A stretch of DNA of 64,000 nucleotides from Acidobacteriota bacterium (GTDB lineage Bacteria > Acidobacteriota > Terriglobia > Acidiferrales > UBA7541), in the NCBI GenBank assembly GCA_003224055.1, contig QHYE01000006.1, positions 1 to 64,000 on the forward strand, read 5' to 3'. This document shows, in pieces, positions 1-64,000 of this stretch. Position 1 is the first letter of the stretch. The number at the start of each line of letters is the position of its first letter. The notes under the pieces are model-generated. The model did no database searches, was not told where the DNA came from, and saw nothing but the letters and a program-made list of their open reading frames with translations. Both the position numbers and the translations under genes were made by a program.

Positions 1-1
1 C

Positions 2-67
2 AACAAAAACAGGGCCCTGGCCGCGCCGCAAACTGCCTTTGGTATGAAGGCGCTGTTTGGTAGATAG
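2..67 (+). CDS. 3' end of an upstream Tad-operon gene (partial)
   Basis: An open frame enters from the left edge and ends at a TAG at 65-67, giving 21 residues ending in KALFGR. It stops 23 nt before the cpaF start and lies on the same strand, so it is probably the C-terminal end of the gene that normally precedes cpaF in Tad operons (often cpaE, a MinD-like ATPase). The fragment is too short to identify by itself; the product is inferred from position only. Confidence 0.45.
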
Positions 68-90
68 TTTTGCCGAGAGGAATTAACGGC

Positions 91-1422
91 ATGGCATTCG
101 GATTTGCAACCACACCAGCTTCTCAGCCACAGGGCAGCAGCACGCCTTCGTTCAAGTCACATCAGGAGCTGAAGACAGCCCTCCATAGCGACTTATTGAA
201 CAAGATTGACCTAGAGAGACTCACCTCGCTGCAAGACGTCCGCGCGCGCACGCAGGTGCAGGCCGTAATCTACGACCTGATTGGTGCGGCGAACGTCCCG
301 CTCAGCGGCGCGGAAAAAGAGCGAATCTGCCGCGAAGTGTTGCACGAAGTCTTCGGCCTGGGACCTCTCGAGCCGCTCCTGCAAGATGCCTCCATCTCGG
401 ACATTCTGGTCAATACCCATCGGCAGGTTTACATCGAGCGGGGCGGCATGCTCGAACTTACCAGCGTCGTTTTTAAGGACGCAGCGCATCTTCGGCACAT
501 CATTGACAAGATTGTGTCCAACGTGGGACGACGCGTGGATGAGTCGTCGCCGATGTGCGACGCGCGCCTGGATGACGGCTCGCGCGTAAATGTGGTCATT
601 CCGCCACTCGCGATTGACGGTCCAATCATGTCGATCCGCCGCTTCGGCCGGACTCCGATCGGGGTTGAGCAACTGCTTGCCAAGCACGCCATCACGTCTC
701 CGATGCTGGAACTGCTGAAGAGTGCGGTAAAGGCCCGGCTGAACATCATTGTTTCGGGCGGCACGGGCGCAGGTAAAACTACCCTGCTAAATGCGCTATC
801 GAGTTTTATCTCCAAGCGGGAACGAATCGTTACGATCGAGGACTCGGCCGAATTGCAAATGCAGCAGCCGCACGTCGTGCGCATGGAGTGCCGTCCTCCG
901 AACGTCGAGGGCAAGGGTGCAATTCGTCAACGCGAACTGGTGATTAACGCCCTGCGTATGCGCCCGGATCGCATCGTGCTAGGCGAGGTGCGCGGCGGCG
1001 AGGCCTTGGATATGTTGCAGGCCATGAACACAGGCCATGACGGCTCACTTACTACTATTCACGCCAACAATCCCCGCGACGCGATCGCGCGTCTCGAGAC
1101 CATGTCTTTGATGGCCGAAATCAATCTGCCCGACAGGGCCATTCGACAGCAAATCGCATCCGCAGTGTCCATCATTGTGCAGGTGGCCCGGCTCAGCGAC
1201 GGCACGCGGCGGGTGACGCAAATTTCCGAGGTTACTGGCGTTTCGGATGACATGGTGACACTGCAAGACATTTTCGTCTTTGACCGCCTGGGCATCGGAC
1301 CGAACAATCGGGTACTTGGCCGCTTTCGCGCTACTGGTCTGCGACCCACGTTTTCCGACCGACTAAAGGCATCGGGCATCCAGCTTCCGCCGAACATATT
1401 CGAGCACGTCTACGAGGTTTAG
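91..1422 (+). CDS. cpaF: Tad/Flp pilus assembly ATPase CpaF (TadA)
   Basis: This is the hexameric secretion ATPase that powers Flp pilus extension and retraction at the cytoplasmic face of the inner membrane. The 443-residue product has the CpaF N-terminal domain, then a RecA-type core with Walker [10 protein letters not shown] (about residues 223-231), an acidic Asp box around 248-255, Walker [10 protein letters not shown] (294-302) and the His box [12 protein letters not shown] (315-326). An in-frame TTG at 70 would add seven residues, but ATG 91 has a good ribosome site (GAGAGG at 75-80, 10-nt spacing), so I prefer it. The next gene, tadB, starts 2 nt after the stop, which indicates translational coupling. 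Length and motifs are normal for the family. Confidence 0.96.
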
Positions 1423-1424
1423 TC

Positions 1425-2384
1425 GTGACGCTTATCAGTATCTTTTTCATTATTTTGATCAGTGCCTTCGCCGTGGTCGCGTTCTTCACCGAACCCTCGA
1501 AGGCAGACAAACTGATTCACTCGCGGCTTGCCTCCCTTGACCGAAAGAGAGTTTCATCGGGGACTGACGAGCCGGACATCGTGAAGGAAATCACTTTCAG
1601 CACGATTCCCGCGTTCGACAAATTCCTGCGCAACAGCCGCACTGCTGTGGACCTTCAATTGTTGATCGAACAGTGCGACCTGCAATGGACCGTGGGACGG
1701 ATTGTGTTCGGCACCCTGGTCCTCATCGGCGTAGGCGCTCTGCTAGGCAATTGGTGGATTGCGCCGGGGCTGCTAGGTTGGGCCGCGGGTCTGGCGCTGG
1801 GCACGATCCCCTACGTTTTCTTGTTGCAAAAACGAACGCGGCGGCTGCGGCGCTTCTCGGAATTGCTTCCAGAAGCGATCGATCTGATGTCGCGCGGGCT
1901 GCGCGCAGGCCAAGCCCTGCCGACCACCATTGAGACGATAGCTCAGGAGTCCGACGAACCTTTACGTTCGGAGTTCCGCCGTGCCGCCGATGAACAGAGT
2001 TTCGGCCTGCCATTCCGCGAGGCGATGGTCAATCTTAGTCGCCGGATACCCGTTGCTGATTTGCAGTTCCTAGTCACCGCGATTCTGGTGCAGAAGGAGA
2101 CCGGCGGCAACTTGGCTCAGATCCTGGATAAGACTTCGCACGTGATTCGTGAGCGCGTACGCGTCGCCGGACAAATGCGGATTCGCACCGCGCAGGGCCG
2201 GTTGACCGGCGGGGTGTTGTGCGCGTTGCCATTCGCCATGTTCGTCGGCATGAACTTCCTCCACCCAGGTTACGGGAAAGACCTGTTTCGCGATCCGCTG
2301 GGGCAATGGATGGTGACGCGTGCAGGGATCCTGATGATCATCGGCGTTCTGGTGGTACGCAAAATTGTAAATGTCAAGTACTGA
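1425..2384 (+). CDS. tadB: Tad pilus inner-membrane platform protein TadB
   Basis: TadB and TadC together form the inner-membrane platform on which the CpaF ATPase acts. The 319-residue protein begins with a hydrophobic segment (LISIFFIILISAFAVVAFF), has a pair of membrane segments near residues 90-130, then a cytoplasmic type II secretion F domain (about 155-285, containing LLPEAIDLMSRGLRAGQAL) and a C-terminal membrane segment. It starts at GTG 1425, 2 nt after the cpaF stop. The order cpaF-tadB-tadC is the standard one. Confidence 0.95.
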   Translation: MTLISIFFIILISAFAVVAFFTEPSKADKLIHSRLASLDRKRVSSGTDEPDIVKEITFSTIPAFDKFLRNSRTAVDLQLLIEQCDLQWTVGRIVFGTLVLIGVGALLGNWWIAPGLLGWAAGLALGTIPYVFLLQKRTRRLRRFSELLPEAIDLMSRGLRAGQALPTTIETIAQESDEPLRSEFRRAADEQSFGLPFREAMVNLSRRIPVADLQFLVTAILVQKETGGNLAQILDKTSHVIRERVRVAGQMRIRTAQGRLTGGVLCALPFAMFVGMNFLHPGYGKDLFRDPLGQWMVTRAGILMIIGVLVVRKIVNVKY

Positions 2385-2396
2385 GGACCAGATCAT

Positions 2397-3305
2397 ATGC
2401 TTCTGTTTCTGATATCGGTAACCATCACCGTTTTCTTGCTTGCCGCCTTGCTCATCATGATGTTGAGCGGCAAGGAAAGCATTGATGCCCGCCTGATGGA
2501 AATTTCAGCTCCGCCGCCCCCCATCTCAACTGCCATTGTGGAGGCGCCTACAAGCGGCCTTGCGCGGGCGGCGGCCGGAATCACCAGCGTCTTCAAGCCC
2601 ATTCGCAGCGTTGTCTCCGGATCGGATGAGGATATGAGCTATAAGCTCACGCTCGCAGGATTTCGAAGGGCTGAGCACATCGAGATCTTTACGGCGACGA
2701 AGATGTTACTGCCGGTGCTTGCGATAGTTGCGGGAAGTTTTTTCGGCGACAACATGATGGCGGCGATTTTGGTGGGCGTCGTCCTCGGTTTTATGGCCCC
2801 CGATTTTGTGCTTACGAGTTTGATTTCTCGCCGGCAGGAGAGCATCCGCCGTGCCCTGCCCGATGCACTGGACCTGTTAGTGATCTGCATGGAGGCCGGG
2901 TTGGGCATTGACCAGGCCATGGTGCGGGTCGGCGAAGAAATAAGACTGACCTCGCCCGCGTTGGCCGAAGAGTTTCAGATCATCAATCGCGAACAGCGTG
3001 CCGGAAAGCCGCGCCTGGACGCGTGGCGCAGCATGGCCGAGCGAGTGGATATCGATTTTGTGAGGCAGTTTGTCGCCATGCTGGTGCAAACGGAGCGCTT
3101 TGGCACGCCCATTGCCAACGCGCTCGGACAGTTTGCAGACACTCTTCGCACACGCCGCACGCAAGTGGCCGAAGAAACGGCGGCCAAGGCCGGAATCAAA
3201 CTGCTTTTCCCGTTGGTCTTTTTGATCTTTCCCAGCATATTCGTGGTAGCGCTGGGACCGGCGATTATCGCTATGGGCAAGTTATTCTCGGACTCGATGA
3301 AGTAG
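2397..3305 (+). CDS. tadC: Tad pilus inner-membrane platform protein TadC
   Basis: The second T2SF-family platform protein, 302 residues. An N-terminal membrane segment is followed by two more around residues 105-140, then the GspF-like domain with LPDALDLLVICMEAGLGIDQAM (around 155-175) and a C-terminal hydrophobic hairpin (LLFPLVFLIFPSIFVVAL). ATG 2397 is preceded by a GAGGA box about 10 nt upstream. The DUF192 gene begins 2 nt after its stop. Confidence 0.94.
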   Translation: MLLFLISVTITVFLLAALLIMMLSGKESIDARLMEISAPPPPISTAIVEAPTSGLARAAAGITSVFKPIRSVVSGSDEDMSYKLTLAGFRRAEHIEIFTATKMLLPVLAIVAGSFFGDNMMAAILVGVVLGFMAPDFVLTSLISRRQESIRRALPDALDLLVICMEAGLGIDQAMVRVGEEIRLTSPALAEEFQIINREQRAGKPRLDAWRSMAERVDIDFVRQFVAMLVQTERFGTPIANALGQFADTLRTRRTQVAEETAAKAGIKLLFPLVFLIFPSIFVVALGPAIIAMGKLFSDSMK

Positions 3306-3307
3306 CG

Positions 3308-3709
3308 ATGCGATGGCAAAAAAAAGCGGTATGCGCAACGAACGCTACACGCGGAACGGTACTCGGCCGGCGCATTCGAGTGGCGGAGACCGGATTAACG
3401 CGGATCGTCGGTTTGCTCGGGGAGCGCGAACTCCAGCCGGGCGATGGACTGTTAATCGTGCCTTCGCAAGGCGTACACACTTTGGGAATGCAGTTCCCCA
3501 TAGACATCGCGGTTCTGGACGACGACTGGAGGGTCCTTGCCACCAGGCGTGACATGCGCCCGTTCCGAATGACTCCGATATTCTGGAAGGCGGCGGCGGT
3601 GCTCGAGCTGCCGTCCGGCATGTTGGAATCAACTTCCACGCTTGTGGGCGACACCATTGAGTTTGATCGTGTGGATGTGGCAGCGCAGTCGGCGGAGAAA
3701 GAGAAATAA
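3308..3709 (+). CDS. DUF192 family protein in the Tad operon
   Basis: A 133-residue DUF192 protein. Family hallmarks are visible: an early segment around RIVGLLGERELQPGDGLLIVPSQGVHTLGM and then FPIDIAVLDDDWRV. DUF192 proteins are small beta-rich folds, often found as exported or stand-alone proteins of unknown biochemical role; none is assigned here. The frame is open far upstream into tadC, but the start is ATG 3308, 2 nt after the tadC stop. The next gene starts 2 nt after its stop, so it is fully embedded in the pilus operon. No signal peptide is evident. Confidence 0.85.
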   Translation: MRWQKKAVCATNATRGTVLGRRIRVAETGLTRIVGLLGERELQPGDGLLIVPSQGVHTLGMQFPIDIAVLDDDWRVLATRRDMRPFRMTPIFWKAAAVLELPSGMLESTSTLVGDTIEFDRVDVAAQSAEKEK

Positions 3710-3711
3710 GT

Positions 3712-4257
3712 ATGTGGCGAAGAAGATTGGCCGGCCAGCAACGGTTCAGGGGTCAAGAAGGGCAAAGCCTGGTCGAAACGGCAATCGCCATGCCGTTGCT
3801 GCTCGGTCTCGCCTTCAACATGATCAATTGGGGCTACCTTTGGTTCATGGTGCTGGCCCTTTCGGCTGCTCCCCGAATGGGCGCGCAATACGCCACGCAA
3901 GGTGGTGCGGCAGGGACGGCAACGGCACCCGGAACCACGCAGGTCAGCAATCTCGTTTATGACAATCTGACCAACGCCATTGAGGGCGCCACCACTTCCA
4001 ATGCTGCCGTTCAGGTGTGCACCAGCGCTCTGGGTATATCAGGCACAGGGTCCAGCACCATCGCGCAATGTGCCCAGTTTGGTCCCGCATTCTCGTTCCC
4101 GGCACCCGCAGCGGATCCAGAGGCGCCCGTTTTTCTCCTTCACCGCGTCGATGTGGAGTATACCGTTACACCGATTATTCCGGGTTGGGTCTTCAGCGTC
4201 ATTTTGCCGTCCAACCTGCACTTTCATCGGCAGGTCTCCATGAGGTCCATGTACTAG
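3712..4257 (+). CDS. TadE-like minor pilin (first copy)
   Basis: A 181-residue TadE/pseudopilin-type protein. After a basic cytoplasmic head comes the pilin-like element GQSLVETAIAMPLLLGLAF (about residues 18-36), where the E after LV matches the conserved glutamate of prepilin-type sequences, and then a hydrophobic helix. The rest is a small exported domain with two cysteines, probably a disulphide pair. TadE/F proteins are processed by a prepilin peptidase and needed for Flp pilus biogenesis. It sits 2 nt after the DUF192 gene and 1 nt before the second copy. Confidence 0.85.
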   Translation: MWRRRLAGQQRFRGQEGQSLVETAIAMPLLLGLAFNMINWGYLWFMVLALSAAPRMGAQYATQGGAAGTATAPGTTQVSNLVYDNLTNAIEGATTSNAAVQVCTSALGISGTGSSTIAQCAQFGPAFSFPAPAADPEAPVFLLHRVDVEYTVTPIIPGWVFSVILPSNLHFHRQVSMRSMY

Positions 4258-4258
4258 C

Positions 4259-4669
4259 ATGCGACTGGGGACGCACACTCGATGGCGCCGTCAACGCGGC
4301 CAGGCTCTTTTGGAAACCGCGCTAATGATCATCGTGATTTTCATGGTTGTGTTCTTCGTCTTTGAGCTGGGCTGGCTGATGTACACCTATTCGGTTATGG
4401 CCGATGCCGCCAACGAGGGCGTTCGTTATGCCATTGTTCATAGCGGTGGGGACCCGGCTGGCACCGAAGCGAAAGTTAGAGCCTTTGCTACGACTTCCAT
4501 GCATAACGTTAGCGCCATGTCCGTCGTGGTTACCCCTCTTGATATTACCTACACTCCGCCGAACCGTGTGCGGGTGACTGTGACTTACATATACATCCCG
4601 TTTCTGCCGAAGTTCATAACGGCTCCAACGATGCACGCCTATGCGGAAGGCAGAATGGTGGCTCAATAG
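4259..4669 (+). CDS. TadE-like minor pilin (second copy)
   Basis: A 136-residue protein with the same plan as the previous gene: basic head RRQRGQALLETALM, a hydrophobic helix (IIVIFMVVFFVFELGWLMY), then the ADAANEGVRYAI segment typical of TadE and an exported beta-rich tail. It starts at ATG 4259, one base after the previous stop, so translation is likely coupled. It is probably the second pseudopilin (TadE or TadF position). The two copies differ clearly in the exported part. Confidence 0.88.
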   Translation: MRLGTHTRWRRQRGQALLETALMIIVIFMVVFFVFELGWLMYTYSVMADAANEGVRYAIVHSGGDPAGTEAKVRAFATTSMHNVSAMSVVVTPLDITYTPPNRVRVTVTYIYIPFLPKFITAPTMHAYAEGRMVAQ

Positions 4670-4670
4670 C

Positions 4671-6605
4671 ATGAACCCTCACCGTAGCAACTTGCGACGA
4701 TGGTCCCCTCAACAGGGACAGGCGTTCCTGATTATCGTCATCTTCATTGCTTTCTTCCTGCTGGCGGTTCTGGGTCTGGCCACCGATTACTCGCAAGTGT
4801 GGGCGCATCGGCAGATGGCCCAAGGAGCTGCAGATGCCGCCTGCCAGGCTGGCGCGGCGGACTTGTTCCTGAAGGGTACTGATCCAACCGCCAGTACCGA
4901 TTTCCCTGGGCTCGATTTCTCCTGGATCGGCTCTTCCTTCGATTGCAGCACCAAGCCGACTTCCGTGCCTTGCAAGTACGCCTCATTCAACGGTTATTCG
5001 GGGTCCACTGTCAGCGTGAGTTTTCCGTCGACTTTGGATGGCGTGAGTGGCATCCCCGCCGGCTTCCCCACGATTGCCAACCCTTACATCAAGGTGATCG
5101 TTACGGACCCGGTCGCAACGTACTTTACAAGAATTGCGTCTTCAATTAAGACCGTGAATGTGAAAGCTTCGGCTGCCTGTGGCTTCAATGTGATAAACGC
5201 TCCCGTGCCGCTGGTCGTGCTGCATAGAACAGCAAGCCCGTCTCTCCAGGTAAACGGCGGCGCCTCAGTCACCGTCCTTGGAGGCCCCACGCGCTCGATT
5301 CAAGTTGACTCGAGCAGCAGCACTGCCGTGAGTGTTGGCACAGTGGATCTCCATCTGGCAGGGCCCGGCGGTAGTGGGGCCGATTTTGCGGTGTTTGGAG
5401 GGCCCACGGCGAAACCGGCCGGCGTCAACGTGGGTACCAGCGGCAACTGGATTCACGGAGCCAATCCGCTTGGCGACCCTTTTGCTGCGGTCGCCGCGCC
5501 TTCTACGCCAACTGGCGCAGGCTCAGCTAAGCCGGTCACCTACAAAACGAACGGCTGTCCGGACATTAACGGTTGTATTGAATATTCGACAGGCAATTAC
5601 ACAAGCTGCAGCACCGGCTCCATTTCCTACGGAGCGAACGGCTGCCTGGTCATCGGCAATGGGGGCGGCAGCAATTCTTTTGCTGCGGCGCCTAATCGGA
5701 ATCCGAGTGGGACATATACTCTTGGCAATGCGATAAAGCCGGGACCGGCCCCCAACAATCTGGGAGGCTACACTTTCGAGGCCACGACCGTGGTGGCGCC
5801 GGGCCATGCATCATCGGCAGCTAACTCCACAATATTCTGGCCCCAGACTGTCGGCGCGCCCCAGGTGGACGGCAATATCACCTGGACGAATGTGGGTGTT
5901 CCGCCCTCCAGCTCCAATACCGCGATTTTTGATCCCGGTCTCTACTATCTAGGTGACACGCACGGCCTTGAGCTCAGGGCCCATGCGATGGTACGTCCGA
6001 GCACGGCGGCGGGAGACGGATCGCTCGGCACTATGTTTTATTTTGCCACTGCCGCCACCATTTCGTTTGGTTCCAATTCCGGAAGCGAGCCCATTGACGC
6101 GTATCAACCGGATGGCAGCACCGTGAATGGCGTGACTTCGCCGGCGCTACGGTGCCCCAGCGGCTCCCCGAACCCACCGCAGGTCACCGCCGCTGGCCCC
6201 ATTCACGGCAACGTTCTGCTCGGCCCTTGTGGTCTCACGTCAGGCATAGGCGCTACTGGCCAGTATGGATCTCCTGACGGCAACCGCGGTTTTTTGTTCT
6301 TTCAGAGCCATTCCAATGCCGCCAACGGCGGAACCTGTACCGCCGGTTTCAGCGGAAACTGCGCCATCTTGGGCGGCGGCGCGGGATTCATATTCTCGGG
6401 CTTCATTTATCTCCACAATGGCAACGGAGGCACTTGCGGCACCGGCACGAGCTGCTTGTCGTTAGCGGGCGGCTCAGGTGGGAACAGCTTCACGATTGGA
6501 AACATTGTGGTGGACAAAATCACGTTGACCGGCAATTCGGGAGTCAATATGGTCCTGAACCCAAGCGCGACCTTTTCCGTCCTGCGCCCGACGCTACTCC
6601 AATGA
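4671..6605 (+). CDS. TadG-like pilus-associated protein
   Basis: A 644-residue protein with the N-terminal TadG/Flp-assembly segment QQGQAFLIIVIFIAFFLLAVLGLATDYSQ (about 17-45), then VWAHRQMAQGAADAACQAGA, the usual TadG junction. The long exported part is rich in Gly, Ser, Asn and Thr with scattered cysteine pairs (for example NGCPDINGC), suggesting a beta-structured surface domain. ATG 4641 is in frame but lies inside the previous gene; ATG 4671, directly after the previous stop, is the better start. The stop overlaps the next start (ATGA at 6602-6605). TadG is thought to sit in the envelope and link pilus assembly to the outer layers. Confidence 0.85.
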   Translation: MNPHRSNLRRWSPQQGQAFLIIVIFIAFFLLAVLGLATDYSQVWAHRQMAQGAADAACQAGAADLFLKGTDPTASTDFPGLDFSWIGSSFDCSTKPTSVPCKYASFNGYSGSTVSVSFPSTLDGVSGIPAGFPTIANPYIKVIVTDPVATYFTRIASSIKTVNVKASAACGFNVINAPVPLVVLHRTASPSLQVNGGASVTVLGGPTRSIQVDSSSSTAVSVGTVDLHLAGPGGSGADFAVFGGPTAKPAGVNVGTSGNWIHGANPLGDPFAAVAAPSTPTGAGSAKPVTYKTNGCPDINGCIEYSTGNYTSCSTGSISYGANGCLVIGNGGGSNSFAAAPNRNPSGTYTLGNAIKPGPAPNNLGGYTFEATTVVAPGHASSAANSTIFWPQTVGAPQVDGNITWTNVGVPPSSSNTAIFDPGLYYLGDTHGLELRAHAMVRPSTAAGDGSLGTMFYFATAATISFGSNSGSEPIDAYQPDGSTVNGVTSPALRCPSGSPNPPQVTAAGPIHGNVLLGPCGLTSGIGATGQYGSPDGNRGFLFFQSHSNAANGGTCTAGFSGNCAILGGGAGFIFSGFIYLHNGNGGTCGTGTSCLSLAGGSGGNSFTIGNIVVDKITLTGNSGVNMVLNPSATFSVLRPTLLQ

Positions 6606-8434
6606 TGCTCAATTCTAAACCAGGTTCGGCGCAGGTAAGCCCTACAACGGAAGCCGCGGCATCCGCGGTCAATGTACGCGATCTCAATGAGGGTTTGATG
6701 CAGCTGCGCTCCACGCTAGGGCTCGCGGCGCCATCCGTGCCCGTAGCACCACGCGTAATTGTACGGACACAAATCCGACCTCCGAAGCTGGAGCTATTGC
6801 CGGCTGCGGCAACGACCCGAAATGGGCTATTAGCGTCCTCCTTCCTACACACGGCCATCCTCATTCTATTGGCATGGCTACCGATGTTGCTTCCCGTACG
6901 CGCCATGACCAAGGGCCCCGCGGCGGCAGATTTGATGCGCGAGTACGATTATGAACCGCTGATTCTACCGGCTCTGCTGTCGACGGAAACGGTTAGCTCA
7001 GGCGCCGAGACAGAACACGAATCAGCGGGGGAAGCCCCCAGCGCCATGGGAAATTTGGCCGTCGGCACCGCACAAACTTTCGAGGCGCCAAAGCGCGATT
7101 ACGCCGGCGCTCGGACCATTGTGTCCAACCCTCCGGATTCGACCAAGGGCGTGCAGACGATTCGCCGGCCGGATTTGCTTTCGCAGCCGAAGCTGGCGTA
7201 TCCGCTGCGCCTGCCGAGCCTGATGACGCTTCCGGCTGCAGTCCTTCCGCCGCCAGTAACACGGAATCTAGGACACCCCGTCGCACCAAATCCGCGAAAA
7301 CCATTGATAGTTCGAGCGATCGAACCTCGCATACCAAATCCAAAGTTGCCCATAGACTTGCTGAAATTATCGTTGCTTCCTGCAAGACCGCCCCTACAAC
7401 CTCCTCCACAAGCGCCTGTGCAATCGCCGCCCCAGCCTCCGGCACAAGTGGCAGAGCGAGCGCCTGCGCCACCGGCGCCCCCGAAAGCTACAGTCAGCTC
7501 CGAATCTGCCCGACCGGTACACGCCCCCGCTGCGCGACCAACTCTGAATGGGCCAAAAGCAGTCGCCGTAATCAATGCAGTTGTTGTTCCTCCCGAACTC
7601 TCTCCGGTCATTCCCGACGCGGAGCTGACCACCCGATTTGTTGTGGCGCCCTCGCCGGAAGCAACTTCTGTGGAAACCACATCCGGAGCAGGCGCTGGAA
7701 AGGCAGCCGGCATCCCGGCTTCGAGTGCGACAGGAAATTCGGCACACTTGCCTGTGGAGAATGGGACCGGAAACAAAGTCGATGCGGCTGATGCGAATGG
7801 TGAGCTTGCAAACGGCGGACCGCCCTCGAGCGCGGGCGCGCCGTCGCCATCTGGCGCAGCCGGGCCAGTGGCTCCGGCTCCAGCAAGAACTCTGCCAGGA
7901 ATCTCAATCGCGGGCGGCGTTTCAGGACGTGGCGGCCGTGCGGCACCCGTTAATCCTAATCCCCGAGGCTCTTATGGTCTGACCATTATTTCAGGCGGAA
8001 GCAGCGGGGGGGCCAGCAGAGACTTGGGCGTGTTCTCGCGCAGTGAGCTAGTCTACACGGTGTACATCCCAATGAATGACGTGGGTAGCGGCCCGGACTG
8101 TCCGATGCAGTACGCTTTATTCGGTTCTAGCGCAGCGCCCGTTGGCTCACTTGGCTTGCTCACGCCTCCGATGGTAGTAAAGAAAGTTCCAGCGACAGCG
8201 CCCAAAGCTGACATTGGTGCGGATGCAGGCCCCGTATTCCTCACCGGTATCATCGACAAGGGTGGTAACCTCCAGCTTCTGCGGGCAGCGCGCGCCATGG
8301 ACGCGAGGGCACAAGTGGCTCTTAGAGCCGTGGCTCAATGGGAGTTCCTGGCGGCACAGCTTGACGGAAAACCAGTCGCTACCAAGGTTCTGATCGGTGT
8401 AAGTGTTATGCCTGCCGAGGAGGTTGAGAAGTAA
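6602..8434 (+). CDS. TonB-like energy-transducer family protein at the end of the Tad operon
   Basis: A 610-residue protein whose start overlaps the tadG-like stop by 4 bp, so it belongs to the operon. About 80 cytoplasmic residues precede one membrane helix (LASSFLHTAILILLAWLPML, about 80-99). A long Pro/Ala-rich periplasmic linker follows (for example PPLQPPPQAPVQSPPQPPAQ, around 260-280), then Gly-rich sequence, and a C-terminal domain that resembles the TonB C-terminal fold (VFLTGIIDKGGNLQLLRA ... ARAQVALRAVAQWEF ... GKPVATKVLIGVSV). TonB domains contact outer-membrane proteins, so a role joining the pilus machine to the outer membrane or secretin is plausible; this is inference. ExbB/ExbD are not in the window. 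Confidence 0.75.
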   Translation: MMLNSKPGSAQVSPTTEAAASAVNVRDLNEGLMQLRSTLGLAAPSVPVAPRVIVRTQIRPPKLELLPAAATTRNGLLASSFLHTAILILLAWLPMLLPVRAMTKGPAAADLMREYDYEPLILPALLSTETVSSGAETEHESAGEAPSAMGNLAVGTAQTFEAPKRDYAGARTIVSNPPDSTKGVQTIRRPDLLSQPKLAYPLRLPSLMTLPAAVLPPPVTRNLGHPVAPNPRKPLIVRAIEPRIPNPKLPIDLLKLSLLPARPPLQPPPQAPVQSPPQPPAQVAERAPAPPAPPKATVSSESARPVHAPAARPTLNGPKAVAVINAVVVPPELSPVIPDAELTTRFVVAPSPEATSVETTSGAGAGKAAGIPASSATGNSAHLPVENGTGNKVDAADANGELANGGPPSSAGAPSPSGAAGPVAPAPARTLPGISIAGGVSGRGGRAAPVNPNPRGSYGLTIISGGSSGGASRDLGVFSRSELVYTVYIPMNDVGSGPDCPMQYALFGSSAAPVGSLGLLTPPMVVKKVPATAPKADIGADAGPVFLTGIIDKGGNLQLLRAARAMDARAQVALRAVAQWEFLAAQLDGKPVATKVLIGVSVMPAEEVEK

Positions 8435-8687
8435 GACTGAGCAGTGCAGGATCGCGTTCGGAGTATCGCCGTGTTGTCAGGGGCCGGTCAGCTTCTATCC
8501 GCCCCCGTTGGGACGGAACTGATGTTACACAGCTGTCATCGATCATCTGGTTTTCCGCTTGCTGCTTGCCGGTTTTCAAAGTACTTTTGTGTCGCTCTTT
8601 CGGTTCAAAGGCAGGGCCCAGTTCGGTAATACGCGGCAGAGGCCGTAGCGAAACCTATGCCGCATATATCTTAAGGAGAGTGCTTCG

Positions 8688-8798
8688 ATGGATCCAACTA
8701 CGATCCGCATCATCGCGGGAGTTCTGTTTGTAGTGATCGTAATTATCATTGTGGCGCGCCGCAAGAAAATGGCCTCAAGGCGCAAGCCGGGCCCATGA
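8688..8798 (+). CDS. 36-residue single-span membrane peptide
   Basis: A short reading frame with a strong ribosome site, AAGGAGAG at 8673-8680, 7 nt before ATG 8688. The peptide has a short polar start (MDPTTIR), one hydrophobic helix (IIAGVLFVVIVIIIVA) and a basic tail (RRKKMASRRKPGP), which predicts one membrane span with the tail in the cytoplasm. No function can be assigned. It lies 253 nt after the Tad operon and before the first tRNA-end repeat. The Shine-Dalgarno match and charge layout argue for a real gene, although it is short. Confidence 0.6.
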   Translation: MDPTTIRIIAGVLFVVIVIIIVARRKKMASRRKPGP

Positions 8799-9141
8799 GA
8801 AACCAGTAGGAACTCGGTTCTGCTGTCGAACAGTAACCTGGATTTCGTGAAGCACGTGATTGCTCCGTGTGGATTCGCTCTCCCGAACCGTTTATGGAGA
8901 ACGAATTAGAGATCGGCACACAGCTGTTCACTAGATGGTTGGTAGGGGCGGTGGGGATCGAAACGACAAGTACTCGAATAAGGCTCGTGCCCTCAATGCG
9001 TTGCAGCCACCTAACCTGGCCAACCGGAACAAACGGAACAAAGCGTCGAATGGATCACGGATCACGTCCTAAGCATGGGTAACGTGTCACTTTTGCCCGT
9101 TACTCGTGGGAGCCTGTGAGCCGTTAGAGAGCGCGATGGAG
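8799..9141. other. Gene-free stretch with a tRNA-Lys 3'-end copy
   Basis: No credible gene. It holds the 25-nt tRNA-Lys end copy (8938-8962) and, near the end of the minus-strand protease gene, an inverted repeat GTAACG/CGTTAC (about 9078-9103) without a clear T-run. The repeat marks the possible left border of the island region. Confidence 0.5.
8938..8962. repeat. 25-nt copy of the tRNA-Lys 3' end (candidate outermost att site)
   Basis: Identical over 25 nt to 34127-34151, which covers the CCA end, acceptor strand and part of the T arm of the intact tRNA-Lys gene plus 3 bases beyond it. The copy at 15591 is also identical, and 8937-8963 matches 15590-15616 over 27 nt. Same orientation in all cases. 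A tyrosine integrase that targets a tRNA 3' end leaves exactly this kind of direct repeat. Confidence 0.7.
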
Positions 9142-12100
9142 CTACTGTACAACGAGCGTCACGTGTGTGGAATGGTTTGTGGATCCGGCCTGCCCATTGA
9201 TAGTGATCATGTAAGTGCCCGCTGGAGTTCCAGGATTGGGCGGAGACGGGTTGGAGGTGCCACCGCCTCCGCAACCTGAGAGCAAGCACAGAACAATGAT
9301 GAAGAACCAGATCGAAAGACGACTACGTCCACAGCGAACCCTTCTCGGTACAAAACACAAACCACAAAAGAAGGTGATCCAGGAGATCCAGGAAGCAAAC
9401 AGGTGCAGCCTCGCCGTTTTCCCTTGCTCGAGAGAGGCAGACTGTGCTGCAGTCGTCGAAATCACAAGATTGCTGCTTGTGCCAGACTGGCCCAATGCAA
9501 GATTGTTCGGTTGGAAGGAGCAACTGGACTCAGCAGGCAGGCCAGAGCAGCTCAATGACAATGAACCTGCAATCCCACCCTGAGGCGAGATATTAATCAA
9601 ATACTGGGCTGTTTGGCCCCGCAGAACTGTAACGGAATTAGGTGCCACGGACATCGCAAAGTCCGGCGAAACACCCACGAAGTTCGCCACAATGTTGACG
9701 TCAGTATTCATTAAGACAGTGCAGGTTCCCGTGCCGGAGCACGTACCTCCGGACCAGCCTGAGAATTGGTATCCAACCGCAGGTAGCGCAGTCAGCGATA
9801 CGGACGCTCCTTGCGCGTAGAGGCCGTTGCAGGTCGTGCCGCAGTTGATAGAGAAATCCGAAGATTGAACGTAGCCTTGGCCACTCATACCCACGCTAAG
9901 CTTGTGGAAATTTCCAATGGCGAAGGGGCCCGCACTGGTGCCTATAAAGTTGTTATTGCTTGCTGTGAAAGAGCTGACCGAGATCGTGTAAGAATTGCTG
10001 GGCGGAACGTTGTTGGGCACCGTCCAGGTGAACGATCCGGAGCCATTGGTGCCGATCGGCGTGGTCGGGGTAATAAGAAACGTGCCTGGATACGCACCGT
10101 TTTGCGAATTCAAGTAAATCTGGACATCCACTCCAGGGCTCACTGGCTGGCCAATCCAATTCCATGTGATGGTGTGTGTCGAACCGGGTTGCCAGATTTC
10201 GCCGCCGCTGGGCGACGTCACGGTGATCGCTGTCTTCGATATCGTGAAATTGCCGCCCGTGACCGCGCGGGTAGGTGCATCCAGAGGCGTTATCTTTATG
10301 CTGTAGTCCGTCCCGGGTGACAAGTTCTGGGGCATCGGTGTAACAAAGTCCCATTGCCACCCCCCCCAATCGAAATACCCGCTCACAGTATTATCGCCCA
10401 GTGAACTCAATAATTGACCGCCTTTGTAGAGATCGACGTGGATTCTGCCGAGCACCGACCATGTGTAATTGACGATCAAATACGCGGAATTGGACAGGAA
10501 CAAGACGTCCCCGTTCTTGGGACTGTTAACGTCCACGCCCTCCCCCATCCAAACGCGATCATCACTGACGTCGGTGATTGTGGGTTTGTCGTTGCTCGTG
10601 ACGCGTACAGTGTAAAACTGACTGAATGTCAGAGAAGCAGGAATCTGCCAGGCGTAGAGTCCCTTGCCGTTAACTCCGATGGGCACGCTTGCGGCGATCG
10701 TTTGAACAAACTGTCCCTTATTGAGCAGATCGATTTTCACAGTTGAACCGGGTTTGCCGGTGTATTTCCACGAAATGTGTTGTATGCCGTTGCTCCATAA
10801 CTCGCCGCCGTTGGGCGTTAGAACAACGATGCTGTCCGTCCCCTGCATGACAATCGTGCCCGTAGCCGAAACAGTCTGGCCCCACTCCGTGAGACTGACG
10901 GTAAAGGGGTGCGACCCCACCGGAGTGACGCCACCAGTTGTCCGAACATTCACATAAAAATGAAAAGGACCAGCACCAGACGGCAGTTCGTAGGGTGAAT
11001 CGCAGGTGATCCCCGGATCGGGACTCGAGCAGGTGAAAGTTCCTGGCGCCTGTCCAGGTAGGAGTGCCGATTCGTTAACGCCTACAAGAAACCACGCATC
11101 TCCGCCGGCTGGAACACTTATTGAAGCTGGATCAATTGAAACTGAAAAATTGGAAATCCAAGCCATCAGCGACGCCGTATGCTGGATGGTTTGTCCATTT
11201 ACGTTCGCGACGCCGACAAAATTGAAGGTACGCAAACTCGGTGGTGCATTACTTGTGGCGGAGAAAGTCACCGTGGCGACATCCCCCGCGGCCAAAGTTG
11301 TTTTGTCAATTGTGCAGCTCACCCCTGGCGGCAACGGTGACGGACACGTCAAATTCACGGGAACGTTCAGGCCGTTGAACTGTCGATTGGTGATGAAAAA
11401 GGCTGTCGACGATCCCGGTACGAGCGTGAACTGAGAATCCGACGGAACTAAGGCAAAGTCTTGAACGTGAATGGTAACTTGGTTGTCTATCGGTACTGAA
11501 ATGTTGTACCCCGTGACGCCTGGAATGTTGGCCTGGGCTAATACCGTAAAAGAGAAATCGCCTCCAAGTGAGAGAGCATCCTGGACGGGAACATTCACGA
11601 TCATTTTGATATCCACCGGCGCACCATTGGGCGTAATGGTGTTGCTTGGCGTGAGGTTACAAATGGCTCCTGCGGGATTGCAGGTCCAAGGCACTATCGT
11701 GGTCGGCAGGTTGTACCCGTTGTACGGTGTGAAAATCAGATCAAACGGAGCCGATGTATTGCCCACCAGTACCGTCTGTTCTTTTGTCTGGCCTAACGTA
11801 AACGTGAATCCTTCGATGGTCACGTTCACCGTAAGCTGCTTTGCCGGTGGCCCGTTGCTGTCTTGGATCGTAATCGTCAGTGGAAAAGTGCCTCCGGGCG
11901 TTCCTAGGGGGACAAAGAGACTGACGAGTTCATTTCCGTAAGTGGACTGAGAAAAGTTGAAACTGGAAGGACTTGTTCCGCATTGAACTCCGGCCGGAAG
12001 TGCTCTGGCGTCGCAAGACACATTAACTGTGCCGGTATACCCGGCCTGAGGATTGATGGTGAATGAAAATTGGTTGTAGCCCGCTGGATAAGCGATGAAC

Positions 12101-15100
12101 GTCGATGGCGGCGCAGTAACGGAAAACCCGACGAGGTGATAGGCGAAATTAAGGGTGTGTGATTTCGACGAATCGCTGCCCGTTATGCTCATTTGATATA
12201 CGCCCGGCGCCGCACTACCTGGATTCACGGTGAGGCTCACGGTCGCAGGAAAAGCAGACGCCGACGTGCTTGAGAGAGTGCACGTTGGCCCCACAGGCGA
12301 AACTGTGCATCCCAACTGAACCGTCCCTGTATACGAGTCTTGTGTGTCAATCGTGAAACTGCCCGAGGCAGAACTACCCGTAAACGAAATCAGAGATGAA
12401 CCGGTTGTGGTTAAGAGGAAGTCCGGGTTGCTCTGCACCTGGATGCTGAGCGGCTGCCACTTGGCTGCTGGCGCCCCGGCTGTGTTCGCGAGAATCGAGA
12501 TGGTGCGAGTGCCAAGAGGTGTTTTGCTACCGAGGGTAATTGTGAGGCTGACCGGGATCGCTGCGCTCCCCGTCGCTGTGATCTGGTTCGCTGGAGAGAA
12601 GCTGCAGGTAGCGCCACTAGGCAGGCCGCCACACGACAACGTGATGGGAGCGTTGAATGGGCCCAAAGCAGAAAGAGTGAAGGATGCAGAGGCGCTCCCG
12701 CCGTCGGGAATTGAGATAGTGGCGGGAGAGGGCATCCCCAGCACAAAGTCCACAATATTTAACGTACCGGACAGCTGATGGATGAGTGGTGGTGTATCGC
12801 TGGATTGCCCTTGGATTTGAAAATTGTAAGTGCCAGGTGTCCCACTCGCGGCTTGTATGGCAAAGCTTGTGCCCTTCGATGTTGGTGATACCGTTGTTCC
12901 GCTGCAAGTCGGCGGTGCCGCTCCTGCGCAAGAGAGCGTCACGGAAGAGTTAGCAAGTCCGAAAAGGGCTTGAACCTTTCCGGTAAAGGTTGCGCTCTGA
13001 TTTGGGAATGCAGTTGCTGACGAGGAGTCGAGGTTCAGCGCAAAATCCGGAGAGGCAAGCTTCCACTCTAGGGACATCCCGGCTGTGAGCGATTTCGTGT
13101 ATAAGCTGTATTGCGTCCCTTGCGCAGGACCCACTTGAATTCCGACACTCGCAGTCGCACCACCCGAGGAGTATTGCCCGTAGTAGCCAAAATCCACGTT
13201 GGCGTAGTTGAATTCCACGTCATCGCGGTCTTCATGGAAGACCACTTGAAACGTAACGGTGCCACCGCCGAGATGGCCAAAAGGATAGTGAAAAACGTTG
13301 CGCCACTCGATGACGACCTGCCGACTGGGAGCCGTGCCGGAAACGTCCCAATAGACATTGTTGGTGTCCGGCGGGAAGATGGGCTGCAGGTCATCCCAGA
13401 ATGGGGCAACAATGGCACCGCCATCGAACCAGGGTATCGGTAGTCCCAAAGCGATGTTGAACGCTCTATCGAAGGTTATAACGCCGTTATCCGAAACGTA
13501 GATCGTCGTGAAGGATTGTCCCCCGAAATGTATCGGGAACGGAAGAGTAACGACCGCGGTGTTCTCATCTTCAAGCGCCAGGTCGATTCCACCAATGGAG
13601 ACGTAGTTGGATGGGGCACCGCCAAAGTTGTACGGTTTCAGTACGTCTACGGTTACCGCGTCACCGTTGGGAAAAGCCAGCGTGTATTGTCCAGCTTGCG
13701 TGGGCGTCCAGGTGGCCGAATAGATCCCGTCGTTTGCGGCAACGTCGGGCGTGTTCCCGTCGTCCAGCAATTGGATCAAAGCGCCGCCCGGCTGCACCGT
13801 AACGGCGACATTGCCGGCCGGTTGCGCGCAATTGATGTTCAATGTGCGAACCAAAACCGGCGAGTACGCAGTCGTCGTGACAAGATTACCGCGAGGCTGC
13901 TCGCGGGCCAAAATCGATTGATTCGAGCAAGTCATAGCCCCGTAGACATTCAGGCGCTTCTGCGTCACCGTCCCGGAAAGATTGGGATCAGGATCGCCGC
14001 TGGACAAGAGTAAATTCTTGATACCGATCCAATTGAGCGAGGGGTTATACGCCTCCAACAGAGCTGCCGAGCCAGTTACGTGAGGGGTGGCCATCGAAGT
14101 GCCGCTCAGCTCCTGATAGCTCCCGTTCCGGAAGGTGCTAATAACCGAAACCCCGGGCGCGCCCAGGTGCACCGAATGGCGCCCATAATTGGAAAACCAG
14201 GCGAGGTCGTCCCTGCGATCCGTTGCCGCCACGGCAATTACATTAGGCAAATCGTACGACGCGGGGTATACGCTGTTGACGTCGTTATCGCTGCTGTTCC
14301 CATAAGCATCGCCGTTCCCTGCCGCTGCGACGAACAAGATCCCCAGCTGCATCTGCGCCTCAATGGCGTCGTGCAGCGCCCGGCTGTAGAATCCTCCTCC
14401 CCAACTATTGTTAGTAGCAACGACGTTAACGCCGTGTTTCTTGAACCACGCCATGTAGTCCAGGCACTGGACAGCCCCTGATGTGGTGCCCCCATCGAAG
14501 TCGATGAACTTACACGGTATGATCGAAACCTGCCAGTTGATACCGGCAACGCCAATTCCATTGTTGCCTAGGGCCCCCATAGTGCCTGAAACGTGAGTGC
14601 CATGCCCAATGTAGTCGATCGGCTCGTTTGCGGGGTTACCGTCACTCGTAACATTGATGCCGTGACAGTCATTCACCCAGCCGTTGCCGTCATTATCCAA
14701 GCCGTTGTTGTTACACTCAGGCATATTCTGATAAATGTTGGCGGCTAATTCGGGATGCCTGTAGTCCACTCCTGTGTCCAGAAGTCCAATCACTACGTTG
14801 CGGCTGCCTGTGGAGAGCTGCCAGGCACTTGTCGCATGAATGTCCGCTCCGGCGACACCGTTCTGATCACCTATGTTCTTCATCCCCCATGTGAGCGGAA
14901 GAAGTGGATCGTTCGGCGTCACATCGCTGGGGAATACGCGATAGTCGGGCTCGGCATATAGGACATCGGGGTTCTGACGGTACATTTGAGCGGCAGCTAA
15001 GACATCCAAGTCAGTCGGAAGTTCAACCAGTTGGAGGTCCGGTACTTGCTTGAATGACAGTTTCGCTCTGGTACCCAAAGCCAGATGCGCGTGAACTTTC

Positions 15101-15333
15101 ACCTCTTCTGACTTGCCTGAGCGAAATCTCACCAACAGCCGCCCTGGGACGTACTTCTGGGGGTGCTGGGGAGTTGGGTAACTCGGCTTCACGGCTTGCT
15201 TCTGCGCCCATGCCGTTGCCGGGCACATGCACAGAATCACGTTAGTGAGCAAAATGAACGCACCGAATTTCAAACGAGTCATAGAGACTTGGGGAATGGA
15301 AGGAATCCTACACGCTATCCGATCTAATGACAT
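9142..15333 (-). CDS. Giant secreted subtilisin-like (S8) serine protease with Ig-like modules
   Basis: A 2063-residue exported protease. Signal peptide around residues 19-44; inhibitory propeptide about 60-135; S8 catalytic domain about 150-450 with Asp186 (LLDTGVD), His244 (GHGTHVSG), oxyanion Asn340 (AAAGN) and Ser413 (GTSMATPH), so it should be active. Then come a bacterial Ig-like/NIDO-like beta region (about 460-770), a run of domains with CSGLP-type cysteine signatures (770-1540), three KNH/Kre9-like domains beginning TPNGGELW or SPSGGEIW (about 1540-1850), an InlB-like B repeat, and a final Ig-like domain. The last 100 residues contain two membrane-spanning stretches with an Arg-rich link and LLSGCGGGG. 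GTG/ATG choice: ATG 15333 has TAAGG upstream; ATG 15282 would give a shorter signal peptide. It is the only gene between two tRNA-end repeats. Confidence 0.93.
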   Translation of the reverse strand: MSLDRIACRIPSIPQVSMTRLKFGAFILLTNVILCMCPATAWAQKQAVKPSYPTPQHPQKYVPGRLLVRFRSGKSEEVKVHAHLALGTRAKLSFKQVPDLQLVELPTDLDVLAAAQMYRQNPDVLYAEPDYRVFPSDVTPNDPLLPLTWGMKNIGDQNGVAGADIHATSAWQLSTGSRNVVIGLLDTGVDYRHPELAANIYQNMPECNNNGLDNDGNGWVNDCHGINVTSDGNPANEPIDYIGHGTHVSGTMGALGNNGIGVAGINWQVSIIPCKFIDFDGGTTSGAVQCLDYMAWFKKHGVNVVATNNSWGGGFYSRALHDAIEAQMQLGILFVAAAGNGDAYGNSSDNDVNSVYPASYDLPNVIAVAATDRRDDLAWFSNYGRHSVHLGAPGVSVISTFRNGSYQELSGTSMATPHVTGSAALLEAYNPSLNWIGIKNLLLSSGDPDPNLSGTVTQKRLNVYGAMTCSNQSILAREQPRGNLVTTTAYSPVLVRTLNINCAQPAGNVAVTVQPGGALIQLLDDGNTPDVAANDGIYSATWTPTQAGQYTLAFPNGDAVTVDVLKPYNFGGAPSNYVSIGGIDLALEDENTAVVTLPFPIHFGGQSFTTIYVSDNGVITFDRAFNIALGLPIPWFDGGAIVAPFWDDLQPIFPPDTNNVYWDVSGTAPSRQVVIEWRNVFHYPFGHLGGGTVTFQVVFHEDRDDVEFNYANVDFGYYGQYSSGGATASVGIQVGPAQGTQYSLYTKSLTAGMSLEWKLASPDFALNLDSSSATAFPNQSATFTGKVQALFGLANSSVTLSCAGAAPPTCSGTTVSPTSKGTSFAIQAASGTPGTYNFQIQGQSSDTPPLIHQLSGTLNIVDFVLGMPSPATISIPDGGSASASFTLSALGPFNAPITLSCGGLPSGATCSFSPANQITATGSAAIPVSLTITLGSKTPLGTRTISILANTAGAPAAKWQPLSIQVQSNPDFLLTTTGSSLISFTGSSASGSFTIDTQDSYTGTVQLGCTVSPVGPTCTLSSTSASAFPATVSLTVNPGSAAPGVYQMSITGSDSSKSHTLNFAYHLVGFSVTAPPSTFIAYPAGYNQFSFTINPQAGYTGTVNVSCDARALPAGVQCGTSPSSFNFSQSTYGNELVSLFVPLGTPGGTFPLTITIQDSNGPPAKQLTVNVTIEGFTFTLGQTKEQTVLVGNTSAPFDLIFTPYNGYNLPTTIVPWTCNPAGAICNLTPSNTITPNGAPVDIKMIVNVPVQDALSLGGDFSFTVLAQANIPGVTGYNISVPIDNQVTIHVQDFALVPSDSQFTLVPGSSTAFFITNRQFNGLNVPVNLTCPSPLPPGVSCTIDKTTLAAGDVATVTFSATSNAPPSLRTFNFVGVANVNGQTIQHTASLMAWISNFSVSIDPASISVPAGGDAWFLVGVNESALLPGQAPGTFTCSSPDPGITCDSPYELPSGAGPFHFYVNVRTTGGVTPVGSHPFTVSLTEWGQTVSATGTIVMQGTDSIVVLTPNGGELWSNGIQHISWKYTGKPGSTVKIDLLNKGQFVQTIAASVPIGVNGKGLYAWQIPASLTFSQFYTVRVTSNDKPTITDVSDDRVWMGEGVDVNSPKNGDVLFLSNSAYLIVNYTWSVLGRIHVDLYKGGQLLSSLGDNTVSGYFDWGGWQWDFVTPMPQNLSPGTDYSIKITPLDAPTRAVTGGNFTISKTAITVTSPSGGEIWQPGSTHTITWNWIGQPVSPGVDVQIYLNSQNGAYPGTFLITPTTPIGTNGSGSFTWTVPNNVPPSNSYTISVSSFTASNNNFIGTSAGPFAIGNFHKLSVGMSGQGYVQSSDFSINCGTTCNGLYAQGASVSLTALPAVGYQFSGWSGGTCSGTGTCTVLMNTDVNIVANFVGVSPDFAMSVAPNSVTVLRGQTAQYLINISPQGGIAGSLSLSCSGLPAESSCSFQPNNLALGQSGTSSNLVISTTAAQSASLEQGKTARLHLFASWISWITFFCGLCFVPRRVRCGRSRLSIWFFIIVLCLLSGCGGGGTSNPSPPNPGTPAGTYMITINGQAGSTNHSTHVTLVVQ

Positions 15334-15520
15334 GAATGCCTTACGCGTCTACCAAGCCCAGCTTGCAATTCGCTTCGCGGGACCTAACAGGTAAGTCTCC
15401 ACAGTTTCTGCGAGGGACAGCCTCAGGATTTTGGCTCAAGGCAGCCTTTGGTGCAACTTATTTATTGTCAGTCTACGCATTACCAAATAGTTCTTATTCA
15501 TGGGTGCAACGCGAAGCGGT

Positions 15521-15544
15521 CACTTGGAACAAATGTTCCAAGTG
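15521..15544. promoter_or_regulatory. 24-nt palindrome containing GAAC-N4-GTTC
   Basis: Arms CACTTGGAACA and TGTTCCAAGTG are perfectly complementary over 11 bp with only AA between them. The core GAAC-N4-GTTC has the layout of the LexA (SOS) box known from Firmicutes and Actinobacteria; whether an acidobacterial LexA uses it is unknown. It lies about 190 nt upstream of the protease start and 46 nt from a tRNA-end repeat, so it may be an operator or part of a recombination site. Confidence 0.45.
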
Positions 15545-15590
15545 GAATAGAAGATAGAAGACCTAACCCAATGTATTGATTTGACAGACG

Positions 15591-15615
15591 GTTGGTAGGG
15601 GCGGTGGGGATCGAA
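15591..15615. repeat. 25-nt copy of the tRNA-Lys 3' end (candidate att site)
   Basis: Exact match to the tRNA-Lys 3' end at 34127-34151 and to 8938-8962. Beyond the core, bases 15616 to about 15690 also resemble the flank of the degenerate copy at 30494 (shared CGATTGGAAT and TAAG), which the tRNA copy does not. That is expected if the two mark ends of related integrated elements. Confidence 0.7.
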
Positions 15616-15930
15616 AACAATGCCGATTGGAATCTCAGGGAGTTAGAGGAAATGTCGAGGAACGCTAAGGCATTGAAAAGGAACGATAGGGAGTCCAACG
15701 GAATCCTTATTGGCCCCTCAATGGCCCCTCGTTTTTTCTGCCGCTGAGATTCCTTCGCGGTGGGTTTTCGCCCACTACCCTAGATACAAAGTTGGCTTCG
15801 GGCCCAAATCTCGCGGCACGGATGGCTAGCCAACGTTCACAATTAAGAACGGAATCGGCTGCCTACGGGATAGCCTCATCTCTCAGTAAGATAGATGATT
15901 GGTCCTTTGAAGCCTGAGTGTCTCAGAAAC

Positions 15931-18642
15931 TTAGAAGACGAAACGCAGAGAAAGTTGCAAGCGGCGGGCGGGGTCGGCACCGACAGCTTGGCCGAAGAAA
16001 GGCGAAGTGACGTCGCCTACGAAATTTTGCCGGTTGACATCATTGAAAAGATTAAAGGCGTCCGTGGCAATTTCAAGTTTCCGTTCGCTGTGGTCACGTC
16101 CTGACAAATGAAAAGCCTTTGAGATTCGACTGTCGGCATCGAAAGAAGCAGGACCGTGGCCGGTATTGCGGGTCACTCCGGGCGGCCGGTCGTTAAACAC
16201 CGTGTCATTGTTGTTGTCGCTCCCGGTGGTGATGTTGAATGGCCGGCCAGAATACGCCTTCACAATCGCGCCCACGCTGAAGCCCCACGGTAGAGTATAA
16301 ATTGCCGCCAGATTGAAGCGGTGGCGGCTGTCATAATCAGACCGTCCCCATTCCGGGCGAAGGTCATAGTTATTGGCAGGCAGGAAATACAAGCCCGGCG
16401 TGTCGTCGAAAGAGTGAGAGAAGACATATTGCAGCAAGACAGTAGCGTTGCGACTCGGACGCGTCCTAAGGGTGAATGTCACGCTATTGGAGCGCGATGA
16501 TCCCGTTGATTCGAATTGATTGATGTTGGCAAAACCGGGATTCGGCACGATGGTTGATCCTGGCGTTCCTGGCAAAGGCGCATTAACGTTTCGTGTCCGG
16601 TAGAGGTGAAGCCCGCGCACCGTGGTGAAATCGGCGGTCAAGTAATTCTTGCCTTTCCCGAGCTTGCGCTCGATGGCAAAACTGCTTTGCAGCAAGTATG
16701 GAAATGTCAGATCGGGAGAGGACACGTCGATGCGCTCGTTGCTTGGCAGAATTGAACTGGGCGTCTCGCCTGGAGGAAAAGGATTTGGATAAGACGGATT
16801 GGCAATAACAATTTGCTGAATACGCTTACCGTCATAAAGATGAGTCAGTTGCTCGATCACGTCGGGTTGCCGCTCGTAAAAGACACCAAAGCCGCCGCGC
16901 AACACGGTGTGCCCACTGCCCGAGGAGTACGCAAAGGCCAGCCGCGGGGCTACGTTTTTGAAAGTGTTTCCGTTTGACTGGCCCTCGTAGCGCAGTCCCA
17001 GGACAAGGGACAAATTTCGACGCAAGCGCAATTCGTCTTGCAGGAAAGAATAGAACTCATGCTGTTTGAACGAAATCTGGGGATCGCCGAAATTGAGCGT
17101 GAATTGGGCCGGTGTGTTTTGAGAATAAGAGGAGGAAAAACACGGGGAGGCGGGATCCGTCAAGGGGTCGAGGCACGAGAACGTAAAGGTGCCGCCGAAA
17201 TTGGAGGCATCCACCGCTCGCACCCACTTAGGACTGAATCCGCCCCCAAAGCGCAGGGTGTGAATTCCGCGGCTTAGCGTAGCGATGTCCTCGAAATCTG
17301 AGTAGGTGTCCCGCCGGTGCTGCGCGATTTGAGCGCCTCCGGCGTTGAAAAAACCCAGGACGAGAATGGCGGGTTGGTCCGTGAGGCTCGTAGTGTCCTG
17401 GCGACGTTGGCGAAACGCAGCGCGAAATTCATTCAGCAGGTGAGGAGTGGGCGTTGCAGTTTCGAAGATGTTGAATTCATTGTGGTGATCGAAGTAGTGC
17501 GTGGCGCGCATAGGAAGATTGAAGCCTCCCACATTCTGGTTTTCGAGGAATTTATTCTTGTACTTGTAGGTGAGGCTCAGATTGTGGTTCGCGTTCAAGC
17601 GGAAGTTCAAGCGGCCGAATAGGTGCGTGTTTCGCTCGGGGGTTCCGAGATTTTCCGAGACAGGTCCAGAGAGTGTTTGCGCGTCAATCACCGCGCTATC
17701 GTTATTCACTTCGTGGCGTGCGGAGACAAGAAAAGTCGTGCCGTGAGCGATCGGGCCCTCCAGTTCGGCTTCGGATGTGTCTTGCTGATGAAGGGGTGTC
17801 ACGGTAGCAAACGCATTGCGCGCGTCAAACGCGGAATTCTGAAAATCCGTGAATACCATCCCGTGGTACTTTTGGTGAATGCGGCGTTTTGTTTTCACCT
17901 CGATCCGGCCCCTGCCGGGACGCGCAAACTCAGGCGAATAAGGATTTTGATTGACTACAAGGTCCTTGATGCTCGAAAGAGGCAATTCCAAAGCGTCCGC
18001 CGGGACTCCATCCACGAGAATCCGTGGACCCATCGCACCTGCCACGCTCCGGTCCGTAAAGATGGAGGCCACAGAAAGCGGGTCGCCGTTTAACATTGGC
18101 AACCCGGCTAGGAAGCGGTCATCGAGGTGAACCCTATCTGCATTCTGTTCGGGTGACAGAGGATTCGCGTCGGCCGAGACATCCACCTTTTCCGTGACTT
18201 GCGAAAGTTTCATGCGAATCTGTATTGGAGGCGCAGGGGATGTGCCGACGTTTATTTGGCGTTCGGCCAGCTCGAATCCGGGGGCAATAACGGTAATGGT
18301 GTAATCTCCGGCAGGCTGGTTATCGAACGAAAAAGCACCCGTTTCATCCGTGGTGACTTCCGTTTCGTGCCCACCGGATTGCGGCGTTAGTTTGACCTTG
18401 GCTCCCGGTATGGATGCTCCTTTCGCATCCGTAACCGAGCCTGTCAGAGGGAAAACTTCCTGAGCAGCTGCGACGGAGGAGAAGACAGAAAGGAGAACGA
18501 CAAGAAGCGCGATCAAGAACAGACTAGGGAGGATGTTCATTTCGGGAAGCGCGATCTGTCCAACAATGAGCGGACGTTGCCTTCCGAAACCTTGAGGCCA
18601 CCTGGGGGATTGAGAAGCTGCTTGAGCAAGTATGTGTGTCAT
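15931..18642 (-). CDS. Oar-like TonB-dependent outer-membrane receptor (short form)
   Basis: A 903-residue outer-membrane protein. Hydrophobic export segment around residues 38-60 (LFLIALLVVLLSVFSSVAAAQ); carboxypeptidase-regulatory-like domain about 65-150 (LTGSVTDAKGASIPGAKVKL ... AGDYTITV); a reduced plug (LVDGVPADALEL, IEVKTKR); then a beta-barrel ending LSLRFVF with the terminal Phe used for barrel assembly. ATG 18642 follows a GAAGAGG box (6-nt spacing); the upstream GTG 18648 is less likely, and ATG 18540 would give a simpler signal peptide but lacks a ribosome site. It is shorter than the usual 1000-1250 residues of acidobacterial Oar proteins. The ligand is unknown. Confidence 0.85.
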   Translation of the reverse strand: MTHILAQAASQSPRWPQGFGRQRPLIVGQIALPEMNILPSLFLIALLVVLLSVFSSVAAAQEVFPLTGSVTDAKGASIPGAKVKLTPQSGGHETEVTTDETGAFSFDNQPAGDYTITVIAPGFELAERQINVGTSPAPPIQIRMKLSQVTEKVDVSADANPLSPEQNADRVHLDDRFLAGLPMLNGDPLSVASIFTDRSVAGAMGPRILVDGVPADALELPLSSIKDLVVNQNPYSPEFARPGRGRIEVKTKRRIHQKYHGMVFTDFQNSAFDARNAFATVTPLHQQDTSEAELEGPIAHGTTFLVSARHEVNNDSAVIDAQTLSGPVSENLGTPERNTHLFGRLNFRLNANHNLSLTYKYKNKFLENQNVGGFNLPMRATHYFDHHNEFNIFETATPTPHLLNEFRAAFRQRRQDTTSLTDQPAILVLGFFNAGGAQIAQHRRDTYSDFEDIATLSRGIHTLRFGGGFSPKWVRAVDASNFGGTFTFSCLDPLTDPASPCFSSSYSQNTPAQFTLNFGDPQISFKQHEFYSFLQDELRLRRNLSLVLGLRYEGQSNGNTFKNVAPRLAFAYSSGSGHTVLRGGFGVFYERQPDVIEQLTHLYDGKRIQQIVIANPSYPNPFPPGETPSSILPSNERIDVSSPDLTFPYLLQSSFAIERKLGKGKNYLTADFTTVRGLHLYRTRNVNAPLPGTPGSTIVPNPGFANINQFESTGSSRSNSVTFTLRTRPSRNATVLLQYVFSHSFDDTPGLYFLPANNYDLRPEWGRSDYDSRHRFNLAAIYTLPWGFSVGAIVKAYSGRPFNITTGSDNNNDTVFNDRPPGVTRNTGHGPASFDADSRISKAFHLSGRDHSERKLEIATDAFNLFNDVNRQNFVGDVTSPFFGQAVGADPARRLQLSLRFVF

Positions 18643-18696
18643 GGGCACCCTCTTCGCCGAATTTTCCGGGGCCTGGAACGGGCGAAAGCAACCAAG

Positions 18697-19770
18697 CTAG
18701 GCTGTAACTGGATCGTCTTTCATGATCCTTTCCAACTCCTTCACCCACGTTCCAAAGTTGTGAGAAACACTTCGGCTGCGCCACCAGCTGAGCCATTCGA
18801 GGGCCTGATAGATCTCCAACTCGCGCAGGCAGTTACAAAAGGAATTCCATCCCATATCCGACGCGGTCTCTGCACGATATGCATTGAAGTACGCCCGCCA
18901 CAACGCCAGTCTCTGCTCCTGCGTCCAATGCCCCGCAGTAAGGCTAGCCAAGTCATACCAACTCGGTCCGACAACAGCGGTTTCCCAGTCAATTGGCGCG
19001 ATCCATTGCCCTGGCCTGCGCAGACGCAGCATGATATTCCTTCCAAAATACTGGCCATGAATTACGCTCTGGGGAAACGCTGCAAGCCCATCGATGCTGG
19101 TCACCAAACGCTGGACAGCTGGTTCGATAATTTTGCGATCTCCGTTTTCCAAGCTAGGCAAGATCTTCGTGATGCGAGCCGCGCAATTCAGGAATCGCAT
19201 GCGGCCGTGCCGCGGAAGGAACTTCGTCACGGACTTGGCGAGCACGCGGGTCGCGGCATGAAACCGGGCGGCCCATTCAGCCGCAGGCAACCACCGGGCG
19301 AAGTTCCGGGACTCCCGCAATCGAGAAAACCCTACGTCTTCCAAAAGCAGCCAATAAATGCCGCGCTTCGCATCCCATCGTTTGCCGTAAAATTCCGGAG
19401 TTCCCAACCGCAATGGTGCAAGGATTGAGCTGTACACCTCCACTTCGCGATAGCTGGGAGCGAGATCGGCATCGCGCACTCTGCGAGCCAGATGAGTCTG
19501 GTGTTTGGGATTCAGGTCCTTGAGGAAAACTCGCACAGATTGGCCTCCCTCCAGCAGCCCACACCAACGCTCGGAGTGGAAGCTTTCTGTATCCGCGAAA
19601 TCCAAGCGATGCAACTTTCGGACGAGAACTCGGCGCTGGCGCAAGCCGGACAAGGAGGATTCCAGAGTCTCCCGGACCAAACGTTTCGTTTGATCTTCAC
19701 GAGTCGTGCGGCGGGATGGGCGTTTTCCGGCTGCGGACTCTTGCGCGTTGATACGGTCAAGCACTGGCAT
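18697..19770 (-). CDS. Aminoglycoside-phosphotransferase-fold kinase, copy A
   Basis: A 357-residue protein of the APH/choline-kinase superfamily. The C-terminal lobe carries the catalytic loop HGQYFGRNIML and, downstream, the metal-binding IDWETAVVGPSWYDLA, matching HGD-x(4)-N and D-W-E motifs, with Gln in place of the usual Asp in HGD. That substitution may lower or abolish transfer activity. The substrate is probably a sugar or lipid-linked alcohol rather than an antibiotic, given the neighbouring glycosyltransferase and exporter. ATG 19770 has GGAAG upstream and overlaps the end of copy B by 14 nt, so the two are co-translated. It is the last gene of the galE operon. Confidence 0.8.
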   Translation of the reverse strand: MPVLDRINAQESAAGKRPSRRTTREDQTKRLVRETLESSLSGLRQRRVLVRKLHRLDFADTESFHSERWCGLLEGGQSVRVFLKDLNPKHQTHLARRVRDADLAPSYREVEVYSSILAPLRLGTPEFYGKRWDAKRGIYWLLLEDVGFSRLRESRNFARWLPAAEWAARFHAATRVLAKSVTKFLPRHGRMRFLNCAARITKILPSLENGDRKIIEPAVQRLVTSIDGLAAFPQSVIHGQYFGRNIMLRLRRPGQWIAPIDWETAVVGPSWYDLASLTAGHWTQEQRLALWRAYFNAYRAETASDMGWNSFCNCLRELEIYQALEWLSWWRSRSVSHNFGTWVKELERIMKDDPVTA

Positions 19771-20740
19771 GATTACTTCCACACAGCACTTGAATCAGCC
19801 CGGCCATATCGGCCTTGTACAGGTTCATGTGTTCCATTGCGATCTCCCATCGCGGATCGAACTTTTCGCTTTCCCAATCGAATGCCGCAAGCCGTCTAAA
19901 AATCTTGCCAATCAGCGCTAGTTGCTTGAGATCTTCCACCTGCACGCCGGACCATAATTCCTTCAAAACGGAGTGGTATGCGACGATGTCCACATGCGCT
20001 AGATCCACGGCAGGCACGCCCCACCCACTCATCTCCCAATCATAAGAAGTGAAGACGGCCCCGCTATGACTATCCCTACGAACCAACGCATTCTTTGGCT
20101 TGAAATCTCCATGAACAAAAGTCCGCGGCATCCGGTCAGAGTATTTCTCCAACTCATTCCAGTGCGACTCCAGCCACATACACTGGGACATCGCGCCAGA
20201 AACAATCATCGACTCTTCTTTCCGAAAGTTGCAGACCGCCAGAGCCTGGGCCAATCTTCGGTGAGCAGACTGCAAGTGTCGAAGGTAGTGTTGTGGACCT
20301 CGGTCCGGAAGGGACAAAGACTCAGCAATGACAGCCGATGATCTGTGAAGCAATCCCAACCATTCCGCCGCCAACCGAGAATGCTCCGCAGACTGTCGCG
20401 AGTATTGCTCCCCATGCAGGCACTCCAAAAAGAGCCAATCAAACTCTTCGTCTCCGGGGACAGTTCCGTAGAAGTGAGGAGTCGCAACCGGTAGCTTGCA
20501 CAAAAGTTCTCCATAGACGATGCGCTCATGCAGTGCGACCGGTCGTCGGCAGTACTTGGCAATAATGGCGGAGCCGCCCGGACCGGCGTCCGCAAGCCGA
20601 TAAACAGTGGACTTGATGCGTTTCTTGAGCACTACGATCTCGCTTGGCTCAACTGCTAGGCGCTGCAATCTGTTCCAAGCAAGGACTGCCGGATGCTCCG
20701 CCAGGTTCGATCTTACGATTTCGAGGGCGGTCTCAGGCAT
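19757..20740 (-). CDS. Aminoglycoside-phosphotransferase-fold kinase, copy B
   Basis: A 327-residue APH-fold protein with the complete catalytic loop TFVHGDFKPKNALV and the metal-binding YDWEMSGWGVPAVDLAHVD, so unlike copy A it keeps the catalytic Asp. ATG 20740 has GGGAGA 6 nt upstream and overlaps the ABC transporter stop by 8 nt; a GTG at 20773 is in frame but less likely. The pair looks like diverged paralogues acting in one pathway. The function is inferred from fold only: phosphorylation of a small hydroxyl-bearing substrate in the cytoplasm. Confidence 0.82.
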   Translation of the reverse strand: MPETALEIVRSNLAEHPAVLAWNRLQRLAVEPSEIVVLKKRIKSTVYRLADAGPGGSAIIAKYCRRPVALHERIVYGELLCKLPVATPHFYGTVPGDEEFDWLFLECLHGEQYSRQSAEHSRLAAEWLGLLHRSSAVIAESLSLPDRGPQHYLRHLQSAHRRLAQALAVCNFRKEESMIVSGAMSQCMWLESHWNELEKYSDRMPRTFVHGDFKPKNALVRRDSHSGAVFTSYDWEMSGWGVPAVDLAHVDIVAYHSVLKELWSGVQVEDLKQLALIGKIFRRLAAFDWESEKFDPRWEIAMEHMNLYKADMAGLIQVLCGSNHASA

Positions 20741-22535
20741 TGGTCTGTCTCCCAGAGCTCGCGGCAGCGGCACCCACGGCTGGCTCGTCGCTGCCGATTG
20801 AGAATTTCGGCGAAGTTACGCAAATAAGCCTCCCCTGATCGATGCGCAGAATGGTGTCGCAGTCTTTCAGTGGACTAAGGCGATGAGAAATCAAGAAACT
20901 AGTGCGGCCCTGCATCAGGTTTCTCATTGCGTCCATGATTACGGCCTCTGTTTCCAAATCCACTGCGCTGGTAGGCTCATCGAGGATCAAGATGGGAGCA
21001 TCTTTGAGGAAGGCGCGAGCAAGCGCGATGCGCTGGCGCTCTCCGCCAGAGAGGCGAACACCCCGCTCGCCGACTTGAGTTTCGTAGCCCGCGGGCAGAT
21101 TCTCAATGAACTCGTGGATGTTCGCCGCCTTCGTGGCGGCAATAATTTCCTGTACGCTGGCCGCGGGCCGGGCGTAGGCAATGTTTTCCGCGATGCTGCA
21201 GGAAAAGAGAAGGGGATCCTGGGTAACAATGGCGGACTGGTTGCGCAGGTCTGCCAGTTTGTAATCGCGAAGGTCAACCCCGTCGAGAAAAATGCGCCCT
21301 TCCGTAGGATCGTAGAAACGCAGCAGCAGGTTGACGAGGGTCGACTTCCCTGCCCCAGTAACGCCTGCAATACCGACTCGGGCGCCAGGCTCAACCTCGA
21401 ATGAAATGTGTGTCAGAGCATGGCGCTCGGAAGGGTAATCGAAAGAAACGTTCTGGCAGATGATGCCGCCGGTTGCCCGAACGATGGAGCGGGCGTTGGG
21501 CTTTTCGATGACATCAGGCGTCTGATCAAGCAGATAGAAAGCTCTCTCCACACTTGCCAGATGGCCTTGAAGAGAGGCTGATTTTTTCCCGAGCGTCTTC
21601 ATAGGTTCGTACAATTGCGCCAGGTAGCCCATCACCAGCAAGAGCTCACCGAGCGTGAGTGCGCCCAATTGAACCTGGCGGACGCCGACGAATAGCGCCA
21701 CAGCCGTGCCAATGGCACTGGTGAGTCCGATCGCGAGACTGAATCTGCCTTCCACCCAAGCCAGATGCAGCCGCGCCCTCATTCCTTGCGTGGAATGCCG
21801 CACAAACCGCTCTTGTTCGGTATCTTCGCGTCCGAAGGCTTGCACAACCCGGATAGCGCCGAGCACCTCTTGCACAACGGCGAGGGCGGAACTGTCGTAG
21901 GCCTTTGCTTCGCGCGAGCTGCGGCGCAGTCCCCGACGATAGATCTTGGAGACCGCATAAAGGATTGGCGAAATGAAGAGCGCGACCAGAGCCAGTTGCC
22001 AGTCGATTCGCGCGGTAACGTAAAACATACCGACGAGTGTCAGGCTAGATTTGCTGAAAGGAACCAGGTAATCGACGGTGATCGACTGGATCGAAGCGGC
22101 ATCCGTTTGCACGCGATAGAGGGAGTCCACGGTGCCCTTGGCGTCGTGATAGGACAGGGACAGGCGCTGGACTTGACGGAAAAGCTCCGCTCGGAACTGC
22201 AGGAGAAGTTTTTCGCCGGTGTACGTTTGAAGCATCGATACAGCCAAATTTTGCAATTGCGTCAAGATGGTTACGACGATCAGCAGTGCCGCGGCGAAGA
22301 TCAGTGCTGATGCGGGCGTAACGGGAGCGGTGGAGGGCCACAGCGCCCGAACCAGGCGCGGAAGGGGATGCGAACCCAGTCCGCTGTCCACGGCGATCTT
22401 GAGTGGTAAGGGCATGAGCAGAGCGAGTGGACTTGCCAGCATACTAAGCAAAAAGAGCGCGGCGATGTGGCTCCAGCAAGGGCGCGCTTGCTGAAACAGC
22501 CGGCGATACAGGACGGTGTCGCAAGGCCTTGTCAT
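20733..22535 (-). CDS. MsbA-like ABC exporter (fused membrane and ATPase domains)
   Basis: A 600-residue half-transporter expected to act as a homodimer. A six-helix exporter membrane domain occupies about residues 20-310. The ATPase domain has Walker A GVTGAGKST, a Q-loop (QDPLLFSCSIAENIAYARP), signature LSGGERQRIALARA, Walker B ILILDEPTSAVD and a switch His (LISHRLSPL). Family members export lipids, lipid-linked glycans or peptides. ATG 22535 overlaps the preceding gene's stop (ATGA), and its own stop overlaps the next kinase, so it is tightly coupled to the glycosyltransferase fusion. Confidence 0.93.
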   Translation of the reverse strand: MTRPCDTVLYRRLFQQARPCWSHIAALFLLSMLASPLALLMPLPLKIAVDSGLGSHPLPRLVRALWPSTAPVTPASALIFAAALLIVVTILTQLQNLAVSMLQTYTGEKLLLQFRAELFRQVQRLSLSYHDAKGTVDSLYRVQTDAASIQSITVDYLVPFSKSSLTLVGMFYVTARIDWQLALVALFISPILYAVSKIYRRGLRRSSREAKAYDSSALAVVQEVLGAIRVVQAFGREDTEQERFVRHSTQGMRARLHLAWVEGRFSLAIGLTSAIGTAVALFVGVRQVQLGALTLGELLLVMGYLAQLYEPMKTLGKKSASLQGHLASVERAFYLLDQTPDVIEKPNARSIVRATGGIICQNVSFDYPSERHALTHISFEVEPGARVGIAGVTGAGKSTLVNLLLRFYDPTEGRIFLDGVDLRDYKLADLRNQSAIVTQDPLLFSCSIAENIAYARPAASVQEIIAATKAANIHEFIENLPAGYETQVGERGVRLSGGERQRIALARAFLKDAPILILDEPTSAVDLETEAVIMDAMRNLMQGRTSFLISHRLSPLKDCDTILRIDQGRLICVTSPKFSIGSDEPAVGAAAASSGRQTNA

Positions 22536-25138
22536 CTAGCTTCCTCGAATCCGAGCTTATTCAGCGCGCGGCAAACAGCGGCGGTGGCACTCCCGGCAGC
22601 TTGGAAAGTGAGTCCACCGACGGCCAACGCCAAGGCGCCAAGGATACAGGAGGCAGCCCAAGCATGGTCAGAGCTTGCAGCCCAGGCCAAAACCGCAAGC
22701 GATGAGGCAAGCACCAAGCCAAGAAGCGAGAATCGCGGATAACCATGCAAACGAACAAGCTGTTTGCCGGAACCGTATTCTTCGCTGACAAGACGGAGAC
22801 GGACATTTCCGAAGATACCGCTGCCCACCTCCAAATCCCAGTCGTCGTAGTCTCCGCCTCGCCGGACCACAGCAGCGGCTTCCCGCAATGTCGATTCGAT
22901 CGCCTGCAATCTTTCAATCGAGCTTTGCCCCTTTTCATTCCACAAGCGGAAACCGCGCCGTAGTGGAAACGATAGGCCGACCTTGCGTCGATCGCGCCAA
23001 AGGGCAAATTCATAGCGGAGGCGTCCCCAAAAACGCGCCAGTGGCTGCAGCAGATAAAGAAATGCAGTGAGGATCCTGAGCCGGACTCGAGCAAAGTGAG
23101 TTTCCGGACAGGATGAAAAACGAACGCAGGATATGCGCAATGCCACAGTGAGGAGACCAACCGACAAACACAGAATCAATAAGGGCAGTGCGACAAGAAG
23201 CCGAGGCCAGAGGAAGCCCATTGCCGAAAGACCAGCAAGCAACACGTTGAGGAGAACCCACTCTGGCATGGCCGGGAGTGAGTGCAGCAGGCCGGGCTGG
23301 GGAGAGTACATCCTTGTATAGAATGCCGTTCCCCAGGTCCCCTGATAGATTCGTCCGCGCGCACATTGAACGCTGCGGAGAAGGCCATCTGAGTAAATTC
23401 GGCCGCCCCAGGCGATCTGTCCGGCAGTGTTATATTTTTCCGGCCATTTCCTTTCGACCATGGCTTCTGCCTTGCCGTAACCCACTTGCTGCTTCCAAAA
23501 CCCGCACAAAGTGCCACGGCAATGATGCAGCACCATAGCGGCCGGACTGAAACCCAAACGCCCGCCAGCTTCCTGAATGCGCCAGCAAACATCGACGTCG
23601 TCCCCAGCAACGCGGAATTGGGAATCGAAACCGCCGATCGACTGCAGCCAGTCTCGCCGAAATGCCATGTTGCATCCCGGGATGTGCTCCGCTTCTTGGT
23701 CAGAGAGCAGCACATGGGTAGGCCCGCCCGGTGCATGCGCAATGCAAGCCGCCACTTCGCCATCATCGGGAAACGGGATGTTCGGGCCACCTACGCCTGC
23801 GGAGTTGGCCCTCTGAAACGTCAATGCTAGATAGCTGAGCCAGTCAGGATCCGGTGATGCGTCGTCGTCAAGGTAAGCGATAATTTCTTCGGTCGCAGCA
23901 GCCAGGCCCAAATTCCGGGCATTGCTCAGTCCGCGATTCTCGGTGCGGATAACCCGCACGTTATACTCGAGAGCAATATCGCCCGCGCCGTCCGTTGATC
24001 CATCGTCAACGACGATGACCTCATAGTTCGGATACCGCAATTTTTCGAGCCCTTCGAGGCACTGCCGGATGGTACGACTTCCGTTGAATGTGCAAACCAC
24101 GACGGACGCTCGCGGCCAGCAAATGCCGGGTTCAAACGGCGCGTCCGCAAAAGCTCTGCGCACGGAACTCAGTGCGGGCTTCGGTATTCGGTCATGATCC
24201 GTTAAGCCAAATTTCCAGTCTTTGACCTCCTGGCCGTGGTTGTGCCACTCGTCGGTCCAGGAATAAACGAAGGCGCCCGCACAACCTGCGACAAATGCGG
24301 TGCGGATCTGCCAGTCGAGCGATGCTGCCTGTGCAGCCTCGCCGTTTCGCATGCTATCCAATCCAATTTCCGTCATGAGCAGAGGGCGATTGCCAGCCAA
24401 GTTTTGCAGCCGGGCAAGATAGGCTTCCAAGCGCGGCCGGGACTCCAGAAAAACGTTGAAACACACCAGATCCAGAAACTGCAAGTCCAGGTATTCCGTG
24501 GTCGGATAGTTGGCGTAGCAGAAGAGCCCTTCGGGATCCTGGTCTTTGGCCGAGCAGAAGAGACTTTCAATGAACCGCTCTATCTTGCGTGCGCCGTGCC
24601 ATCGCACAATATGTGCGGGAATCTCATTGGCGATGGTATAGGACAGAACGGCGGCGTGACCGCTGCAAGCCCGCGCGCCTGCGTTTACCTGGCTCCTTAT
24701 GTCTTTAAGCGCCTTCTTGTCTTCTAGAAATGCGAAATGCCGTTCGCCTTGCAAGCCGACCATAACGCGAAGGCTATGTTCCTGCGCACAGTCCAGCAAC
24801 CATCTTGGCGGAGCGTTGTACGTGCGAATGGCATTCATGCCGGAAGCAGCGATTAAGGCGAAGTCCCGTTCAACGCCCTCACGTGATGGATAGGTATGTC
24901 CGTCTTGATGAGGGCGGAAGGGACCATAGGTCACGCCGCGGACGTAGAACTTTTCCTCACCAACCCAGAGAAACTTGCCACGCAGCGTGGGCCGGACCCA
25001 CGGGGTCACGGTTGCTCGGGCCACACGGGGAATGGACAACTCGAAAGTGGTGGTTGGTGCGGGGAGGACCGTTGCGCTCATGGCTTGGGGACCGCCGAGT
25101 GACGAGCCCGCTCCCCAACTGTCACGCTGCAGGGGCAT
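22532..25138 (-). CDS. Clan GH-A glycosidase-like / family 2 glycosyltransferase fusion membrane protein
   Basis: An 868-residue two-enzyme protein. Residues about 50-330 form a TIM barrel like GH2/GH5 glycosidases, with the clan GH-A acid/base pair Asn171-Glu172 (IANEIP) and nucleophile-position Glu257 (LMTEIGLD) both present. Residues about 343-620 are a GT2 domain with VVVCTFNGS, VVDDGSTDG, YLDDDASPD (DxD metal site) and FRVAGDDVDVCWR. The C-terminal third has several hydrophobic spans (for example LLVALPLLILCLSVGLLTVAL). The frame opens upstream at 25366, but ATG 25138 has a strong GGAGAGG site and overlaps galE by only 17 nt. It probably builds, and perhaps trims or transglycosylates, a glycan on a membrane acceptor. 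Confidence 0.85.
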   Translation of the reverse strand: MPLQRDSWGAGSSLGGPQAMSATVLPAPTTTFELSIPRVARATVTPWVRPTLRGKFLWVGEEKFYVRGVTYGPFRPHQDGHTYPSREGVERDFALIAASGMNAIRTYNAPPRWLLDCAQEHSLRVMVGLQGERHFAFLEDKKALKDIRSQVNAGARACSGHAAVLSYTIANEIPAHIVRWHGARKIERFIESLFCSAKDQDPEGLFCYANYPTTEYLDLQFLDLVCFNVFLESRPRLEAYLARLQNLAGNRPLLMTEIGLDSMRNGEAAQAASLDWQIRTAFVAGCAGAFVYSWTDEWHNHGQEVKDWKFGLTDHDRIPKPALSSVRRAFADAPFEPGICWPRASVVVCTFNGSRTIRQCLEGLEKLRYPNYEVIVVDDGSTDGAGDIALEYNVRVIRTENRGLSNARNLGLAAATEEIIAYLDDDASPDPDWLSYLALTFQRANSAGVGGPNIPFPDDGEVAACIAHAPGGPTHVLLSDQEAEHIPGCNMAFRRDWLQSIGGFDSQFRVAGDDVDVCWRIQEAGGRLGFSPAAMVLHHCRGTLCGFWKQQVGYGKAEAMVERKWPEKYNTAGQIAWGGRIYSDGLLRSVQCARGRIYQGTWGTAFYTRMYSPQPGLLHSLPAMPEWVLLNVLLAGLSAMGFLWPRLLVALPLLILCLSVGLLTVALRISCVRFSSCPETHFARVRLRILTAFLYLLQPLARFWGRLRYEFALWRDRRKVGLSFPLRRGFRLWNEKGQSSIERLQAIESTLREAAAVVRRGGDYDDWDLEVGSGIFGNVRLRLVSEEYGSGKQLVRLHGYPRFSLLGLVLASSLAVLAWAASSDHAWAASCILGALALAVGGLTFQAAGSATAAVCRALNKLGFEEAR

Positions 25139-26171
25139 GGGAGCGCGCCTCTCCAAGCAGGCCAAGGTCGTGTCGTGCCGGGTCAACGCAGCCCAATGTG
25201 GGTCTTTGAGATATGTGCCAATTCCAAGCAGTCTGTGCGATGTTTTCCAGGGAGGAATGCCGCGGTTGCCAGCCAAGAAGCTCCCTGGCTTTCGCCGGAT
25301 CGGCGACCAGTTCAGGAGGGTCGCCGGCGCGCCGCTGCGCTTCTTTAACCGGAACTCGGCGTCCACTCACGCGTTCGACGGCAGCAACTACCTGGCGAAC
25401 GGAGTGGCCACTTCCTGTGCCGAGATTAATAGCAGCATTCCCGTGGCTCTTGAGCATGTGTCTTAGCGCTGCAACATGCGCTTCGGCCAAGTCCATTACG
25501 TGCGTGTAGTCGCGGACGGCAGTGCGGTCTGGAGTGGGATAATCCGTGCCGTAAATTTCGAGAGCCGGTTTTTCTCCCAGCGCCGCTTGTATGGCGAGCG
25601 GAATTAGGTGAGTTTCCGGTGAGTGGTCTTCTCCCAGCTCACCATCAGGGTCGGCGCCTGCAGCGTTGAAATAACGCAGTGCCGTCCAGCGCAGGCCGTA
25701 GGCCTCACCGTACCAAGCAAGGATGCGCTCGACCATTCTCTTTGACTCACCGTACGGATTAATAGGTGTCTGTACTTGCTCCTCGCGAATGGGGACGCTC
25801 GTGGGAATGCCGTAGGTCGCGCAGCTGGACGAAAAAACGATGTGCTTTACCCACATGTCCGTCATTGCATCGAGCAGTCTGAGCGTGTAGGTCACATTGT
25901 TGCGAAAATATTGCCGCGGGCGCTGCATCGACTCTCCTACGTAGGCGAAACCAGCAAAGTGCACAACGGCTTGGATCCTGTGCGACTTGATTACTTCGCG
26001 AAGTAATGTGGAATCTCCCAGATTCCCTTCGACCAGCGGTCCCCATTTCACCGCGCACCGGTGCCCGGCTGAAAGGTTATCGAGCACGATTGGCTCAAAC
26101 CCTGCGCGAGCCAAAACTTTGGCAGTATGGCTGCCGATGTAGCCCGCCCCGCCGGTCACGAGTACCCGCAT
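25122..26171 (-). CDS. galE: UDP-glucose 4-epimerase
   Basis: A 349-residue short-chain dehydrogenase-type epimerase that interconverts UDP-glucose and UDP-galactose (or the N-acetyl forms) using bound NAD. Visible motifs: N-terminal NAD site VTGGAGYIGSH, SSSCATYG with the catalytic Ser/Thr region, YGESKRMVE (Tyr-x3-Lys), and ALRYFNAAGADPDGELGEDH typical of GalE. ATG 26171 sits behind GGGGAGGTGAGG. It is the first gene of a five-gene operon with the GH-GT2 fusion, ABC exporter and two kinases, so it likely supplies the sugar donor. A terminator-containing leader precedes it. Confidence 0.95.
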   Translation of the reverse strand: MRVLVTGGAGYIGSHTAKVLARAGFEPIVLDNLSAGHRCAVKWGPLVEGNLGDSTLLREVIKSHRIQAVVHFAGFAYVGESMQRPRQYFRNNVTYTLRLLDAMTDMWVKHIVFSSSCATYGIPTSVPIREEQVQTPINPYGESKRMVERILAWYGEAYGLRWTALRYFNAAGADPDGELGEDHSPETHLIPLAIQAALGEKPALEIYGTDYPTPDRTAVRDYTHVMDLAEAHVAALRHMLKSHGNAAINLGTGSGHSVRQVVAAVERVSGRRVPVKEAQRRAGDPPELVADPAKARELLGWQPRHSSLENIAQTAWNWHISQRPTLGCVDPARHDLGLLGEARSHAPAA

Positions 26172-26182
26172 CCTCACCTCCC

Positions 26183-26222
26183 CTAAAACAAAAACTCCGC
26201 CACGGCCTCAGCTGGGGCGGAG
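26183..26222 (-). terminator. Intrinsic terminator directly upstream of galE
   Basis: On the minus strand CTCCGCC (26222-26216) pairs with GGCGGAG (26201-26195), a 7-bp GC stem, followed at once by TTTTTGTTTT. The T-run ends just before the galE ribosome site, so any transcript starting upstream must pass it. It may end the PilZ transcript or act as an attenuator of galE. Confidence 0.7.
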
Positions 26223-26227
26223 ATCGC

Positions 26228-26293
26228 AATACCGGTAGATTTCAATACGGCGCGACCTTGGTGCCGCCATTCATGTCGCATTCACACGGTATT
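26228..26293 (-). promoter_or_regulatory. Structured galE leader (candidate attenuator/riboswitch-like element)
   Basis: On the minus strand AATACCG (26293-26287) can pair with CGGTATT (26234-26228), closing a 66-nt module that contains a strong inner hairpin: GGCG-GC-ACC with GGT-CG-CGCC (26268-26249). The terminator follows 6 nt later. A TTGACG (-35-like, 26313-26308) lies just upstream. I do not match it to a known riboswitch; the structure is seen by eye and unverified. Confidence 0.4.
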
Positions 26294-26381
26294 AATGTAG
26301 AAAGGCTGCGTCAATTGGCTGATCGAAGTAACCCGTGGGGTTAAGAGAAAAACCTGAGAAGAGATCGAAGGGATAGTCTGC

Positions 26382-26690
26382 TCAAATCACGTACTGCAAG
26401 CCGATTCGGTAGTGCCGGCCGGATGGAACTTTTTCTGCCCAACGAACCTGAACGAGCGTGGGGATCTGTGCGGGCACCCGAGGAAACACAAGCCGACCTT
26501 GAAGGAGTCCGCCCTTTTCTGGAGCACGAGTGGCGATGACGCAGAAACCGCCATCGGAAATATTTTTCACTTTCCCTTCAAAGACCCGCGATTTTCGACG
26601 GCTTTGATGCAATGGTAACTCGCCGCCGAGAAACCGCCCTTTCGTTGCATGGCGCGGTTGAACCCGCTTTTTCTGCGATTTTACTTCCAT
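26382..26690 (-). CDS. PilZ-domain protein (stand-alone)
   Basis: A 102-residue single PilZ domain. The two c-di-GMP-binding motifs are present: RVQPR (RxxxR) near residue 9 and NISDGGF (N/DxSxxG) around 43-49, followed by the beta-barrel with VRWAEKVPSGRHYRIGLQYV at the end. Such proteins relay c-di-GMP levels to partner proteins in motility, pili or exopolysaccharide production. It lies between a LuxR-type regulator and galE on the same strand, with a 210-nt leader before galE. Confidence 0.82.
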   Translation of the reverse strand: MEVKSQKKRVQPRHATKGRFLGGELPLHQSRRKSRVFEGKVKNISDGGFCVIATRAPEKGGLLQGRLVFPRVPAQIPTLVQVRWAEKVPSGRHYRIGLQYVI

Positions 26691-26759
26691 AGTAATCCAG
26701 TAAGTCTGCTACACCTGTCAACCCGCAGGAATTGAACGTGGCATAAACGGAGAACGAGG

Positions 26760-27470
26760 CTAGGGGGAGGTTTCTCCGTTCATAATTTTCTTCGCCTGAA
26801 GGATTTTCCCGATGATGCCGGTCCTATTTTCAGCTCTAACTTTGAGCATTACGGATCTTAAGAAAGCCTTTACCGTGTTTGGGCTGATGTCCATCCGGTT
26901 GGCGATCTGCTTGGTACTGAGATCCTGGAGCAGAAGATCAACTGTCTCCCTTTCTCGCCGGGTTAGGCGGAATTTCCGGGCCACGCTTTCAAGATCGAGG
27001 GAGTCTCGCTGATTTCTTTCCAGCAAGAGACCGATCGCCGGTCCCCGCTCAATTCCAAGATTCGATTTCAACGAGAATGCTCGCAATTGGTAGCGCCTCC
27101 TTCCGGACGTGATTTCATTCAGAAATTTGGAAGGAGTGAAACCGTTATGATGCCCATTGCTGGGAATTAGCGATCGGATCCTGCTCCGTAGAAAGTTGTC
27201 AAAGCCTTTGTTTTTGGATGGAACTCCCGGGTAAGCGAGGATAGCAAGGGCTTCTTCACTCGCGTAAATCGGCTGGAGGGAAGAATCCAGAAGAAGAAAC
27301 CCCGCAGCAAGCGACACTCCATGGCCGTTACTTGAAGCATGGCCATTCCCGGAGCTCTTATCGATTGCACGACGAAAGTGTTCCGCAGGAACACCGCCGA
27401 ACCGCAAAGATGGATTTCGCAGTTTTTCGGTGGATGGCCCCGATAGAGTTGGGTTTCTCGTTGCCAACAT
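26760..27470 (-). CDS. LuxR-family transcription regulator
   Basis: A 236-residue protein with a C-terminal LuxR/GerE helix-turn-helix (about residues 165-225: LTRRERETVDLLLQDLSTKQIANRMDISPNTVKAFL...). The N-terminal 150 residues contain a PAS-like stretch (FLLLDSSLQPIYASEEALAIL), similar to single-domain sensors that end in a GerE HTH; there is no receiver Asp pocket, so it is not a classical two-component regulator. ATG 27470 is used; GTG 27479 and TTG 27482 are also in frame. Targets are unknown, possibly the neighbouring PilZ and galE genes. Confidence 0.82.
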   Translation of the reverse strand: MLATRNPTLSGPSTEKLRNPSLRFGGVPAEHFRRAIDKSSGNGHASSNGHGVSLAAGFLLLDSSLQPIYASEEALAILAYPGVPSKNKGFDNFLRSRIRSLIPSNGHHNGFTPSKFLNEITSGRRRYQLRAFSLKSNLGIERGPAIGLLLERNQRDSLDLESVARKFRLTRRERETVDLLLQDLSTKQIANRMDISPNTVKAFLRSVMLKVRAENRTGIIGKILQAKKIMNGETSP

Positions 27471-27943
27471 CGGCGTCACCAATCACGATGTTCACGCGCC
27501 TAGGACCGGGCGCAAGCAATGACCCTCCCCTGAGTAACCGTAAGACTCTTTCCCCAAGGCCAAACTGGGGCCTGGGGTCGTGCATGAGTCAAATAGGAAA
27601 CGGCCTCTTTTTACATACTTCGCGGGTCCAAGTGCTGCAATCAGGTGAAGACCTTATTCCGCGATAGGGAAAGACCTCCCTTGCAACTTTACGACGGCAG
27701 TTTGCCCATCAATTACGGTGGCGCGGGCCGAAGGGCCGCCGCGGTGGGTTGCTCTAGCGAATCGCAAGAACTGAGCGTTGTGGGTAGATCTGTGGGTAGA
27801 ATTCCCAAATGTCAACTCTTCGCAGACATGGCAGGATGGTTTGTACGAAATCAGACTGGATTTGAAATACTACCTGCCTAAAGAGAGTAATGAGAATCGG
27901 GATTTGAAAAGGGTGTATCGTTGCGACGGCGCTCTTAATTCCT
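27471..27943. other. Gene-free stretch upstream of the LuxR gene
   Basis: About 470 nt with only short overlapping frames lacking ribosome sites. It includes the LuxR gene's promoter region and a perfect tandem repeat: TGTGGGTAGA at 27779-27788 and again at 27791-27800, spaced by TC. No RNA gene or mobile-element end was recognised. Confidence 0.45.
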
Positions 27944-28186
27944 TCAAATCAGCCTGCGCTCGTACGCAACCCATCGTCCTTTCGTTCGCTTTGACTTTGG
28001 GGGCTTATAGCATATCTCCAAGAGGATTTCGCCTCCTCTTTCCTTTTTGTGGATGATGACGTATTCGGCCGGCCACAACTCCGCGAGTGCCGTGACGCGG
28101 GCTTTTGCAGCGTCAAGAGTTGGCGCAGCCTCTACGAAATGCGGGTTTCCGTCGCCCAACTTGAAGATGCAAAAGGGCAGGCGCAT
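27944..28186 (-). CDS. Small conserved-looking protein of unknown function
   Basis: An 80-residue protein beginning MRLPFCIFKLGDGNPHFVEA, then TLDAAKARVTALAELWPAEYVIIHKK. The pattern of a strand, an FVEAA segment, a helix with LDAAKARV, and EYVI resembles small proteins I recall from acidobacterial genomes; no function is known to me. ATG 28186 has GGAG 5 nt upstream; a TTG at 28204 would extend it by six residues. It lies on the same strand as the surrounding PilZ and FHA genes. Confidence 0.6.
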   Translation of the reverse strand: MRLPFCIFKLGDGNPHFVEAAPTLDAAKARVTALAELWPAEYVIIHKKERGGEILLEICYKPPKSKRTKGRWVAYERRLI

Positions 28187-28241
28187 CCGAACTCCAAACT
28201 CCAAATGGGGGGACAGCCTGCTAGGAGGGACAGCAGAGCGA

Positions 28242-28643
28242 TTATCTCATCAATTCGCTGCGTTGCGCACGAGCTTTAAGCGAGGTCGCGCAACTCCTCA
28301 ACCACTTTTCCAAAATTACCTGATCGTTCGGCTCAATCTGCGTAAAGGCGATTCCCATTCCCTCCGATGTCGTGTAAGAGACCTTGCCGAGAGCCACGAA
28401 CTTGGCACTCCTTCGGGCAACCCTAATTCTCACCTTTGCCCCGGTCGGGAAGGGTTTGCGAGTCTCGACGCGGCAGCCATACAAGCTCAGGTCACCGGTT
28501 CGCTTCTGAATCTTGGCTTCTGACTGCGTATCAGTCAGTTCCATAGTGGCCACGAACAGGTAACGGCGGGTACGTGAAGGCGTGTGCATCATTTCATTGT
28601 GTGCGCAGCCTAGCACGCGGCGAGCATCGAAATTAGCTGCCAT
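28242..28643 (-). CDS. PilZ-like domain protein
   Basis: A 133-residue protein with a PilZ-type barrel: GDLSLYGCRVETRKPFPTGAKVRIRV holds the DxSxxG motif, and the domain ends with YTTSEGMGIAFTQIEPND and a helical tail. The usual RxxxR motif is not clear (only RTRR upstream), so c-di-GMP binding is uncertain. The true start could be ATG 28643 or an internal ATG near 28592; neither has a strong ribosome site. It sits among other small signalling proteins. Confidence 0.72.
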   Translation of the reverse strand: MAANFDARRVLGCAHNEMMHTPSRTRRYLFVATMELTDTQSEAKIQKRTGDLSLYGCRVETRKPFPTGAKVRIRVARRSAKFVALGKVSYTTSEGMGIAFTQIEPNDQVILEKWLRSCATSLKARAQRSELMR

Positions 28644-28699
28644 TGTCGAAGAAGGCAGAGCGGGGATTACGATTCCGCATTATCAAGCGGTGAGTCCAT

Positions 28700-29092
28700 C
28701 TAAGCGTGGCGTTTCGGGAGAATCGTGACCAGAAGCAGTGATGAGCCGACGCGGAATTCCGACAAGTGTTCAAGCTCGGCGGTCTGGATGCGTTCATCAT
28801 TGACATAAGTGCCGCTCGTCGAGTCCAAGTCATATAGCCTGATCCGGTCCTGATTCACTGCCACGGCGCAATGCAAGACGGAAACCTTTGGGTCGTCGAT
28901 TTCGATGTCCGTCGCGCCACCAGCGCACCCTATGCTAATCCGTGGTTTGCTGAATTGATGCGCCAGACCCTTGGACAGACCACCGATGACGGAGATTGTA
29001 ATCGTATTATCCTTCGGCAAGACGAAGCTCTTGGATCGGCTAGCGATCTCTTGCAGCTCGCACTCTGCCTCACGCACGGCCTTGGGTTGCAT
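28700..29092 (-). CDS. FHA-domain protein
   Basis: A 130-residue protein that is essentially one FHA domain, a module that binds phosphothreonine peptides. The signature residues appear in order: ISIG (strand with Gly), SVLHCAV (the conserved Ser-x2-His), and LYDLDSTSGTYVND (the GxxxNG-like loop). A 40-residue helical N-terminus precedes it. It has no membrane segment or kinase domain, so it probably works as an adaptor to a Ser/Thr kinase encoded elsewhere. It diverges from the PilZ gene at 29364. Confidence 0.85.
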   Translation of the reverse strand: MQPKAVREAECELQEIASRSKSFVLPKDNTITISVIGGLSKGLAHQFSKPRISIGCAGGATDIEIDDPKVSVLHCAVAVNQDRIRLYDLDSTSGTYVNDERIQTAELEHLSEFRVGSSLLLVTILPKRHA

Positions 29093-29256
29093 ATGAGCCT
29101 AGCGCTGAAAAATAACAGCCGCAGCCGTGGACTCCAATGAACCCATAGTACCAAGGTGTAGAAACTCCCGTTCCAGGCGGAAAGCGGCACTCGGCAGATG
29201 GTACGCGTTAATGGGGCACCAGCCAGATACGCCCCTTTACAAAATGTGCAACCAAA

Positions 29257-29300
29257 CAATCGCGGGCGATTGACTCCCCCTTGTACCTTCCGCTTATCAT
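29257..29300 (+). promoter_or_regulatory. Candidate promoter with overlapping palindrome
   Basis: TTGACT at 29270-29275 and TTATCA at 29294-29299 (18-nt spacing) resemble -35 and -10 boxes for the PilZ gene at 29364. The palindrome CAATCGC-GG-GCGATTG (29257-29272) overlaps the -35, so a bound protein could block it. Prediction by eye only. Confidence 0.35.
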
Positions 29301-29363
29301 TTCGGGCATGAAATTACGGCTCATTTTCCCCACACGTCCTTCAACCGAGAGGAGCATTGCCGG

Positions 29364-29690
29364 ATGCCCACTGACTGCAAGAGAATCCAGAAACGGACCC
29401 CTGCCACTGTGGCTTTGCAGGTCACTAGCGCGAAGCAGCCGTTCATCGCGGAATTGGCATTTACTGAAAATGTGAGCTTACACGGCGTCCGGGTCGTAAC
29501 GGAGCGTGCGTGGAAACCAGGAGAGCGCGTGATTGTGAAGTCCTACCACGGCAGTATCCAATCAGTGGCAAAGGTAGTTTATTGTTACCGCTTGGCGGAG
29601 ACACGATATGCCGTCGGCTTGGAGTTGCGTTCAGCGGTGGGGACGTGGGCGGACGTTTTGCAACCACAATCACCAAGGGTGGAAGCGTAG
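29364..29690 (+). CDS. PilZ-domain protein (stand-alone)
   Basis: A 108-residue single PilZ domain with RIQKR (RxxxR, residues 7-11) and NVSLHGVRV (NxSxxG, about 36-44), both expected for c-di-GMP binding. It ends with AETRYAVGLELRS, the last strands of the barrel. ATG 29364 has GAGGAG about 9 nt upstream. It is transcribed divergently from the FHA gene and is the third PilZ-type protein within 3.3 kb. Confidence 0.8.
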   Translation: MPTDCKRIQKRTPATVALQVTSAKQPFIAELAFTENVSLHGVRVVTERAWKPGERVIVKSYHGSIQSVAKVVYCYRLAETRYAVGLELRSAVGTWADVLQPQSPRVEA

Positions 29691-29731
29691 CCAGCCTTCG
29701 CCATTCTCTCCAGCCGCCCGGAGTAGCCTCT

Positions 29732-29929
29732 TCATTTCGGAAACGGTCCAGCCATAACTGGCCCCGGCAATTCCGGCTCCCACGGTTGCTTGCAATAGGC
29801 GGACTTGAGTTCTGTCCGGCAAGCGACGCTGGCCTCAGACATCGGCGTAATCGCTACCGAGTTTTTCTTTTGGCAGTGCGGGCAAGTTAGTTCGATAGGT
29901 ATGTGTGGGCGTGCGGAAGTCGTTGCCAT
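29732..29929 (-). CDS. Small CxxC (half zinc-ribbon) protein
   Basis: A 65-residue protein, MATTSARPHIPIELTCPHCQ then KKNSVAITPMSE..., with CPHC near residue 16 and two later cysteines (VACRTE, YCKQ), so four cysteines could hold one zinc. The frame is open to 30100, but ATG 29929 has GAGAAGG 8 nt upstream. No function is recognised. Its start region faces the gene at 30065. Confidence 0.5.
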   Translation of the reverse strand: MATTSARPHIPIELTCPHCQKKNSVAITPMSEASVACRTELKSAYCKQPWEPELPGPVMAGPFPK

Positions 29930-30064
29930 TTGGGGGCCTTCTCCCACGCTAGGTACACTCTGGCCCGTTCCAGAGTCTTGCTGGGCCCGGCCGGAAGAGT
30001 GAGTGCTGCACTTTTCCGGCCTTGGCGCGTTCAGACGTGCGAACTGAATTCTAGGAAATCCTCC

Positions 30065-30592
30065 ATGAGCGATAGAGTTTCTGGGGCTATGGTGCTCCAC
30101 GATTTCTTTGGCGCACGAGGCAATGATGTCGCCGCCGTGAATCCCGACGACCTCCGAAATGCTTGGACAATGATGCGCGACTTGCAGGCCCTCGCTCTAC
30201 CAGGTCAATGCGGAAGTATTTGTAGCGGGCTTTATGAAGGCGCGTGCAGCCCCGGTGCAAATGTGGTGGCCGTCTGGTATCGCGCAACCATCCTGGGAGT
30301 GTTGCAAATGCTACCGGGAAACCCGCTAACGCCGTGGTCACACGAGGGCGACCTTGACGATGCGGTATTCCAGATCGCGGCAACATTCCCAATGAAGAAA
30401 TTGCCAGTCGGCCTTGTGAAGAACGGACTTCCGTTCGATGTGCAGGATCTTGTGAAGCAGATCGGAGCACGGACAGGAAATCAGCAAAAGAAAGTTGGTA
30501 GGGGCGGTGAGGTCGAAAACAACACCGATTGGAATTTCAAGGCCAAACAAGAAATCCTGAGGCGCGTTAAGACATCTTTTCTTCTTAGTTGA
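30065..30592 (+). CDS. Unknown protein whose 3' end runs through a tRNA-end repeat
   Basis: A 175-residue frame from ATG 30065 (GGAA 7 nt upstream). The first 140 residues look like a real protein (MSDRVSGAMVLHDFFGARGN ..., hydrophobic AVWYRATILGVLQML), but I do not recognise the family. From residue about 144 the frame crosses the degenerate tRNA-Lys end copy (30494-30517) and codes VGRGGEVENN and then unrelated sequence. The simplest reading is that integration replaced the original C-terminus. It could also be a spurious frame. Confidence 0.45.
   Translation: MSDRVSGAMVLHDFFGARGNDVAAVNPDDLRNAWTMMRDLQALALPGQCGSICSGLYEGACSPGANVVAVWYRATILGVLQMLPGNPLTPWSHEGDLDDAVFQIAATFPMKKLPVGLVKNGLPFDVQDLVKQIGARTGNQQKKVGRGGEVENNTDWNFKAKQEILRRVKTSFLLS
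30494..30517. repeat. Degenerate copy of the tRNA-Lys 3' end
   Basis: Matches the 25-nt core at 15591 and 34127 except for one missing base and one substitution near GGTGAGGTCGAA. Its right flank continues to resemble that of 15591 for roughly 70-90 nt (for example CGATTGGAAT, then GAAAT and TAAG). Confidence 0.6.
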
Positions 30593-30883
30593 GTTTTTCC
30601 TTTTTTTAGGCCTCTTACTATATTGAGGGAGCTCTTGCAGGTTCTTCCTTTAGGTTCGCTGCAGCCGTGGCACTTCGGTCTGCCACCCTGCTTTGTGGGG
30701 TGTTGCTCGACGGTTCCGCGCCGAATGCGAAGGCTTTCGCTACTCAGGTGCCCCTGGCCGAGTCTCGCTGCTGTGGCGACGGGCTCCCGGTGCGTCCGAG
30801 TTCGTACACGGCGGTTCTCCAACCGGGACGAACGCAGTGATCGCTCGCCTTAGGTCCGAAATCGCCGCACGAATCATAACGCC

Positions 30884-31888
30884 ATGAACATCGCTTCTGT
30901 CCATCTCGACGCGCTGAAAGCTCTCGGCTACACCGAAGCGGAAGCTCGCTTTCTCTACATCGTAGCGACGCATTCGGGGTACTTTGTGGCGCGTCAATTC
31001 CTTGTGTTCGCCAACGCTCATTGGGGCGAGCGCACGACCACTTTCTGGAACAAGCTTCACACCAAGAAGCACGCCCGCACCGAATGCTTCCCAAAGACCG
31101 GGATCGTCTACCACGTGTTCTCCCGCCGGCTCTACCGCCAGATCGACCGCGAGAACATCTGCAATCGCCGGCAACACGAAATCGAGTACATCCAGCGGCG
31201 CATCGGAATCCTCGATTTTGTCCTTTCCAACCCACAGTACAGGTACTTGGAAACCGAACCGGAAAAGATCAGCTTTTTCTGTGATCAGCTGAAAACGCCG
31301 CGTCACTTTCTGCCCTCGAAGATCTGTCACGGACAGAAAACCTCACAGCCTACGCTTCGCTATTTCGTCGACAAGTTTCTGATGTTTCTCCATGGCGACG
31401 TCCCTTCGCCTGTGGTGACGTTCACCTACGTTCAAGGGCCAGAAGCCAGTCTTACGGAATTTGTGCACCATCTCGAAGTCTACCTTCCTCTGTTTGGGCA
31501 GCTCTCGGAGTTCCGAGTTCTCTATCTGGCAAGAGTCGATTCGTACTTCGAAAAAGCCAAGGAGCTATTCAATGCCTTGGTTGCAGTTCCGCTCGGCTCG
31601 GACGCGTCGGCAGATTTGTTGCGCTACTTCCAAGTCCGAAAGGCCTGGGACCTCGGCCGCTACGGGTCTTTGAGTGAGGCTGATTTGATATTCCGAAATC
31701 AGGCCAAGACCCGATTCACCGGACAACATTTCGAACATCTCTATCGCGGATGGAAAGTCGGACGAGTGAGCACAACCGACATTCTTCAAGAGTTCGGTGG
31801 TAACAAGCAACCCGCCACGGTGCACTTCGCTACCGAAGTGCTGCGCCGGTTAGGGGTTCCTATACAGAAACCTGAAGGGAAGGGGTGA
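30884..31888 (+). CDS. Unknown 334-residue protein of the integrative element
   Basis: I do not recognise a named family with certainty. The N-terminus (LDALKALGYTEAEARFLYIV ... GYFVARQFLVFA) reads like a winged helix, as in replication-relaxation or MarR-like proteins. The middle is rich in aromatic residues (YRYLETEPEKISFFCDQL) and the end has a helical part (FEHLYRGWKVGRVSTTDIL). It begins at ATG 30884 without a strong ribosome site. I recall similar proteins in acidobacterial genomes beside small ribbon-helix-helix genes, so a role in replication, mobilisation or control of the element is plausible but unproven. Confidence 0.7.
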   Translation: MNIASVHLDALKALGYTEAEARFLYIVATHSGYFVARQFLVFANAHWGERTTTFWNKLHTKKHARTECFPKTGIVYHVFSRRLYRQIDRENICNRRQHEIEYIQRRIGILDFVLSNPQYRYLETEPEKISFFCDQLKTPRHFLPSKICHGQKTSQPTLRYFVDKFLMFLHGDVPSPVVTFTYVQGPEASLTEFVHHLEVYLPLFGQLSEFRVLYLARVDSYFEKAKELFNALVAVPLGSDASADLLRYFQVRKAWDLGRYGSLSEADLIFRNQAKTRFTGQHFEHLYRGWKVGRVSTTDILQEFGGNKQPATVHFATEVLRRLGVPIQKPEGKG

Positions 31889-32191
31889 AGAATGTAAGAA
31901 CTACATCCTTCAGCTCCGTCTTCTGCAAGTTCTTCAGCTTGTGGCGATAGCAATTTCTTTGAAGTGTGGGAGATAGCAAAGTAATGCCGACAAAAGTCAC
32001 ATTGGATAAAACACGAAAACGGGCGGGAGCGACCCCGATTTTGTGGGCTTTCAGCCGCCCAAAATTTCGTGGGGTCGCTCCCGCCCGTCAAGCAGGAAGC
32101 GTGACCGTGTTTTGGCCGCGTGCATACAGAGATGTAATCGACCGCAATGCGGAGCAGAAATAATTCCAACTGAAGAGAGGAGAGAATCTCG
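31889..32191. other. Intergenic region with a long hairpin
   Basis: A 303-nt gap between the 334-residue gene and the ribbon-helix-helix gene. It contains the long inverted repeat at 32019-32088 and the ribosome site of the next gene (GAGGAG, about 9 nt before ATG 32192). No gene is seen. Confidence 0.5.
32019..32088. repeat. Long GC-rich inverted repeat (cruciform or hairpin)
   Basis: ACGGGCGGGAGCGACCCC (32019-32036) is perfectly complementary to GGGGTCGCTCCCGCCCGT (32071-32088), 18 bp. Inside, TGGGC/GCCC and TTTT/AAAA pair further around the loop TTTCAGCC. No T-run follows, so it is not a standard terminator. It may be a REP-like element, a replication or processing site of the mobile element, or a miniature transposon remnant. 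Confidence 0.75.
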
Positions 32192-32443
32192 ATGGCAGTT
32201 CTGAAAGCACCACTGAAACAGCCCAAAACCACGGTTGTCCAACTACGGCTTGACGACGAAGCAAAGATGAACCTTGCAAAATATGCAGAGTTCCTCGATT
32301 GCTCACCGTCGTACGTCGTGACGGAAGCTCTGAAACTCGTCTATAGCAAGGACAAAGAATTCCAATCCTGGCTTTCAGGCCAACACATCGACAAGCGCAA
32401 AGCGACCTCGAAAGGAGAGTCCATCCAACTGGAATTGAAGTAA
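32192..32443 (+). CDS. Ribbon-helix-helix DNA-binding protein
   Basis: An 83-residue protein. TTVVQLRLDDEAKMNLAKYAEFL then CSPSYVVTEALKLVYSKD gives the strand-helix-helix pattern of CopG/Arc-type regulators (strand VVQLRL, helices DEAKMNLAKYAEFL and SPSYVVTEALKLVY). ATG 32192 follows GAGGAG. It likely binds near the upstream inverted repeat and controls the element's genes or copy state; this is inference. Confidence 0.75.
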   Translation: MAVLKAPLKQPKTTVVQLRLDDEAKMNLAKYAEFLDCSPSYVVTEALKLVYSKDKEFQSWLSGQHIDKRKATSKGESIQLELK

Positions 32444-32449
32444 AACACC

Positions 32450-32947
32450 ATGCACCACCGCCTCCAATCCGACATACGTGAGAACCCAGCGTCCGACCGA
32501 CGACATGGCTCACGCCCAGCAGCACGCAATCTTTTGGATGCAACTCTCACCGAGGATGCGACCACAACATCACCGCCGCGACCTGTTGGCCAAAATCATT
32601 CGCTGCCCGAGGCTGACCGCAAGCCTGATGCCGCGTCACCCCGCGCGGCCACAGGGAAAGAGAAAAAAGGTCAAAACGAGACCCAAGCTGTCGCAGTCGC
32701 ACTCATGCGTTCACAAAACCCCACCCTCGGTTTCGAGCCGTTAATTGGAAGCCCCCAGGCAGCCAAACTGCTCGGCAACATCCATGTCAAGACTCTGCAA
32801 CGTTACGCTCGTCAACGACGCATTCCTGGATATCAGATTGGAGGTCACTGGTATTTTCGTGCATCGGAACTGGACTCTTGGTTGCAATCTCGGATAAATT
32901 TGTCGTGCCATCCGTGCCGCTTACAGGAGAAATCGGATGGAACATAA
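32450..32947 (+). CDS. Excisionase-like HTH protein
   Basis: A 165-residue frame. The C-terminal 70 residues form a MerR-type/excisionase helix-turn-helix: IGSPQAAKLLGNIHVKTLQRYARQRRIPGYQIGGHWYFRASELDSWL. The first 85 residues are polar and Pro/Arg-rich with no domain, so the real start may be ATG 32705 (80 residues), although neither start has a clear ribosome site. The end overlaps the integrase start by 11 nt, the usual xis-int arrangement. It probably bends DNA at the att site to direct excision. Confidence 0.75.
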   Translation: MHHRLQSDIRENPASDRRHGSRPAARNLLDATLTEDATTTSPPRPVGQNHSLPEADRKPDAASPRAATGKEKKGQNETQAVAVALMRSQNPTLGFEPLIGSPQAAKLLGNIHVKTLQRYARQRRIPGYQIGGHWYFRASELDSWLQSRINLSCHPCRLQEKSDGT

Positions 32948-34079
32948 GCGGCAACGGGTTCAGTTTGGTTGGGTTTGTTTGAAAGCGAGAAAGAAGGGTC
33001 CAGACGTGTGGGTTCTGCGATATCGCGAGAATCTCCCGGACGGGAGCAAGAAAAGGCGAAGCGTAGCCATCGGAACAGCTGAAGAATTTCCAACTGAGTC
33101 CCAAGCACGCAAGGCCGCTCTGTCATGGTTATTCTCGATGAACGCAGAAGCGTCAAGTGGAACGACCGTTTCGTTCGGCGCAGTCATCCAGCGATACCTT
33201 GCGGAAGAGATTCCTGAAAGGGCCTCGACTGCTTCACGGTATCGGTGCTGGCTGAAGAATCATGTTGAGCCGAAATGGCGAGACTATCCCATCGAGCAGA
33301 TCAAGCCCCTGCTGGTTGAAGATTGGCTCAAGAGGCTCAATTTGGCACCGAAAAGTAAGTCCCATCTCAAAAACTTAATGCGCGTGCTATTTAACGCGGC
33401 GATGCGCTGGGAGCTGATTCCTTATCAGCACAATCCCATGAGCCTCGTCCGCGTGAAAGACAGTTCTAAGAGACAGCGGGAACCGAAGGCACTTTCAGTG
33501 GACGAGTTTCGAAGAGTGCTTGAGAACATTCCCGAGCCTTTCCGAACCATGTGCATTGTGGCGATGTGTTTGGGACTACGTGTAAGTGAAATCCTCGGTT
33601 TGAGATGGAATGCCATCGACTGGGAAGGGCTGCGCTTGGCGGTACGACAAGCTTACGTCTACGGGAAACAAGGCGACGTAAAAACACAGGCCTCTCACCG
33701 ATGGATGCCTCTTGACCGTTCGCTTGCAGAGAAGCTCCGTCAACATAAGGCGAGGCTGGCTCCGCCAGTGAAGTCTGAAGACTGGGTATTCGCAAACCCG
33801 GAAACAAGAAAGCCGTATTGGCCTGGTCGAATTCAGGAGAACTGGCTCGTCCCCGCAGCAGAAAAAGCAGGGATAGGCCGGATCGGCTGGCACACGTTCC
33901 GACACAGCCATTCAACGTTACTTCATGCGCTCGGTGTCAATCTCAAGGTGCAGCAGGAACTCTTGCGACATGCAGATGTTCGAACGACTATGAACATCTA
34001 CACGCAGGCCGTTCCTTCCGCTCTGCGAGAAGCGAACAGCAAAGTCGTTCGCTTAGTGCTCCCCGCGCAAGTCGCCTAG
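32937..34079 (+). CDS. Tyrosine recombinase/integrase
   Basis: A 380-residue phage-type integrase. The N-terminal arm-binding part (1-70) and core-binding SAM-like domain (about 75-165) precede the catalytic domain. Active-site residues are visible: Arg215 (GLRVSEILGLRW), Lys249 region, His319-x2-Arg322 (HTFRHS), His345 (LLRHADVRTT) and the nucleophile Tyr355 (MNIYTQ). ATG 32937 has AGGAGA 6 nt upstream. It ends 49 nt before the tRNA-Lys 3' end, its likely target, and overlaps the excisionase-like gene. Confidence 0.95.
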   Translation: MEHKRQRVQFGWVCLKARKKGPDVWVLRYRENLPDGSKKRRSVAIGTAEEFPTESQARKAALSWLFSMNAEASSGTTVSFGAVIQRYLAEEIPERASTASRYRCWLKNHVEPKWRDYPIEQIKPLLVEDWLKRLNLAPKSKSHLKNLMRVLFNAAMRWELIPYQHNPMSLVRVKDSSKRQREPKALSVDEFRRVLENIPEPFRTMCIVAMCLGLRVSEILGLRWNAIDWEGLRLAVRQAYVYGKQGDVKTQASHRWMPLDRSLAEKLRQHKARLAPPVKSEDWVFANPETRKPYWPGRIQENWLVPAAEKAGIGRIGWHTFRHSHSTLLHALGVNLKVQQELLRHADVRTTMNIYTQAVPSALREANSKVVRLVLPAQVA

Positions 34080-34126
34080 CGTTAAAACCCCTCGAAAAGT
34101 CACAAGTTGCTATATATGAAGGATAT

Positions 34127-34151
34127 GTTGGTAGGGGCGGTGGGGATCGAA
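34127..34151. repeat. tRNA-Lys-proximal att core
   Basis: The 25-nt segment shared exactly with 8938-8962 and 15591-15615. It covers the CCA end, acceptor 3' strand and part of the T arm of the tRNA gene plus 2 bases outside it. Recombination inside it leaves the tRNA gene intact. Confidence 0.75.
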
Positions 34152-34203
34152 CCCACGACCTTCGGCTTAAAAGGCCGCTGCTCTACCACTGAGCTACGCC
34201 CCT
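34129..34203 (-). tRNA. tRNA-Lys (anticodon TTT)
   Basis: Read on the minus strand: acceptor AGGGGCG pairs fully with CGCCCCT, then discriminator A and encoded CCA (34131-34129). D stem GCTC/GAGC, anticodon loop CTTTTAA (anticodon TTT, Lys), T arm GTGGG-TTCGATC-CCCAC. The anticodon stem has one G-A mismatch at its top pair. The 3' end faces the integrase gene and is the source of the repeats at 8938, 15591 and 30494. Confidence 0.95.
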
Positions 34204-34557
34204 AACGTGATGTAACATTTTACATTGAAACGGTTTAGTGCGCATATCACATCCCGGCCTCACGCTGGCCGTAGCAGACTCCGCAGCAGCACGATGGGGC
34301 AGGAAGCAACTCCTTCCTCACTAAGCCAAAGAACTCAGGAAGCAGTGATGTCTCTGGCTTGTGAAACCATGCCGCCCCGCCCCTCTTGTTCCTTTGGGAC
34401 CAGATCTGCTCGTACCACGAACTCCGCGTCTCCTGAAAAATCCCCAAGCCGAACTCGAACTTGTTCGCAGCGTCCTCTTCCGAAAAGACGAAGGACCTTC
34501 AAACGGACGATATGCGCGTTACGGGCCACTGAAGCTTCTGCCGTTGGCGGCGCTGGG
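34204..34557. other. Gene-poor stretch beside tRNA-Lys
   Basis: 354 nt between the tRNA gene and the Gfo/Idh gene. Minus-strand frames at 34247-34447 (66 codons, ending in SCCCGVCYGQREAGM) and 34335-34529 lack ribosome sites and family features. They may be remnants of a degraded gene. Nothing firm is seen. Confidence 0.4.
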
Positions 34558-35892
34558 CTATGCCCCCGGTGCGCGGTCGAGAATTGCTTCCGTCTTCGGA
34601 TCCCAATAAATCTTCTTTCCAGACCAATAGGCGCGCGCCGCCATCATGCAGGCCACGGAGTGCGAAAATCCGTTGTGCACGGTGGCGTTTGGCTGTTTTC
34701 GGCTGCGCAAGCAATCCAGCCAATTGGTCATATGCGAGGGGTCCTCATCCCCAATTCCCATTGGCGGAAGCGTCTTGTTACCGGGCAGCAAGATGTCCTT
34801 GACGGCACGCAGGCTGTCAACACTACTGTCTTCTTCGTGATTTCCCTTCTCTTCCACCAGCTGCCAGCGCGGACTGCCCTCGCCTCCGTGATTGACCATG
34901 GTGGCTTTCTTTCCCATGATCCGTGTAAATCCGGGGGCATCATTGCCGAAGCTCGTCGAATAGCTCACTAGAAAGCCCTTCGGATAGGTGAATAGCGCCT
35001 GGAAGGTATCGGGATTCTCCCGGCCGTCGTGCCAGGCAAAGATGCCGCCATTCGCTACGACTGAATCTGGAAAGCTCTCGTCGGTGAAGTAGTGGCAGAG
35101 GTCGATGCCATGGCTCATCCATTGATCAGAGATGCCACTGGAGAACTCCTTGTAGAGGCGAAATTCAAAGTAGAGCTGCGGATCAAATGGCCGGTAAGGC
35201 TTGTTCATCAACCAAGAGCGCCAGTCCGTATCCTGTTCGCGGATCAGCTTCACTTCGGGACGCCCGCGCCAGCGAGGCCCGTGATAGTTCCACTCAATCT
35301 CGTATTTGGTGACGTCGCCGAGAACACCGGAGCGGATCGAGTCACGCACGGCAATCTGATACGGTTCGCTGCGATGCTGGGTGCCAATCTGAGCGATGAG
35401 ATTCCGAGCAACGACCGCATCGCGCGCGGCCTTCACTTCTTCTAGCACGTTGCCCATAGGCTTCTCGCAGTAAGCGTCCTTCCCCGCCTCAGCCGTCATC
35501 CTGAGTAAGGGTGAATGCGAGTGCTCAGGCGTGGAAATCATCACTGCGTCCACATCCTTGAGCGCCAGCAGTTCCTGCGGATGCGGGAGCGCCCTCGGCG
35601 CTTTGCCATAATATTTCTGGTTGGAGGCAGCCGCTCGTTCGAGATTGTGAGTCCACAAGTCACAGACCGCCGTCACTTCGGCATTTTTTGTTTCTTTGAG
35701 CAGCGCCACGATGCCATCCAGCTCGGCACCACGATTGCCAATGCCGATGTGCCCCAGCGAGATCCGGTCGTTCGCCCCGACGATGCGCGTGTAGGACAAC
35801 GCAGTATTGCTCAACGCGGTGCTCCCCGCCGCCACAACCGCGCTCCTCTGCAAAAATTCTCTCCGGTTGAGCTTGTTGTCTGAACTGTCCAT
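34558..35892 (-). CDS. Exported Gfo/Idh/MocA-family oxidoreductase
   Basis: A 444-residue NAD(P)-dependent sugar-oxidoreductase-type protein with a twin-arginine signal (LNRREFLQRSAVVAAGSTALS, about residues 7-27). The Rossmann part holds LGHIGIGNRG and VDAVMISTPEHSHSPLLRMT; AGKDAYCEKPMGN carries the EKP motif. The C-terminal alpha/beta domain follows. Tat export means it can fold with its cofactor before crossing the membrane. Some exported members are NAD-dependent glycosidases (GH109, alpha-N-acetylgalactosaminidase), which would suit the galactosamine pathway here, but I do not see GH109-specific motifs. ATG 35892 has GAGGAGG 6 nt upstream. It is the last gene of the lacD-lacC-pfkB operon. 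Confidence 0.88.
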   Translation of the reverse strand: MDSSDNKLNRREFLQRSAVVAAGSTALSNTALSYTRIVGANDRISLGHIGIGNRGAELDGIVALLKETKNAEVTAVCDLWTHNLERAAASNQKYYGKAPRALPHPQELLALKDVDAVMISTPEHSHSPLLRMTAEAGKDAYCEKPMGNVLEEVKAARDAVVARNLIAQIGTQHRSEPYQIAVRDSIRSGVLGDVTKYEIEWNYHGPRWRGRPEVKLIREQDTDWRSWLMNKPYRPFDPQLYFEFRLYKEFSSGISDQWMSHGIDLCHYFTDESFPDSVVANGGIFAWHDGRENPDTFQALFTYPKGFLVSYSTSFGNDAPGFTRIMGKKATMVNHGGEGSPRWQLVEEKGNHEEDSSVDSLRAVKDILLPGNKTLPPMGIGDEDPSHMTNWLDCLRSRKQPNATVHNGFSHSVACMMAARAYWSGKKIYWDPKTEAILDRAPGA

Positions 35893-35936
35893 CGGTTCCT
35901 CCTCGGGATTGAAGCTATTGAGAACCCCGTCGAAAT

Positions 35937-36890
35937 TTATGGAGTGTTGACGTCACTGCGCTGCCCGCGGCGCTGCAAAAATGTCTCACGGTGCTGGCGG
36001 TCGCGAAACGCTTCGGTGCCGCCGGCGCGCGACGTGGAGAGGGCAGCACTCACATTACCGTATTCAAGGCAGTTCTGAAGGCCGGCTCCACGAATGAATT
36101 TGTGCAGAAAGCCGGCGTTGAAACTGTCGCCTGCCCCGACGGTATCTACGGGCTGAACGGAGAGCGAAGCCGCATGAAAACGGTCTTTGCCGCGTTTGGC
36201 GAATGCGCCTTGCGCTCCGCACTTGATAACGACGATGGGGACGAGCCGGGAAAGGACATCGAGCGCGTTATCGAGGTCGCCGGTGCCTGCGAGTTTGCAA
36301 GCTTCTTGCTCGTTCGGCAGAAAGACGTCGACGCTCTTTAGCACGGTCTTAACGTCATCCGCCCATAGATTTTCTGGGTCGTCGTTGGTGTCGAGTGACG
36401 TGGTAAGACCAGCTTGCTTCATCTGAAAAAAGAGCTCTGGTAGCGTGGGACGCAGTGCGCGCAGAAGAAAAAAGGAGGAGAGATGAAAGTGCGCCGCGCT
36501 GCGGAGATAATCCAAGTCGAGATGTGCATATTGCAAATCGAAAGTGGTGCCCGGATAGGTTAGAATCTGGCGCTTCTTAGCAAAGGGAAGGATCACGGTC
36601 ACGCCGGTATTCTTGCTTGGAAGGCATTTCACGCCGGAAACGTCAACGCCGCTTTCCGACAAACGCTCCACACAAAATTTCCCGAGTGGATCGCCTCCAA
36701 TGCAAGAAGTGAAACCAACGCGGCTGCCCAAGAGAGAGATATTGTGGGCAAAGATTGCAGAAGAGCTGCCGAGGGTCATCGCGAAGTCGTTGGCCAGGTG
36801 TTCTCTCTCGGGTTCCAGCACCGGAGGGAGACCGTACAGAATCAAATCGCAATTAAGTTCACCCAGAACGTTTATGTCAAAACGCTTCAC
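35937..36890 (-). CDS. PfkB-family sugar kinase
   Basis: A 317-residue ribokinase/PfkB-type kinase. The N-terminal part has GELNCDLIL and FTSCIGGDPLGKF; the C-terminal signature DTVGAGDSFNAGFL contains the catalytic Asp and anion hole. It phosphorylates a sugar with ATP in the cytoplasm. Within this cluster a substrate such as tagatose, galactosamine or N-acetylgalactosamine is possible; the sequence does not decide it. GTG 36890 has AAGGAG 8 nt upstream. It lies 18 nt after the lacC-like stop, in the same operon. Confidence 0.85.
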   Translation of the reverse strand: MKRFDINVLGELNCDLILYGLPPVLEPEREHLANDFAMTLGSSSAIFAHNISLLGSRVGFTSCIGGDPLGKFCVERLSESGVDVSGVKCLPSKNTGVTVILPFAKKRQILTYPGTTFDLQYAHLDLDYLRSAAHFHLSSFFLLRALRPTLPELFFQMKQAGLTTSLDTNDDPENLWADDVKTVLKSVDVFLPNEQEACKLAGTGDLDNALDVLSRLVPIVVIKCGAQGAFAKRGKDRFHAASLSVQPVDTVGAGDSFNAGFLHKFIRGAGLQNCLEYGNVSAALSTSRAGGTEAFRDRQHRETFLQRRGQRSDVNTP

Positions 36891-36908
36891 TCAGTAGTCT
36901 CCTTATTG

Positions 36909-37889
36909 CTACAACAACTCTATTTGAACGCCTTGTTCAATGCGCGAAACATCCTCCGGCGCGATACGGCCGGGGAGTGCCGCGAGGCAATTTGCAGCGC
37001 CGCAGGCAACTGCTAGCGCAAGGCTTCGTTCAAAGGTCAGTTCCTTTGCAGCAGCGTACGCTAACCCAGCAAGAGCTGAATCGCCGCTGCCGACGGTAGA
37101 TTTCGGGTGTAGTGGAGTAGCCCAAGCGTGGATTGCCTGCCGATCCTGCTTTCGAATGCCGATAAGGCCGCGTTCGCCAAGGCTGACGGCGGCGGAGTTC
37201 GCTCCCAAGTCCAGTAACTTGCGCGCAGCTTGTGCCGCTGTGATGGGATCACGTGTGGCAACCTGCGTGACAAACTCTGCTTCTTCCCGATTAATTTTGA
37301 TCAGGTCCGGTCCGGCGGCCAGTGCTTTTGGCAGTGCTACGCCGCTGGAATCGATGAATGCGAGACAATTCGCAGTTCGCGCCGCTCTAACGAGCGCGGC
37401 GTAGGCTTCGACAGGAACGCCAGGAGGCAGGCTCCCGGAGATCACCATCACTTTCTTTTTGGCAGCAACTTGAACCGCGTTCACACACATTTGCTGAATT
37501 TCGGACCATTCGGACTGAGTAATCGTTCCCCCAGGCTCGAGGATCTCCGTGACTTCTCCTTGGGTGTCCAAGATTTCCAAGTTGACCCGCGTTGGTTGAC
37601 CAGTGGATATGGGCATCGTTTCTATCCCCAAGCGGTGAAGACCCGCAAGCAATTCGCTGCCCGTCGCGCCGCCGGAGAAGCCAATCCATGTTGGGGTCGC
37701 GCCCAGGCCTTTGAGCGCCATGGCGACGTGCGCGGCCTTGCCTCCGGGTGTTCGATAAACTTCTTCGACGCGATTGACGCGGCCCGGGAGAAATCCGTTC
37801 AGAATTAGCCGTGTATCGATCGCGGGATTCAAGCTCACGCAAAAGAATGCGGTCGCGAGGTCCGAAGAGAGTGGAACTGGCTTATTCAT
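36909..37889 (-). CDS. lacC: Tagatose-6-phosphate kinase / 1-phosphofructokinase family
   Basis: A 326-residue PfkB kinase of the LacC/FruK group: CVSLNPAIDTRLIL at the start, TPGGKAAHVAMALKGLG (the GGKA/GxN-type substrate motif), ISGSLPPGVP, and the signature TVGSGDSALAGLAYA. It would phosphorylate tagatose-6-P to tagatose-1,6-bisphosphate. The frame opens to 38099, but ATG 37889 is the family-typical start and overlaps the lacD-like stop by 8 nt. The adjacent aldolase supports LacC rather than FruK. Confidence 0.85.
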   Translation of the reverse strand: MNKPVPLSSDLATAFFCVSLNPAIDTRLILNGFLPGRVNRVEEVYRTPGGKAAHVAMALKGLGATPTWIGFSGGATGSELLAGLHRLGIETMPISTGQPTRVNLEILDTQGEVTEILEPGGTITQSEWSEIQQMCVNAVQVAAKKKVMVISGSLPPGVPVEAYAALVRAARTANCLAFIDSSGVALPKALAAGPDLIKINREEAEFVTQVATRDPITAAQAARKLLDLGANSAAVSLGERGLIGIRKQDRQAIHAWATPLHPKSTVGSGDSALAGLAYAAAKELTFERSLALAVACGAANCLAALPGRIAPEDVSRIEQGVQIELL

Positions 37890-38883
37890 CTGCAGGATAT
37901 TTTTCGGACCACGGGGTGGCTGCCTTGAGGCTCTTGTTGATGCTTTGCATGTTTTGTACGCCCTGGGTTTCAAGCCATTCCTGAAGCGCATTCGCTCCAC
38001 CACGAACGAACACACCGACTCCATCCTTCCAGGTTGCGCGCCCACAGAGGACACCGCAAAAATGGACACATGCTTCCGTGGCCAGCTCAAGAGCCTCATT
38101 GAAGGCGCGATTGCTCACGCCAGCGGAGAGAAACAGGAACGGTTTGGCGGTAACCGCTGCGGCATCTCGAAAAAGCTTGATAGCTTCTGAGCGGGTGTGT
38201 ACGAACGTTCCGGAAGAAGCCGAGGAGCCTTCGACATAGGCCATGGTTACGGGCACGCCAACTTTCAAGATATCTACGCCATAGCGAAGCTCGGAGAATT
38301 CTTGCATCGCGCTAGTGAGAATAGCCGGCTTGCAACGCGCGAACTCAGGACTTTTTTCATCCATCCCATCCTGGTACGGAACAATTTCCAGAAAGAAAGG
38401 GACGTCGCAGCCGACACATTCCGAGCCGACGCGCTCGACCCAAACCCGTTTGCGCTCCAGTATTTCGGGGGCGTCCGACAAGGCATAGTACAGCAGAACC
38501 TTTATGCAATGAGCACCGGCGTCGACTAACCTGCGCACGGACCAGTGCTCCAGGAGCCGAGGAAGGCGAGAAGGAACTTCGGGGTCGTAGCCACTTACTT
38601 CGTAGGCCATGAGCAAGCCCGAGGATGGAGCACGCTGACCGGCAGCTTGCGAGCCGTACTCCGGCTCGAGTAGAACGGCGCTGGCATGCGGGGAAAGCGT
38701 GCGAACGACGATGGATTTGAACTGTTCGAGCTGCTCGCGTGGCACGGAACGCTTCTCGATTTTCAATTCGGTAGAGAACAGGCTGCGCAGCGCGTCACGC
38801 TGGTCGATGGCAAGCGCGGCAATGATGCCGCGAGAGTCCGAGACGGCTTCAAGCCTCCTGCGCTTGCCTGATGACACTCTCAC
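37882..38883 (-). CDS. lacD: Tagatose-1,6-bisphosphate aldolase (LacD)
   Basis: A 333-residue class I aldolase that splits tagatose-1,6-bisphosphate into dihydroxyacetone phosphate and glyceraldehyde-3-phosphate. LacD motifs: GIIAALAIDQRDALR near the N-terminus, VLLEPEYGSQAA, IKVLLYYAL, PFFLEIVPY, and DILKVGVPVTMAYVEG, whose Lys is the likely Schiff-base residue. GTG 38883 has GGGTGG 6 nt upstream and gives the family's usual N-terminus; TTG 38901 and GTG 38877 are alternatives. It is the first gene of the lacD-lacC-pfkB-gfo operon. Confidence 0.92.
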   Translation of the reverse strand: MRVSSGKRRRLEAVSDSRGIIAALAIDQRDALRSLFSTELKIEKRSVPREQLEQFKSIVVRTLSPHASAVLLEPEYGSQAAGQRAPSSGLLMAYEVSGYDPEVPSRLPRLLEHWSVRRLVDAGAHCIKVLLYYALSDAPEILERKRVWVERVGSECVGCDVPFFLEIVPYQDGMDEKSPEFARCKPAILTSAMQEFSELRYGVDILKVGVPVTMAYVEGSSASSGTFVHTRSEAIKLFRDAAAVTAKPFLFLSAGVSNRAFNEALELATEACVHFCGVLCGRATWKDGVGVFVRGGANALQEWLETQGVQNMQSINKSLKAATPWSEKYPADE

Positions 38884-39023
38884 TCGAATCCACCCTTTCA
38901 AGAGGCTGTGACAATCGAACTGGGGATGCTAAGCCCAAAAAGCGATACCTTCTACCGCTCTATTTCATCACTTCGACGACACCAAGGTGAGAAAAATCTG
39001 CGCGGCTCATATTCCTTCCTCAT

Positions 39024-39055
39024 AAAAAAAGGGGCGCACGTTGCCGCCCCTTTTT
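39024..39055 (-). terminator. Intrinsic terminator after the large TonB receptor gene
   Basis: GGGGCG (39031-39036) pairs with CGCCCC (39045-39050); the stem is flanked by A and T runs on both sides (A 39024-39030, T 39051-39055), so it can work in both directions. It lies 25 nt past the receptor stop and upstream of lacD, so it separates the two units. Confidence 0.85.
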
Positions 39056-39079
39056 ATTCAATTGTTTGGCCTTCCGCAA

Positions 39080-42000
39080 TTAGAAGGTGATCCGCAGCCT
39101 CAGCCGCACGGTGCGCCGGTTATCGATGCCCTCCTGAGTAAAGCTGCTAATCAGTCGTCCGAAGTCGTCATTGTGCGTGACATCGGCAGGGTCAAGCGGC
39201 AGTAACGCTCCAGTGGTTTGATTCACCCTGAGAACAAAGCTGCCGAGATGGGCAAACTCACCGCCACCGCCGCCGGTGTCAGAGTCGGGCGACAAGAGGG
39301 GATGATTGAATATGTTGTCGAAGTCCGCGCCTAACTGGGCACTTACTCGGTCGCTGAAACGGAAGTCCTTGTGAATCCCGAGATTCACACCCCAGGTTCC
39401 GGGCCCCCACAGCATATTTCGCTTGGCGACTCCCGCCTGGGTGAAAATGTCGGGGCCTACGGAAGGCAGTCCGAACGCGGCAGGATTCCAGATTTGATCA
39501 CCGGTTTTTTGATTGAAGTTATTGCTAAGCACGACCGGACGGAAGGTTGGACTATTACCGAAATCGCCGACAGCGTCCAGCGAGGTAATACCGATGTTTC
39601 CGGGCTCTAGCGAACCACAGTCATCGCAAGTCCAGAACGGAGTAAAGCCAGTTCCTGATTTCGCGAACATATTGAATGTGGTTTGCCAGCCACCTACCAC
39701 AGCATCTCCCCACCTGGACATCGACGAACCGTACTGGCGCCCTTTGCCCACTGGTAAATCGTATATGCCGTAGGCGACGAAACGATGCCGGGAAACATAG
39801 CCATCGATTCCATAGTCGCTGTCGGGTTGAAATTGATTGTAGGTAACTCCGCCAAGACTGGAGTTGCCTGTGTCCAGTGCCGTCGATTTCTGGTCCAAAT
39901 AGGTATAGGCGACATTGAACATCAATCCGTGCGTAAAGCGATGCTTGAGTTCGGTCTGGAATGCGTTGGACTGTGCATGTCCGTAATTTCCGAAACTTAG
40001 GACAAAGTCTCCCAGCGACGGGAATCGATAACGCTGAAAGTCTGCATTCGAAATGTCGCAAGCGTTCTTCGCCGGGTCTGGTGACACCGGATCGCATATG
40101 CCGGCAGGGTCGCCGTTGTCATCTAAGATGTTTGTCCCAAAGGGCACGTCAGTAGGCTGAAGCTCGTTCAAATCCTTGCCGGCAATCAGCCCATGCATCG
40201 TCGAGCCCAAGTAGGAGAAGCGAACGGCGCTTCCCCATCCGATCTCGCGCTCAAAAGTGGCGTTGTACTGATGTATCCGTGGTTGGTGCAGACTGAAAGG
40301 AACGACGTTGACTGCGGGCGTGCCACCCGTTCCCGAACTAATTGCGCCGCCCGTAATCGGGCTGATTCCATGGTTGCTGGCATCGGGCCAACCATCAATT
40401 GGGGTGCTGGTTGTTCCTTTTCTTGTGATGCTCTGGTTAAAGGGATTGGTCGCGATTGGATCGCGAATGCCCTGAGCCGCCGAAGTCGGATAGTAGATTC
40501 CGTATCCGCCGCGGATGACCGATTTGGTGCCGAGCCGGTACGCAACGCCGATGCGAGGCGAAAAATCGGTCTTATCCGTACGTACCGTCCCTCTGCCCAC
40601 ACCCAAGCCTGAATCCTTGGCCAGCACGTAACCGAACTTGACAATGCGAGTGTCCAAATACTTAAGCGTCTTGGTTGAAGGAATGACAAATCGGCCCAAT
40701 TGGCCGGTCGTGGGATTCACGAAATCCGGATCAAAGTTGGCGATCAGGTCGTTCTTGTCGATGAACGGAGTGATGAGCTCATAGCGCAAACCGAGATTGA
40801 CGGTCAGCCTTGAACTAATTTTCCACGTGTCCTGGAAGAAGTAGCCGTGCTCCCAGTTCTGGACATCCATGGCCGGGCGAGGCTGCAAAACATAGGAAAC
40901 CCTATCCGGAGAAAGTCCAAGAAGAAAATGCGTGAAGGGGTTTGTCCCCGTCCCAAGGTATGTCATCAAGCCGCGGGGGTTTCCACGGTTCAGCGCGAAG
41001 CCATCCACGGCAGCGTTCCGCACAACGTCGCCGCCCATGCGGAAATCGTGCTTGCCGACAATCCACGTCAGCGTATCTCCGAAGGTGACCAGATTCTGGT
41101 CCAGCGGACGGAACGTGTTGCGCCCGCCGTTTGCGAAGGTCGTAAAAGTACTACTAAAATTGACGGCCGGATGGCCGAACGTGGAAAGTGCAAATGGCCC
41201 TACGACCGAGCCGTAGGCATCAATGTCGCTCTGGTCGAAGCCAATGCTGGAGAGAAAACCCTCCAGAGTCGTATTGCTGTGCCGCAAGAGCTTTTGCCGG
41301 TTAAAACCACCCCGCGCCTCGTTGACCACGGTATCGCGGAAGGCATGCGTGAAGGACAAAGAAACGGTGTGGTTCTTGCGATCATTTTGGGTCAACCCAA
41401 GCCCGGTAAAGGGGATGACCACCGAGAGCGTTGCGTTAACTTGCGCCGACACGTTATACACGCCATAGAGGTGATCCCGCACGGAAAAGTCGTGGTCGAG
41501 TCTCAAGGTGCCAATATCCTGGGTGGAATGGCCCGGCAGAATGGTGTGATAACTTCCGGGAATTCTTCCGTTGGCCTTATTGATCGGAGCGCTAAGCCCG
41601 ATCTTGGGATAGTAGGTATTGATGAGTGCCTGGACGGTGGGATTTAGAAGCCGCGACGGAATCCGGATGAACCTCTGCGTAGTAGTTGTAGATCCGTCGT
41701 CATTAGTTACAGTCACCGGGACCGTGTCGGTGGCCATCTCCTCCGGCGTAAGGGTGACGCCAGCCGGTACGACGGGCTTTGCCGAATCGTTCAGGGCGGA
41801 AAAATCTCCGGTGTACAGCGAGGGGTGGGGGATGGTGCTGGACGCGATTTGGGTAGGAGCAACGGCATAGTTTCGTTCGTACGCGGCAAAGAACCAGGTC
41901 TTCTTGAGCAGCTGGACAGGGCCGCCTACCGAGCCCCCTATGTCATTTAAGTTGAAATAAGGGTTGGGGTACTTGGATTGAAAACTGTTTGGGGAAAAGC

Positions 42001-42805
42001 CAGCAGCGTTGTTTTTATCATTAAGCGTCCATGCAGCCAGCGCAGAGTTCTTGTTATTGTAGAAGGCCGATCCGTGATAGTCCGCGCCGCCGCGTTTTGT
42101 GCTGACTCGAATGTTGGCGATGCCGGCGTATTCCGCACTGAAGTCCGACGTGAGAAGATTAATCTCGCCGACCGCTTCGAGCGACGGCTGGCTGGCAGTC
42201 GGCTCGCCAAAAATACCGCCGTTTGAGCGTTGCCCATCGAGGGAAAAGCTGGCGCCATAGCTCTGCGCTCCGATAAATTTGAACTCGCCGTCGAAGGCGC
42301 CCTGCGTGACGTTCGGATTCAGGTAAAGGAAGGTGTACACATTCCGGCTGTCGCGGGGGAGTTCAATCACCGCCTGATTGGTCAGAGTCTGGCTAATGGT
42401 CTGATCTTCGGTATTGATGGCCGGCGCCTCCATCGACACCACGACGGTTTCCTGCGCCGCGGAAACCTTGAGCACAGCGTCGGCGCTCACCGTGTCGCTA
42501 CCGTTCAAGACGACGTCCGTGATTCCTGTCTTACTCATTCCAGCCGCCGTGATTGCCACTTTATATGTACCGGACTTCAGCCCCAACATCTCGTAGTTGC
42601 CCTGAGAATTCGTTTTTGTTTCCCGCGATGTGTTGGTAAGGGTGTCCGTGACCGTTACCGTCGCGCCCGGAATGACGGCCCCAGTGGAGTCGGTCACCGT
42701 TCCGCGAATGGTGCCGAGATCCGTTCCCTGACCAAATACAACTCCGGTAGTGCAGAATAGAAAAGCCAAGAAAACAACGCAGGTAGATGCAGCTCTGTGC
42801 TTCAA
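39080..42805 (-). CDS. Oar-like TonB-dependent outer-membrane receptor (full length)
   Basis: A 1241-residue outer-membrane receptor. Signal peptide about 1-26 (ASTCVVFLAFLFCTTGVVFGQ); carboxypeptidase-regulatory-like domain about 30-115 (TIRGTVTDSTGAVIPGATVTV); plug region with ELPRDSRNVYTFLYLNPNV and INLLTSDFSAEYAGIANIRV; then a large beta-barrel ending RLRLRITF with terminal Phe. The start is probably TTG 42805, which has GGGGAGG 6 nt upstream and leads straight into the signal peptide; GTG 42847 is in frame but has no ribosome site. It faces the DeoR regulator gene across a shared promoter region with GAAAG repeats. It likely imports a glycan fragment or other nutrient for this cluster. 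Confidence 0.92.
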   Translation of the reverse strand: MKHRAASTCVVFLAFLFCTTGVVFGQGTDLGTIRGTVTDSTGAVIPGATVTVTDTLTNTSRETKTNSQGNYEMLGLKSGTYKVAITAAGMSKTGITDVVLNGSDTVSADAVLKVSAAQETVVVSMEAPAINTEDQTISQTLTNQAVIELPRDSRNVYTFLYLNPNVTQGAFDGEFKFIGAQSYGASFSLDGQRSNGGIFGEPTASQPSLEAVGEINLLTSDFSAEYAGIANIRVSTKRGGADYHGSAFYNNKNSALAAWTLNDKNNAAGFSPNSFQSKYPNPYFNLNDIGGSVGGPVQLLKKTWFFAAYERNYAVAPTQIASSTIPHPSLYTGDFSALNDSAKPVVPAGVTLTPEEMATDTVPVTVTNDDGSTTTTQRFIRIPSRLLNPTVQALINTYYPKIGLSAPINKANGRIPGSYHTILPGHSTQDIGTLRLDHDFSVRDHLYGVYNVSAQVNATLSVVIPFTGLGLTQNDRKNHTVSLSFTHAFRDTVVNEARGGFNRQKLLRHSNTTLEGFLSSIGFDQSDIDAYGSVVGPFALSTFGHPAVNFSSTFTTFANGGRNTFRPLDQNLVTFGDTLTWIVGKHDFRMGGDVVRNAAVDGFALNRGNPRGLMTYLGTGTNPFTHFLLGLSPDRVSYVLQPRPAMDVQNWEHGYFFQDTWKISSRLTVNLGLRYELITPFIDKNDLIANFDPDFVNPTTGQLGRFVIPSTKTLKYLDTRIVKFGYVLAKDSGLGVGRGTVRTDKTDFSPRIGVAYRLGTKSVIRGGYGIYYPTSAAQGIRDPIATNPFNQSITRKGTTSTPIDGWPDASNHGISPITGGAISSGTGGTPAVNVVPFSLHQPRIHQYNATFEREIGWGSAVRFSYLGSTMHGLIAGKDLNELQPTDVPFGTNILDDNGDPAGICDPVSPDPAKNACDISNADFQRYRFPSLGDFVLSFGNYGHAQSNAFQTELKHRFTHGLMFNVAYTYLDQKSTALDTGNSSLGGVTYNQFQPDSDYGIDGYVSRHRFVAYGIYDLPVGKGRQYGSSMSRWGDAVVGGWQTTFNMFAKSGTGFTPFWTCDDCGSLEPGNIGITSLDAVGDFGNSPTFRPVVLSNNFNQKTGDQIWNPAAFGLPSVGPDIFTQAGVAKRNMLWGPGTWGVNLGIHKDFRFSDRVSAQLGADFDNIFNHPLLSPDSDTGGGGGEFAHLGSFVLRVNQTTGALLPLDPADVTHNDDFGRLISSFTQEGIDNRRTVRLRLRITF

Positions 42806-42885
42806 GGAAGACCTCCCCACAAAGTAGTGTTGGCAACGATGTACCACAATAGAAAAGCAAACGCAACAACAAATGAACTATGAAC

Positions 42886-42953
42886 GATATAAAGAGAAAG
42901 AATAAGAAAGTATTGACGTGGTCTATGCTTTCGCCATTTGACCCAAACGAAAG
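42886..42953. promoter_or_regulatory. Divergent promoter with GAAAG repeats (candidate DeoR/AgaR operator)
   Basis: Two GAAAG repeats lie exactly 10 bp apart (42896 and 42906), and an inverted pair CTTTCG (42928-42933) / CGAAAG (42948-42953) follows. TTGACG at 42913-42918 could be a -35 box for the regulator gene. DeoR-family proteins often bind repeats of this type. Confidence 0.5.
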
Positions 42954-42986
42954 GTACGCCCTATACTCAACTTACGGATACGGTGC

Positions 42987-43772
42987 ATGACCCCCAAAGC
43001 TCGCCTGCTAACAGAACAGCGGCGCCGGAACGTGCTGGACCTTGTCGACCAAGACGGCCAAGTAACGGTCTCGGACATGGTTCGGCGTTTCTCCATTTCT
43101 GCCGTCACTGTCCGCAATGATCTAGACGCTCTTGCTTCCATCGGCGCAGTGGTTCGATCGCACGGCGGTGCCGTGCGGCGCCTGGAGGCCACCCAGGATT
43201 ACCCTCTCCGCACCAAGGAAACGCTGCATAGGGATGAAAAGATCAGAATCGGAAAGGCTGCGGCGGAATTGGTACAACCGGGTGAAACCATCATTCTCGA
43301 TTCAGGCACGACTACGGCAGAGGTGGCCCGGCATTTGAAAAGGATGAAAAATCAATCCCTTACTGTCATTACGAATGCCTTGAATATAGCTGTGGAGCTG
43401 GCGGATACACCGGGTATCACCCTGATTATGATTGGTGGGCTGATGCGCCCGATTTCCTGCTCCTTCGTCGGACCGCAAGCCGAAGCCATGATGAACGAGT
43501 TCCATGCTGACCGACTTTTCCTCGCGGTCGACGGTTTCGATCTCGAGAACGGTCTCTCGACGCCGGACGTGCTGGAAGCGCAGTTGAATAATGTGATGAT
43601 TCGTTCGGCGAAAGAGGTCAACGTGGTCACGGATTTCAGCAAATTGGGTCGGAGAAGCGTTTCAAAGATTGGCCCCTTCGACAGAATACGGCGCCTGATT
43701 ACGGATAACCGTGCTGCTCAGGAATTTACCGGAGAACTTCGCAGAAAGGGTATCGAAGTTATCGAGGTGTAG
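42987..43772 (+). CDS. DeoR-family transcription repressor (AgaR/LacR type)
   Basis: A 261-residue regulator. The N-terminal DeoR helix-turn-helix (about 18-70: VTVSDMVRRFSISAVTVRND ... GAVVRSHGGAV) is followed by the sensor domain with IILDSGTTTAEVARHL, which binds a phosphorylated sugar. The only regulator in the aga/lac cluster, it likely represses the genes until a pathway intermediate (for example tagatose-6-P or galactosamine-6-P) appears. It diverges from the large TonB receptor and converges with the DUF5107 gene. Confidence 0.93.
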   Translation: MTPKARLLTEQRRRNVLDLVDQDGQVTVSDMVRRFSISAVTVRNDLDALASIGAVVRSHGGAVRRLEATQDYPLRTKETLHRDEKIRIGKAAAELVQPGETIILDSGTTTAEVARHLKRMKNQSLTVITNALNIAVELADTPGITLIMIGGLMRPISCSFVGPQAEAMMNEFHADRLFLAVDGFDLENGLSTPDVLEAQLNNVMIRSAKEVNVVTDFSKLGRRSVSKIGPFDRIRRLITDNRAAQEFTGELRRKGIEVIEV

Positions 43773-43893
43773 CGCCCGCCAAGGCCAAGCGGCTGAAATG
43801 ATAAGACATGCGGTCTTCGGGTAAGAGCAAGGACTCGCGAAGGGAAGCTTTGCCCTGCACTTCGCGCCCAAGCGCCATCTGCAATACTCCCAA

Positions 43894-46800
43894 CTAATAA
43901 TTCCACCAGCCCTGGTGGGCGCTCGTCCGAGCGTTGGATTCTGCTTGTGACAAAGCCAAAGAGAGACGTTTCTGCCATTGAGCAGGATCATGGCTGCTCA
44001 ATTTCTTGGCCGAGGCCCATGCCCATACGGCGTCCGACGCGTCGATCGCTTGTGAGGAAAGCCGGTACCTTCGATCCGCCTCTTCCTTTTGACCGCAAGC
44101 GGAAGACAATCCACCGAGCAGGTAGTTTGTTCTAGCCGAATTCAGCATTGGTTGTAAACCGTCTTGAGTAAACGGAAGGCCGGGAACTGGAGAACCGAGT
44201 GCTCTTGCTGCGGCGAGAGCGTCTTCGCAGTGGCCGGTTTGCGCCAGCACAACGGCTTGTTGCAGCTTTACCTCAATCCACACCTGGCGAACGTTTGTTC
44301 CGCCTTCTTCGCTGCCGAAGAACCGATTCCGGAACAATTCAATCGCGCCGCTATGATTCCCTGCCTCCGCGCGGCCCAAGGCCAGCTCATAAACTAAACT
44401 AGTGGGCATACGGTCCAGATCGGGAAAACGCTCTAGTGTTTTTACTCGCTCCACCGCCGGTTTTGCCAGAAGAGTCATAGCGGCAACTGAACCGGCATAG
44501 TTCACCACGTTCAACGGATCATTTCTTATTCCTTCCTCGAATGCAATTAGGGCACCTGCGAAGTCTCGCCTCCCGTAAAGCAACGCTAATCCGAGACTGG
44601 CTTCCAACACCGGTATTTGGTGATTGAGCTTCCGCGCTTGTTGCCATTCGCTAAGCGCTTCGTCCGTTTTATCGCGGGCGAAATACCAGGTGCCCAGCAG
44701 GTAATGAGCGGTTGCGTCTTTCTCGTTCGTGCGAATGGCGGCTTTGAGCGCCTGCTCGTCTTCGACTGTGTTCGGAAATACATATGCGGTCGAAAGCCGG
44801 GAAGCTTGCAAATAATCATTTGCACCCGACTCTCCGAGCTTCTCCCGGCAGTACCCTCGAAAATAGACAACCAGAGGGTGGTTCTGAGGAGTCGCCCCGC
44901 CGGGTTCGCTCTGGTCCGCTTTAGGTACCGGATACTCGCGTGAGAGAACCTCCACCGCACGACGGTAAAGCCCCAACCGCGCGTACTCTGATGCAATATT
45001 TAAGACACGATAAGGATCGGCGGCCAGATGCGCGAGGCTCGGCTTTCCAAGTTCTTCGCGTAGAAAATCGCTCAACGGAAAGCGGGCGAGCCGTTCCCTC
45101 GCTAGCTTTTCCCCGGCTGTTATCCTTCCAAGCGCGCGCAATACGGCGGCCAGTTCTTCCGCCGCGCGCACGTCTTCCGGGGCAGATTGTAGACTTTTCG
45201 TCAGCGAGTCTTTCGCCTGCTGCAGCGCACCGGCGCGTGCTTGCACTTCGGCAAGGCGCAATGCGGCAGCTGCGCGGTAGGATGGTAATCGAATCGCTTC
45301 CTGGTAAGCGTCAACCGCATCTTTCTCTCGTTCGACGCCCTCGTACGCGATTCCCAGGTAATAGGAAATCTCGGCATCGGTCGTATCTCGATCATGAGCG
45401 GCACCCAGATGAGCTACCGCTTCTTCAAAACGCTTCAAACCTGCGTCAAGTCGTCCCGCCGCCTTCAATAATTCAAAGTCTGCGGGGAACTTCACCAATG
45501 CCTTTTGATAGGTCTGCAAAGCGGCCAACAGGTTCCCGTTCAATTCTTCAGTCTTGCCCTGTTGGAGCCAATCGTCCGCGGTTCGCCGCGTCTCCTCCGG
45601 TACAGTGTAGGAAACCTGCGGACCGACTTTGACTTCGGACTCCGGCGACCAGTCATATTCACCTTCCGTCTGCCTCAAAAGCACAGCATCCTCGCTGCTC
45701 TTGAGTTCAAACGTATATTTCCTGCCGGCATTCGGGACGCGAATCTCTCTCTTCCAAACTCGTTCCGGTGCAAAATCTCCTTTCTCGTTGAGCAAGGGAG
45801 TGTTTCCGTCCAAAATTCGGATTGCAGCATCCGAGAATTTTCGATTAGCATTGAAGGAGACCACCAACCTGTCGTTCTTTCGCTCTAAGTGAACTACCCC
45901 GGCAAGATTCGCACGGGAAATCCCATCCGTTTGCCTGACGGGCATCCAGTATTCAGTGAAGGCTATGGATTGTCGCGGCTCGAGGAATGCATACGTCTCC
46001 TGATTTCGGAAAAGGCCCGCTTGCAACTCGACATAGGCGCTATTGTTGTCCGAGAGTGTGTTGCGCCAATCAAGGCCATCCGCGTCAACACCCCAGGACC
46101 AGATTTTCTTGGCCGGTAGCTCGGCGTAATCGGCAAAATGCGCGGTTCCGGTGTTTGTTCGGGGATTCCAGACGCCCATGAAGTTTTCCCGGCTTCCATG
46201 GACAAACGATGACACTGGTCCGTCGGTCTGGTTATGTATGACGCTGAGATCCTTCCCTTGCGAGTCGATCGGCCACCTTTGCACTTCCGCAAACCCGTGT
46301 GACGCGGCAAAGCGCATGGGATATTGGATCTGGGAATCGTCCCAAACCTGGACGGCGGCATTGTTCCACCAATAGAAACGATGGCGTACATCGCTTCGAT
46401 TACTCAGCGTGACATGCTGTTCGAGGACGGTGGAACCAGGGCGCAGAGTCAATTCGACCGACCATTCCATTCCATAAACTCTGTCGATGTTGCCCACGGT
46501 GACCGTAGCACTGCCGTCCTCGTGGCCTGCATGTGCGAAATCCACCGGGGACATCGAGACCCAATTGTGAGAAACGGGAAAGTTAAACTCGACCCCGAAG
46601 GCGGCCCAGGCTCCGCGATAGCCGATCCTGGCTTTCTTGATGGAAGGGTTTGCATAGAACATCGGCTGCCCGCTAATTTTGTCGATGCAGGTATAAATAT
46701 GTCCGCCCAAATCCGGCAGCACCGAACATTTCAGATATTCGTTTTCAAGATAGATCGCGCGCCATTGGTGCTCCGTACGCTGATCGGTTATTTGTTTCCG

Positions 46801-46974
46801 CAGCGTATAGGGATAACTAAATCGGCCGATCGCGAACTGGTCGAAGGAAGGGTTAGGATCGGGCGCTCCCTCTTCGTATGCCAGGAGATTCAGAACACCT
46901 TCCCACACCCGGACCTGAGCTCGAATGGGAACGGTGCTAACCACCAGCAATAAAAACAGGGCCATGCATCGCAT
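43894..46974 (-). CDS. Exported DUF5107 / TPR protein
   Basis: A 1026-residue protein. Signal peptide at the start (MRCMALFLLLVVSTVPIRAQ). Residues about 30-370 form a DUF5107 domain, a beta-sandwich similar to galactose-mutarotase-like or glycosidase-associated folds (ENEYLKCSVLPDLGGHIYT, YWWNNAAVQVWDDSQIQYPM). The rest is a long run of TPR helices. ATG 46974 has a GAGG box 8 nt upstream; two earlier ATGs are in frame. It is the last gene after agaS on the minus strand. A role in binding or processing carbohydrate outside the cytoplasm is likely, but the reaction is unknown. Confidence 0.82.
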   Translation of the reverse strand: MRCMALFLLLVVSTVPIRAQVRVWEGVLNLLAYEEGAPDPNPSFDQFAIGRFSYPYTLRKQITDQRTEHQWRAIYLENEYLKCSVLPDLGGHIYTCIDKISGQPMFYANPSIKKARIGYRGAWAAFGVEFNFPVSHNWVSMSPVDFAHAGHEDGSATVTVGNIDRVYGMEWSVELTLRPGSTVLEQHVTLSNRSDVRHRFYWWNNAAVQVWDDSQIQYPMRFAASHGFAEVQRWPIDSQGKDLSVIHNQTDGPVSSFVHGSRENFMGVWNPRTNTGTAHFADYAELPAKKIWSWGVDADGLDWRNTLSDNNSAYVELQAGLFRNQETYAFLEPRQSIAFTEYWMPVRQTDGISRANLAGVVHLERKNDRLVVSFNANRKFSDAAIRILDGNTPLLNEKGDFAPERVWKREIRVPNAGRKYTFELKSSEDAVLLRQTEGEYDWSPESEVKVGPQVSYTVPEETRRTADDWLQQGKTEELNGNLLAALQTYQKALVKFPADFELLKAAGRLDAGLKRFEEAVAHLGAAHDRDTTDAEISYYLGIAYEGVEREKDAVDAYQEAIRLPSYRAAAALRLAEVQARAGALQQAKDSLTKSLQSAPEDVRAAEELAAVLRALGRITAGEKLARERLARFPLSDFLREELGKPSLAHLAADPYRVLNIASEYARLGLYRRAVEVLSREYPVPKADQSEPGGATPQNHPLVVYFRGYCREKLGESGANDYLQASRLSTAYVFPNTVEDEQALKAAIRTNEKDATAHYLLGTWYFARDKTDEALSEWQQARKLNHQIPVLEASLGLALLYGRRDFAGALIAFEEGIRNDPLNVVNYAGSVAAMTLLAKPAVERVKTLERFPDLDRMPTSLVYELALGRAEAGNHSGAIELFRNRFFGSEEGGTNVRQVWIEVKLQQAVVLAQTGHCEDALAAARALGSPVPGLPFTQDGLQPMLNSARTNYLLGGLSSACGQKEEADRRYRLSSQAIDASDAVWAWASAKKLSSHDPAQWQKRLSLALSQAESNARTSAHQGWWNY

Positions 46975-47079
46975 CAGAATCGCCTCGCGGGAAACCTTCG
47001 CTGATGCCGCTTCAAGTGAGTTCTTCTCGATCATGAATGGAAGTAATCCTATAGGCCAAAGTTTCAATCCGGGAGCTCT

Positions 47080-48303
47080 TCACGAAGGAGTGTGCAGGGG
47101 AAACTTCTCCACTACGCGGTTAATGATCCCTCCCTCAGACGGTGAATCGGGTTGAAGCCCCTCTTCGAGGCAGCGAAAAAAAGCCAGAAGTTGGGCGACG
47201 ACAACGCACACCGTTGGGCTTTCTTCATCGCCAAGCTCAGTCAATCCTTGGCACTCGATGACCCCATCACCTTCTCTAACAACAGAATCCGGAATGTCTT
47301 CTCCAACAATAAGTTTGGACAATCCAAGTTTCTTCCGGTCCAATTCGTGCAATAAATCCAGTTCATACGCCCGTATCGTGGAATCGCACGATAAATTGCA
47401 AACGATGAGAGTGTCGTCCTGCACGTAGCTCATGGGGCCATGCCGAAAACCCAGATACGTTTCGCAAAGTGTGGTGACGCGGCCTGAGGTCAGCTCCAAC
47501 ATCTTCAGCGCCGCTTCGCGTGAGGCCGCGAAACGCGACCCACTGCCAAGAAATACGGCGCGGCGGAAATCCGTGGAGGCAATCTTTGCCAGGCTATCGA
47601 ACTTAGATCGGATCAGCTCGCCAGTTATCTTGCTCAGCCCCTCACACAAATTCCTATATTCATCCGGCCTTTCAAGCATTCCGATGAAGCGCGCCGCCAG
47701 CAGCAGGTTGGTGAAACTGCTCGTCATCACCAGGCTCTTGTCATGAGTCTCGGAGGGTAGAGTGATGACATGTACTTTCTCATGCAGACGCGAGTCTCTA
47801 GCTAGACTTCCCTGCTCGTTGCAGGTCACCACCACGTGTTTAAACTCGGGCTCTGTGTCCAGCATTAATTCCAGGGCTCCCCTGCTCTCGGGGCTGTCTC
47901 CAGATCTCGCTAATGAAACTAGCAACCCAGGCCTTCCCAGAGACAATGTTCCTCCGCCATACATTAAGAGCGCGCCACCACTGATCGATTCCGTGCTGAT
48001 CCCTAGCTCATTCTGCAGTGGGAGGCAAACGCATTGGGCGGCATACTCTGAACTGCCGGATCCGGTAAGTACGAGACTTCGAATTCCTGCCACATGCTGT
48101 CTCAGGCGCTCCCGCGAAGCCATCATTCGATCGCAAGTGTGCAGCCACGTCCAAGGCTGCTGGCAAATCTCCCGCAGCGTGTGGAAATAGCCGAGCCGTT
48201 TTTGCTCCGCTTCCGGCCGGCCAAATAGTTCTGCCGCCCTCGCTTGATCGTTTGTGAGCGCACGCTGCCAGTCCGCCTGCGTCAGCAAGGAGGCACGGTT
48301 CAT
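47080..48303 (-). CDS. agaS: SIS-domain sugar isomerase/deaminase (AgaS-like)
   Basis: A 407-residue protein with two SIS domains: SLVLTGSGSSEYAAQCV ... LARSGDSPES in the first and AVFLGSGSRFAASREAALKMLELTSGRV ... LGFRHGPMSYV in the second. This is the AgaS/GlmS-isomerase layout without an amidotransferase domain. AgaS converts galactosamine-6-P to tagatose-6-P and ammonia. The frame opens to 48384, but ATG 48303 has AAGG upstream and clears the preceding gene. Together with lacC and lacD it gives a route from galactosamine-6-P to triose phosphates. Distinction from a fructoselysine or glucosamine deglycase-type SIS enzyme rests on context. Confidence 0.85.
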   Translation of the reverse strand: MNRASLLTQADWQRALTNDQARAAELFGRPEAEQKRLGYFHTLREICQQPWTWLHTCDRMMASRERLRQHVAGIRSLVLTGSGSSEYAAQCVCLPLQNELGISTESISGGALLMYGGGTLSLGRPGLLVSLARSGDSPESRGALELMLDTEPEFKHVVVTCNEQGSLARDSRLHEKVHVITLPSETHDKSLVMTSSFTNLLLAARFIGMLERPDEYRNLCEGLSKITGELIRSKFDSLAKIASTDFRRAVFLGSGSRFAASREAALKMLELTSGRVTTLCETYLGFRHGPMSYVQDDTLIVCNLSCDSTIRAYELDLLHELDRKKLGLSKLIVGEDIPDSVVREGDGVIECQGLTELGDEESPTVCVVVAQLLAFFRCLEEGLQPDSPSEGGIINRVVEKFPLHTPS

Positions 48304-48352
48304 AGGATCCTTATATCTCTTTCTCGCCAGAAGGTTTGTGCACTCTCTCGTC

Positions 48353-50629
48353 CTATCTTCCAGGCTGAAGCTCAGGGGTAACATTGTCTAATGGCCGATT
48401 CTCTCCATCGACCAAGCCATGCCAAACGCCTCCGCCAAATGTAGTGATATAAACCTTTTTGGAGTCTTGGGGGTCGGGAATGACGCGATGTCCCCACTTG
48501 AAGTTAAATCCAGGTATGCGCGTCCAGTTTTCACCGCGGTCGCTTGATTTCCATGCGGAGGATTCGAACCCGGAAGCGTAGAGTATTTTTGCGTCGCGCG
48601 GATCGATGGTGACATCGTAGACGTGGCGATCGCGATTTAACACTTGAGTCCAAGTCTCCCCTGCATTCACAGACAAGAAGATGCCACCACCCTCGCCGTG
48701 TTCTCCCTTGTCCCTTGCCCACGCCGCGAGATACAGCCGGTCCGGAGCGCCTGGATCAACTGCCAAGCCATTGGGAGCATTGCTTCCCTCGGGCATCGTT
48801 ACCCGCCTCCAGTTTTCCGCTTCATCGGTGGATTTGTAAATCGCGCCATCACCGTCAGTTCCTATGCTCCCATCCTCGGAACGACGTGCTACCAGCACGT
48901 ACAGGCTGCCCCTGCTATCCCTCACAATTCTCCAGGCAAAAGGTTCTTTCTGTGTAATGCCACTATTTTTCAGCCTCCAGCTCTTGCCGCCATCCACGCT
49001 CTTGTATACGCCGCGCCCGAAGGCGGCAACGTATAGCACGCGTGCAGCGGGAGGACTCGTCGAGTCCAATAAGATGTGCGTCGCTGCAGTTTCCTCCATT
49101 CCCTCATTCGACTTTGTCCAGGTCTTGCCCCCGTCATCGCTGCGGCATACGCCTCCCCGATAGTCCCCAATTCCTTTCCTTCTCCACATCTTCGGTCGCG
49201 GTAGATCATGCGTCCAACTGTTCACGCTCCAGACACGCCCCCTCACCTCGGGGTCAAATTCAATCCAGTAGGTGGTGTTCATCCACTCCTTCGGCACACC
49301 GCGAGTGGAACTAATCCAGGACTGACCGCCATCTTCGCTGCGAAAAAGACCAATATCTGTTGTGGAGATAAACTGCCGATTGTGATCAAACGGATCAAAG
49401 TGGTAGCCGTAGGCGTTCGTTACATCGAGCCCGGTGCTGGCCCATCCGTTTGTGCTGGACTTTCGTGAATAGACGGCAGCCCAGCTCGCACCCCCGTCCG
49501 TCGTGCGCATCGTTCTTCCCAAATCCGTCCCATAGCTTATATTGGCGTCCTGCTCCGCCACCGCAAGCGCCAGGGGATTTTCGCCCCAATCCGATCCAAA
49601 CCGTTCGGTGATCCATGCGTCGTGAATATTTGCGGCGGGCTTAGCGGCTGGATTGCTGTCCTCTTTCCAAACCGGTTGCCAGTTGCGTCCCGCGTCCGTG
49701 GTCTTGGCAACTCCTAGCCATTTGATTCCGCCCCCTTCTAGATCTCTGTAGGAGACATAGGCCGTCTCTGGATTGCGCAAGCTGGTAGCGATTGCTCTCG
49801 GTTTTCCGCCGCCTTGCCCCAACCTAGCCTTTCGCCAACTTGTTCCTTCGTCATCTGACGCGAAAGCGGACTCGTCGCCTATGACATAAATCAACGGCTT
49901 GCCGTCCTGCCTGAATCCCGCGGAAATATCTGTGAAAGTCTTTGCGGAGGGGCCGGATAGGCTCTGCATGCCGGACGAGGTTTTCTTTTCGATGAAATGT
50001 GAACCCGCAATGAGAAGCATCCGCGCAGTGGCAGGTGAATGAGGATAGACCCAAATCTTGTCGGCTGGTCCCGGTAGCCCCCCCTCTCTTTTCCAATTCT
50101 GGCCCCCGTCATGCGAGACAAAGAGGGCCGCCGTCGCATTTTTTCTATCGCCTGCGGCAACATAAAATGTTTTGGAATCGGAGGGATCGATGGCCATTGC
50201 GGTGATCTCACCCAGAGGATTCGGCTCTGCAATTAGATCTTCGTCCGAGTGATCCGAACTCATCTTGATGCTCTTCACGGAGGAGGGTTTCGGATAAATC
50301 AGGCTCCAAGTCTCGCCTTGGTCTTGGCTGCGCCACAGACCGTTAGATTGCGCATAAATCACCTTCCGATCCTGCGGATCGAAAACAAAGAACCGGACGA
50401 CACCTCGCAAATTAAACATGCGCCAAGACTTGCCTGCGTCATGGGTGATATAGGACCCGGTCATATCGCAACTGACAAGGACGATATTTGAGTCGTGCGG
50501 ACTGATAGTTGGATGGAACATTGCCCCACCACCCCCGGGCCCAATGATCTTGAAATCCCCGGGACGGGAGTCGCCGCCGCTCGCCAACATTAGCGCGGCT
50601 ACGGCAAGTCGAAGAAGCAAAAAGACCAT
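48353..50629 (-). CDS. Exported BNR-repeat (sialidase/GH74-like propeller) protein
   Basis: A 758-residue exported protein with a short N-terminal hydrophobic signal (VFLLLRLAVAALMLASG). At least eight Asp-box/BNR repeats of the type SxDxGxTW are visible (THDAGKSWRMF, SQDQGETWSLI, SHDGGQNWKRE, TDGGASWAAV, SEDGGQSWIS, SDDGGKTWTKS, SVDGGKSWRLK, SSDRGENWTRI), giving one or two beta-propellers like VPS10/xyloglucanase (GH74) proteins. Catalytic acids for GH74 cannot be confirmed by eye, so it may be a binding or hydrolytic protein. ATG 50629 has a GGAAAG box that overlaps the candidate operator. Confidence 0.82.
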   Translation of the reverse strand: MVFLLLRLAVAALMLASGGDSRPGDFKIIGPGGGGAMFHPTISPHDSNIVLVSCDMTGSYITHDAGKSWRMFNLRGVVRFFVFDPQDRKVIYAQSNGLWRSQDQGETWSLIYPKPSSVKSIKMSSDHSDEDLIAEPNPLGEITAMAIDPSDSKTFYVAAGDRKNATAALFVSHDGGQNWKREGGLPGPADKIWVYPHSPATARMLLIAGSHFIEKKTSSGMQSLSGPSAKTFTDISAGFRQDGKPLIYVIGDESAFASDDEGTSWRKARLGQGGGKPRAIATSLRNPETAYVSYRDLEGGGIKWLGVAKTTDAGRNWQPVWKEDSNPAAKPAANIHDAWITERFGSDWGENPLALAVAEQDANISYGTDLGRTMRTTDGGASWAAVYSRKSSTNGWASTGLDVTNAYGYHFDPFDHNRQFISTTDIGLFRSEDGGQSWISSTRGVPKEWMNTTYWIEFDPEVRGRVWSVNSWTHDLPRPKMWRRKGIGDYRGGVCRSDDGGKTWTKSNEGMEETAATHILLDSTSPPAARVLYVAAFGRGVYKSVDGGKSWRLKNSGITQKEPFAWRIVRDSRGSLYVLVARRSEDGSIGTDGDGAIYKSTDEAENWRRVTMPEGSNAPNGLAVDPGAPDRLYLAAWARDKGEHGEGGGIFLSVNAGETWTQVLNRDRHVYDVTIDPRDAKILYASGFESSAWKSSDRGENWTRIPGFNFKWGHRVIPDPQDSKKVYITTFGGGVWHGLVDGENRPLDNVTPELQPGR

Positions 50630-50635
50630 CTATTT

Positions 50636-50670
50636 CTTTCCTTTACTTTCGTTACTGTTGTTTCACTTTC
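50636..50670 (-). promoter_or_regulatory. CTTTC repeat array (candidate DeoR/AgaR operator)
   Basis: CTTTC occurs at 50636, 50646 and 50666, that is at 10-bp and 20-bp spacing on one DNA face, in the 86-nt gap between two minus-strand genes. On the minus strand this reads as GAAAG repeats. The lowest copy overlaps the ribosome site of the BNR gene, so part of the pattern may be chance. Confidence 0.45.
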
Positions 50671-50715
50671 TTTTCTGGCAGAAACCATCTTCTTTGTCAA
50701 TCCCTTGAAGCTCCG

Positions 50716-51927
50716 CTAGATTTCAAATCGCAAAAGCTGGGCAGCATTTTCATAATAGACTTTCTTGAGTATTCCGTCGGGTAAACCGAGACCGTAAATC
50801 CGCCAGCGCCCTTGAGGAGGCACAGGTGCGGGCGCATAGTCGAAGTATTCGTCTTCGGTCTCAAGAAAGCGGTAGTAAATCTCGTAAAGCTCGTCATTGA
50901 AAATTTGCTGAGGCGTGTCCGTTCCATGGGGAACGGCATCCGTTCCAAAAAGAATTCGATCCTGATATTTCTCGAAAAACTTTCTGGACATACGCGGCTG
51001 GCGTCCTAGCTCCCCAATTCGCGCCCCGAGTTCAACATGCATATTGGAAAAGCGGTCCATGCATTCGCCGACGTAAGGAAGATTCTCAGCGTCATTTCCT
51101 ACGTGGAGCACAATGAACTGGGTCTTGGGGTGGCGGGCCAATACCCGGTTGCGCGCCTCCAGCAGTTCCGCGTTGCTGGGAAAATCGCTACCATGAAAGG
51201 ACCAATCGGGATGGTTATTCAATTCCTCGAAGCGCTCATTGAAGCGATCGATCGGAAGGAAGAAGGCTTCCGGATCTGAAACGTGAATCGCAACCGGCAT
51301 GCCCAGCGATCCGCATGTTTCCCACATGGCATCGAAACGTGGATCGTCAATTTTTACCAATGGCCCCTTCGAGATTTCCTCGCGCAAGTAAAGTCCCAGC
51401 GTCTTAAGGATCTTGAGTCCGCGCGCGCCCGCCTGCTGTGCTCGAACAATCTCATCGGCCTGAAATTTGCTATAGCCCGGCTGGTTCGCGCGCTCCCACC
51501 ACGGTTCTGTGAAGGTTATGAACCGTTCCGGATAGGGCTGCTGATACTTTCGCATCGTTTCCTCTAGTCCCTTGCCGACCCCGCCTGTCAGGTTGACCAT
51601 CACACGGATGTTCTTTCGATCCATCAGTGGTAGTAACCCTTCCACCGGCGCCAGATACTTCATCGCCTCGCCTATCCCAACTCCGTTGGCTGACTTTGCC
51701 GTAAAAGACAGATGGGTATGAATGTCTATGACCGGATAACGTGAGCGGGGCACCTTCGTCTCCGGAACGTGTAACATGCTGCGCGGTTGGAAGTCCGCGA
51801 GTTGCAGCGGCTTCCCCGCGCTCTCCGGCGCAAATGGTGGTGAGGTTATCGAGGTCGTTGGCAATCTGCTTGCCGCGAAAAGCGCCCCCAAGCTTCCCAA
51901 CCAGCGTCTCCGGCCTATTCCATTCAT
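50716..51927 (-). CDS. Exported amidohydrolase_2-family protein
   Basis: A 403-residue TIM-barrel metal-dependent hydrolase with a Tat-type signal (GRRRWLGSLGALFAASRL). Metal-site features: VIDIHTHLSF near residue 68-77, MPVAIHVSD, QFIVLHVGN and ILFGTDAVPHG, the expected order of His/Asp ligands. The substrate is unknown; such proteins act as amidohydrolases, lactonases or decarboxylases. ATG 51927 has GGAGG 5 nt upstream. It starts the unit amidohydrolase-BNR-agaS-DUF5107 and diverges from the CBM9-like gene. Confidence 0.85.
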   Translation of the reverse strand: MNGIGRRRWLGSLGALFAASRLPTTSITSPPFAPESAGKPLQLADFQPRSMLHVPETKVPRSRYPVIDIHTHLSFTAKSANGVGIGEAMKYLAPVEGLLPLMDRKNIRVMVNLTGGVGKGLEETMRKYQQPYPERFITFTEPWWERANQPGYSKFQADEIVRAQQAGARGLKILKTLGLYLREEISKGPLVKIDDPRFDAMWETCGSLGMPVAIHVSDPEAFFLPIDRFNERFEELNNHPDWSFHGSDFPSNAELLEARNRVLARHPKTQFIVLHVGNDAENLPYVGECMDRFSNMHVELGARIGELGRQPRMSRKFFEKYQDRILFGTDAVPHGTDTPQQIFNDELYEIYYRFLETEDEYFDYAPAPVPPQGRWRIYGLGLPDGILKKVYYENAAQLLRFEI

Positions 51928-51966
51928 GAATCCTCCTGTCTCAGTCGATTGCCTCGCCACGCACTC

Positions 51967-52010
51967 TACATTTCGTTTGGCTTCCTTTTATATCGTTTAC
52001 TTTCGCTTGT
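51967..52010. promoter_or_regulatory. Divergent promoter with TTTCGTTT-type repeats (candidate AgaR operator)
   Basis: CATTTCGTTTGG (51969-51980) and TTTACTTTCGCTTG (51996-52009) lie in the shared promoter of the amidohydrolase (minus) and CBM9-like (+) genes; TTTCG copies are 30 bp apart and CGTTT copies 20 bp apart. From memory, positions 51967-51990 fit most positions of the E. coli AgaR consensus built around TTTCRTTT. Confidence 0.5.
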
Positions 52011-52121
52011 CAAAGTGGGATAAAGCTCCAGGATTCACTCCCATATAAGGCCAATGCGGATCTCGCTGGTGCAAGTCGTGCTTCAACTGTTCGAACCGAT
52101 CACGTTCCAAGGAACTTACTA

Positions 52122-52883
52122 ATGGCCCTAAAGACAATGGGACCTTTGATTGGTGCTCTCGCCGGTGCAGGTCTTGCATTGTTTCCCTTCTCGCGCCCGA
52201 GCCAGATCGCCACTCTACCGCAACAATCCTATGCCAGCGATTTGCAACTCCTGGCAAAACGCGCTCCGGTGGATTTTCGGCCGGATGGTGATCTCTCTAA
52301 GACCGTATGGAAGCGCGCCAACTCCGTGAAGTTTGACCATGACGCCTCGGGGAAGTCCCACTACCCGGAGGTTTCGACCCGCGTGGCATCTGTTTGGACT
52401 GAAACACATATCTACTTCGCCCTTTGGTCTCGCTACGATTCCCTGAACGTCTATGAGGGGGAAGACCCGGCGGCAGAGCGATGGCAGCTTTGGGATCGTG
52501 ACGTTGTCGAGGTTTTCTTGAACCCTCAGCCAGAGCGAGTGAATCACTACTATGAATTCGAGGTAGCCCCCAACAACCAGTGGATTGATCTCGAAATCGA
52601 TAAGACGAAAGAGCCATTCAATGATGCGACTTGGAATTCAGGCTTTGAGCACGCAACCCGCATCGACGCCAAGAACCATATTTGGACCGCCGAAGTGCGC
52701 ATACCGATCTCGTCGATGAATGTCATCGCGATACATCCGGGCACGGACTGGCGAGCGAATTTCTTTCGAGCGGCAGGAAATGGCAGTGATGATCACCGTA
52801 AGTTTCTTGCGTGGAGCATCATTCCCGAGGGGAAAACTTTTCACCTGCCAAATCGCTTTGGAATCTTGAAGCTTGTGAACTAG
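52122..52883 (+). CDS. Exported CBM9-like carbohydrate-binding protein
   Basis: A 253-residue protein with a hydrophobic export signal (MGPLIGALAGAGLALFPF). Residues about 45-250 resemble a family 9 carbohydrate-binding/DOMON-like sandwich: VWKRANSVKF, RVASVWTETHIYFALWSRYDS, DVVEVFLNPQP, YYEFEVAPNNQWIDLEID, WTAEVRIPISSM. Such domains bind sugar ends or reducing sugars. ATG 52122 has AAGGAA 7 nt upstream. It is the only + strand gene of the utilisation region besides the regulator, and it shares its promoter with the amidohydrolase. Confidence 0.82.
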   Translation: MALKTMGPLIGALAGAGLALFPFSRPSQIATLPQQSYASDLQLLAKRAPVDFRPDGDLSKTVWKRANSVKFDHDASGKSHYPEVSTRVASVWTETHIYFALWSRYDSLNVYEGEDPAAERWQLWDRDVVEVFLNPQPERVNHYYEFEVAPNNQWIDLEIDKTKEPFNDATWNSGFEHATRIDAKNHIWTAEVRIPISSMNVIAIHPGTDWRANFFRAAGNGSDDHRKFLAWSIIPEGKTFHLPNRFGILKLVN

Positions 52884-52945
52884 TCGAGGCGCGCCGAGAA
52901 TCGGCTGATGATAGTGGGGCTCCAAGCGCCGAAAAAGCATTTTGC

Positions 52946-54979
52946 CTAGTGAATATAAGCTCCCGATGGCAGTAGATACTGCACCGGCCAAATCTCCCGC
53001 TCCTGCTGGACGATTTCAGACCATTTCAAGACTTTCCCATCTGGTTGGGGCAGGAGCTTAATCCCGGGCAGTGTCTCCGCAACAGCGCTCGCGAGCGTGA
53101 AGGCATGGCCGGCGGCAGTTACAGCCACCATTCTTGCACCCAGCTTCTCACCGGAAAACCGACTTGCGATTTCTGCGTCCTCAATCATTTGTAGAAAATA
53201 CGGCCGGCCGATCAAAAGAGAGTTGTAAACATGGTTTGCCAACACGCCCGAAATCGAATTGACATAAGCATGATCAAAATCCAGCGTACCCAACGCCGGG
53301 TCATCCGGCGAAACCGCCGTGTATGGCATACGCGTCTCCCCGAGGCCACGGAAATCAAATGAAACAATATCGTAGCCCCCATCCACATATTTCTTGATTT
53401 CAGGCCAGTCGTCCGCAGTCGCTTTTCCGCTCTCGCGGAACCACAATAGGAGTGCTCGTTTGCCGGCGGAGGACTTGTGAAAATGCAGCAGCGGCATTTC
53501 AAGCAACTTGCTGTGGCGCAGCATATAGCGGTCAATCGTCACGCTGTCCGATTTTGAACTCCCCATGGCTTCCCAGCTAATCTGCTCTTTTCTGGGCGGG
53601 ACACCGGCATATTCGCTGACGTGCCACTGTTTCACTCCGCTGTATTTGTCGCCGTAATATTCCTTCGCGAGGCTGTGTCCCCGTCCCGTTTTGTGCTCGT
53701 CGTAATACTCTCGGATCACCGACATCAAAGATCTTGCATCGGTGTAATCGAGCATGACCTGGCCCGTTCGGGTGCATTGCAAGTCTTTACTCGCGAGTTC
53801 CTTTACCGGAGGAAGCCCGTGTCGAACCGGTGTCTGATTGAAATGGTCGAGAAAATCGAGCGCAGCCTCTTGGTTCTCCGGGGAGAATTGATGGGTGTGA
53901 TAGCCTTCGACCAGGGCAATTCGGTCTCCGTGGTCGAACCGCTCGTACAGCCTTCGCACTTCGCGGACGGTTTTGCGCGTGCCTTCAATGGGGAAAAAAT
54001 CGAGCACCGCGGCAGCCACCATTACGGGCCGCGGATACATCAGCAGCAGCAATCCGGGATGATCCACACCATTTGAAATCATGCCAAACAAATCCTGCTC
54101 GGGATCGCTGTCGGGGTCTGCAAAAATGCGGTTAGAAATCCTCATCGGCAGCGCGCTGATATAGCACGAAGGCACGGCCACTTTAATGCGTTCATCGAGA
54201 GCGGCTATGAGCGTAGCCTGGAAGCCGCCGCCGCTCGTCCCGGTGATGCTGATTCGTTCGCCGTCAACTTCAGGGCGCGTGAGCAGATAATCGACCGCGC
54301 GTATGCCATCCCATATTTCCCAGCGGGCAAGATTTGCTCCGGCCAGATAGGCCAGGTTCCCCATCACCGCATGTTCGCCGCAGATCAGGTTATAGCGGCT
54401 CTTACCTGTAGTCGGATCCCAGAATTGGCTGCGTTCTCCTTGTCCGACGGGATCCCAGGAGATCACGACATACCCTCGCCCCGCCAATCTTTGGCTCAGC
54501 GACTGATAGTGGAATTTTCCATCGGTTGCATGACCCGCAGGCACCAGCACGGCAGGATGCTTCCTGGAGTGATCATCCGGCAGGTAAACGAGCGCAGTGA
54601 CATACACGCCCGGCAAGCTTTGAAAGATCAGTTTTTCAACCGAAAACCCATCCATCTGAATCTTGTCGGTGACGCGCGGATGCAGATCCGTCTTTACCGC
54701 CGGCAAGCCGCCGATCATTTGCAGGAGCTTTTGCCGCAATTCGTGTTGCGCCTTTAGCAATGCTTTCTGGTCATGGATGGCGCCCCAGGCTTTTCGGCGA
54801 TCGTCGTCTTCGCGCCACGCTTGCTCCGCTTGATATTGCAGGAAAGGTGTTATGCGTGGTCCCGGCGGCAAGAGTCGTTCACGGACAAGGAAAGATTGCG
54901 GTGGCGGTGGTTCATCCGCAGCTAGCGCGCGCATGGCAATCGCTCCAGCCAGCACGGCCAGGATACATAGCCGGGTCAT
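52946..54979 (-). CDS. Exported acetyl-xylan-esterase-like alpha/beta hydrolase with a second hydrolase-like domain
   Basis: A 677-residue exported protein (signal LCILAVLAGAIAMRALAA). The first hydrolase domain (about 90-390) has VLVPAGHATDGK, WDPVGQGERSQFWDP and the nucleophile elbow GTSGGGFQ, with a GYHTHQFSPEN segment carrying the likely catalytic His; it resembles AXE1-type esterases. A second alpha/beta-hydrolase-like domain follows (about 430-677: IVSFDFRGLGETRMPYT) but its elbow reads VTAAGHAF without a clear Ser, so it may be inactive. It probably removes acyl groups from polysaccharide. ATG 54979 has GAGG 4-8 nt upstream. Confidence 0.8.
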   Translation of the reverse strand: MTRLCILAVLAGAIAMRALAADEPPPPQSFLVRERLLPPGPRITPFLQYQAEQAWREDDDRRKAWGAIHDQKALLKAQHELRQKLLQMIGGLPAVKTDLHPRVTDKIQMDGFSVEKLIFQSLPGVYVTALVYLPDDHSRKHPAVLVPAGHATDGKFHYQSLSQRLAGRGYVVISWDPVGQGERSQFWDPTTGKSRYNLICGEHAVMGNLAYLAGANLARWEIWDGIRAVDYLLTRPEVDGERISITGTSGGGFQATLIAALDERIKVAVPSCYISALPMRISNRIFADPDSDPEQDLFGMISNGVDHPGLLLLMYPRPVMVAAAVLDFFPIEGTRKTVREVRRLYERFDHGDRIALVEGYHTHQFSPENQEAALDFLDHFNQTPVRHGLPPVKELASKDLQCTRTGQVMLDYTDARSLMSVIREYYDEHKTGRGHSLAKEYYGDKYSGVKQWHVSEYAGVPPRKEQISWEAMGSSKSDSVTIDRYMLRHSKLLEMPLLHFHKSSAGKRALLLWFRESGKATADDWPEIKKYVDGGYDIVSFDFRGLGETRMPYTAVSPDDPALGTLDFDHAYVNSISGVLANHVYNSLLIGRPYFLQMIEDAEIASRFSGEKLGARMVAVTAAGHAFTLASAVAETLPGIKLLPQPDGKVLKWSEIVQQEREIWPVQYLLPSGAYIH

Positions 54980-55053
54980 CCTTCCTCTTTGCATCCCGCT
55001 TGTGTACTCAATGGATCGCCATCTTCCCTGGCCGCAACGAAAGACGAAATAAC

Positions 55054-56523
55054 TCACGGCGTTTTTACCGTGAGCGACCCCATGCGGTACCAGCCGTCAT
55101 CTTGCCGGCCTTCTATCGCGAAGCGAATCGCCGGTTGCTCTGTTCTTGGATCCAGCATCGCTAGCCGGAAATCGTAAGTATCTGGTGCCAGATTTTCAGG
55201 GACGTACAGCGTGCCGTCGAATACCGCATCTCCTGGAAGCCATTTCCGAACGTCCACCGGAACTCGAATGACCGTCGCGGTTTTGGAAGATCGCAGCTCC
55301 ACGGCTAGCGAGAATTCCCTGTAAATGGGCGCGACCCCCGCGTTCAGCCACCACATGTGAATTGGCATCATCGAGCCCGCAGTCACCGCCTTCGGGTATT
55401 CCAATCGGCGCAAAATAAAACGGTACCCCATCTTCTTCTGAAAGCTTTCGAATTGACCTTTCCATTCGGACGGAATCGGTGCGGACTTTATGTTCACGGA
55501 GCTCACATGCCAGCGCAGCGCTTGCTCCAGAATATAGTCAAGGTCGTAGCCTTTCTCTTTCCAACCCGCAACCGTGAAGCAAGTCTCCAGCGAGACCGGA
55601 CTGCGCTGCCAAAAGTCCTGAATCCCGGCACGCACCACCTGTTGCGGATAAACCTCAAGCATCTCCGCCGGAAAATATTCGTTGTCGGAGTTTGTGCGCA
55701 TGTCGCCCAGACAATCCAGCCTCCACCCCGCGCCATGTTCCGTACCGTAAGTGAGCGCCTGTTGCTCGTCAAAGTTCATGAGCAAGGGCGTGCGCCGAAA
55801 CGCTTCGAGCCAAATATCAATAAGCTCCTTTTGGTAAGCAAACGCCGGCATATACGGACTCCAACCCTCTCCCCAATAGCCCACAGACGAAATATCTACG
55901 CTGTCTAAATACGGATTCCCGTCGTATCGTTTTCCGGCCTGAGCCACAAGCTCGCCCCAGTACTTGCGAAATAGCGCGTCGCTAAAATCCGGCTGCCAGA
56001 TCCCTCCGTCCTTATCGGTCGGTTTGTTGGCGCGCCGCGCGCCCGAGTTCCGATACCAATCAGGGAGAGGGTCCTGATTGGAGTATGGCATCAGGCGAAT
56101 CGCGAGCGTTTGTCCATGCGCTCGAGCTTCTTCCAGCGCCAGATCTACAATTTCCCAATGAAACTTGCCCAGCTCTGGCTCAAGAACGTTCCAATACCAG
56201 CGGCAATACGAGATGGAGGTCTCAGGAAAATCCGGCTTCGTCGGCGCTTGCGGCAGCTTTGTGACTGGCCCGACTTCAGACCACTTCAAAGGAGGATTAG
56301 GCACTTGCCCGTTGAATCTCTGAAAGGTGGTAATCCCCATTCCGGGATTGACAAGCACGTCGTGGATTTCCTTCGGCCGAACCACGACGATATTTGCCTG
56401 ATTTGACTGCGCAAATCCTTGATGCCCAGTTGCCAATACTAGTAGGGTTCCAATGCAGCAGTTTCTCATCATTGCTCGTGCGCGGTGTTTGCATAACCCG
56501 AATCTTTTTGGTGATCGAAACAT
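55054..56523 (-). CDS. Exported TIM-barrel protein (DUF4832/beta-galactosidase-like)
   Basis: A 489-residue exported protein (signal MRNCCIGTLLVLATGHQGFAQ). The main part reads like a TIM-barrel glycosidase of the GH42/DUF4832 kind: GMGITTFQRFNG, SISYCRWYWNVLEPELGKFHWE, LAIRLMPYSNQDPLPDWYR, DISSVGYWGEGWSPY (a Glu in the acid/base position) and a C-terminal beta domain. The activity is unproven. ATG 56523 has GGAGAG 7 nt upstream; ATG 56538 would be five residues longer. It lies 74 nt before the hydrolase gene and after the PQQ gene. Confidence 0.75.
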   Translation of the reverse strand: MFRSPKRFGLCKHRARAMMRNCCIGTLLVLATGHQGFAQSNQANIVVVRPKEIHDVLVNPGMGITTFQRFNGQVPNPPLKWSEVGPVTKLPQAPTKPDFPETSISYCRWYWNVLEPELGKFHWEIVDLALEEARAHGQTLAIRLMPYSNQDPLPDWYRNSGARRANKPTDKDGGIWQPDFSDALFRKYWGELVAQAGKRYDGNPYLDSVDISSVGYWGEGWSPYMPAFAYQKELIDIWLEAFRRTPLLMNFDEQQALTYGTEHGAGWRLDCLGDMRTNSDNEYFPAEMLEVYPQQVVRAGIQDFWQRSPVSLETCFTVAGWKEKGYDLDYILEQALRWHVSSVNIKSAPIPSEWKGQFESFQKKMGYRFILRRLEYPKAVTAGSMMPIHMWWLNAGVAPIYREFSLAVELRSSKTATVIRVPVDVRKWLPGDAVFDGTLYVPENLAPDTYDFRLAMLDPRTEQPAIRFAIEGRQDDGWYRMGSLTVKTP

Positions 56524-56606
56524 TTCTGAGCTCTCCATTCACGGCAGGCGGCTCAGCAACGCCGCCTCGGGCTACGCTTCCTTCAAATCGTGATTGTTCG
56601 CTTCGA

Positions 56607-58484
56607 CTAATCCGGGAGCGCAAACGCCACCAGTGCGTCGGACACTTTCCCTCTAAAATATCCGCCTCCTCCGGCGGCGATCACAACGAACTGCTTGCCG
56701 CTCTTCTTGCCCATGTATGTTATCGGAGTGGCGTGCGCACTTGCTTCGAGGTCGGCGGTCCACAGTTGCTCTCCGGTTTTCGCATCGAATGCTCGGAAAC
56801 GGCTGTCGGTCGTCGCCCCAATAAATACCACTCCACGGGAGGTCACGATCGAGCCCCCAAGGTTAGGCGTTCCAGTTATCGTCTTCAACCCATCTACAAC
56901 CCCAAGTGGCACCTTCCAAGCGATCTCTCCCTTGTTCACATCCACGGCATTGAGCGTTCCCCAAGGCGGCTTCTGGCATGGCCACTGGTTCTGGTCCCAG
57001 AAGCGGGCGTACTCGCCTTCTTTGGACCCTCTCCGATATTGCTCCGGTGCGTCTGCGGCCTGCGGTTCCATCGCTCCAACGGCTCCCAACTCATTTGCAT
57101 TGACAAACAAATAGCCGGAGGCACGATCAAAAGAAGCGCCGGACCAGTTCCCTCCGCCCAATGTGCCGGGGACTACCAATGTCATCTTGCGGCCGTAGGG
57201 CGTATACATTCCATGATTCTCGAGCGAATGAAACAGCTCAGTGCAATAGCGATTGGACTCCGGCGTTCCATTGCTGATCTCCGTTTCGCTGAACGACTGT
57301 CGCACGAGAGGCGGCGGCTTGACTGCGAATGGCTGTGTCGGCCAGGCGGCTTCGCCGGGCACGTCGCTCTTGGGAACCGGGCGCTCCTCCACCGGAAACA
57401 ACGGTTTTCCCGTGAGCCGGTCGAGAATAAATACAAATCCCATCTTGGTCACTTGCGCAATCGCAGGAATTTTCCGGCCATTCCGCCGCACCGTGATCAG
57501 CACGGGCTGCGCGGGCATATCGTAATCCCAAATATCGTGATGCACCATTTGGTAGTACCAGACGAGTTTGCCGCTGGCAGCCTCAAGCGCTACCAGGCAG
57601 TTGCTGAATAGATCGAGGCCCTTGCGGTCTGCGCCATAAAAGTCGTAAGAAGCTGAGCCGATCGGCAGAAAAATTAAGCCGCGCTCAACGTCTACACTCA
57701 TAAGCGACCAGACATTCGCGCCGGTGCGATCTTTCCATGCATCTCTCTCCCAACTCTCGTGTCCGGTTTCTCCTGCTTGGGGGATCGTGTGAAAAGTCCA
57801 GGCGAGCCTGCCCGAGCGGATATCGAAAGCGCGCACCACACCACTGGGTCCTCTGGGAGGATATTCCGGAACAGCTGCTCCCGTAATGACCAGATCTTGG
57901 TAGATGGCCGGAGGAGACGTCACCGAATATTCCGCACCAGGGTAGGCGTCCGCAATTCCTGCGCGCAGATCGACCGTGCCGTCTTTTCCAAAATCTCTGC
58001 ATGGCTTGCCGGTCCTCGCTTCCAGCGCGATCAAGCGCCCATCGAAAGTCCCGTACAGAATTCGGCGGTCATCTCCTGTCTTGCTTTGCCAGTAGGCGAC
58101 CCCACGGTGCTGGAAGAACTGCCGCGGGCCCGCGCTTCCGGCTTGCGGGTCAAACTGCCATATCTCTTGTCCACTCTCCGCATTGAGCGCGATCACGCGA
58201 TTGGAAGGCGTAGACAAATAGAGCGTGTCGTCAATCACCAGTGGCGTGGATTCAAACGGCGCGACGCGATGCCGGTCTGTGCCGTTGCCCATGCGGTCGG
58301 CCTCTCCGATGTGATACGTCCACGCCCTTTTCAAGTTTCCGACGTTCTGGCGATTGATCTGTCGGAGCAGCGAGGATCGCGTTCCACCGGCGTCACCGCC
58401 ATAGAACCGCCATTCTTGCGCGGAGACTGCCGATGAGAGCGCCAGTAGGAAAACGAGCCTGCTTACCCTAGTTGGGTTGATCAT
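56607..58484 (-). CDS. Exported PQQ-dependent dehydrogenase (quinoprotein)
   Basis: A 625-residue eight-bladed propeller quinoprotein with a signal peptide (VFLLALSSAVSAQ). Typical motifs: EWRFYGGDAGGTRSS at the start, repeated blade ends of the type VIALNAESGQEIWQFD, YYQMVHHDIWDYDMPAQPVL, and GTPNLGGSIVTSRGVVFIGATTDSRFRAFDAKTGEQLW. It oxidises an alcohol or sugar in the periplasm, passing electrons to quinone or cytochrome; the substrate is unknown. ATG 58484 (AAAGGA 8 nt upstream) is preferred over ATG 58490. No cytochrome c domain is attached, and no PQQ synthesis genes are in the window. Confidence 0.9.
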   Translation of the reverse strand: MINPTRVSRLVFLLALSSAVSAQEWRFYGGDAGGTRSSLLRQINRQNVGNLKRAWTYHIGEADRMGNGTDRHRVAPFESTPLVIDDTLYLSTPSNRVIALNAESGQEIWQFDPQAGSAGPRQFFQHRGVAYWQSKTGDDRRILYGTFDGRLIALEARTGKPCRDFGKDGTVDLRAGIADAYPGAEYSVTSPPAIYQDLVITGAAVPEYPPRGPSGVVRAFDIRSGRLAWTFHTIPQAGETGHESWERDAWKDRTGANVWSLMSVDVERGLIFLPIGSASYDFYGADRKGLDLFSNCLVALEAASGKLVWYYQMVHHDIWDYDMPAQPVLITVRRNGRKIPAIAQVTKMGFVFILDRLTGKPLFPVEERPVPKSDVPGEAAWPTQPFAVKPPPLVRQSFSETEISNGTPESNRYCTELFHSLENHGMYTPYGRKMTLVVPGTLGGGNWSGASFDRASGYLFVNANELGAVGAMEPQAADAPEQYRRGSKEGEYARFWDQNQWPCQKPPWGTLNAVDVNKGEIAWKVPLGVVDGLKTITGTPNLGGSIVTSRGVVFIGATTDSRFRAFDAKTGEQLWTADLEASAHATPITYMGKKSGKQFVVIAAGGGGYFRGKVSDALVAFALPD

Positions 58485-58645
58485 CCACATTTTCCTTTGC
58501 GCGCCGGGCCCTGATTCCACCGGACCGCAATAACTCCTACACGTTCCCGAGTCGAATCTCCTCCGCTAAATGTTCGCTGCCGCGAAGAGGCAGCGCCATT
58601 GATCCAATCGAACGCGCTAGAGACTTATTGAAGTTCTGGCTGAAT

Positions 58646-60376
58646 TCAGTTGGAAGTCCGGTAGACGGTCTTACCCGCCACGATGGTCCACAACACTTTG
58701 GCATCGCGCATCTCTTCCGGGCTGACGGTGAGCACGTCGCGATCAATTAGAATCAGGTCAGCGCGCTTGCCCGGCGCGATGGTTCCGATACTGTCGAGAA
58801 GATTCATGGCGCGAGCAGAGTTTCGCGTGTACGCGTAAAACATCGCTTCGCGTGGCATGTCCTGGGAGGCGTCCAGGACGCCTTCAGGACCTTTGCGGGT
58901 TTCCGCCTGATAAACTGCCAAGAACACATTTGCACTGGACACCGGCCAGTCGCTGGCTCCGGAAATGACGCCGCCGTTGTCCAGGATCGACCGCGCCGGA
59001 TACTGCCACTTGTACACTTCCGAGTCCAGATACGGTTTCACGATTTCAATCGTGTCCGTTCCCGCGCTGGCCCACAGGAGCTGCAGCGCGCTGATGACCC
59101 CGAGTTCGCGAAAGCGCGGAAAGTCCTCTGGAGCTACGAACTGCTCGTGGGTGAGCGTATGCGGCAGCCCGGAATTTCCGTTGGCCTTCCGCGCAGCCGC
59201 AATTCCGGAAAGCGCCGCCTTGACCGCGCCGTCACCCAGCGCGTGCACGTGGATAATCAGGCCCTGTTTGTCTGCCGCGACGCACAACTCGGCAAATTTC
59301 TTCGGGTCGAAGAGCAAATCACCGTTGCGCCCCGTGTTTTTGTAAGGTTTTGTTAGGTTGGCCGTCTGCGATGGGTATTCGACGACTCCGTCGGCAAAAA
59401 GTTTAATGCCGGTAATGTAGAGATTGTGGACGTTCTTGTAGGCTTCGCGGGTTCTCTGCACTCCAGCGAGTTCGGCCCCGGGGTCTTTCGCAAAAACTTG
59501 TGGGAACGCCACGACTTGAGAAATAAGCTCGCTATGATCGGCAAGGAGTTTGTAAGCCTTCAAGACATCCTCATTGGCAAGGGGATCAAGCCAGGACGTG
59601 ATGCCGAGGCTGTAGTTGTATTGCAGCGCTGCACGGCCGGAGGCGAGAAGCCGGTCATCCGTGGCTTTCGGCAGCAGCCGATCGATTTTTTCCATCCCGG
59701 CATCCACGACAAAGCCATTGGGCTCGGAATCTTTGCCCACGCCGTAATAACTGCGCTCGCCTTCGCTAAGCTTCTTCAGATATTCGCTGGTGATGCCGGC
59801 GCGCTTCAGTAGCGCGCGATTTGCCCAGCCCGTGTGGCCATCCATGCCGCTCAACAACACCGGCTGATTGGCGTAGACGCCGGCGCTGAACTTGGCATTG
59901 AGCTCATCGGTGTGCGACCAAAATTCGAGAGGAAGGCCCAGGATTTGTAGAATTTCACCGCGTATACCACGCCCCGACGTCTTGGCTTCAGCAACAAAAG
60001 TAACCAGCTCGTCCATCGTTTTTACTTTTTCGCTGGCATCGGCGGAAATCAGGGCCATGCCTCCCATCAACGAGTGACTATGGGAATCGATGAATCCTGG
60101 GAATAGAGATTTGCCGTGAAGATCCACACGCTCCGCATTCGGAGAAACGGATTTGGCAACTTCCGGGAGATTTCCAACGGCCACAATTTTATCGTCTCGA
60201 ATCGCAACAGCGGAGGCGTAAGGATTCTGCGGATCACCCGTGAAAATCTTGGCATCAAAAAATATCCGCTCACTGCCACTACCCTGTGCCCGAGCCGGGG
60301 AGCCCTGAAGACCGAACGGCAAGAGGACAATTAAAACGTACGCAAATCGAACAAAAACAAGCCAGAATCTATTCAC
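58646..60376 (-). CDS. Exported amidohydrolase_3-family protein (YtcJ-like)
   Basis: A 576-residue metal-dependent amidohydrolase with a signal peptide (LVFVRFAYVLIVLLPFGLQ ... ARAQ). Features: IFFDAKIFTGDPQNPYASAVA, FPGFIDSHSHSLMGGM (metal ligands), MDGHTGWANRALL, IIHVHALGDGAV, THEQFVAPEDFPRF and VISGASDWPVSS near the end. YtcJ-type enzymes hydrolyse amide-linked compounds, but the substrate here is unknown. It is the first gene of the PQQ-DUF4832-esterase run on the minus strand, with a 161-nt gap to the PQQ gene. Confidence 0.85.
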   Translation of the reverse strand: MNRFWLVFVRFAYVLIVLLPFGLQGSPARAQGSGSERIFFDAKIFTGDPQNPYASAVAIRDDKIVAVGNLPEVAKSVSPNAERVDLHGKSLFPGFIDSHSHSLMGGMALISADASEKVKTMDELVTFVAEAKTSGRGIRGEILQILGLPLEFWSHTDELNAKFSAGVYANQPVLLSGMDGHTGWANRALLKRAGITSEYLKKLSEGERSYYGVGKDSEPNGFVVDAGMEKIDRLLPKATDDRLLASGRAALQYNYSLGITSWLDPLANEDVLKAYKLLADHSELISQVVAFPQVFAKDPGAELAGVQRTREAYKNVHNLYITGIKLFADGVVEYPSQTANLTKPYKNTGRNGDLLFDPKKFAELCVAADKQGLIIHVHALGDGAVKAALSGIAAARKANGNSGLPHTLTHEQFVAPEDFPRFRELGVISALQLLWASAGTDTIEIVKPYLDSEVYKWQYPARSILDNGGVISGASDWPVSSANVFLAVYQAETRKGPEGVLDASQDMPREAMFYAYTRNSARAMNLLDSIGTIAPGKRADLILIDRDVLTVSPEEMRDAKVLWTIVAGKTVYRTSN

Positions 60377-60573
60377 GAAGTCATCAGCCTTTCTTTACCG
60401 ATCGAGAGCGGAACTTGCACCTGAGTTGGCACTATTGGACCAGACTCGCGCAAATGAGTCCAGCGAGAGCACTAGCGAATCAGAAGTAATCATAGACGCG
60501 CCATGTTCGATCCCGTGCGACTCCAAATCGTCTTCTTCACGAGCTCGCGCCGGTTCTGTGGCAGAATGCGGTC

Positions 60574-62373
60574 GTGTTCCAATCACTGACAGAGCGCAAG
60601 GAATGGAAGTTCTTCGGCGTCCTGCCGAAGGCGGATCCTTTCCTCGCCACTGCTTGGTGGACGACTCTCCTCCTGAGAGGGATCCTGCCGGCAGCCTTCG
60701 CGATCGCGATGGGCGTGCTCGTCGGCGCCGTGCAACGCGGCGATCCTCTCGCCGATCCGCTCGCATTTGCCGGCTCGATCTTTGTGCTGCTTCAGGTGCT
60801 CAGTCCGATTCATCAGGCGGTCAGCGCCAACCTGGGCGACCGCACTGCCGCATGGCTCTACGACCGGCTCACCGAGGCCTGCGTGCGCCCGCCGGGCATG
60901 GGGCACCTTGAGGATCCTGCGCTCACTAGTGACCTCACCGTCGCACGCGACTTCGACCTCGGGATGACCGGCCCGCCGCTGTCGATCTCCTTGGATTTCA
61001 TTGCGAGCGGCATGGTCGAGATGATCGCCGGTATCGCGTCCGCCGTGATCCTCGCCAGGTACGCTTGGTGGGCGCCGATTGTGCTCGCGGGCGCGTGGCT
61101 GGCGACGCACTGGCTTCTACGCGAGAGCGCGATCTGGCGCGACCGCAACACCGAGGAGGTGCGCGCCGCGCAGCGGGATGCCGACTACGCCTACCGACTG
61201 GCGGTGGACCCACCCGCGAGCAAGGAGCTGCGGTTGTTCGGCCTCGCCGGCTGGACGATTGACCGCTTCGTCGCCAGACGCACTCGCTTGCACGAGCTTC
61301 AGTACGCAGCCACACGCCTGCGCGAGCGGCCTGTCATCTGGAGCATGCTCCTCGTCGTCTCTGCGAACGTCTTGGTGTTCTGGTTACTGGCGACCGCCGC
61401 CGCCGCTGGCCGCATCAGTCTCGGGGAAGTTGTGGTCTACGTGCAGAGTGCCGTCGGCGTGTCGATGATCGAGTTCGGCGGATTCAGTTGGGCGCTCGAC
61501 GGAGCAGCTGCCCCCGTCGCCGCTGTGTTGCGACTCGAGCCGGCCATGCGTCCCGCCGGTGCGCTGCGCTCCGGCAATCGCTCCGCGGACGCGACACCTG
61601 CGCGCGAGATTCGGCTCCGCGATGTCACGTTCGCGTACCCTGCGGGCGTGGCCGTGCTGGAGCACTTCGATCTCACGATTCCCGCCGGTTCGTCGCTCGC
61701 CATCGTTGGACAGAACGGCGCCGGCAAGACCACCATCGCAAAGCTGCTGTGCCGGTTGTACGACCCGCAATCCGGTGCGATTGAAATCGACGGCGTTGAC
61801 ATTCGCGAGCTCGATCTCGCGTCGTGGCGCTCGCGCGTCGCGGCCGTGTTCCAGGACTTCATCCGCCTCGAGCTGCCGCTGCGCGACAATGTGGCGCCGG
61901 CAGGCGCGCCAGACGACGTCGTGCGCGCGGCTCTGGAGTCGGCCGGCGCGACGAAGTTAGCCACACTGGACACGATTCTCGCCCGCGGATACGACGGCGG
62001 CACCGACCTATCGGGCGGCCAATGGCAGCGCGTCGCGCTCGCCCGAGCGCTCGCGGCCGTCACGATGGGCGCCGGCGTGGTGCTGCTTGACGAGCCGACC
62101 GCGCAGCTCGACGTGCGCGGGGAAGCCGAGATCTTTGATCGTTTGCTCACCGCGACGCGGCATTGCACGACGATTCTGATCTCCCATCGTTTTTCTACGG
62201 TCCGGCATGCCGATCGTATCTGCGTGCTCGAGCATGGCCGGGTCATCGAACTCGGCACGCACGACGAGCTGATGGCGCTCGGCGGGCGCTATCGGACGAT
62301 GTTCGATCTGCAGGCGCAGCGTTTCAGCGTCCCAGACGAGGAGGAGGGCACGACCTATGAAGTCCTCTCCTGA
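60574..62373 (+). CDS. ABC exporter half-transporter, first of a pair
   Basis: A 599-residue fused membrane/ATPase protein. Membrane helices span about 25-310; the ATPase domain has Walker A GQNGAGKTT, FQDFIRLELPLRDN (Q-loop), signature LSGGQWQRVALARA, Walker B VVLLDEPTAQLD and LISHRFSTVRHADRI. The sequence is clearly GC-richer than the genes to the left, with many GCG, CGC and CTC codons. GTG 60574 is the likely start, though no ribosome site is strong. Its end overlaps the next transporter by 17 nt, so the two probably form a heterodimeric exporter for a peptide, lipid or drug. Confidence 0.93.
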   Translation: MFQSLTERKEWKFFGVLPKADPFLATAWWTTLLLRGILPAAFAIAMGVLVGAVQRGDPLADPLAFAGSIFVLLQVLSPIHQAVSANLGDRTAAWLYDRLTEACVRPPGMGHLEDPALTSDLTVARDFDLGMTGPPLSISLDFIASGMVEMIAGIASAVILARYAWWAPIVLAGAWLATHWLLRESAIWRDRNTEEVRAAQRDADYAYRLAVDPPASKELRLFGLAGWTIDRFVARRTRLHELQYAATRLRERPVIWSMLLVVSANVLVFWLLATAAAAGRISLGEVVVYVQSAVGVSMIEFGGFSWALDGAAAPVAAVLRLEPAMRPAGALRSGNRSADATPAREIRLRDVTFAYPAGVAVLEHFDLTIPAGSSLAIVGQNGAGKTTIAKLLCRLYDPQSGAIEIDGVDIRELDLASWRSRVAAVFQDFIRLELPLRDNVAPAGAPDDVVRAALESAGATKLATLDTILARGYDGGTDLSGGQWQRVALARALAAVTMGAGVVLLDEPTAQLDVRGEAEIFDRLLTATRHCTTILISHRFSTVRHADRICVLEHGRVIELGTHDELMALGGRYRTMFDLQAQRFSVPDEEEGTTYEVLS

Positions 62374-64000
62374 TCGGGATCGCGCGCCCGGGACGCCTGG
62401 AACGATTGACCCGCTGCCTCCCGCACTGTCGTCGATGTGGCGGCTGTGCAAGCTGGGGTATCGCCATGAGCCGCGCTTGATGGTCGTGGCGTTCGTGCTG
62501 TCGCAGCTCGCGGCGCTGCCCGATGCGCTCCTTGCCTTGTGGCTGATGCTGCTCGGCAAAGGCGTTCTGGAGCACCGACCCGGCATTGTGGAAGGTGCGG
62601 CGATTGGCCTAGGCGTGTCGACCGCCGCAACGTGGTTTCTCCGCACGGTCAGCACACGCGTGCAGCGCCGCTTCCGCGACAAGGTGACCATCGCTCTCGA
62701 GTCTCATGTCGCACAACTGCAAGCTTCGGTCGCGACCGTCGCGCATCAGGAACGCCCGGAGTATCTCGATCGGCTCTCCATGCTCCGCAATCAGGTGTTT
62801 GTGCTCGACCACATGTACATGTCCCTGTTTTCCACGCTCGGGTGGATTCTGCGGCTGGGCGTGACGATGGCGCTGCTGGCCTCGATTCACCCTGCGCTCA
62901 TCCTGCTCGTGGTGTTCGCGATCCCGACCGTGTTGACGTCGACGTGGCGGCCCGAGGTCGAGAGATCCGCACAGGAGCGTGGGGCACAAACCAGTCGGCT
63001 GGCGCGTCACCTTTTCACCATCGCCACCACCGCGCCTCCAGGGAAGGAAGTTCGGGTTACCGGCATCGGAGAACTCCTCGTTACAGAGCGCCGAGCGGGG
63101 TGGGAGCGCTGGTACGGACCGGTGGCGGCCGCTCGGTGGGGCTCGGCGTTTTGGCACGCGCTGGCGTGGGCGATATTCGGCTTGGCTTTTGTGGGTGGGG
63201 TGGTGTTCGTGTCGTCCGGCCTCCGCGCGCCAGCCAGCCAAGTGCTGCTGGTGCTCGCCGCAGGTGCGCGGCTTTCTGCATACATCGGCGCCACCGTCGG
63301 CGAGATTGGATTCCTGCGCGGATTCTGGATGGATGGCTCTCGGCGGCTTGCGTGGCTCGAGGACTACGCCGCCTCCGTCGCGGCGTCGGGCGATCTTCCG
63401 GTTCCCACCGTGTTGCACCGCGGCATCCGGCTCGACCACGTATCGTTCGCGTACCCCGGCACTTCACGCGTTGTGCTGGATGACGTGTCTGTGACACTGC
63501 CCGCGGGCGCGGTCGTCGCGATTGTCGGCGAGAACGGCGCCGGCAAGACCACGCTGGTCAAGCTGCTCGCGAAGATGTACGAGCCGTCATCTGGTTCGAT
63601 CCTCGTGGACGACACACCGCTGGCACGCTTGCCAGCCGGCGAGTGGCGGGCGCGTCTCGCGGGCGCGTTCCAGGATTTTTTCCGCTTCGAATTCCGCGCG
63701 GGGCACACGGTCGGCTTGGGCGACCTCCCCCGGCTGGACGACGAGCCCGCCGTGGTCGCCGCTGTTCACCGTGCCGGCGCCAGCGACGTCGTCGCCCGTC
63801 TGACGTCAGGCCTCGACACGCAGCTCGGTCCGACGTGGCCGTCCGGAGTCGAGCTATCGTTCGGCCAGTGGCAGAAGCTTGCGCTGGCGCGTGGCTTCAT
63901 GCGCGATCAGCCCCTGCTGCTGGTCCTCGACGAACCCACCGCCGCGCTGGACGCGGAGACGGAACACGCGCTGTTCGAGCGCTACGCCGCAGTGGCGCGC
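62357..64000 (+). CDS. ABC exporter half-transporter, second of a pair (cut by window end)
   Basis: 548 codons are visible from ATG 62357 (GGAGG 10 nt upstream) to the window edge with no stop. The membrane domain is followed by an ATPase domain with Walker A GENGAGKTT, FQDFFRFEF (Q-loop), a changed signature LSFGQWQKLALARG (Phe instead of the first Gly of LSGGQ) and Walker B LLLVLDEPTAALD. The altered signature is common in one half of asymmetric heterodimers. It overlaps the first half-transporter by 17 nt and shares its high GC content. Confidence 0.9.
   Translation, partial: MKSSPDRDRAPGTPGTIDPLPPALSSMWRLCKLGYRHEPRLMVVAFVLSQLAALPDALLALWLMLLGKGVLEHRPGIVEGAAIGLGVSTAATWFLRTVSTRVQRRFRDKVTIALESHVAQLQASVATVAHQERPEYLDRLSMLRNQVFVLDHMYMSLFSTLGWILRLGVTMALLASIHPALILLVVFAIPTVLTSTWRPEVERSAQERGAQTSRLARHLFTIATTAPPGKEVRVTGIGELLVTERRAGWERWYGPVAAARWGSAFWHALAWAIFGLAFVGGVVFVSSGLRAPASQVLLVLAAGARLSAYIGATVGEIGFLRGFWMDGSRRLAWLEDYAASVAASGDLPVPTVLHRGIRLDHVSFAYPGTSRVVLDDVSVTLPAGAVVAIVGENGAGKTTLVKLLAKMYEPSSGSILVDDTPLARLPAGEWRARLAGAFQDFFRFEFRAGHTVGLGDLPRLDDEPAVVAAVHRAGASDVVARLTSGLDTQLGPTWPSGVELSFGQWQKLALARGFMRDQPLLLVLDEPTAALDAETEHALFERYAAVAR

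Follow-up and report, generated by a model that had tools for sequence, protein, structure and literature searches.

The locus described here lies in a soil Acidobacteriota bacterium (UBA7541; assembly GCA_003224055.1, contig QHYE01000006.1), in a stretch of 64,000 nt referred to as the window, and consists of four genes that adjoin a tRNA-Lys gene (Table 1). An initial annotation had listed a 334-residue protein, an RHH-type protein, an excisionase-like protein and an integrase between the tRNA and the nearest repeat of its 3' end; we recover the same four, all as open reading frames in one shared direction. Profile matches bear out the integrase and the excisionase-like protein. The RHH label draws on phrog_876 ("transcriptional repressor," 1.1e-6) together with the sequence pattern, whereas Pfam gives this protein a single match, which is weak, falls under the cut-off and points to a different family (DUF1366, 0.0078). 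The 334-residue protein, here called CORE, has no credible match in Pfam, PHROG or NCBIfam.

No relaxase, coupling protein (T4CP), T4SS gene or F3, a gene that precedes CORE in its relatives, was matched in the element, and no virion, packaging, capsid or replication gene was recognized in it with Pfam and PHROG. Only one strong VirB11-like match was seen in the window; this gene (358-1284) encodes an ATPase of Tad/CpaF type and lies well away from the element. A scan for sigma-70-like promoters found none (shuffles, 1.8). As matched here, the element lacks the relaxase, coupling protein and T4SS that characterize an ICE; it has two features of an IME, an integration/excision module of its own and no mating apparatus that was matched.

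Table 1. Features of the element and of its surroundings in the window.
Feature	Position	Strand	Evidence or remark
25 nt identical to the tRNA-Lys 3' end; second alternative attL	8938..8962		Repeat comparison
25 nt identical to the tRNA-Lys 3' end; alternative attL	15591..15615		Repeat comparison
Degenerate repeat of the tRNA-Lys 3' terminus; candidate attL	30494..30517		1 substitution and 1 deletion relative to the tRNA
Left arm beside the candidate attL	30518..30575	+	Resembles the sequence beside repeat 15591
Conserved noncoding region 5' of the operon (AGGCCTCTTACTATATTGAGGG palindrome, CACTTCGG stem)	30583..30733	+	Common to L003, L043, L053, L059 and L062
Last codons of the lost F3 gene	30857..30887	+	F3 stop and CORE start overlap in ATGA; L056 has the same arrangement
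CORE (334 aa), with a winged helix at its N terminus; putative oriT-binding accessory of the relaxosome	30884..31888	+	
Three-way-junction DNA, candidate origin of transfer	31998..32125	+	Covariance model R1, 92.8 bits
DNA-binding protein of RHH type (83 aa); putative auxiliary of the relaxosome	32192..32443	+	phrog_876 and pattern
Excisionase-like protein (Xis), 165 aa	32450..32947	+	HTH_17 9.3e-14; TIGR01764 just over cut-off
Tyrosine integrase (Int), 380 aa	32937..34079	+	PF00589 3.3e-19; phrog_1 3.5e-62
attR core, inside the tRNA-Lys 3' end	34127..34151		Repeat comparison
tRNA-Lys(TTT), integration target	34129..34203	-	tRNA call

Attachment repeats and the size of the unit

The repeat GGTAGGGGCGGTG has four copies in the window, where 0.06 would be expected with at most one mismatch. 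Among the three candidate attL copies, the one at 30494 is the least perfect (23 of 25 positions kept), whereas those at 15591 and 8938 are perfect; thus, 3.6 kb is one of three nested sizes (∼3.6, 18.6 and 25.2 kb) and is the size of the unit only if attL is the copy at 30494. The self-contained unit of 3.7 kb that had been described stands as regards its genes and the existence of its repeat; however, the degeneracy of that repeat makes the excision of an autonomous 3.6-kb unit doubtful.

It is possible, but rather unlikely, that Int excises 15591-34151 or 8938-34151, i.e., a composite island with cargo that includes a glycosyltransferase and an ABC transporter, and that the copy at 30494 is an internal fossil att. 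In addition to the two perfect repeats, the left arm common to 15591 and 30494 (local alignment of 83 columns, repeat included) and the lack of a further match to the integrase family of the element in the window are in favor of such a larger unit; however, the copy at 30494 retains the left arm and most of the repeat, the interval from 15.6 to 30.5 kb contains what look like ordinary genes of the chromosome or cargo, and tandem accretion accounts for the repeats equally well. A larger unit is compatible with the IME proposed below, and the two are not mutually exclusive.

No empty integration site was found in relatives using the downstream gene, the tRNA-Lys and the upstream Tad genes. Among the matches listed, no contig of a relative has both the downstream gene and the full tRNA-Lys; on one contig (G017:C516), the downstream gene lies 6.5 kb from a piece of 36 bases that resembles a tRNA. 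Four relatives match the upstream Tad genes (5 of 36 genomes, counting the resident genome itself), and their contigs with these genes have no tRNA-Lys among the matches listed. In a search for attL in relatives, copies were seen in G023 and G068; L124 has a second tRNA-Pro and L039 has repeats of tRNA-Ile, with nothing clear in the remainder. The integrase is 91% identical to an integrase that adjoins tRNA-Lys in L046.

CORE, F3 and their conjugative relatives

In relatives with CORE, the ICE gene order is VirB4-VirB10-VirB5-VirB6-VirB8-F3-CORE-RHH-T4CP-VirB11-RepB-Xis-Int-tRNA, in which the VirB5 label was assigned in the present analysis. Over 40 loci, with L033 and L056 on the same contig, F3 lies directly 5' of CORE in 35, and RHH and T4CP, a coupling protein of VirD4 type, lie downstream in 29 and 22, respectively. 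Because an integrase, Xis and a primase (and SSB in two) are present alongside VirB/VirD4, these elements look conjugative; no Pfam relaxase was seen among their scanned genes. Accordingly, the description of the 334-residue protein as being of unknown type holds for the databases but not for its gene neighborhood, and the reported lack of conjugation and virion genes is true of the element, whereas in relatives CORE accompanies conjugation genes. The element is itself related to these ICEs, with the similarity starting at 30857, where only the last codons of F3 are left. The G068 element, which has F3, CORE, T4CP and VirB11, is located at the same tRNA-Lys, and its att core is a 24-nt form of the one seen here. 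In the resident genome, neither F3 nor T4CP was matched by queries that match 36 and 21 of 89 genomes, respectively.

CORE is usually accompanied by an integrase rather than found away from one, an outcome in favor of the initial annotation: a same-strand integrase match lies within 7.5 kb in 21 of the 23 CORE loci that have at least 7.5 kb of downstream DNA (L033 was omitted as a duplicate), although the match in L062, one of the 21, is a fragment only. Two ranges account for most of the distances from CORE to the integrase: ten mini-elements have 0.8-1.1 kb and twelve ICE loci have 4.3-4.6 kb. Small elements of the same plan recur beside different tRNAs.

Of 89 genomes from the family, 34 have CORE, as do 36 of 396 from across the phylum, and a scan of genome contigs with a single CORE sequence gave two records, both acidobacterial. 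These results are compatible with an element peculiar to this phylum, as suggested in the initial annotation. With the sensitivity of the searches made, the collections of phages, plasmids and IMG/VR yielded no relatives. These data bear on the idea, raised in the initial annotation, that the element is a satellite. Phage satellites (PICI, P4-like) are small, helper-dependent islands with an integrase (PMC11389934, in its treatment of satellites), and the present element is likewise small, integrase-bearing and proposed to be helper-dependent; moreover, it has an excisionase at a tRNA and a repressor-like small protein. However, no packaging, capsid or replication gene is recognized, and CORE belongs to conjugative elements. 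We, therefore, reject packaging by a helper phage as highly improbable.

The C-terminal part of CORE has a nuclease-like topology and no conserved active site. The best Foldseek match is FokI (E 0.023, TM 0.20, rmsd 15). Residues 104-323 align with EndoMS (Z 7.5, rmsd 3.0, 94 aligned) and with chain E of the ASFV RNA polymerase (Z 7.6, rmsd 3.3, 101 aligned), which we take to have a PD-(D/E)XK nuclease fold; Z values below 8, as in both cases, may reflect just a common arrangement. Over the CORE alignment (A1, 34 loci), D163 is nearly invariant, and a Thr occupies the position at which Glu would be expected; this Thr is not kept among distant homologues.

F3 is predicted to contain a winged helix (VIA-align Z 11.6, rmsd 2.8, 88 residues); the list of structural matches sampled the winged helix only, and the absence of nucleases from it says nothing. 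P245-D246, E264 and K278 are invariant in the 27 sequences of the F3 alignment (A2). Two of these 27 match PF13814 (MOBC) weakly (best E 0.0092, under the 25.3-bit cut-off), and no match above the cut-off was found in 11 genomes, nor in 14 control genomes. F3 is, therefore, not counted as a PF13814 member, and that the helper relaxase is F3 is likewise only a proposal. The profiles of CORE and F3 have no detectable relationship, and the two are not supported as detectable paralogues.

The three-way junction 3' of CORE

A large hairpin had been noted 3' of CORE. It is a perfect 18-bp inverted repeat (32019-32036/32071-32088); however, it is merely the central (inner) arm of a larger three-way junction. 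A dispersed repeat was considered and rejected, as the hairpin occurs in only two places in the resident genome, both 3' of CORE. It is absent from seven terminator-like sites, in a scan that sees loops of 3-8 bases only. Rfam has no match at the junction.

The pairing of the junction is conserved, with compensatory changes. The alignments A3 (27 rows) and A4 (25 rows) include loci with both inner arms by motif search; L033 (on the contig of L056) and the interrupted L048, L050 and L059 are left out of both and L035 and L072 also of A4, and loci without a junction do not enter the counts. Over 28 pairs, 96.1% of the cells are paired (shuffles, 90.4; slid, 44-54). Doubly changed cells number 39, compared with 14.3 in shuffles (0/500), while pairs with a double change (6) are only slightly above the shuffles (4.3; 19/500). 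The third arm (P3) was omitted from the covariation count because it was aligned inconsistently by MAFFT.

Of 39 CORE loci, 32 have a match to the junction, which in some is cut or interrupted. In the stretches of L037, L040, L042, L044 and L045, all with a coupling protein, and of L036 and L062, there is no match. Four of the five T4CP loci have T4CP immediately next to CORE, with no RHH gene detected; if active, these ICEs would need an oriT elsewhere. Conversely, 77 junction sites in 89 genomes include 41 with a CORE match within 2.5 kb, 20 with T4CP within 4 kb and 35 with neither. Nineteen stretches cover 25 of these 35 sites; an integrase was matched in 13 of the stretches, and seven are ordered junction-RHH-Xis-Int-tRNA. 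No integrase was found in the other six (L120, L121, L122, L125, L127 and L128), three of which end near the site. L112 and L119 contain a piece that resembles the CORE C terminus and, thus, may be remnants.

Based on its order and conservation, we propose that the junction is an oriT. Alternatively, it could be a control element, i.e., an RNA leader or operator, for the RHH/T4CP genes or Int. It is positioned between CORE and RHH in transcribed orientation, and folding as RNA likewise gives a value well under that of shuffles (z −7.3). Moreover, L040, L042, L044 and L045 have T4CP but neither the junction nor RHH, a pattern that a junction serving the RHH gene would produce. On the other hand, departures from pairing to G-T and to A-C are equal (11 cells each), giving no sign, in these small numbers, of the one-strand tolerance of G-U pairs; the junction in L109 precedes Int without a clear RHH gene; no Rfam family is matched; and a position before the RHH and T4CP genes recalls R388, in which the order is oriT-trwA-trwB. 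Altogether, we consider a control element unlikely.

The DNA fold of the junction is poorest in the window (z −7.1) and better in the three relatives tested (z −10.2 to −15.8). This difference would fit a decayed, immobile remnant that lost F3 and the T4SS genes and in which the surviving genes are leftovers, as would the residual F3 codons, the degenerate nearest attL copy and the lack of a helper match in the resident genome. However, the four reading frames are all open, and CORE is under constraint, with a dN/dS of 0.19 between the two F3-less copies of the resident genome, although this constraint could partly predate the loss of F3. The values for Int and RHH are 0.11 and 0.09 (each relative to one relative), and that for Xis is 0.35, which is weaker. 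Moreover, the second F3-less copy has the same upstream region at a tRNA-Gly, L059, L062 and L072 also lack F3, and elements of similar plan occupy different tRNAs. Thus, we regard a remnant as unlikely.

Proposed transfer and comparison with known systems

We suggest, with a probability of about 0.55, that the element is a relaxase-less, helper-dependent IME that has an oriT and accessory proteins and borrows the relaxase and T4SS of a visiting ICE, and that it derives from the Acidobacteriota ICE family through reduction and module exchange. It probably depends on a larger relative for movement. Helper dependence, as already considered in the initial annotation, fits best, except that the helper would be a conjugative element and not a phage. 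Judging from the gene families and repeats, Int and the Xis-like protein would excise a circle at the tRNA-Lys. RHH and CORE may bind the junction, which would act as oriT. If a related ICE is present, its F3 as the proposed relaxase would nick at the junction, and its VirD4/VirB system could transfer the nicked strand; finally, Int would re-integrate the circle at a tRNA of the recipient. We infer the nicking, the transfer and the part played by each protein, and these are candidate roles only.

More tentatively, and short of even odds, the ICE family may have a relaxosome outside the established MOB profiles, in which F3, as a winged-helix protein with a PD...E...K nuclease, is the relaxase, CORE a winged-helix partner whose nuclease-like domain is dead, RHH an auxiliary and the folded junction the oriT. 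A hierarchy of hitchers on the junction might then comprise elements with F3 and CORE, elements that have CORE but not F3, among them the present one, and elements in which the junction occurs with neither protein.

Among known systems, MGIVflInd1, a relaxase-less IME or "iOriT" element mobilized by an SXT-family ICE, is similar. As portrayed in the relevant parts of PMC5704250 and PMC11389934, iOriT MGIs have their own tyrosine integrase and RDF, lack a relaxase and T4SS, and combine an ICE-like oriT with the ICE relaxase in trans, as proposed for the present element. However, MGIs are 18-33 kb, compared with 3.6 kb (or nested), and, according to the same descriptions, encode nothing similar to conjugation proteins, whereas the present element keeps two putative relaxosome proteins. 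In this respect, it is closer to the "oriT and RAF" scheme in a figure legend of PMC5704250. No description of an oriT in the form of the candidate junction was found in the literature searched.

The MOBC relaxases TraX of pAD1 and MobC of CloDF13 are related to PD-(D/E)XK nucleases, and TraX has a winged helix (PMC12857230, in its account of this family). F3 similarly has a predicted winged helix and an invariant P-D...E...K; however, it is below the profile cut-off, is a putative nuclease and is absent from the window. We notice that the mob region is not annotated as such in the CloDF13 record, in which the frames look broken.

Guglielmini et al. 2011 reported ICEs in acidobacteria and, in the discussion of MOBless T4SS, favored protein export for most while allowing unknown relaxases for some types (PMC3158045). 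The helper ICE family resembles MOBless T4SS in having VirB and VirD4 with no Pfam relaxase among the scanned genes, but differs in its integrase, Xis and primase and in having a proposed relaxase and oriT.

T4SS loci without a recognized relaxase are common, as stated in PMC3158045, and oriT motifs are often unknown, so that hitchers stay hidden, as noted in PMC11389934. The ICE family described here supplies, in Acidobacteriota, a candidate relaxase and a candidate oriT for which a covariance model can be used in searches, together with a graded series from ICEs to elements reduced to the junction plus the integration module. If our proposal is true, the junction model could locate mobilizable elements throughout the phylum.

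Gene neighborhoods of CORE

Judged from its gene neighborhoods, CORE, the 334-residue protein encoded in the candidate 3.6-kb integrative unit, is a gene of conjugative elements. CORE matches were found in 34 of 89 genomes of the bacterial family (fragments counted) and, in an even sample across the phylum, in 36 of 396 genomes and 20 of 211 genera. In the better relatives, the gene order is VirB2 (TrbC), VirB3, VirB4, VirB9 (CagX), VirB10 (TrbI), VirB5-like, VirB6 (TrbL), VirB8, F3, CORE, RHH, VirD4/TraG, VirB11, RepB primase, Xis, Int and tRNA; this block is a composite from several ICEs in which the VirB5-like label is our own, and it is not complete in every copy; the stretches from genomes G023 and G068 lack matches to VirB4, VirB8 and VirB10. 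F3, a predicted winged-helix protein, lies directly 5' of CORE in 35 of 40 tabulated loci (two of which, L033 and L056, are one and the same contig), and 26 of these have the spacing of a 4-base ATGA overlap; 3' of CORE, RHH is present in 29 and the VirD4-type coupling protein (T4CP) in 22 of the 40. Among 20 distant loci, F3 adjoins CORE in 15 and a coupling protein is present in 15, and by this comparison of gene order the block is conserved over a large evolutionary distance. In one distant ICE (G182), genes for a C-5 cytosine methylase and for SSB lie between VirB8 and F3 (L142:4700-7506).

The initial annotation had asked whether the core gene is usually found away from integrases; a same-strand integrase match lies within 7.5 kb in 21 of the 23 CORE loci whose downstream DNA extends for 7.5 kb or more (L033 excluded). 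The distance is 0.8-1.1 kb in ten mini-elements and 4.3-4.6 kb in twelve ICE loci, with L059, L062, L066 and L073 outside both groups. On contig G004:C58, the ICEs L056 and L065, members of this family that differ in their integrases, appear convergent on both sides of one tRNA-Pro.

The unit, its repeats and its F3-less form

The window contains the four ORFs, the tRNA and the hairpin as initially annotated. Profile matches clearly identify the integrase and the excisionase-like protein, and CORE, described as of unknown type, has no credible family match in profile searches; the RHH assignment is based on weak profile matches together with the sequence pattern. The tRNA repeat recurs far above chance, but the copy proposed to bound the unit is the worst of three: 25 bases of the tRNA-Lys end are matched perfectly at 8938-8962 and at 15591-15615, whereas the copy at 30494-30517 differs by a substitution and a deletion. 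With the perfect copies lying farther out, 3.6 kb is one of three candidate sizes of the unit. A left arm is common to the 15591 and 30494 copies (83 alignment columns, including the repeat); both thus resemble left ends belonging to related elements at a single hot spot.

The three att copies upstream of the tRNA (8938-34151) suggest tandem accretion, and excision at the 30494 attL would truncate a 175-residue ORF. A parallel case of small insertions repeated at one tRNA is L039 (G006:C37:11800-31700), in which two copies of the tRNA-Ile 3' end, one of 46 nt (5.5 kb away) and one of 50 nt (1.4 kb away), precede the tRNA-Ile.

Features within the att span of the window and within an interrupted junction
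Feature	Position	Location	Basis
APH-type kinase gene	18697-19782	inside 8938-34151 att span	
ABC transporter gene	20733-22535	inside 8938-34151 att span	
Glycosyltransferase gene	22532-25366	inside 8938-34151 att span	
175-aa ORF without family match	30065-30592	spans candidate attL, reaches into element	
IS110-family transposase gene	L059:2391-4152	inside interrupted junction	Pfam

The window is similar to close ICEs from 30857, in the last F3 codons, to near 32086, at the inner hairpin end, and resembles the mini-element L043 from 32008 (82%) and L046 from 32624 (86%). The element thus gives the impression of a modular assembly whose join falls at or close to the three-way junction, the DNA structure 3' of CORE. 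The source genome has a second CORE copy, 85% identical, with RHH, Xis and Int downstream of it next to a tRNA-Gly. This copy has the same truncated upstream region, arguing that the F3-less form is probably older than the split of the tRNA-Lys and tRNA-Gly copies. Between these two copies, dN/dS is 0.19 for CORE (0.12-0.16 in six other pairs); the Xis value is 0.35. By this measure CORE has stayed under constraint, which may in part be older than the F3 loss. The non-coding region 30583-30733, upstream of the operon, is conserved, including where F3 is lost; it contains a AGGCCTCT...GAGG palindrome as well as a stem, CACTTCGG, which a terminator scan scored as terminator-like at 30667-30686, and could be an operator or a second site.

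The three-way junction with and without CORE

In many elements, an outer stem enclosing two hairpins is located 3' of CORE, and the hairpin annotated in the window belongs to this conserved structure. DNA-fold z scores are −7.1 in the window, −12.7 in L056, −15.8 in L067 and −10.2 in L043. In a MAFFT alignment of 25 sequences, two stems out of three, with 28 pairs in all, have 96.1% of their cells paired; shuffles give 90.4% and slid controls 44-54%. Doubly changed cells number 39 versus 14.3 in shuffles (0/500) and pairs with a double change 6 versus 4.3 (19/500), counts that kinship among the sequences can inflate and against which the slid control is a partial guard. Departures to G-T and A-C are equal (11 and 11) and, therefore, give no hint of an RNA-only role.

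The covariance model of the junction matches 32 of 39 CORE loci, some interrupted or cut at contig ends, and gives no match in L036, L037, L040, L042, L044, L045 and L062; five of these seven have a coupling protein, and four of the five also lack RHH. L040, L042, L044 and L045, in which CORE abuts the T4CP gene, are a subgroup that lost or never had the junction and RHH. In the source genome, the junction occurs in two places only, each 3' of CORE. Of the 20 distant loci, 10 show weak matches (E 6e-6 to 0.009) directly 3' of CORE, and two more have matches at other places. The junction of L059 is interrupted by an IS110-family transposase gene, and L048:14102-14255 and L050:29-182, near contig ends, have the same joined sequence and breakpoint; this IS may target the junction.

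Across the family, the model matches the junction in 37 of 89 genomes. After merging of strands, 77 sites remain: a CORE match lies within 2.5 kb at 41, a T4CP within 4 kb at 20, both at 19 and neither at 35. Twenty stretches were retrieved, 19 of them covering 25 of these 35 sites. Thirteen of the 19 have an integrase match, some being fragments, in a raw count from which no random-site integrase density is subtracted; six have none, and in three of these the site is near a contig end. Junction, RHH, Xis and Int precede a tRNA in this order in seven of the 19 (L111, L114, L115, L116, L118, L123 and L124), with Int broken in L116; L112 and L119 contain a segment resembling the C-terminus of CORE. 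Elements reduced to the junction and to genes for DNA binding and integration would be expected for an oriT-type site; if the junction were instead a control site of RHH, part of this pattern would be predicted too.

CORE-less junction sites are often paired, about 0.4-1 kb apart (L112, L113, L114, L118 and L119). The element in L124 (G050:C62:94000-108000) is bracketed by two tRNA-Pro genes, ~8.9 kb from each other and with 48 identical bases in common, and a Fic-domain gene 5' of the one in L115 (L115:2874-4442) is possible cargo.

Relaxase candidate, putative helper and proposed cycle

Pfam scans of the main ICE genes found no relaxase among the ORFs scanned. F3 is predicted to form a winged helix (structural match Z 11.6, rmsd 2.8, 88 aligned; model pLDDT 80, residues 1-60 disordered) and has an invariant P-D...E...K pattern. 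In both respects it resembles MOBC relaxases as described in passages of PMC12857230; however, F3 does not reach the cut-off of the PF13814 profile, and we do not assign it to that family. CORE is predicted to have a winged helix at about residues 1-88, and its C-terminal part has FokI, EndoMS and an ASFV RNA polymerase chain among its structural neighbors, all weak matches. The nuclease acid/lysine pattern is not conserved among CORE homologs, and we read CORE as a DNA-binding partner and not as the enzyme itself.

F3 and T4CP queries gave no match in the source genome (95.6% complete) and match 36 and 21, respectively, of the 89 family genomes. Hitchers without a resident helper are known in other systems, according to passages of PMC11389934. 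An element in G068 with F3, CORE, T4CP and VirB11 uses the same tRNA-Lys, with a 24-nt form of the att core present in the window.

From the observed gene content, order, structure and constraint, we infer every functional step of the following cycle, which we consider the most likely one. Int and Xis would excise the element, RHH and CORE would recognize the junction, F3 of the helper would nick it, the strand would pass through the helper's VirD4/VirB channel, and the element would re-integrate at a tRNA. The nearest published scheme, in a figure legend of PMC5704250, shows an IME that has both an oriT and accessory factors and that recruits the relaxase of a conjugative element. In the literature covered, with most subscription papers and all preprints outside its scope, we found no description of the element family, F3/CORE or a three-way-junction oriT; PMC12857230, PMC11389934, PMC7661733, PMC3158045 and PMC5704250 were compared in passages. 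A bolder reading, that of a new relaxosome type, is tentative and in our view somewhat doubtful; we file the element as a form of relaxase-less IME, a known class of element, which would move with the help of a related VirB/D4 ICE.
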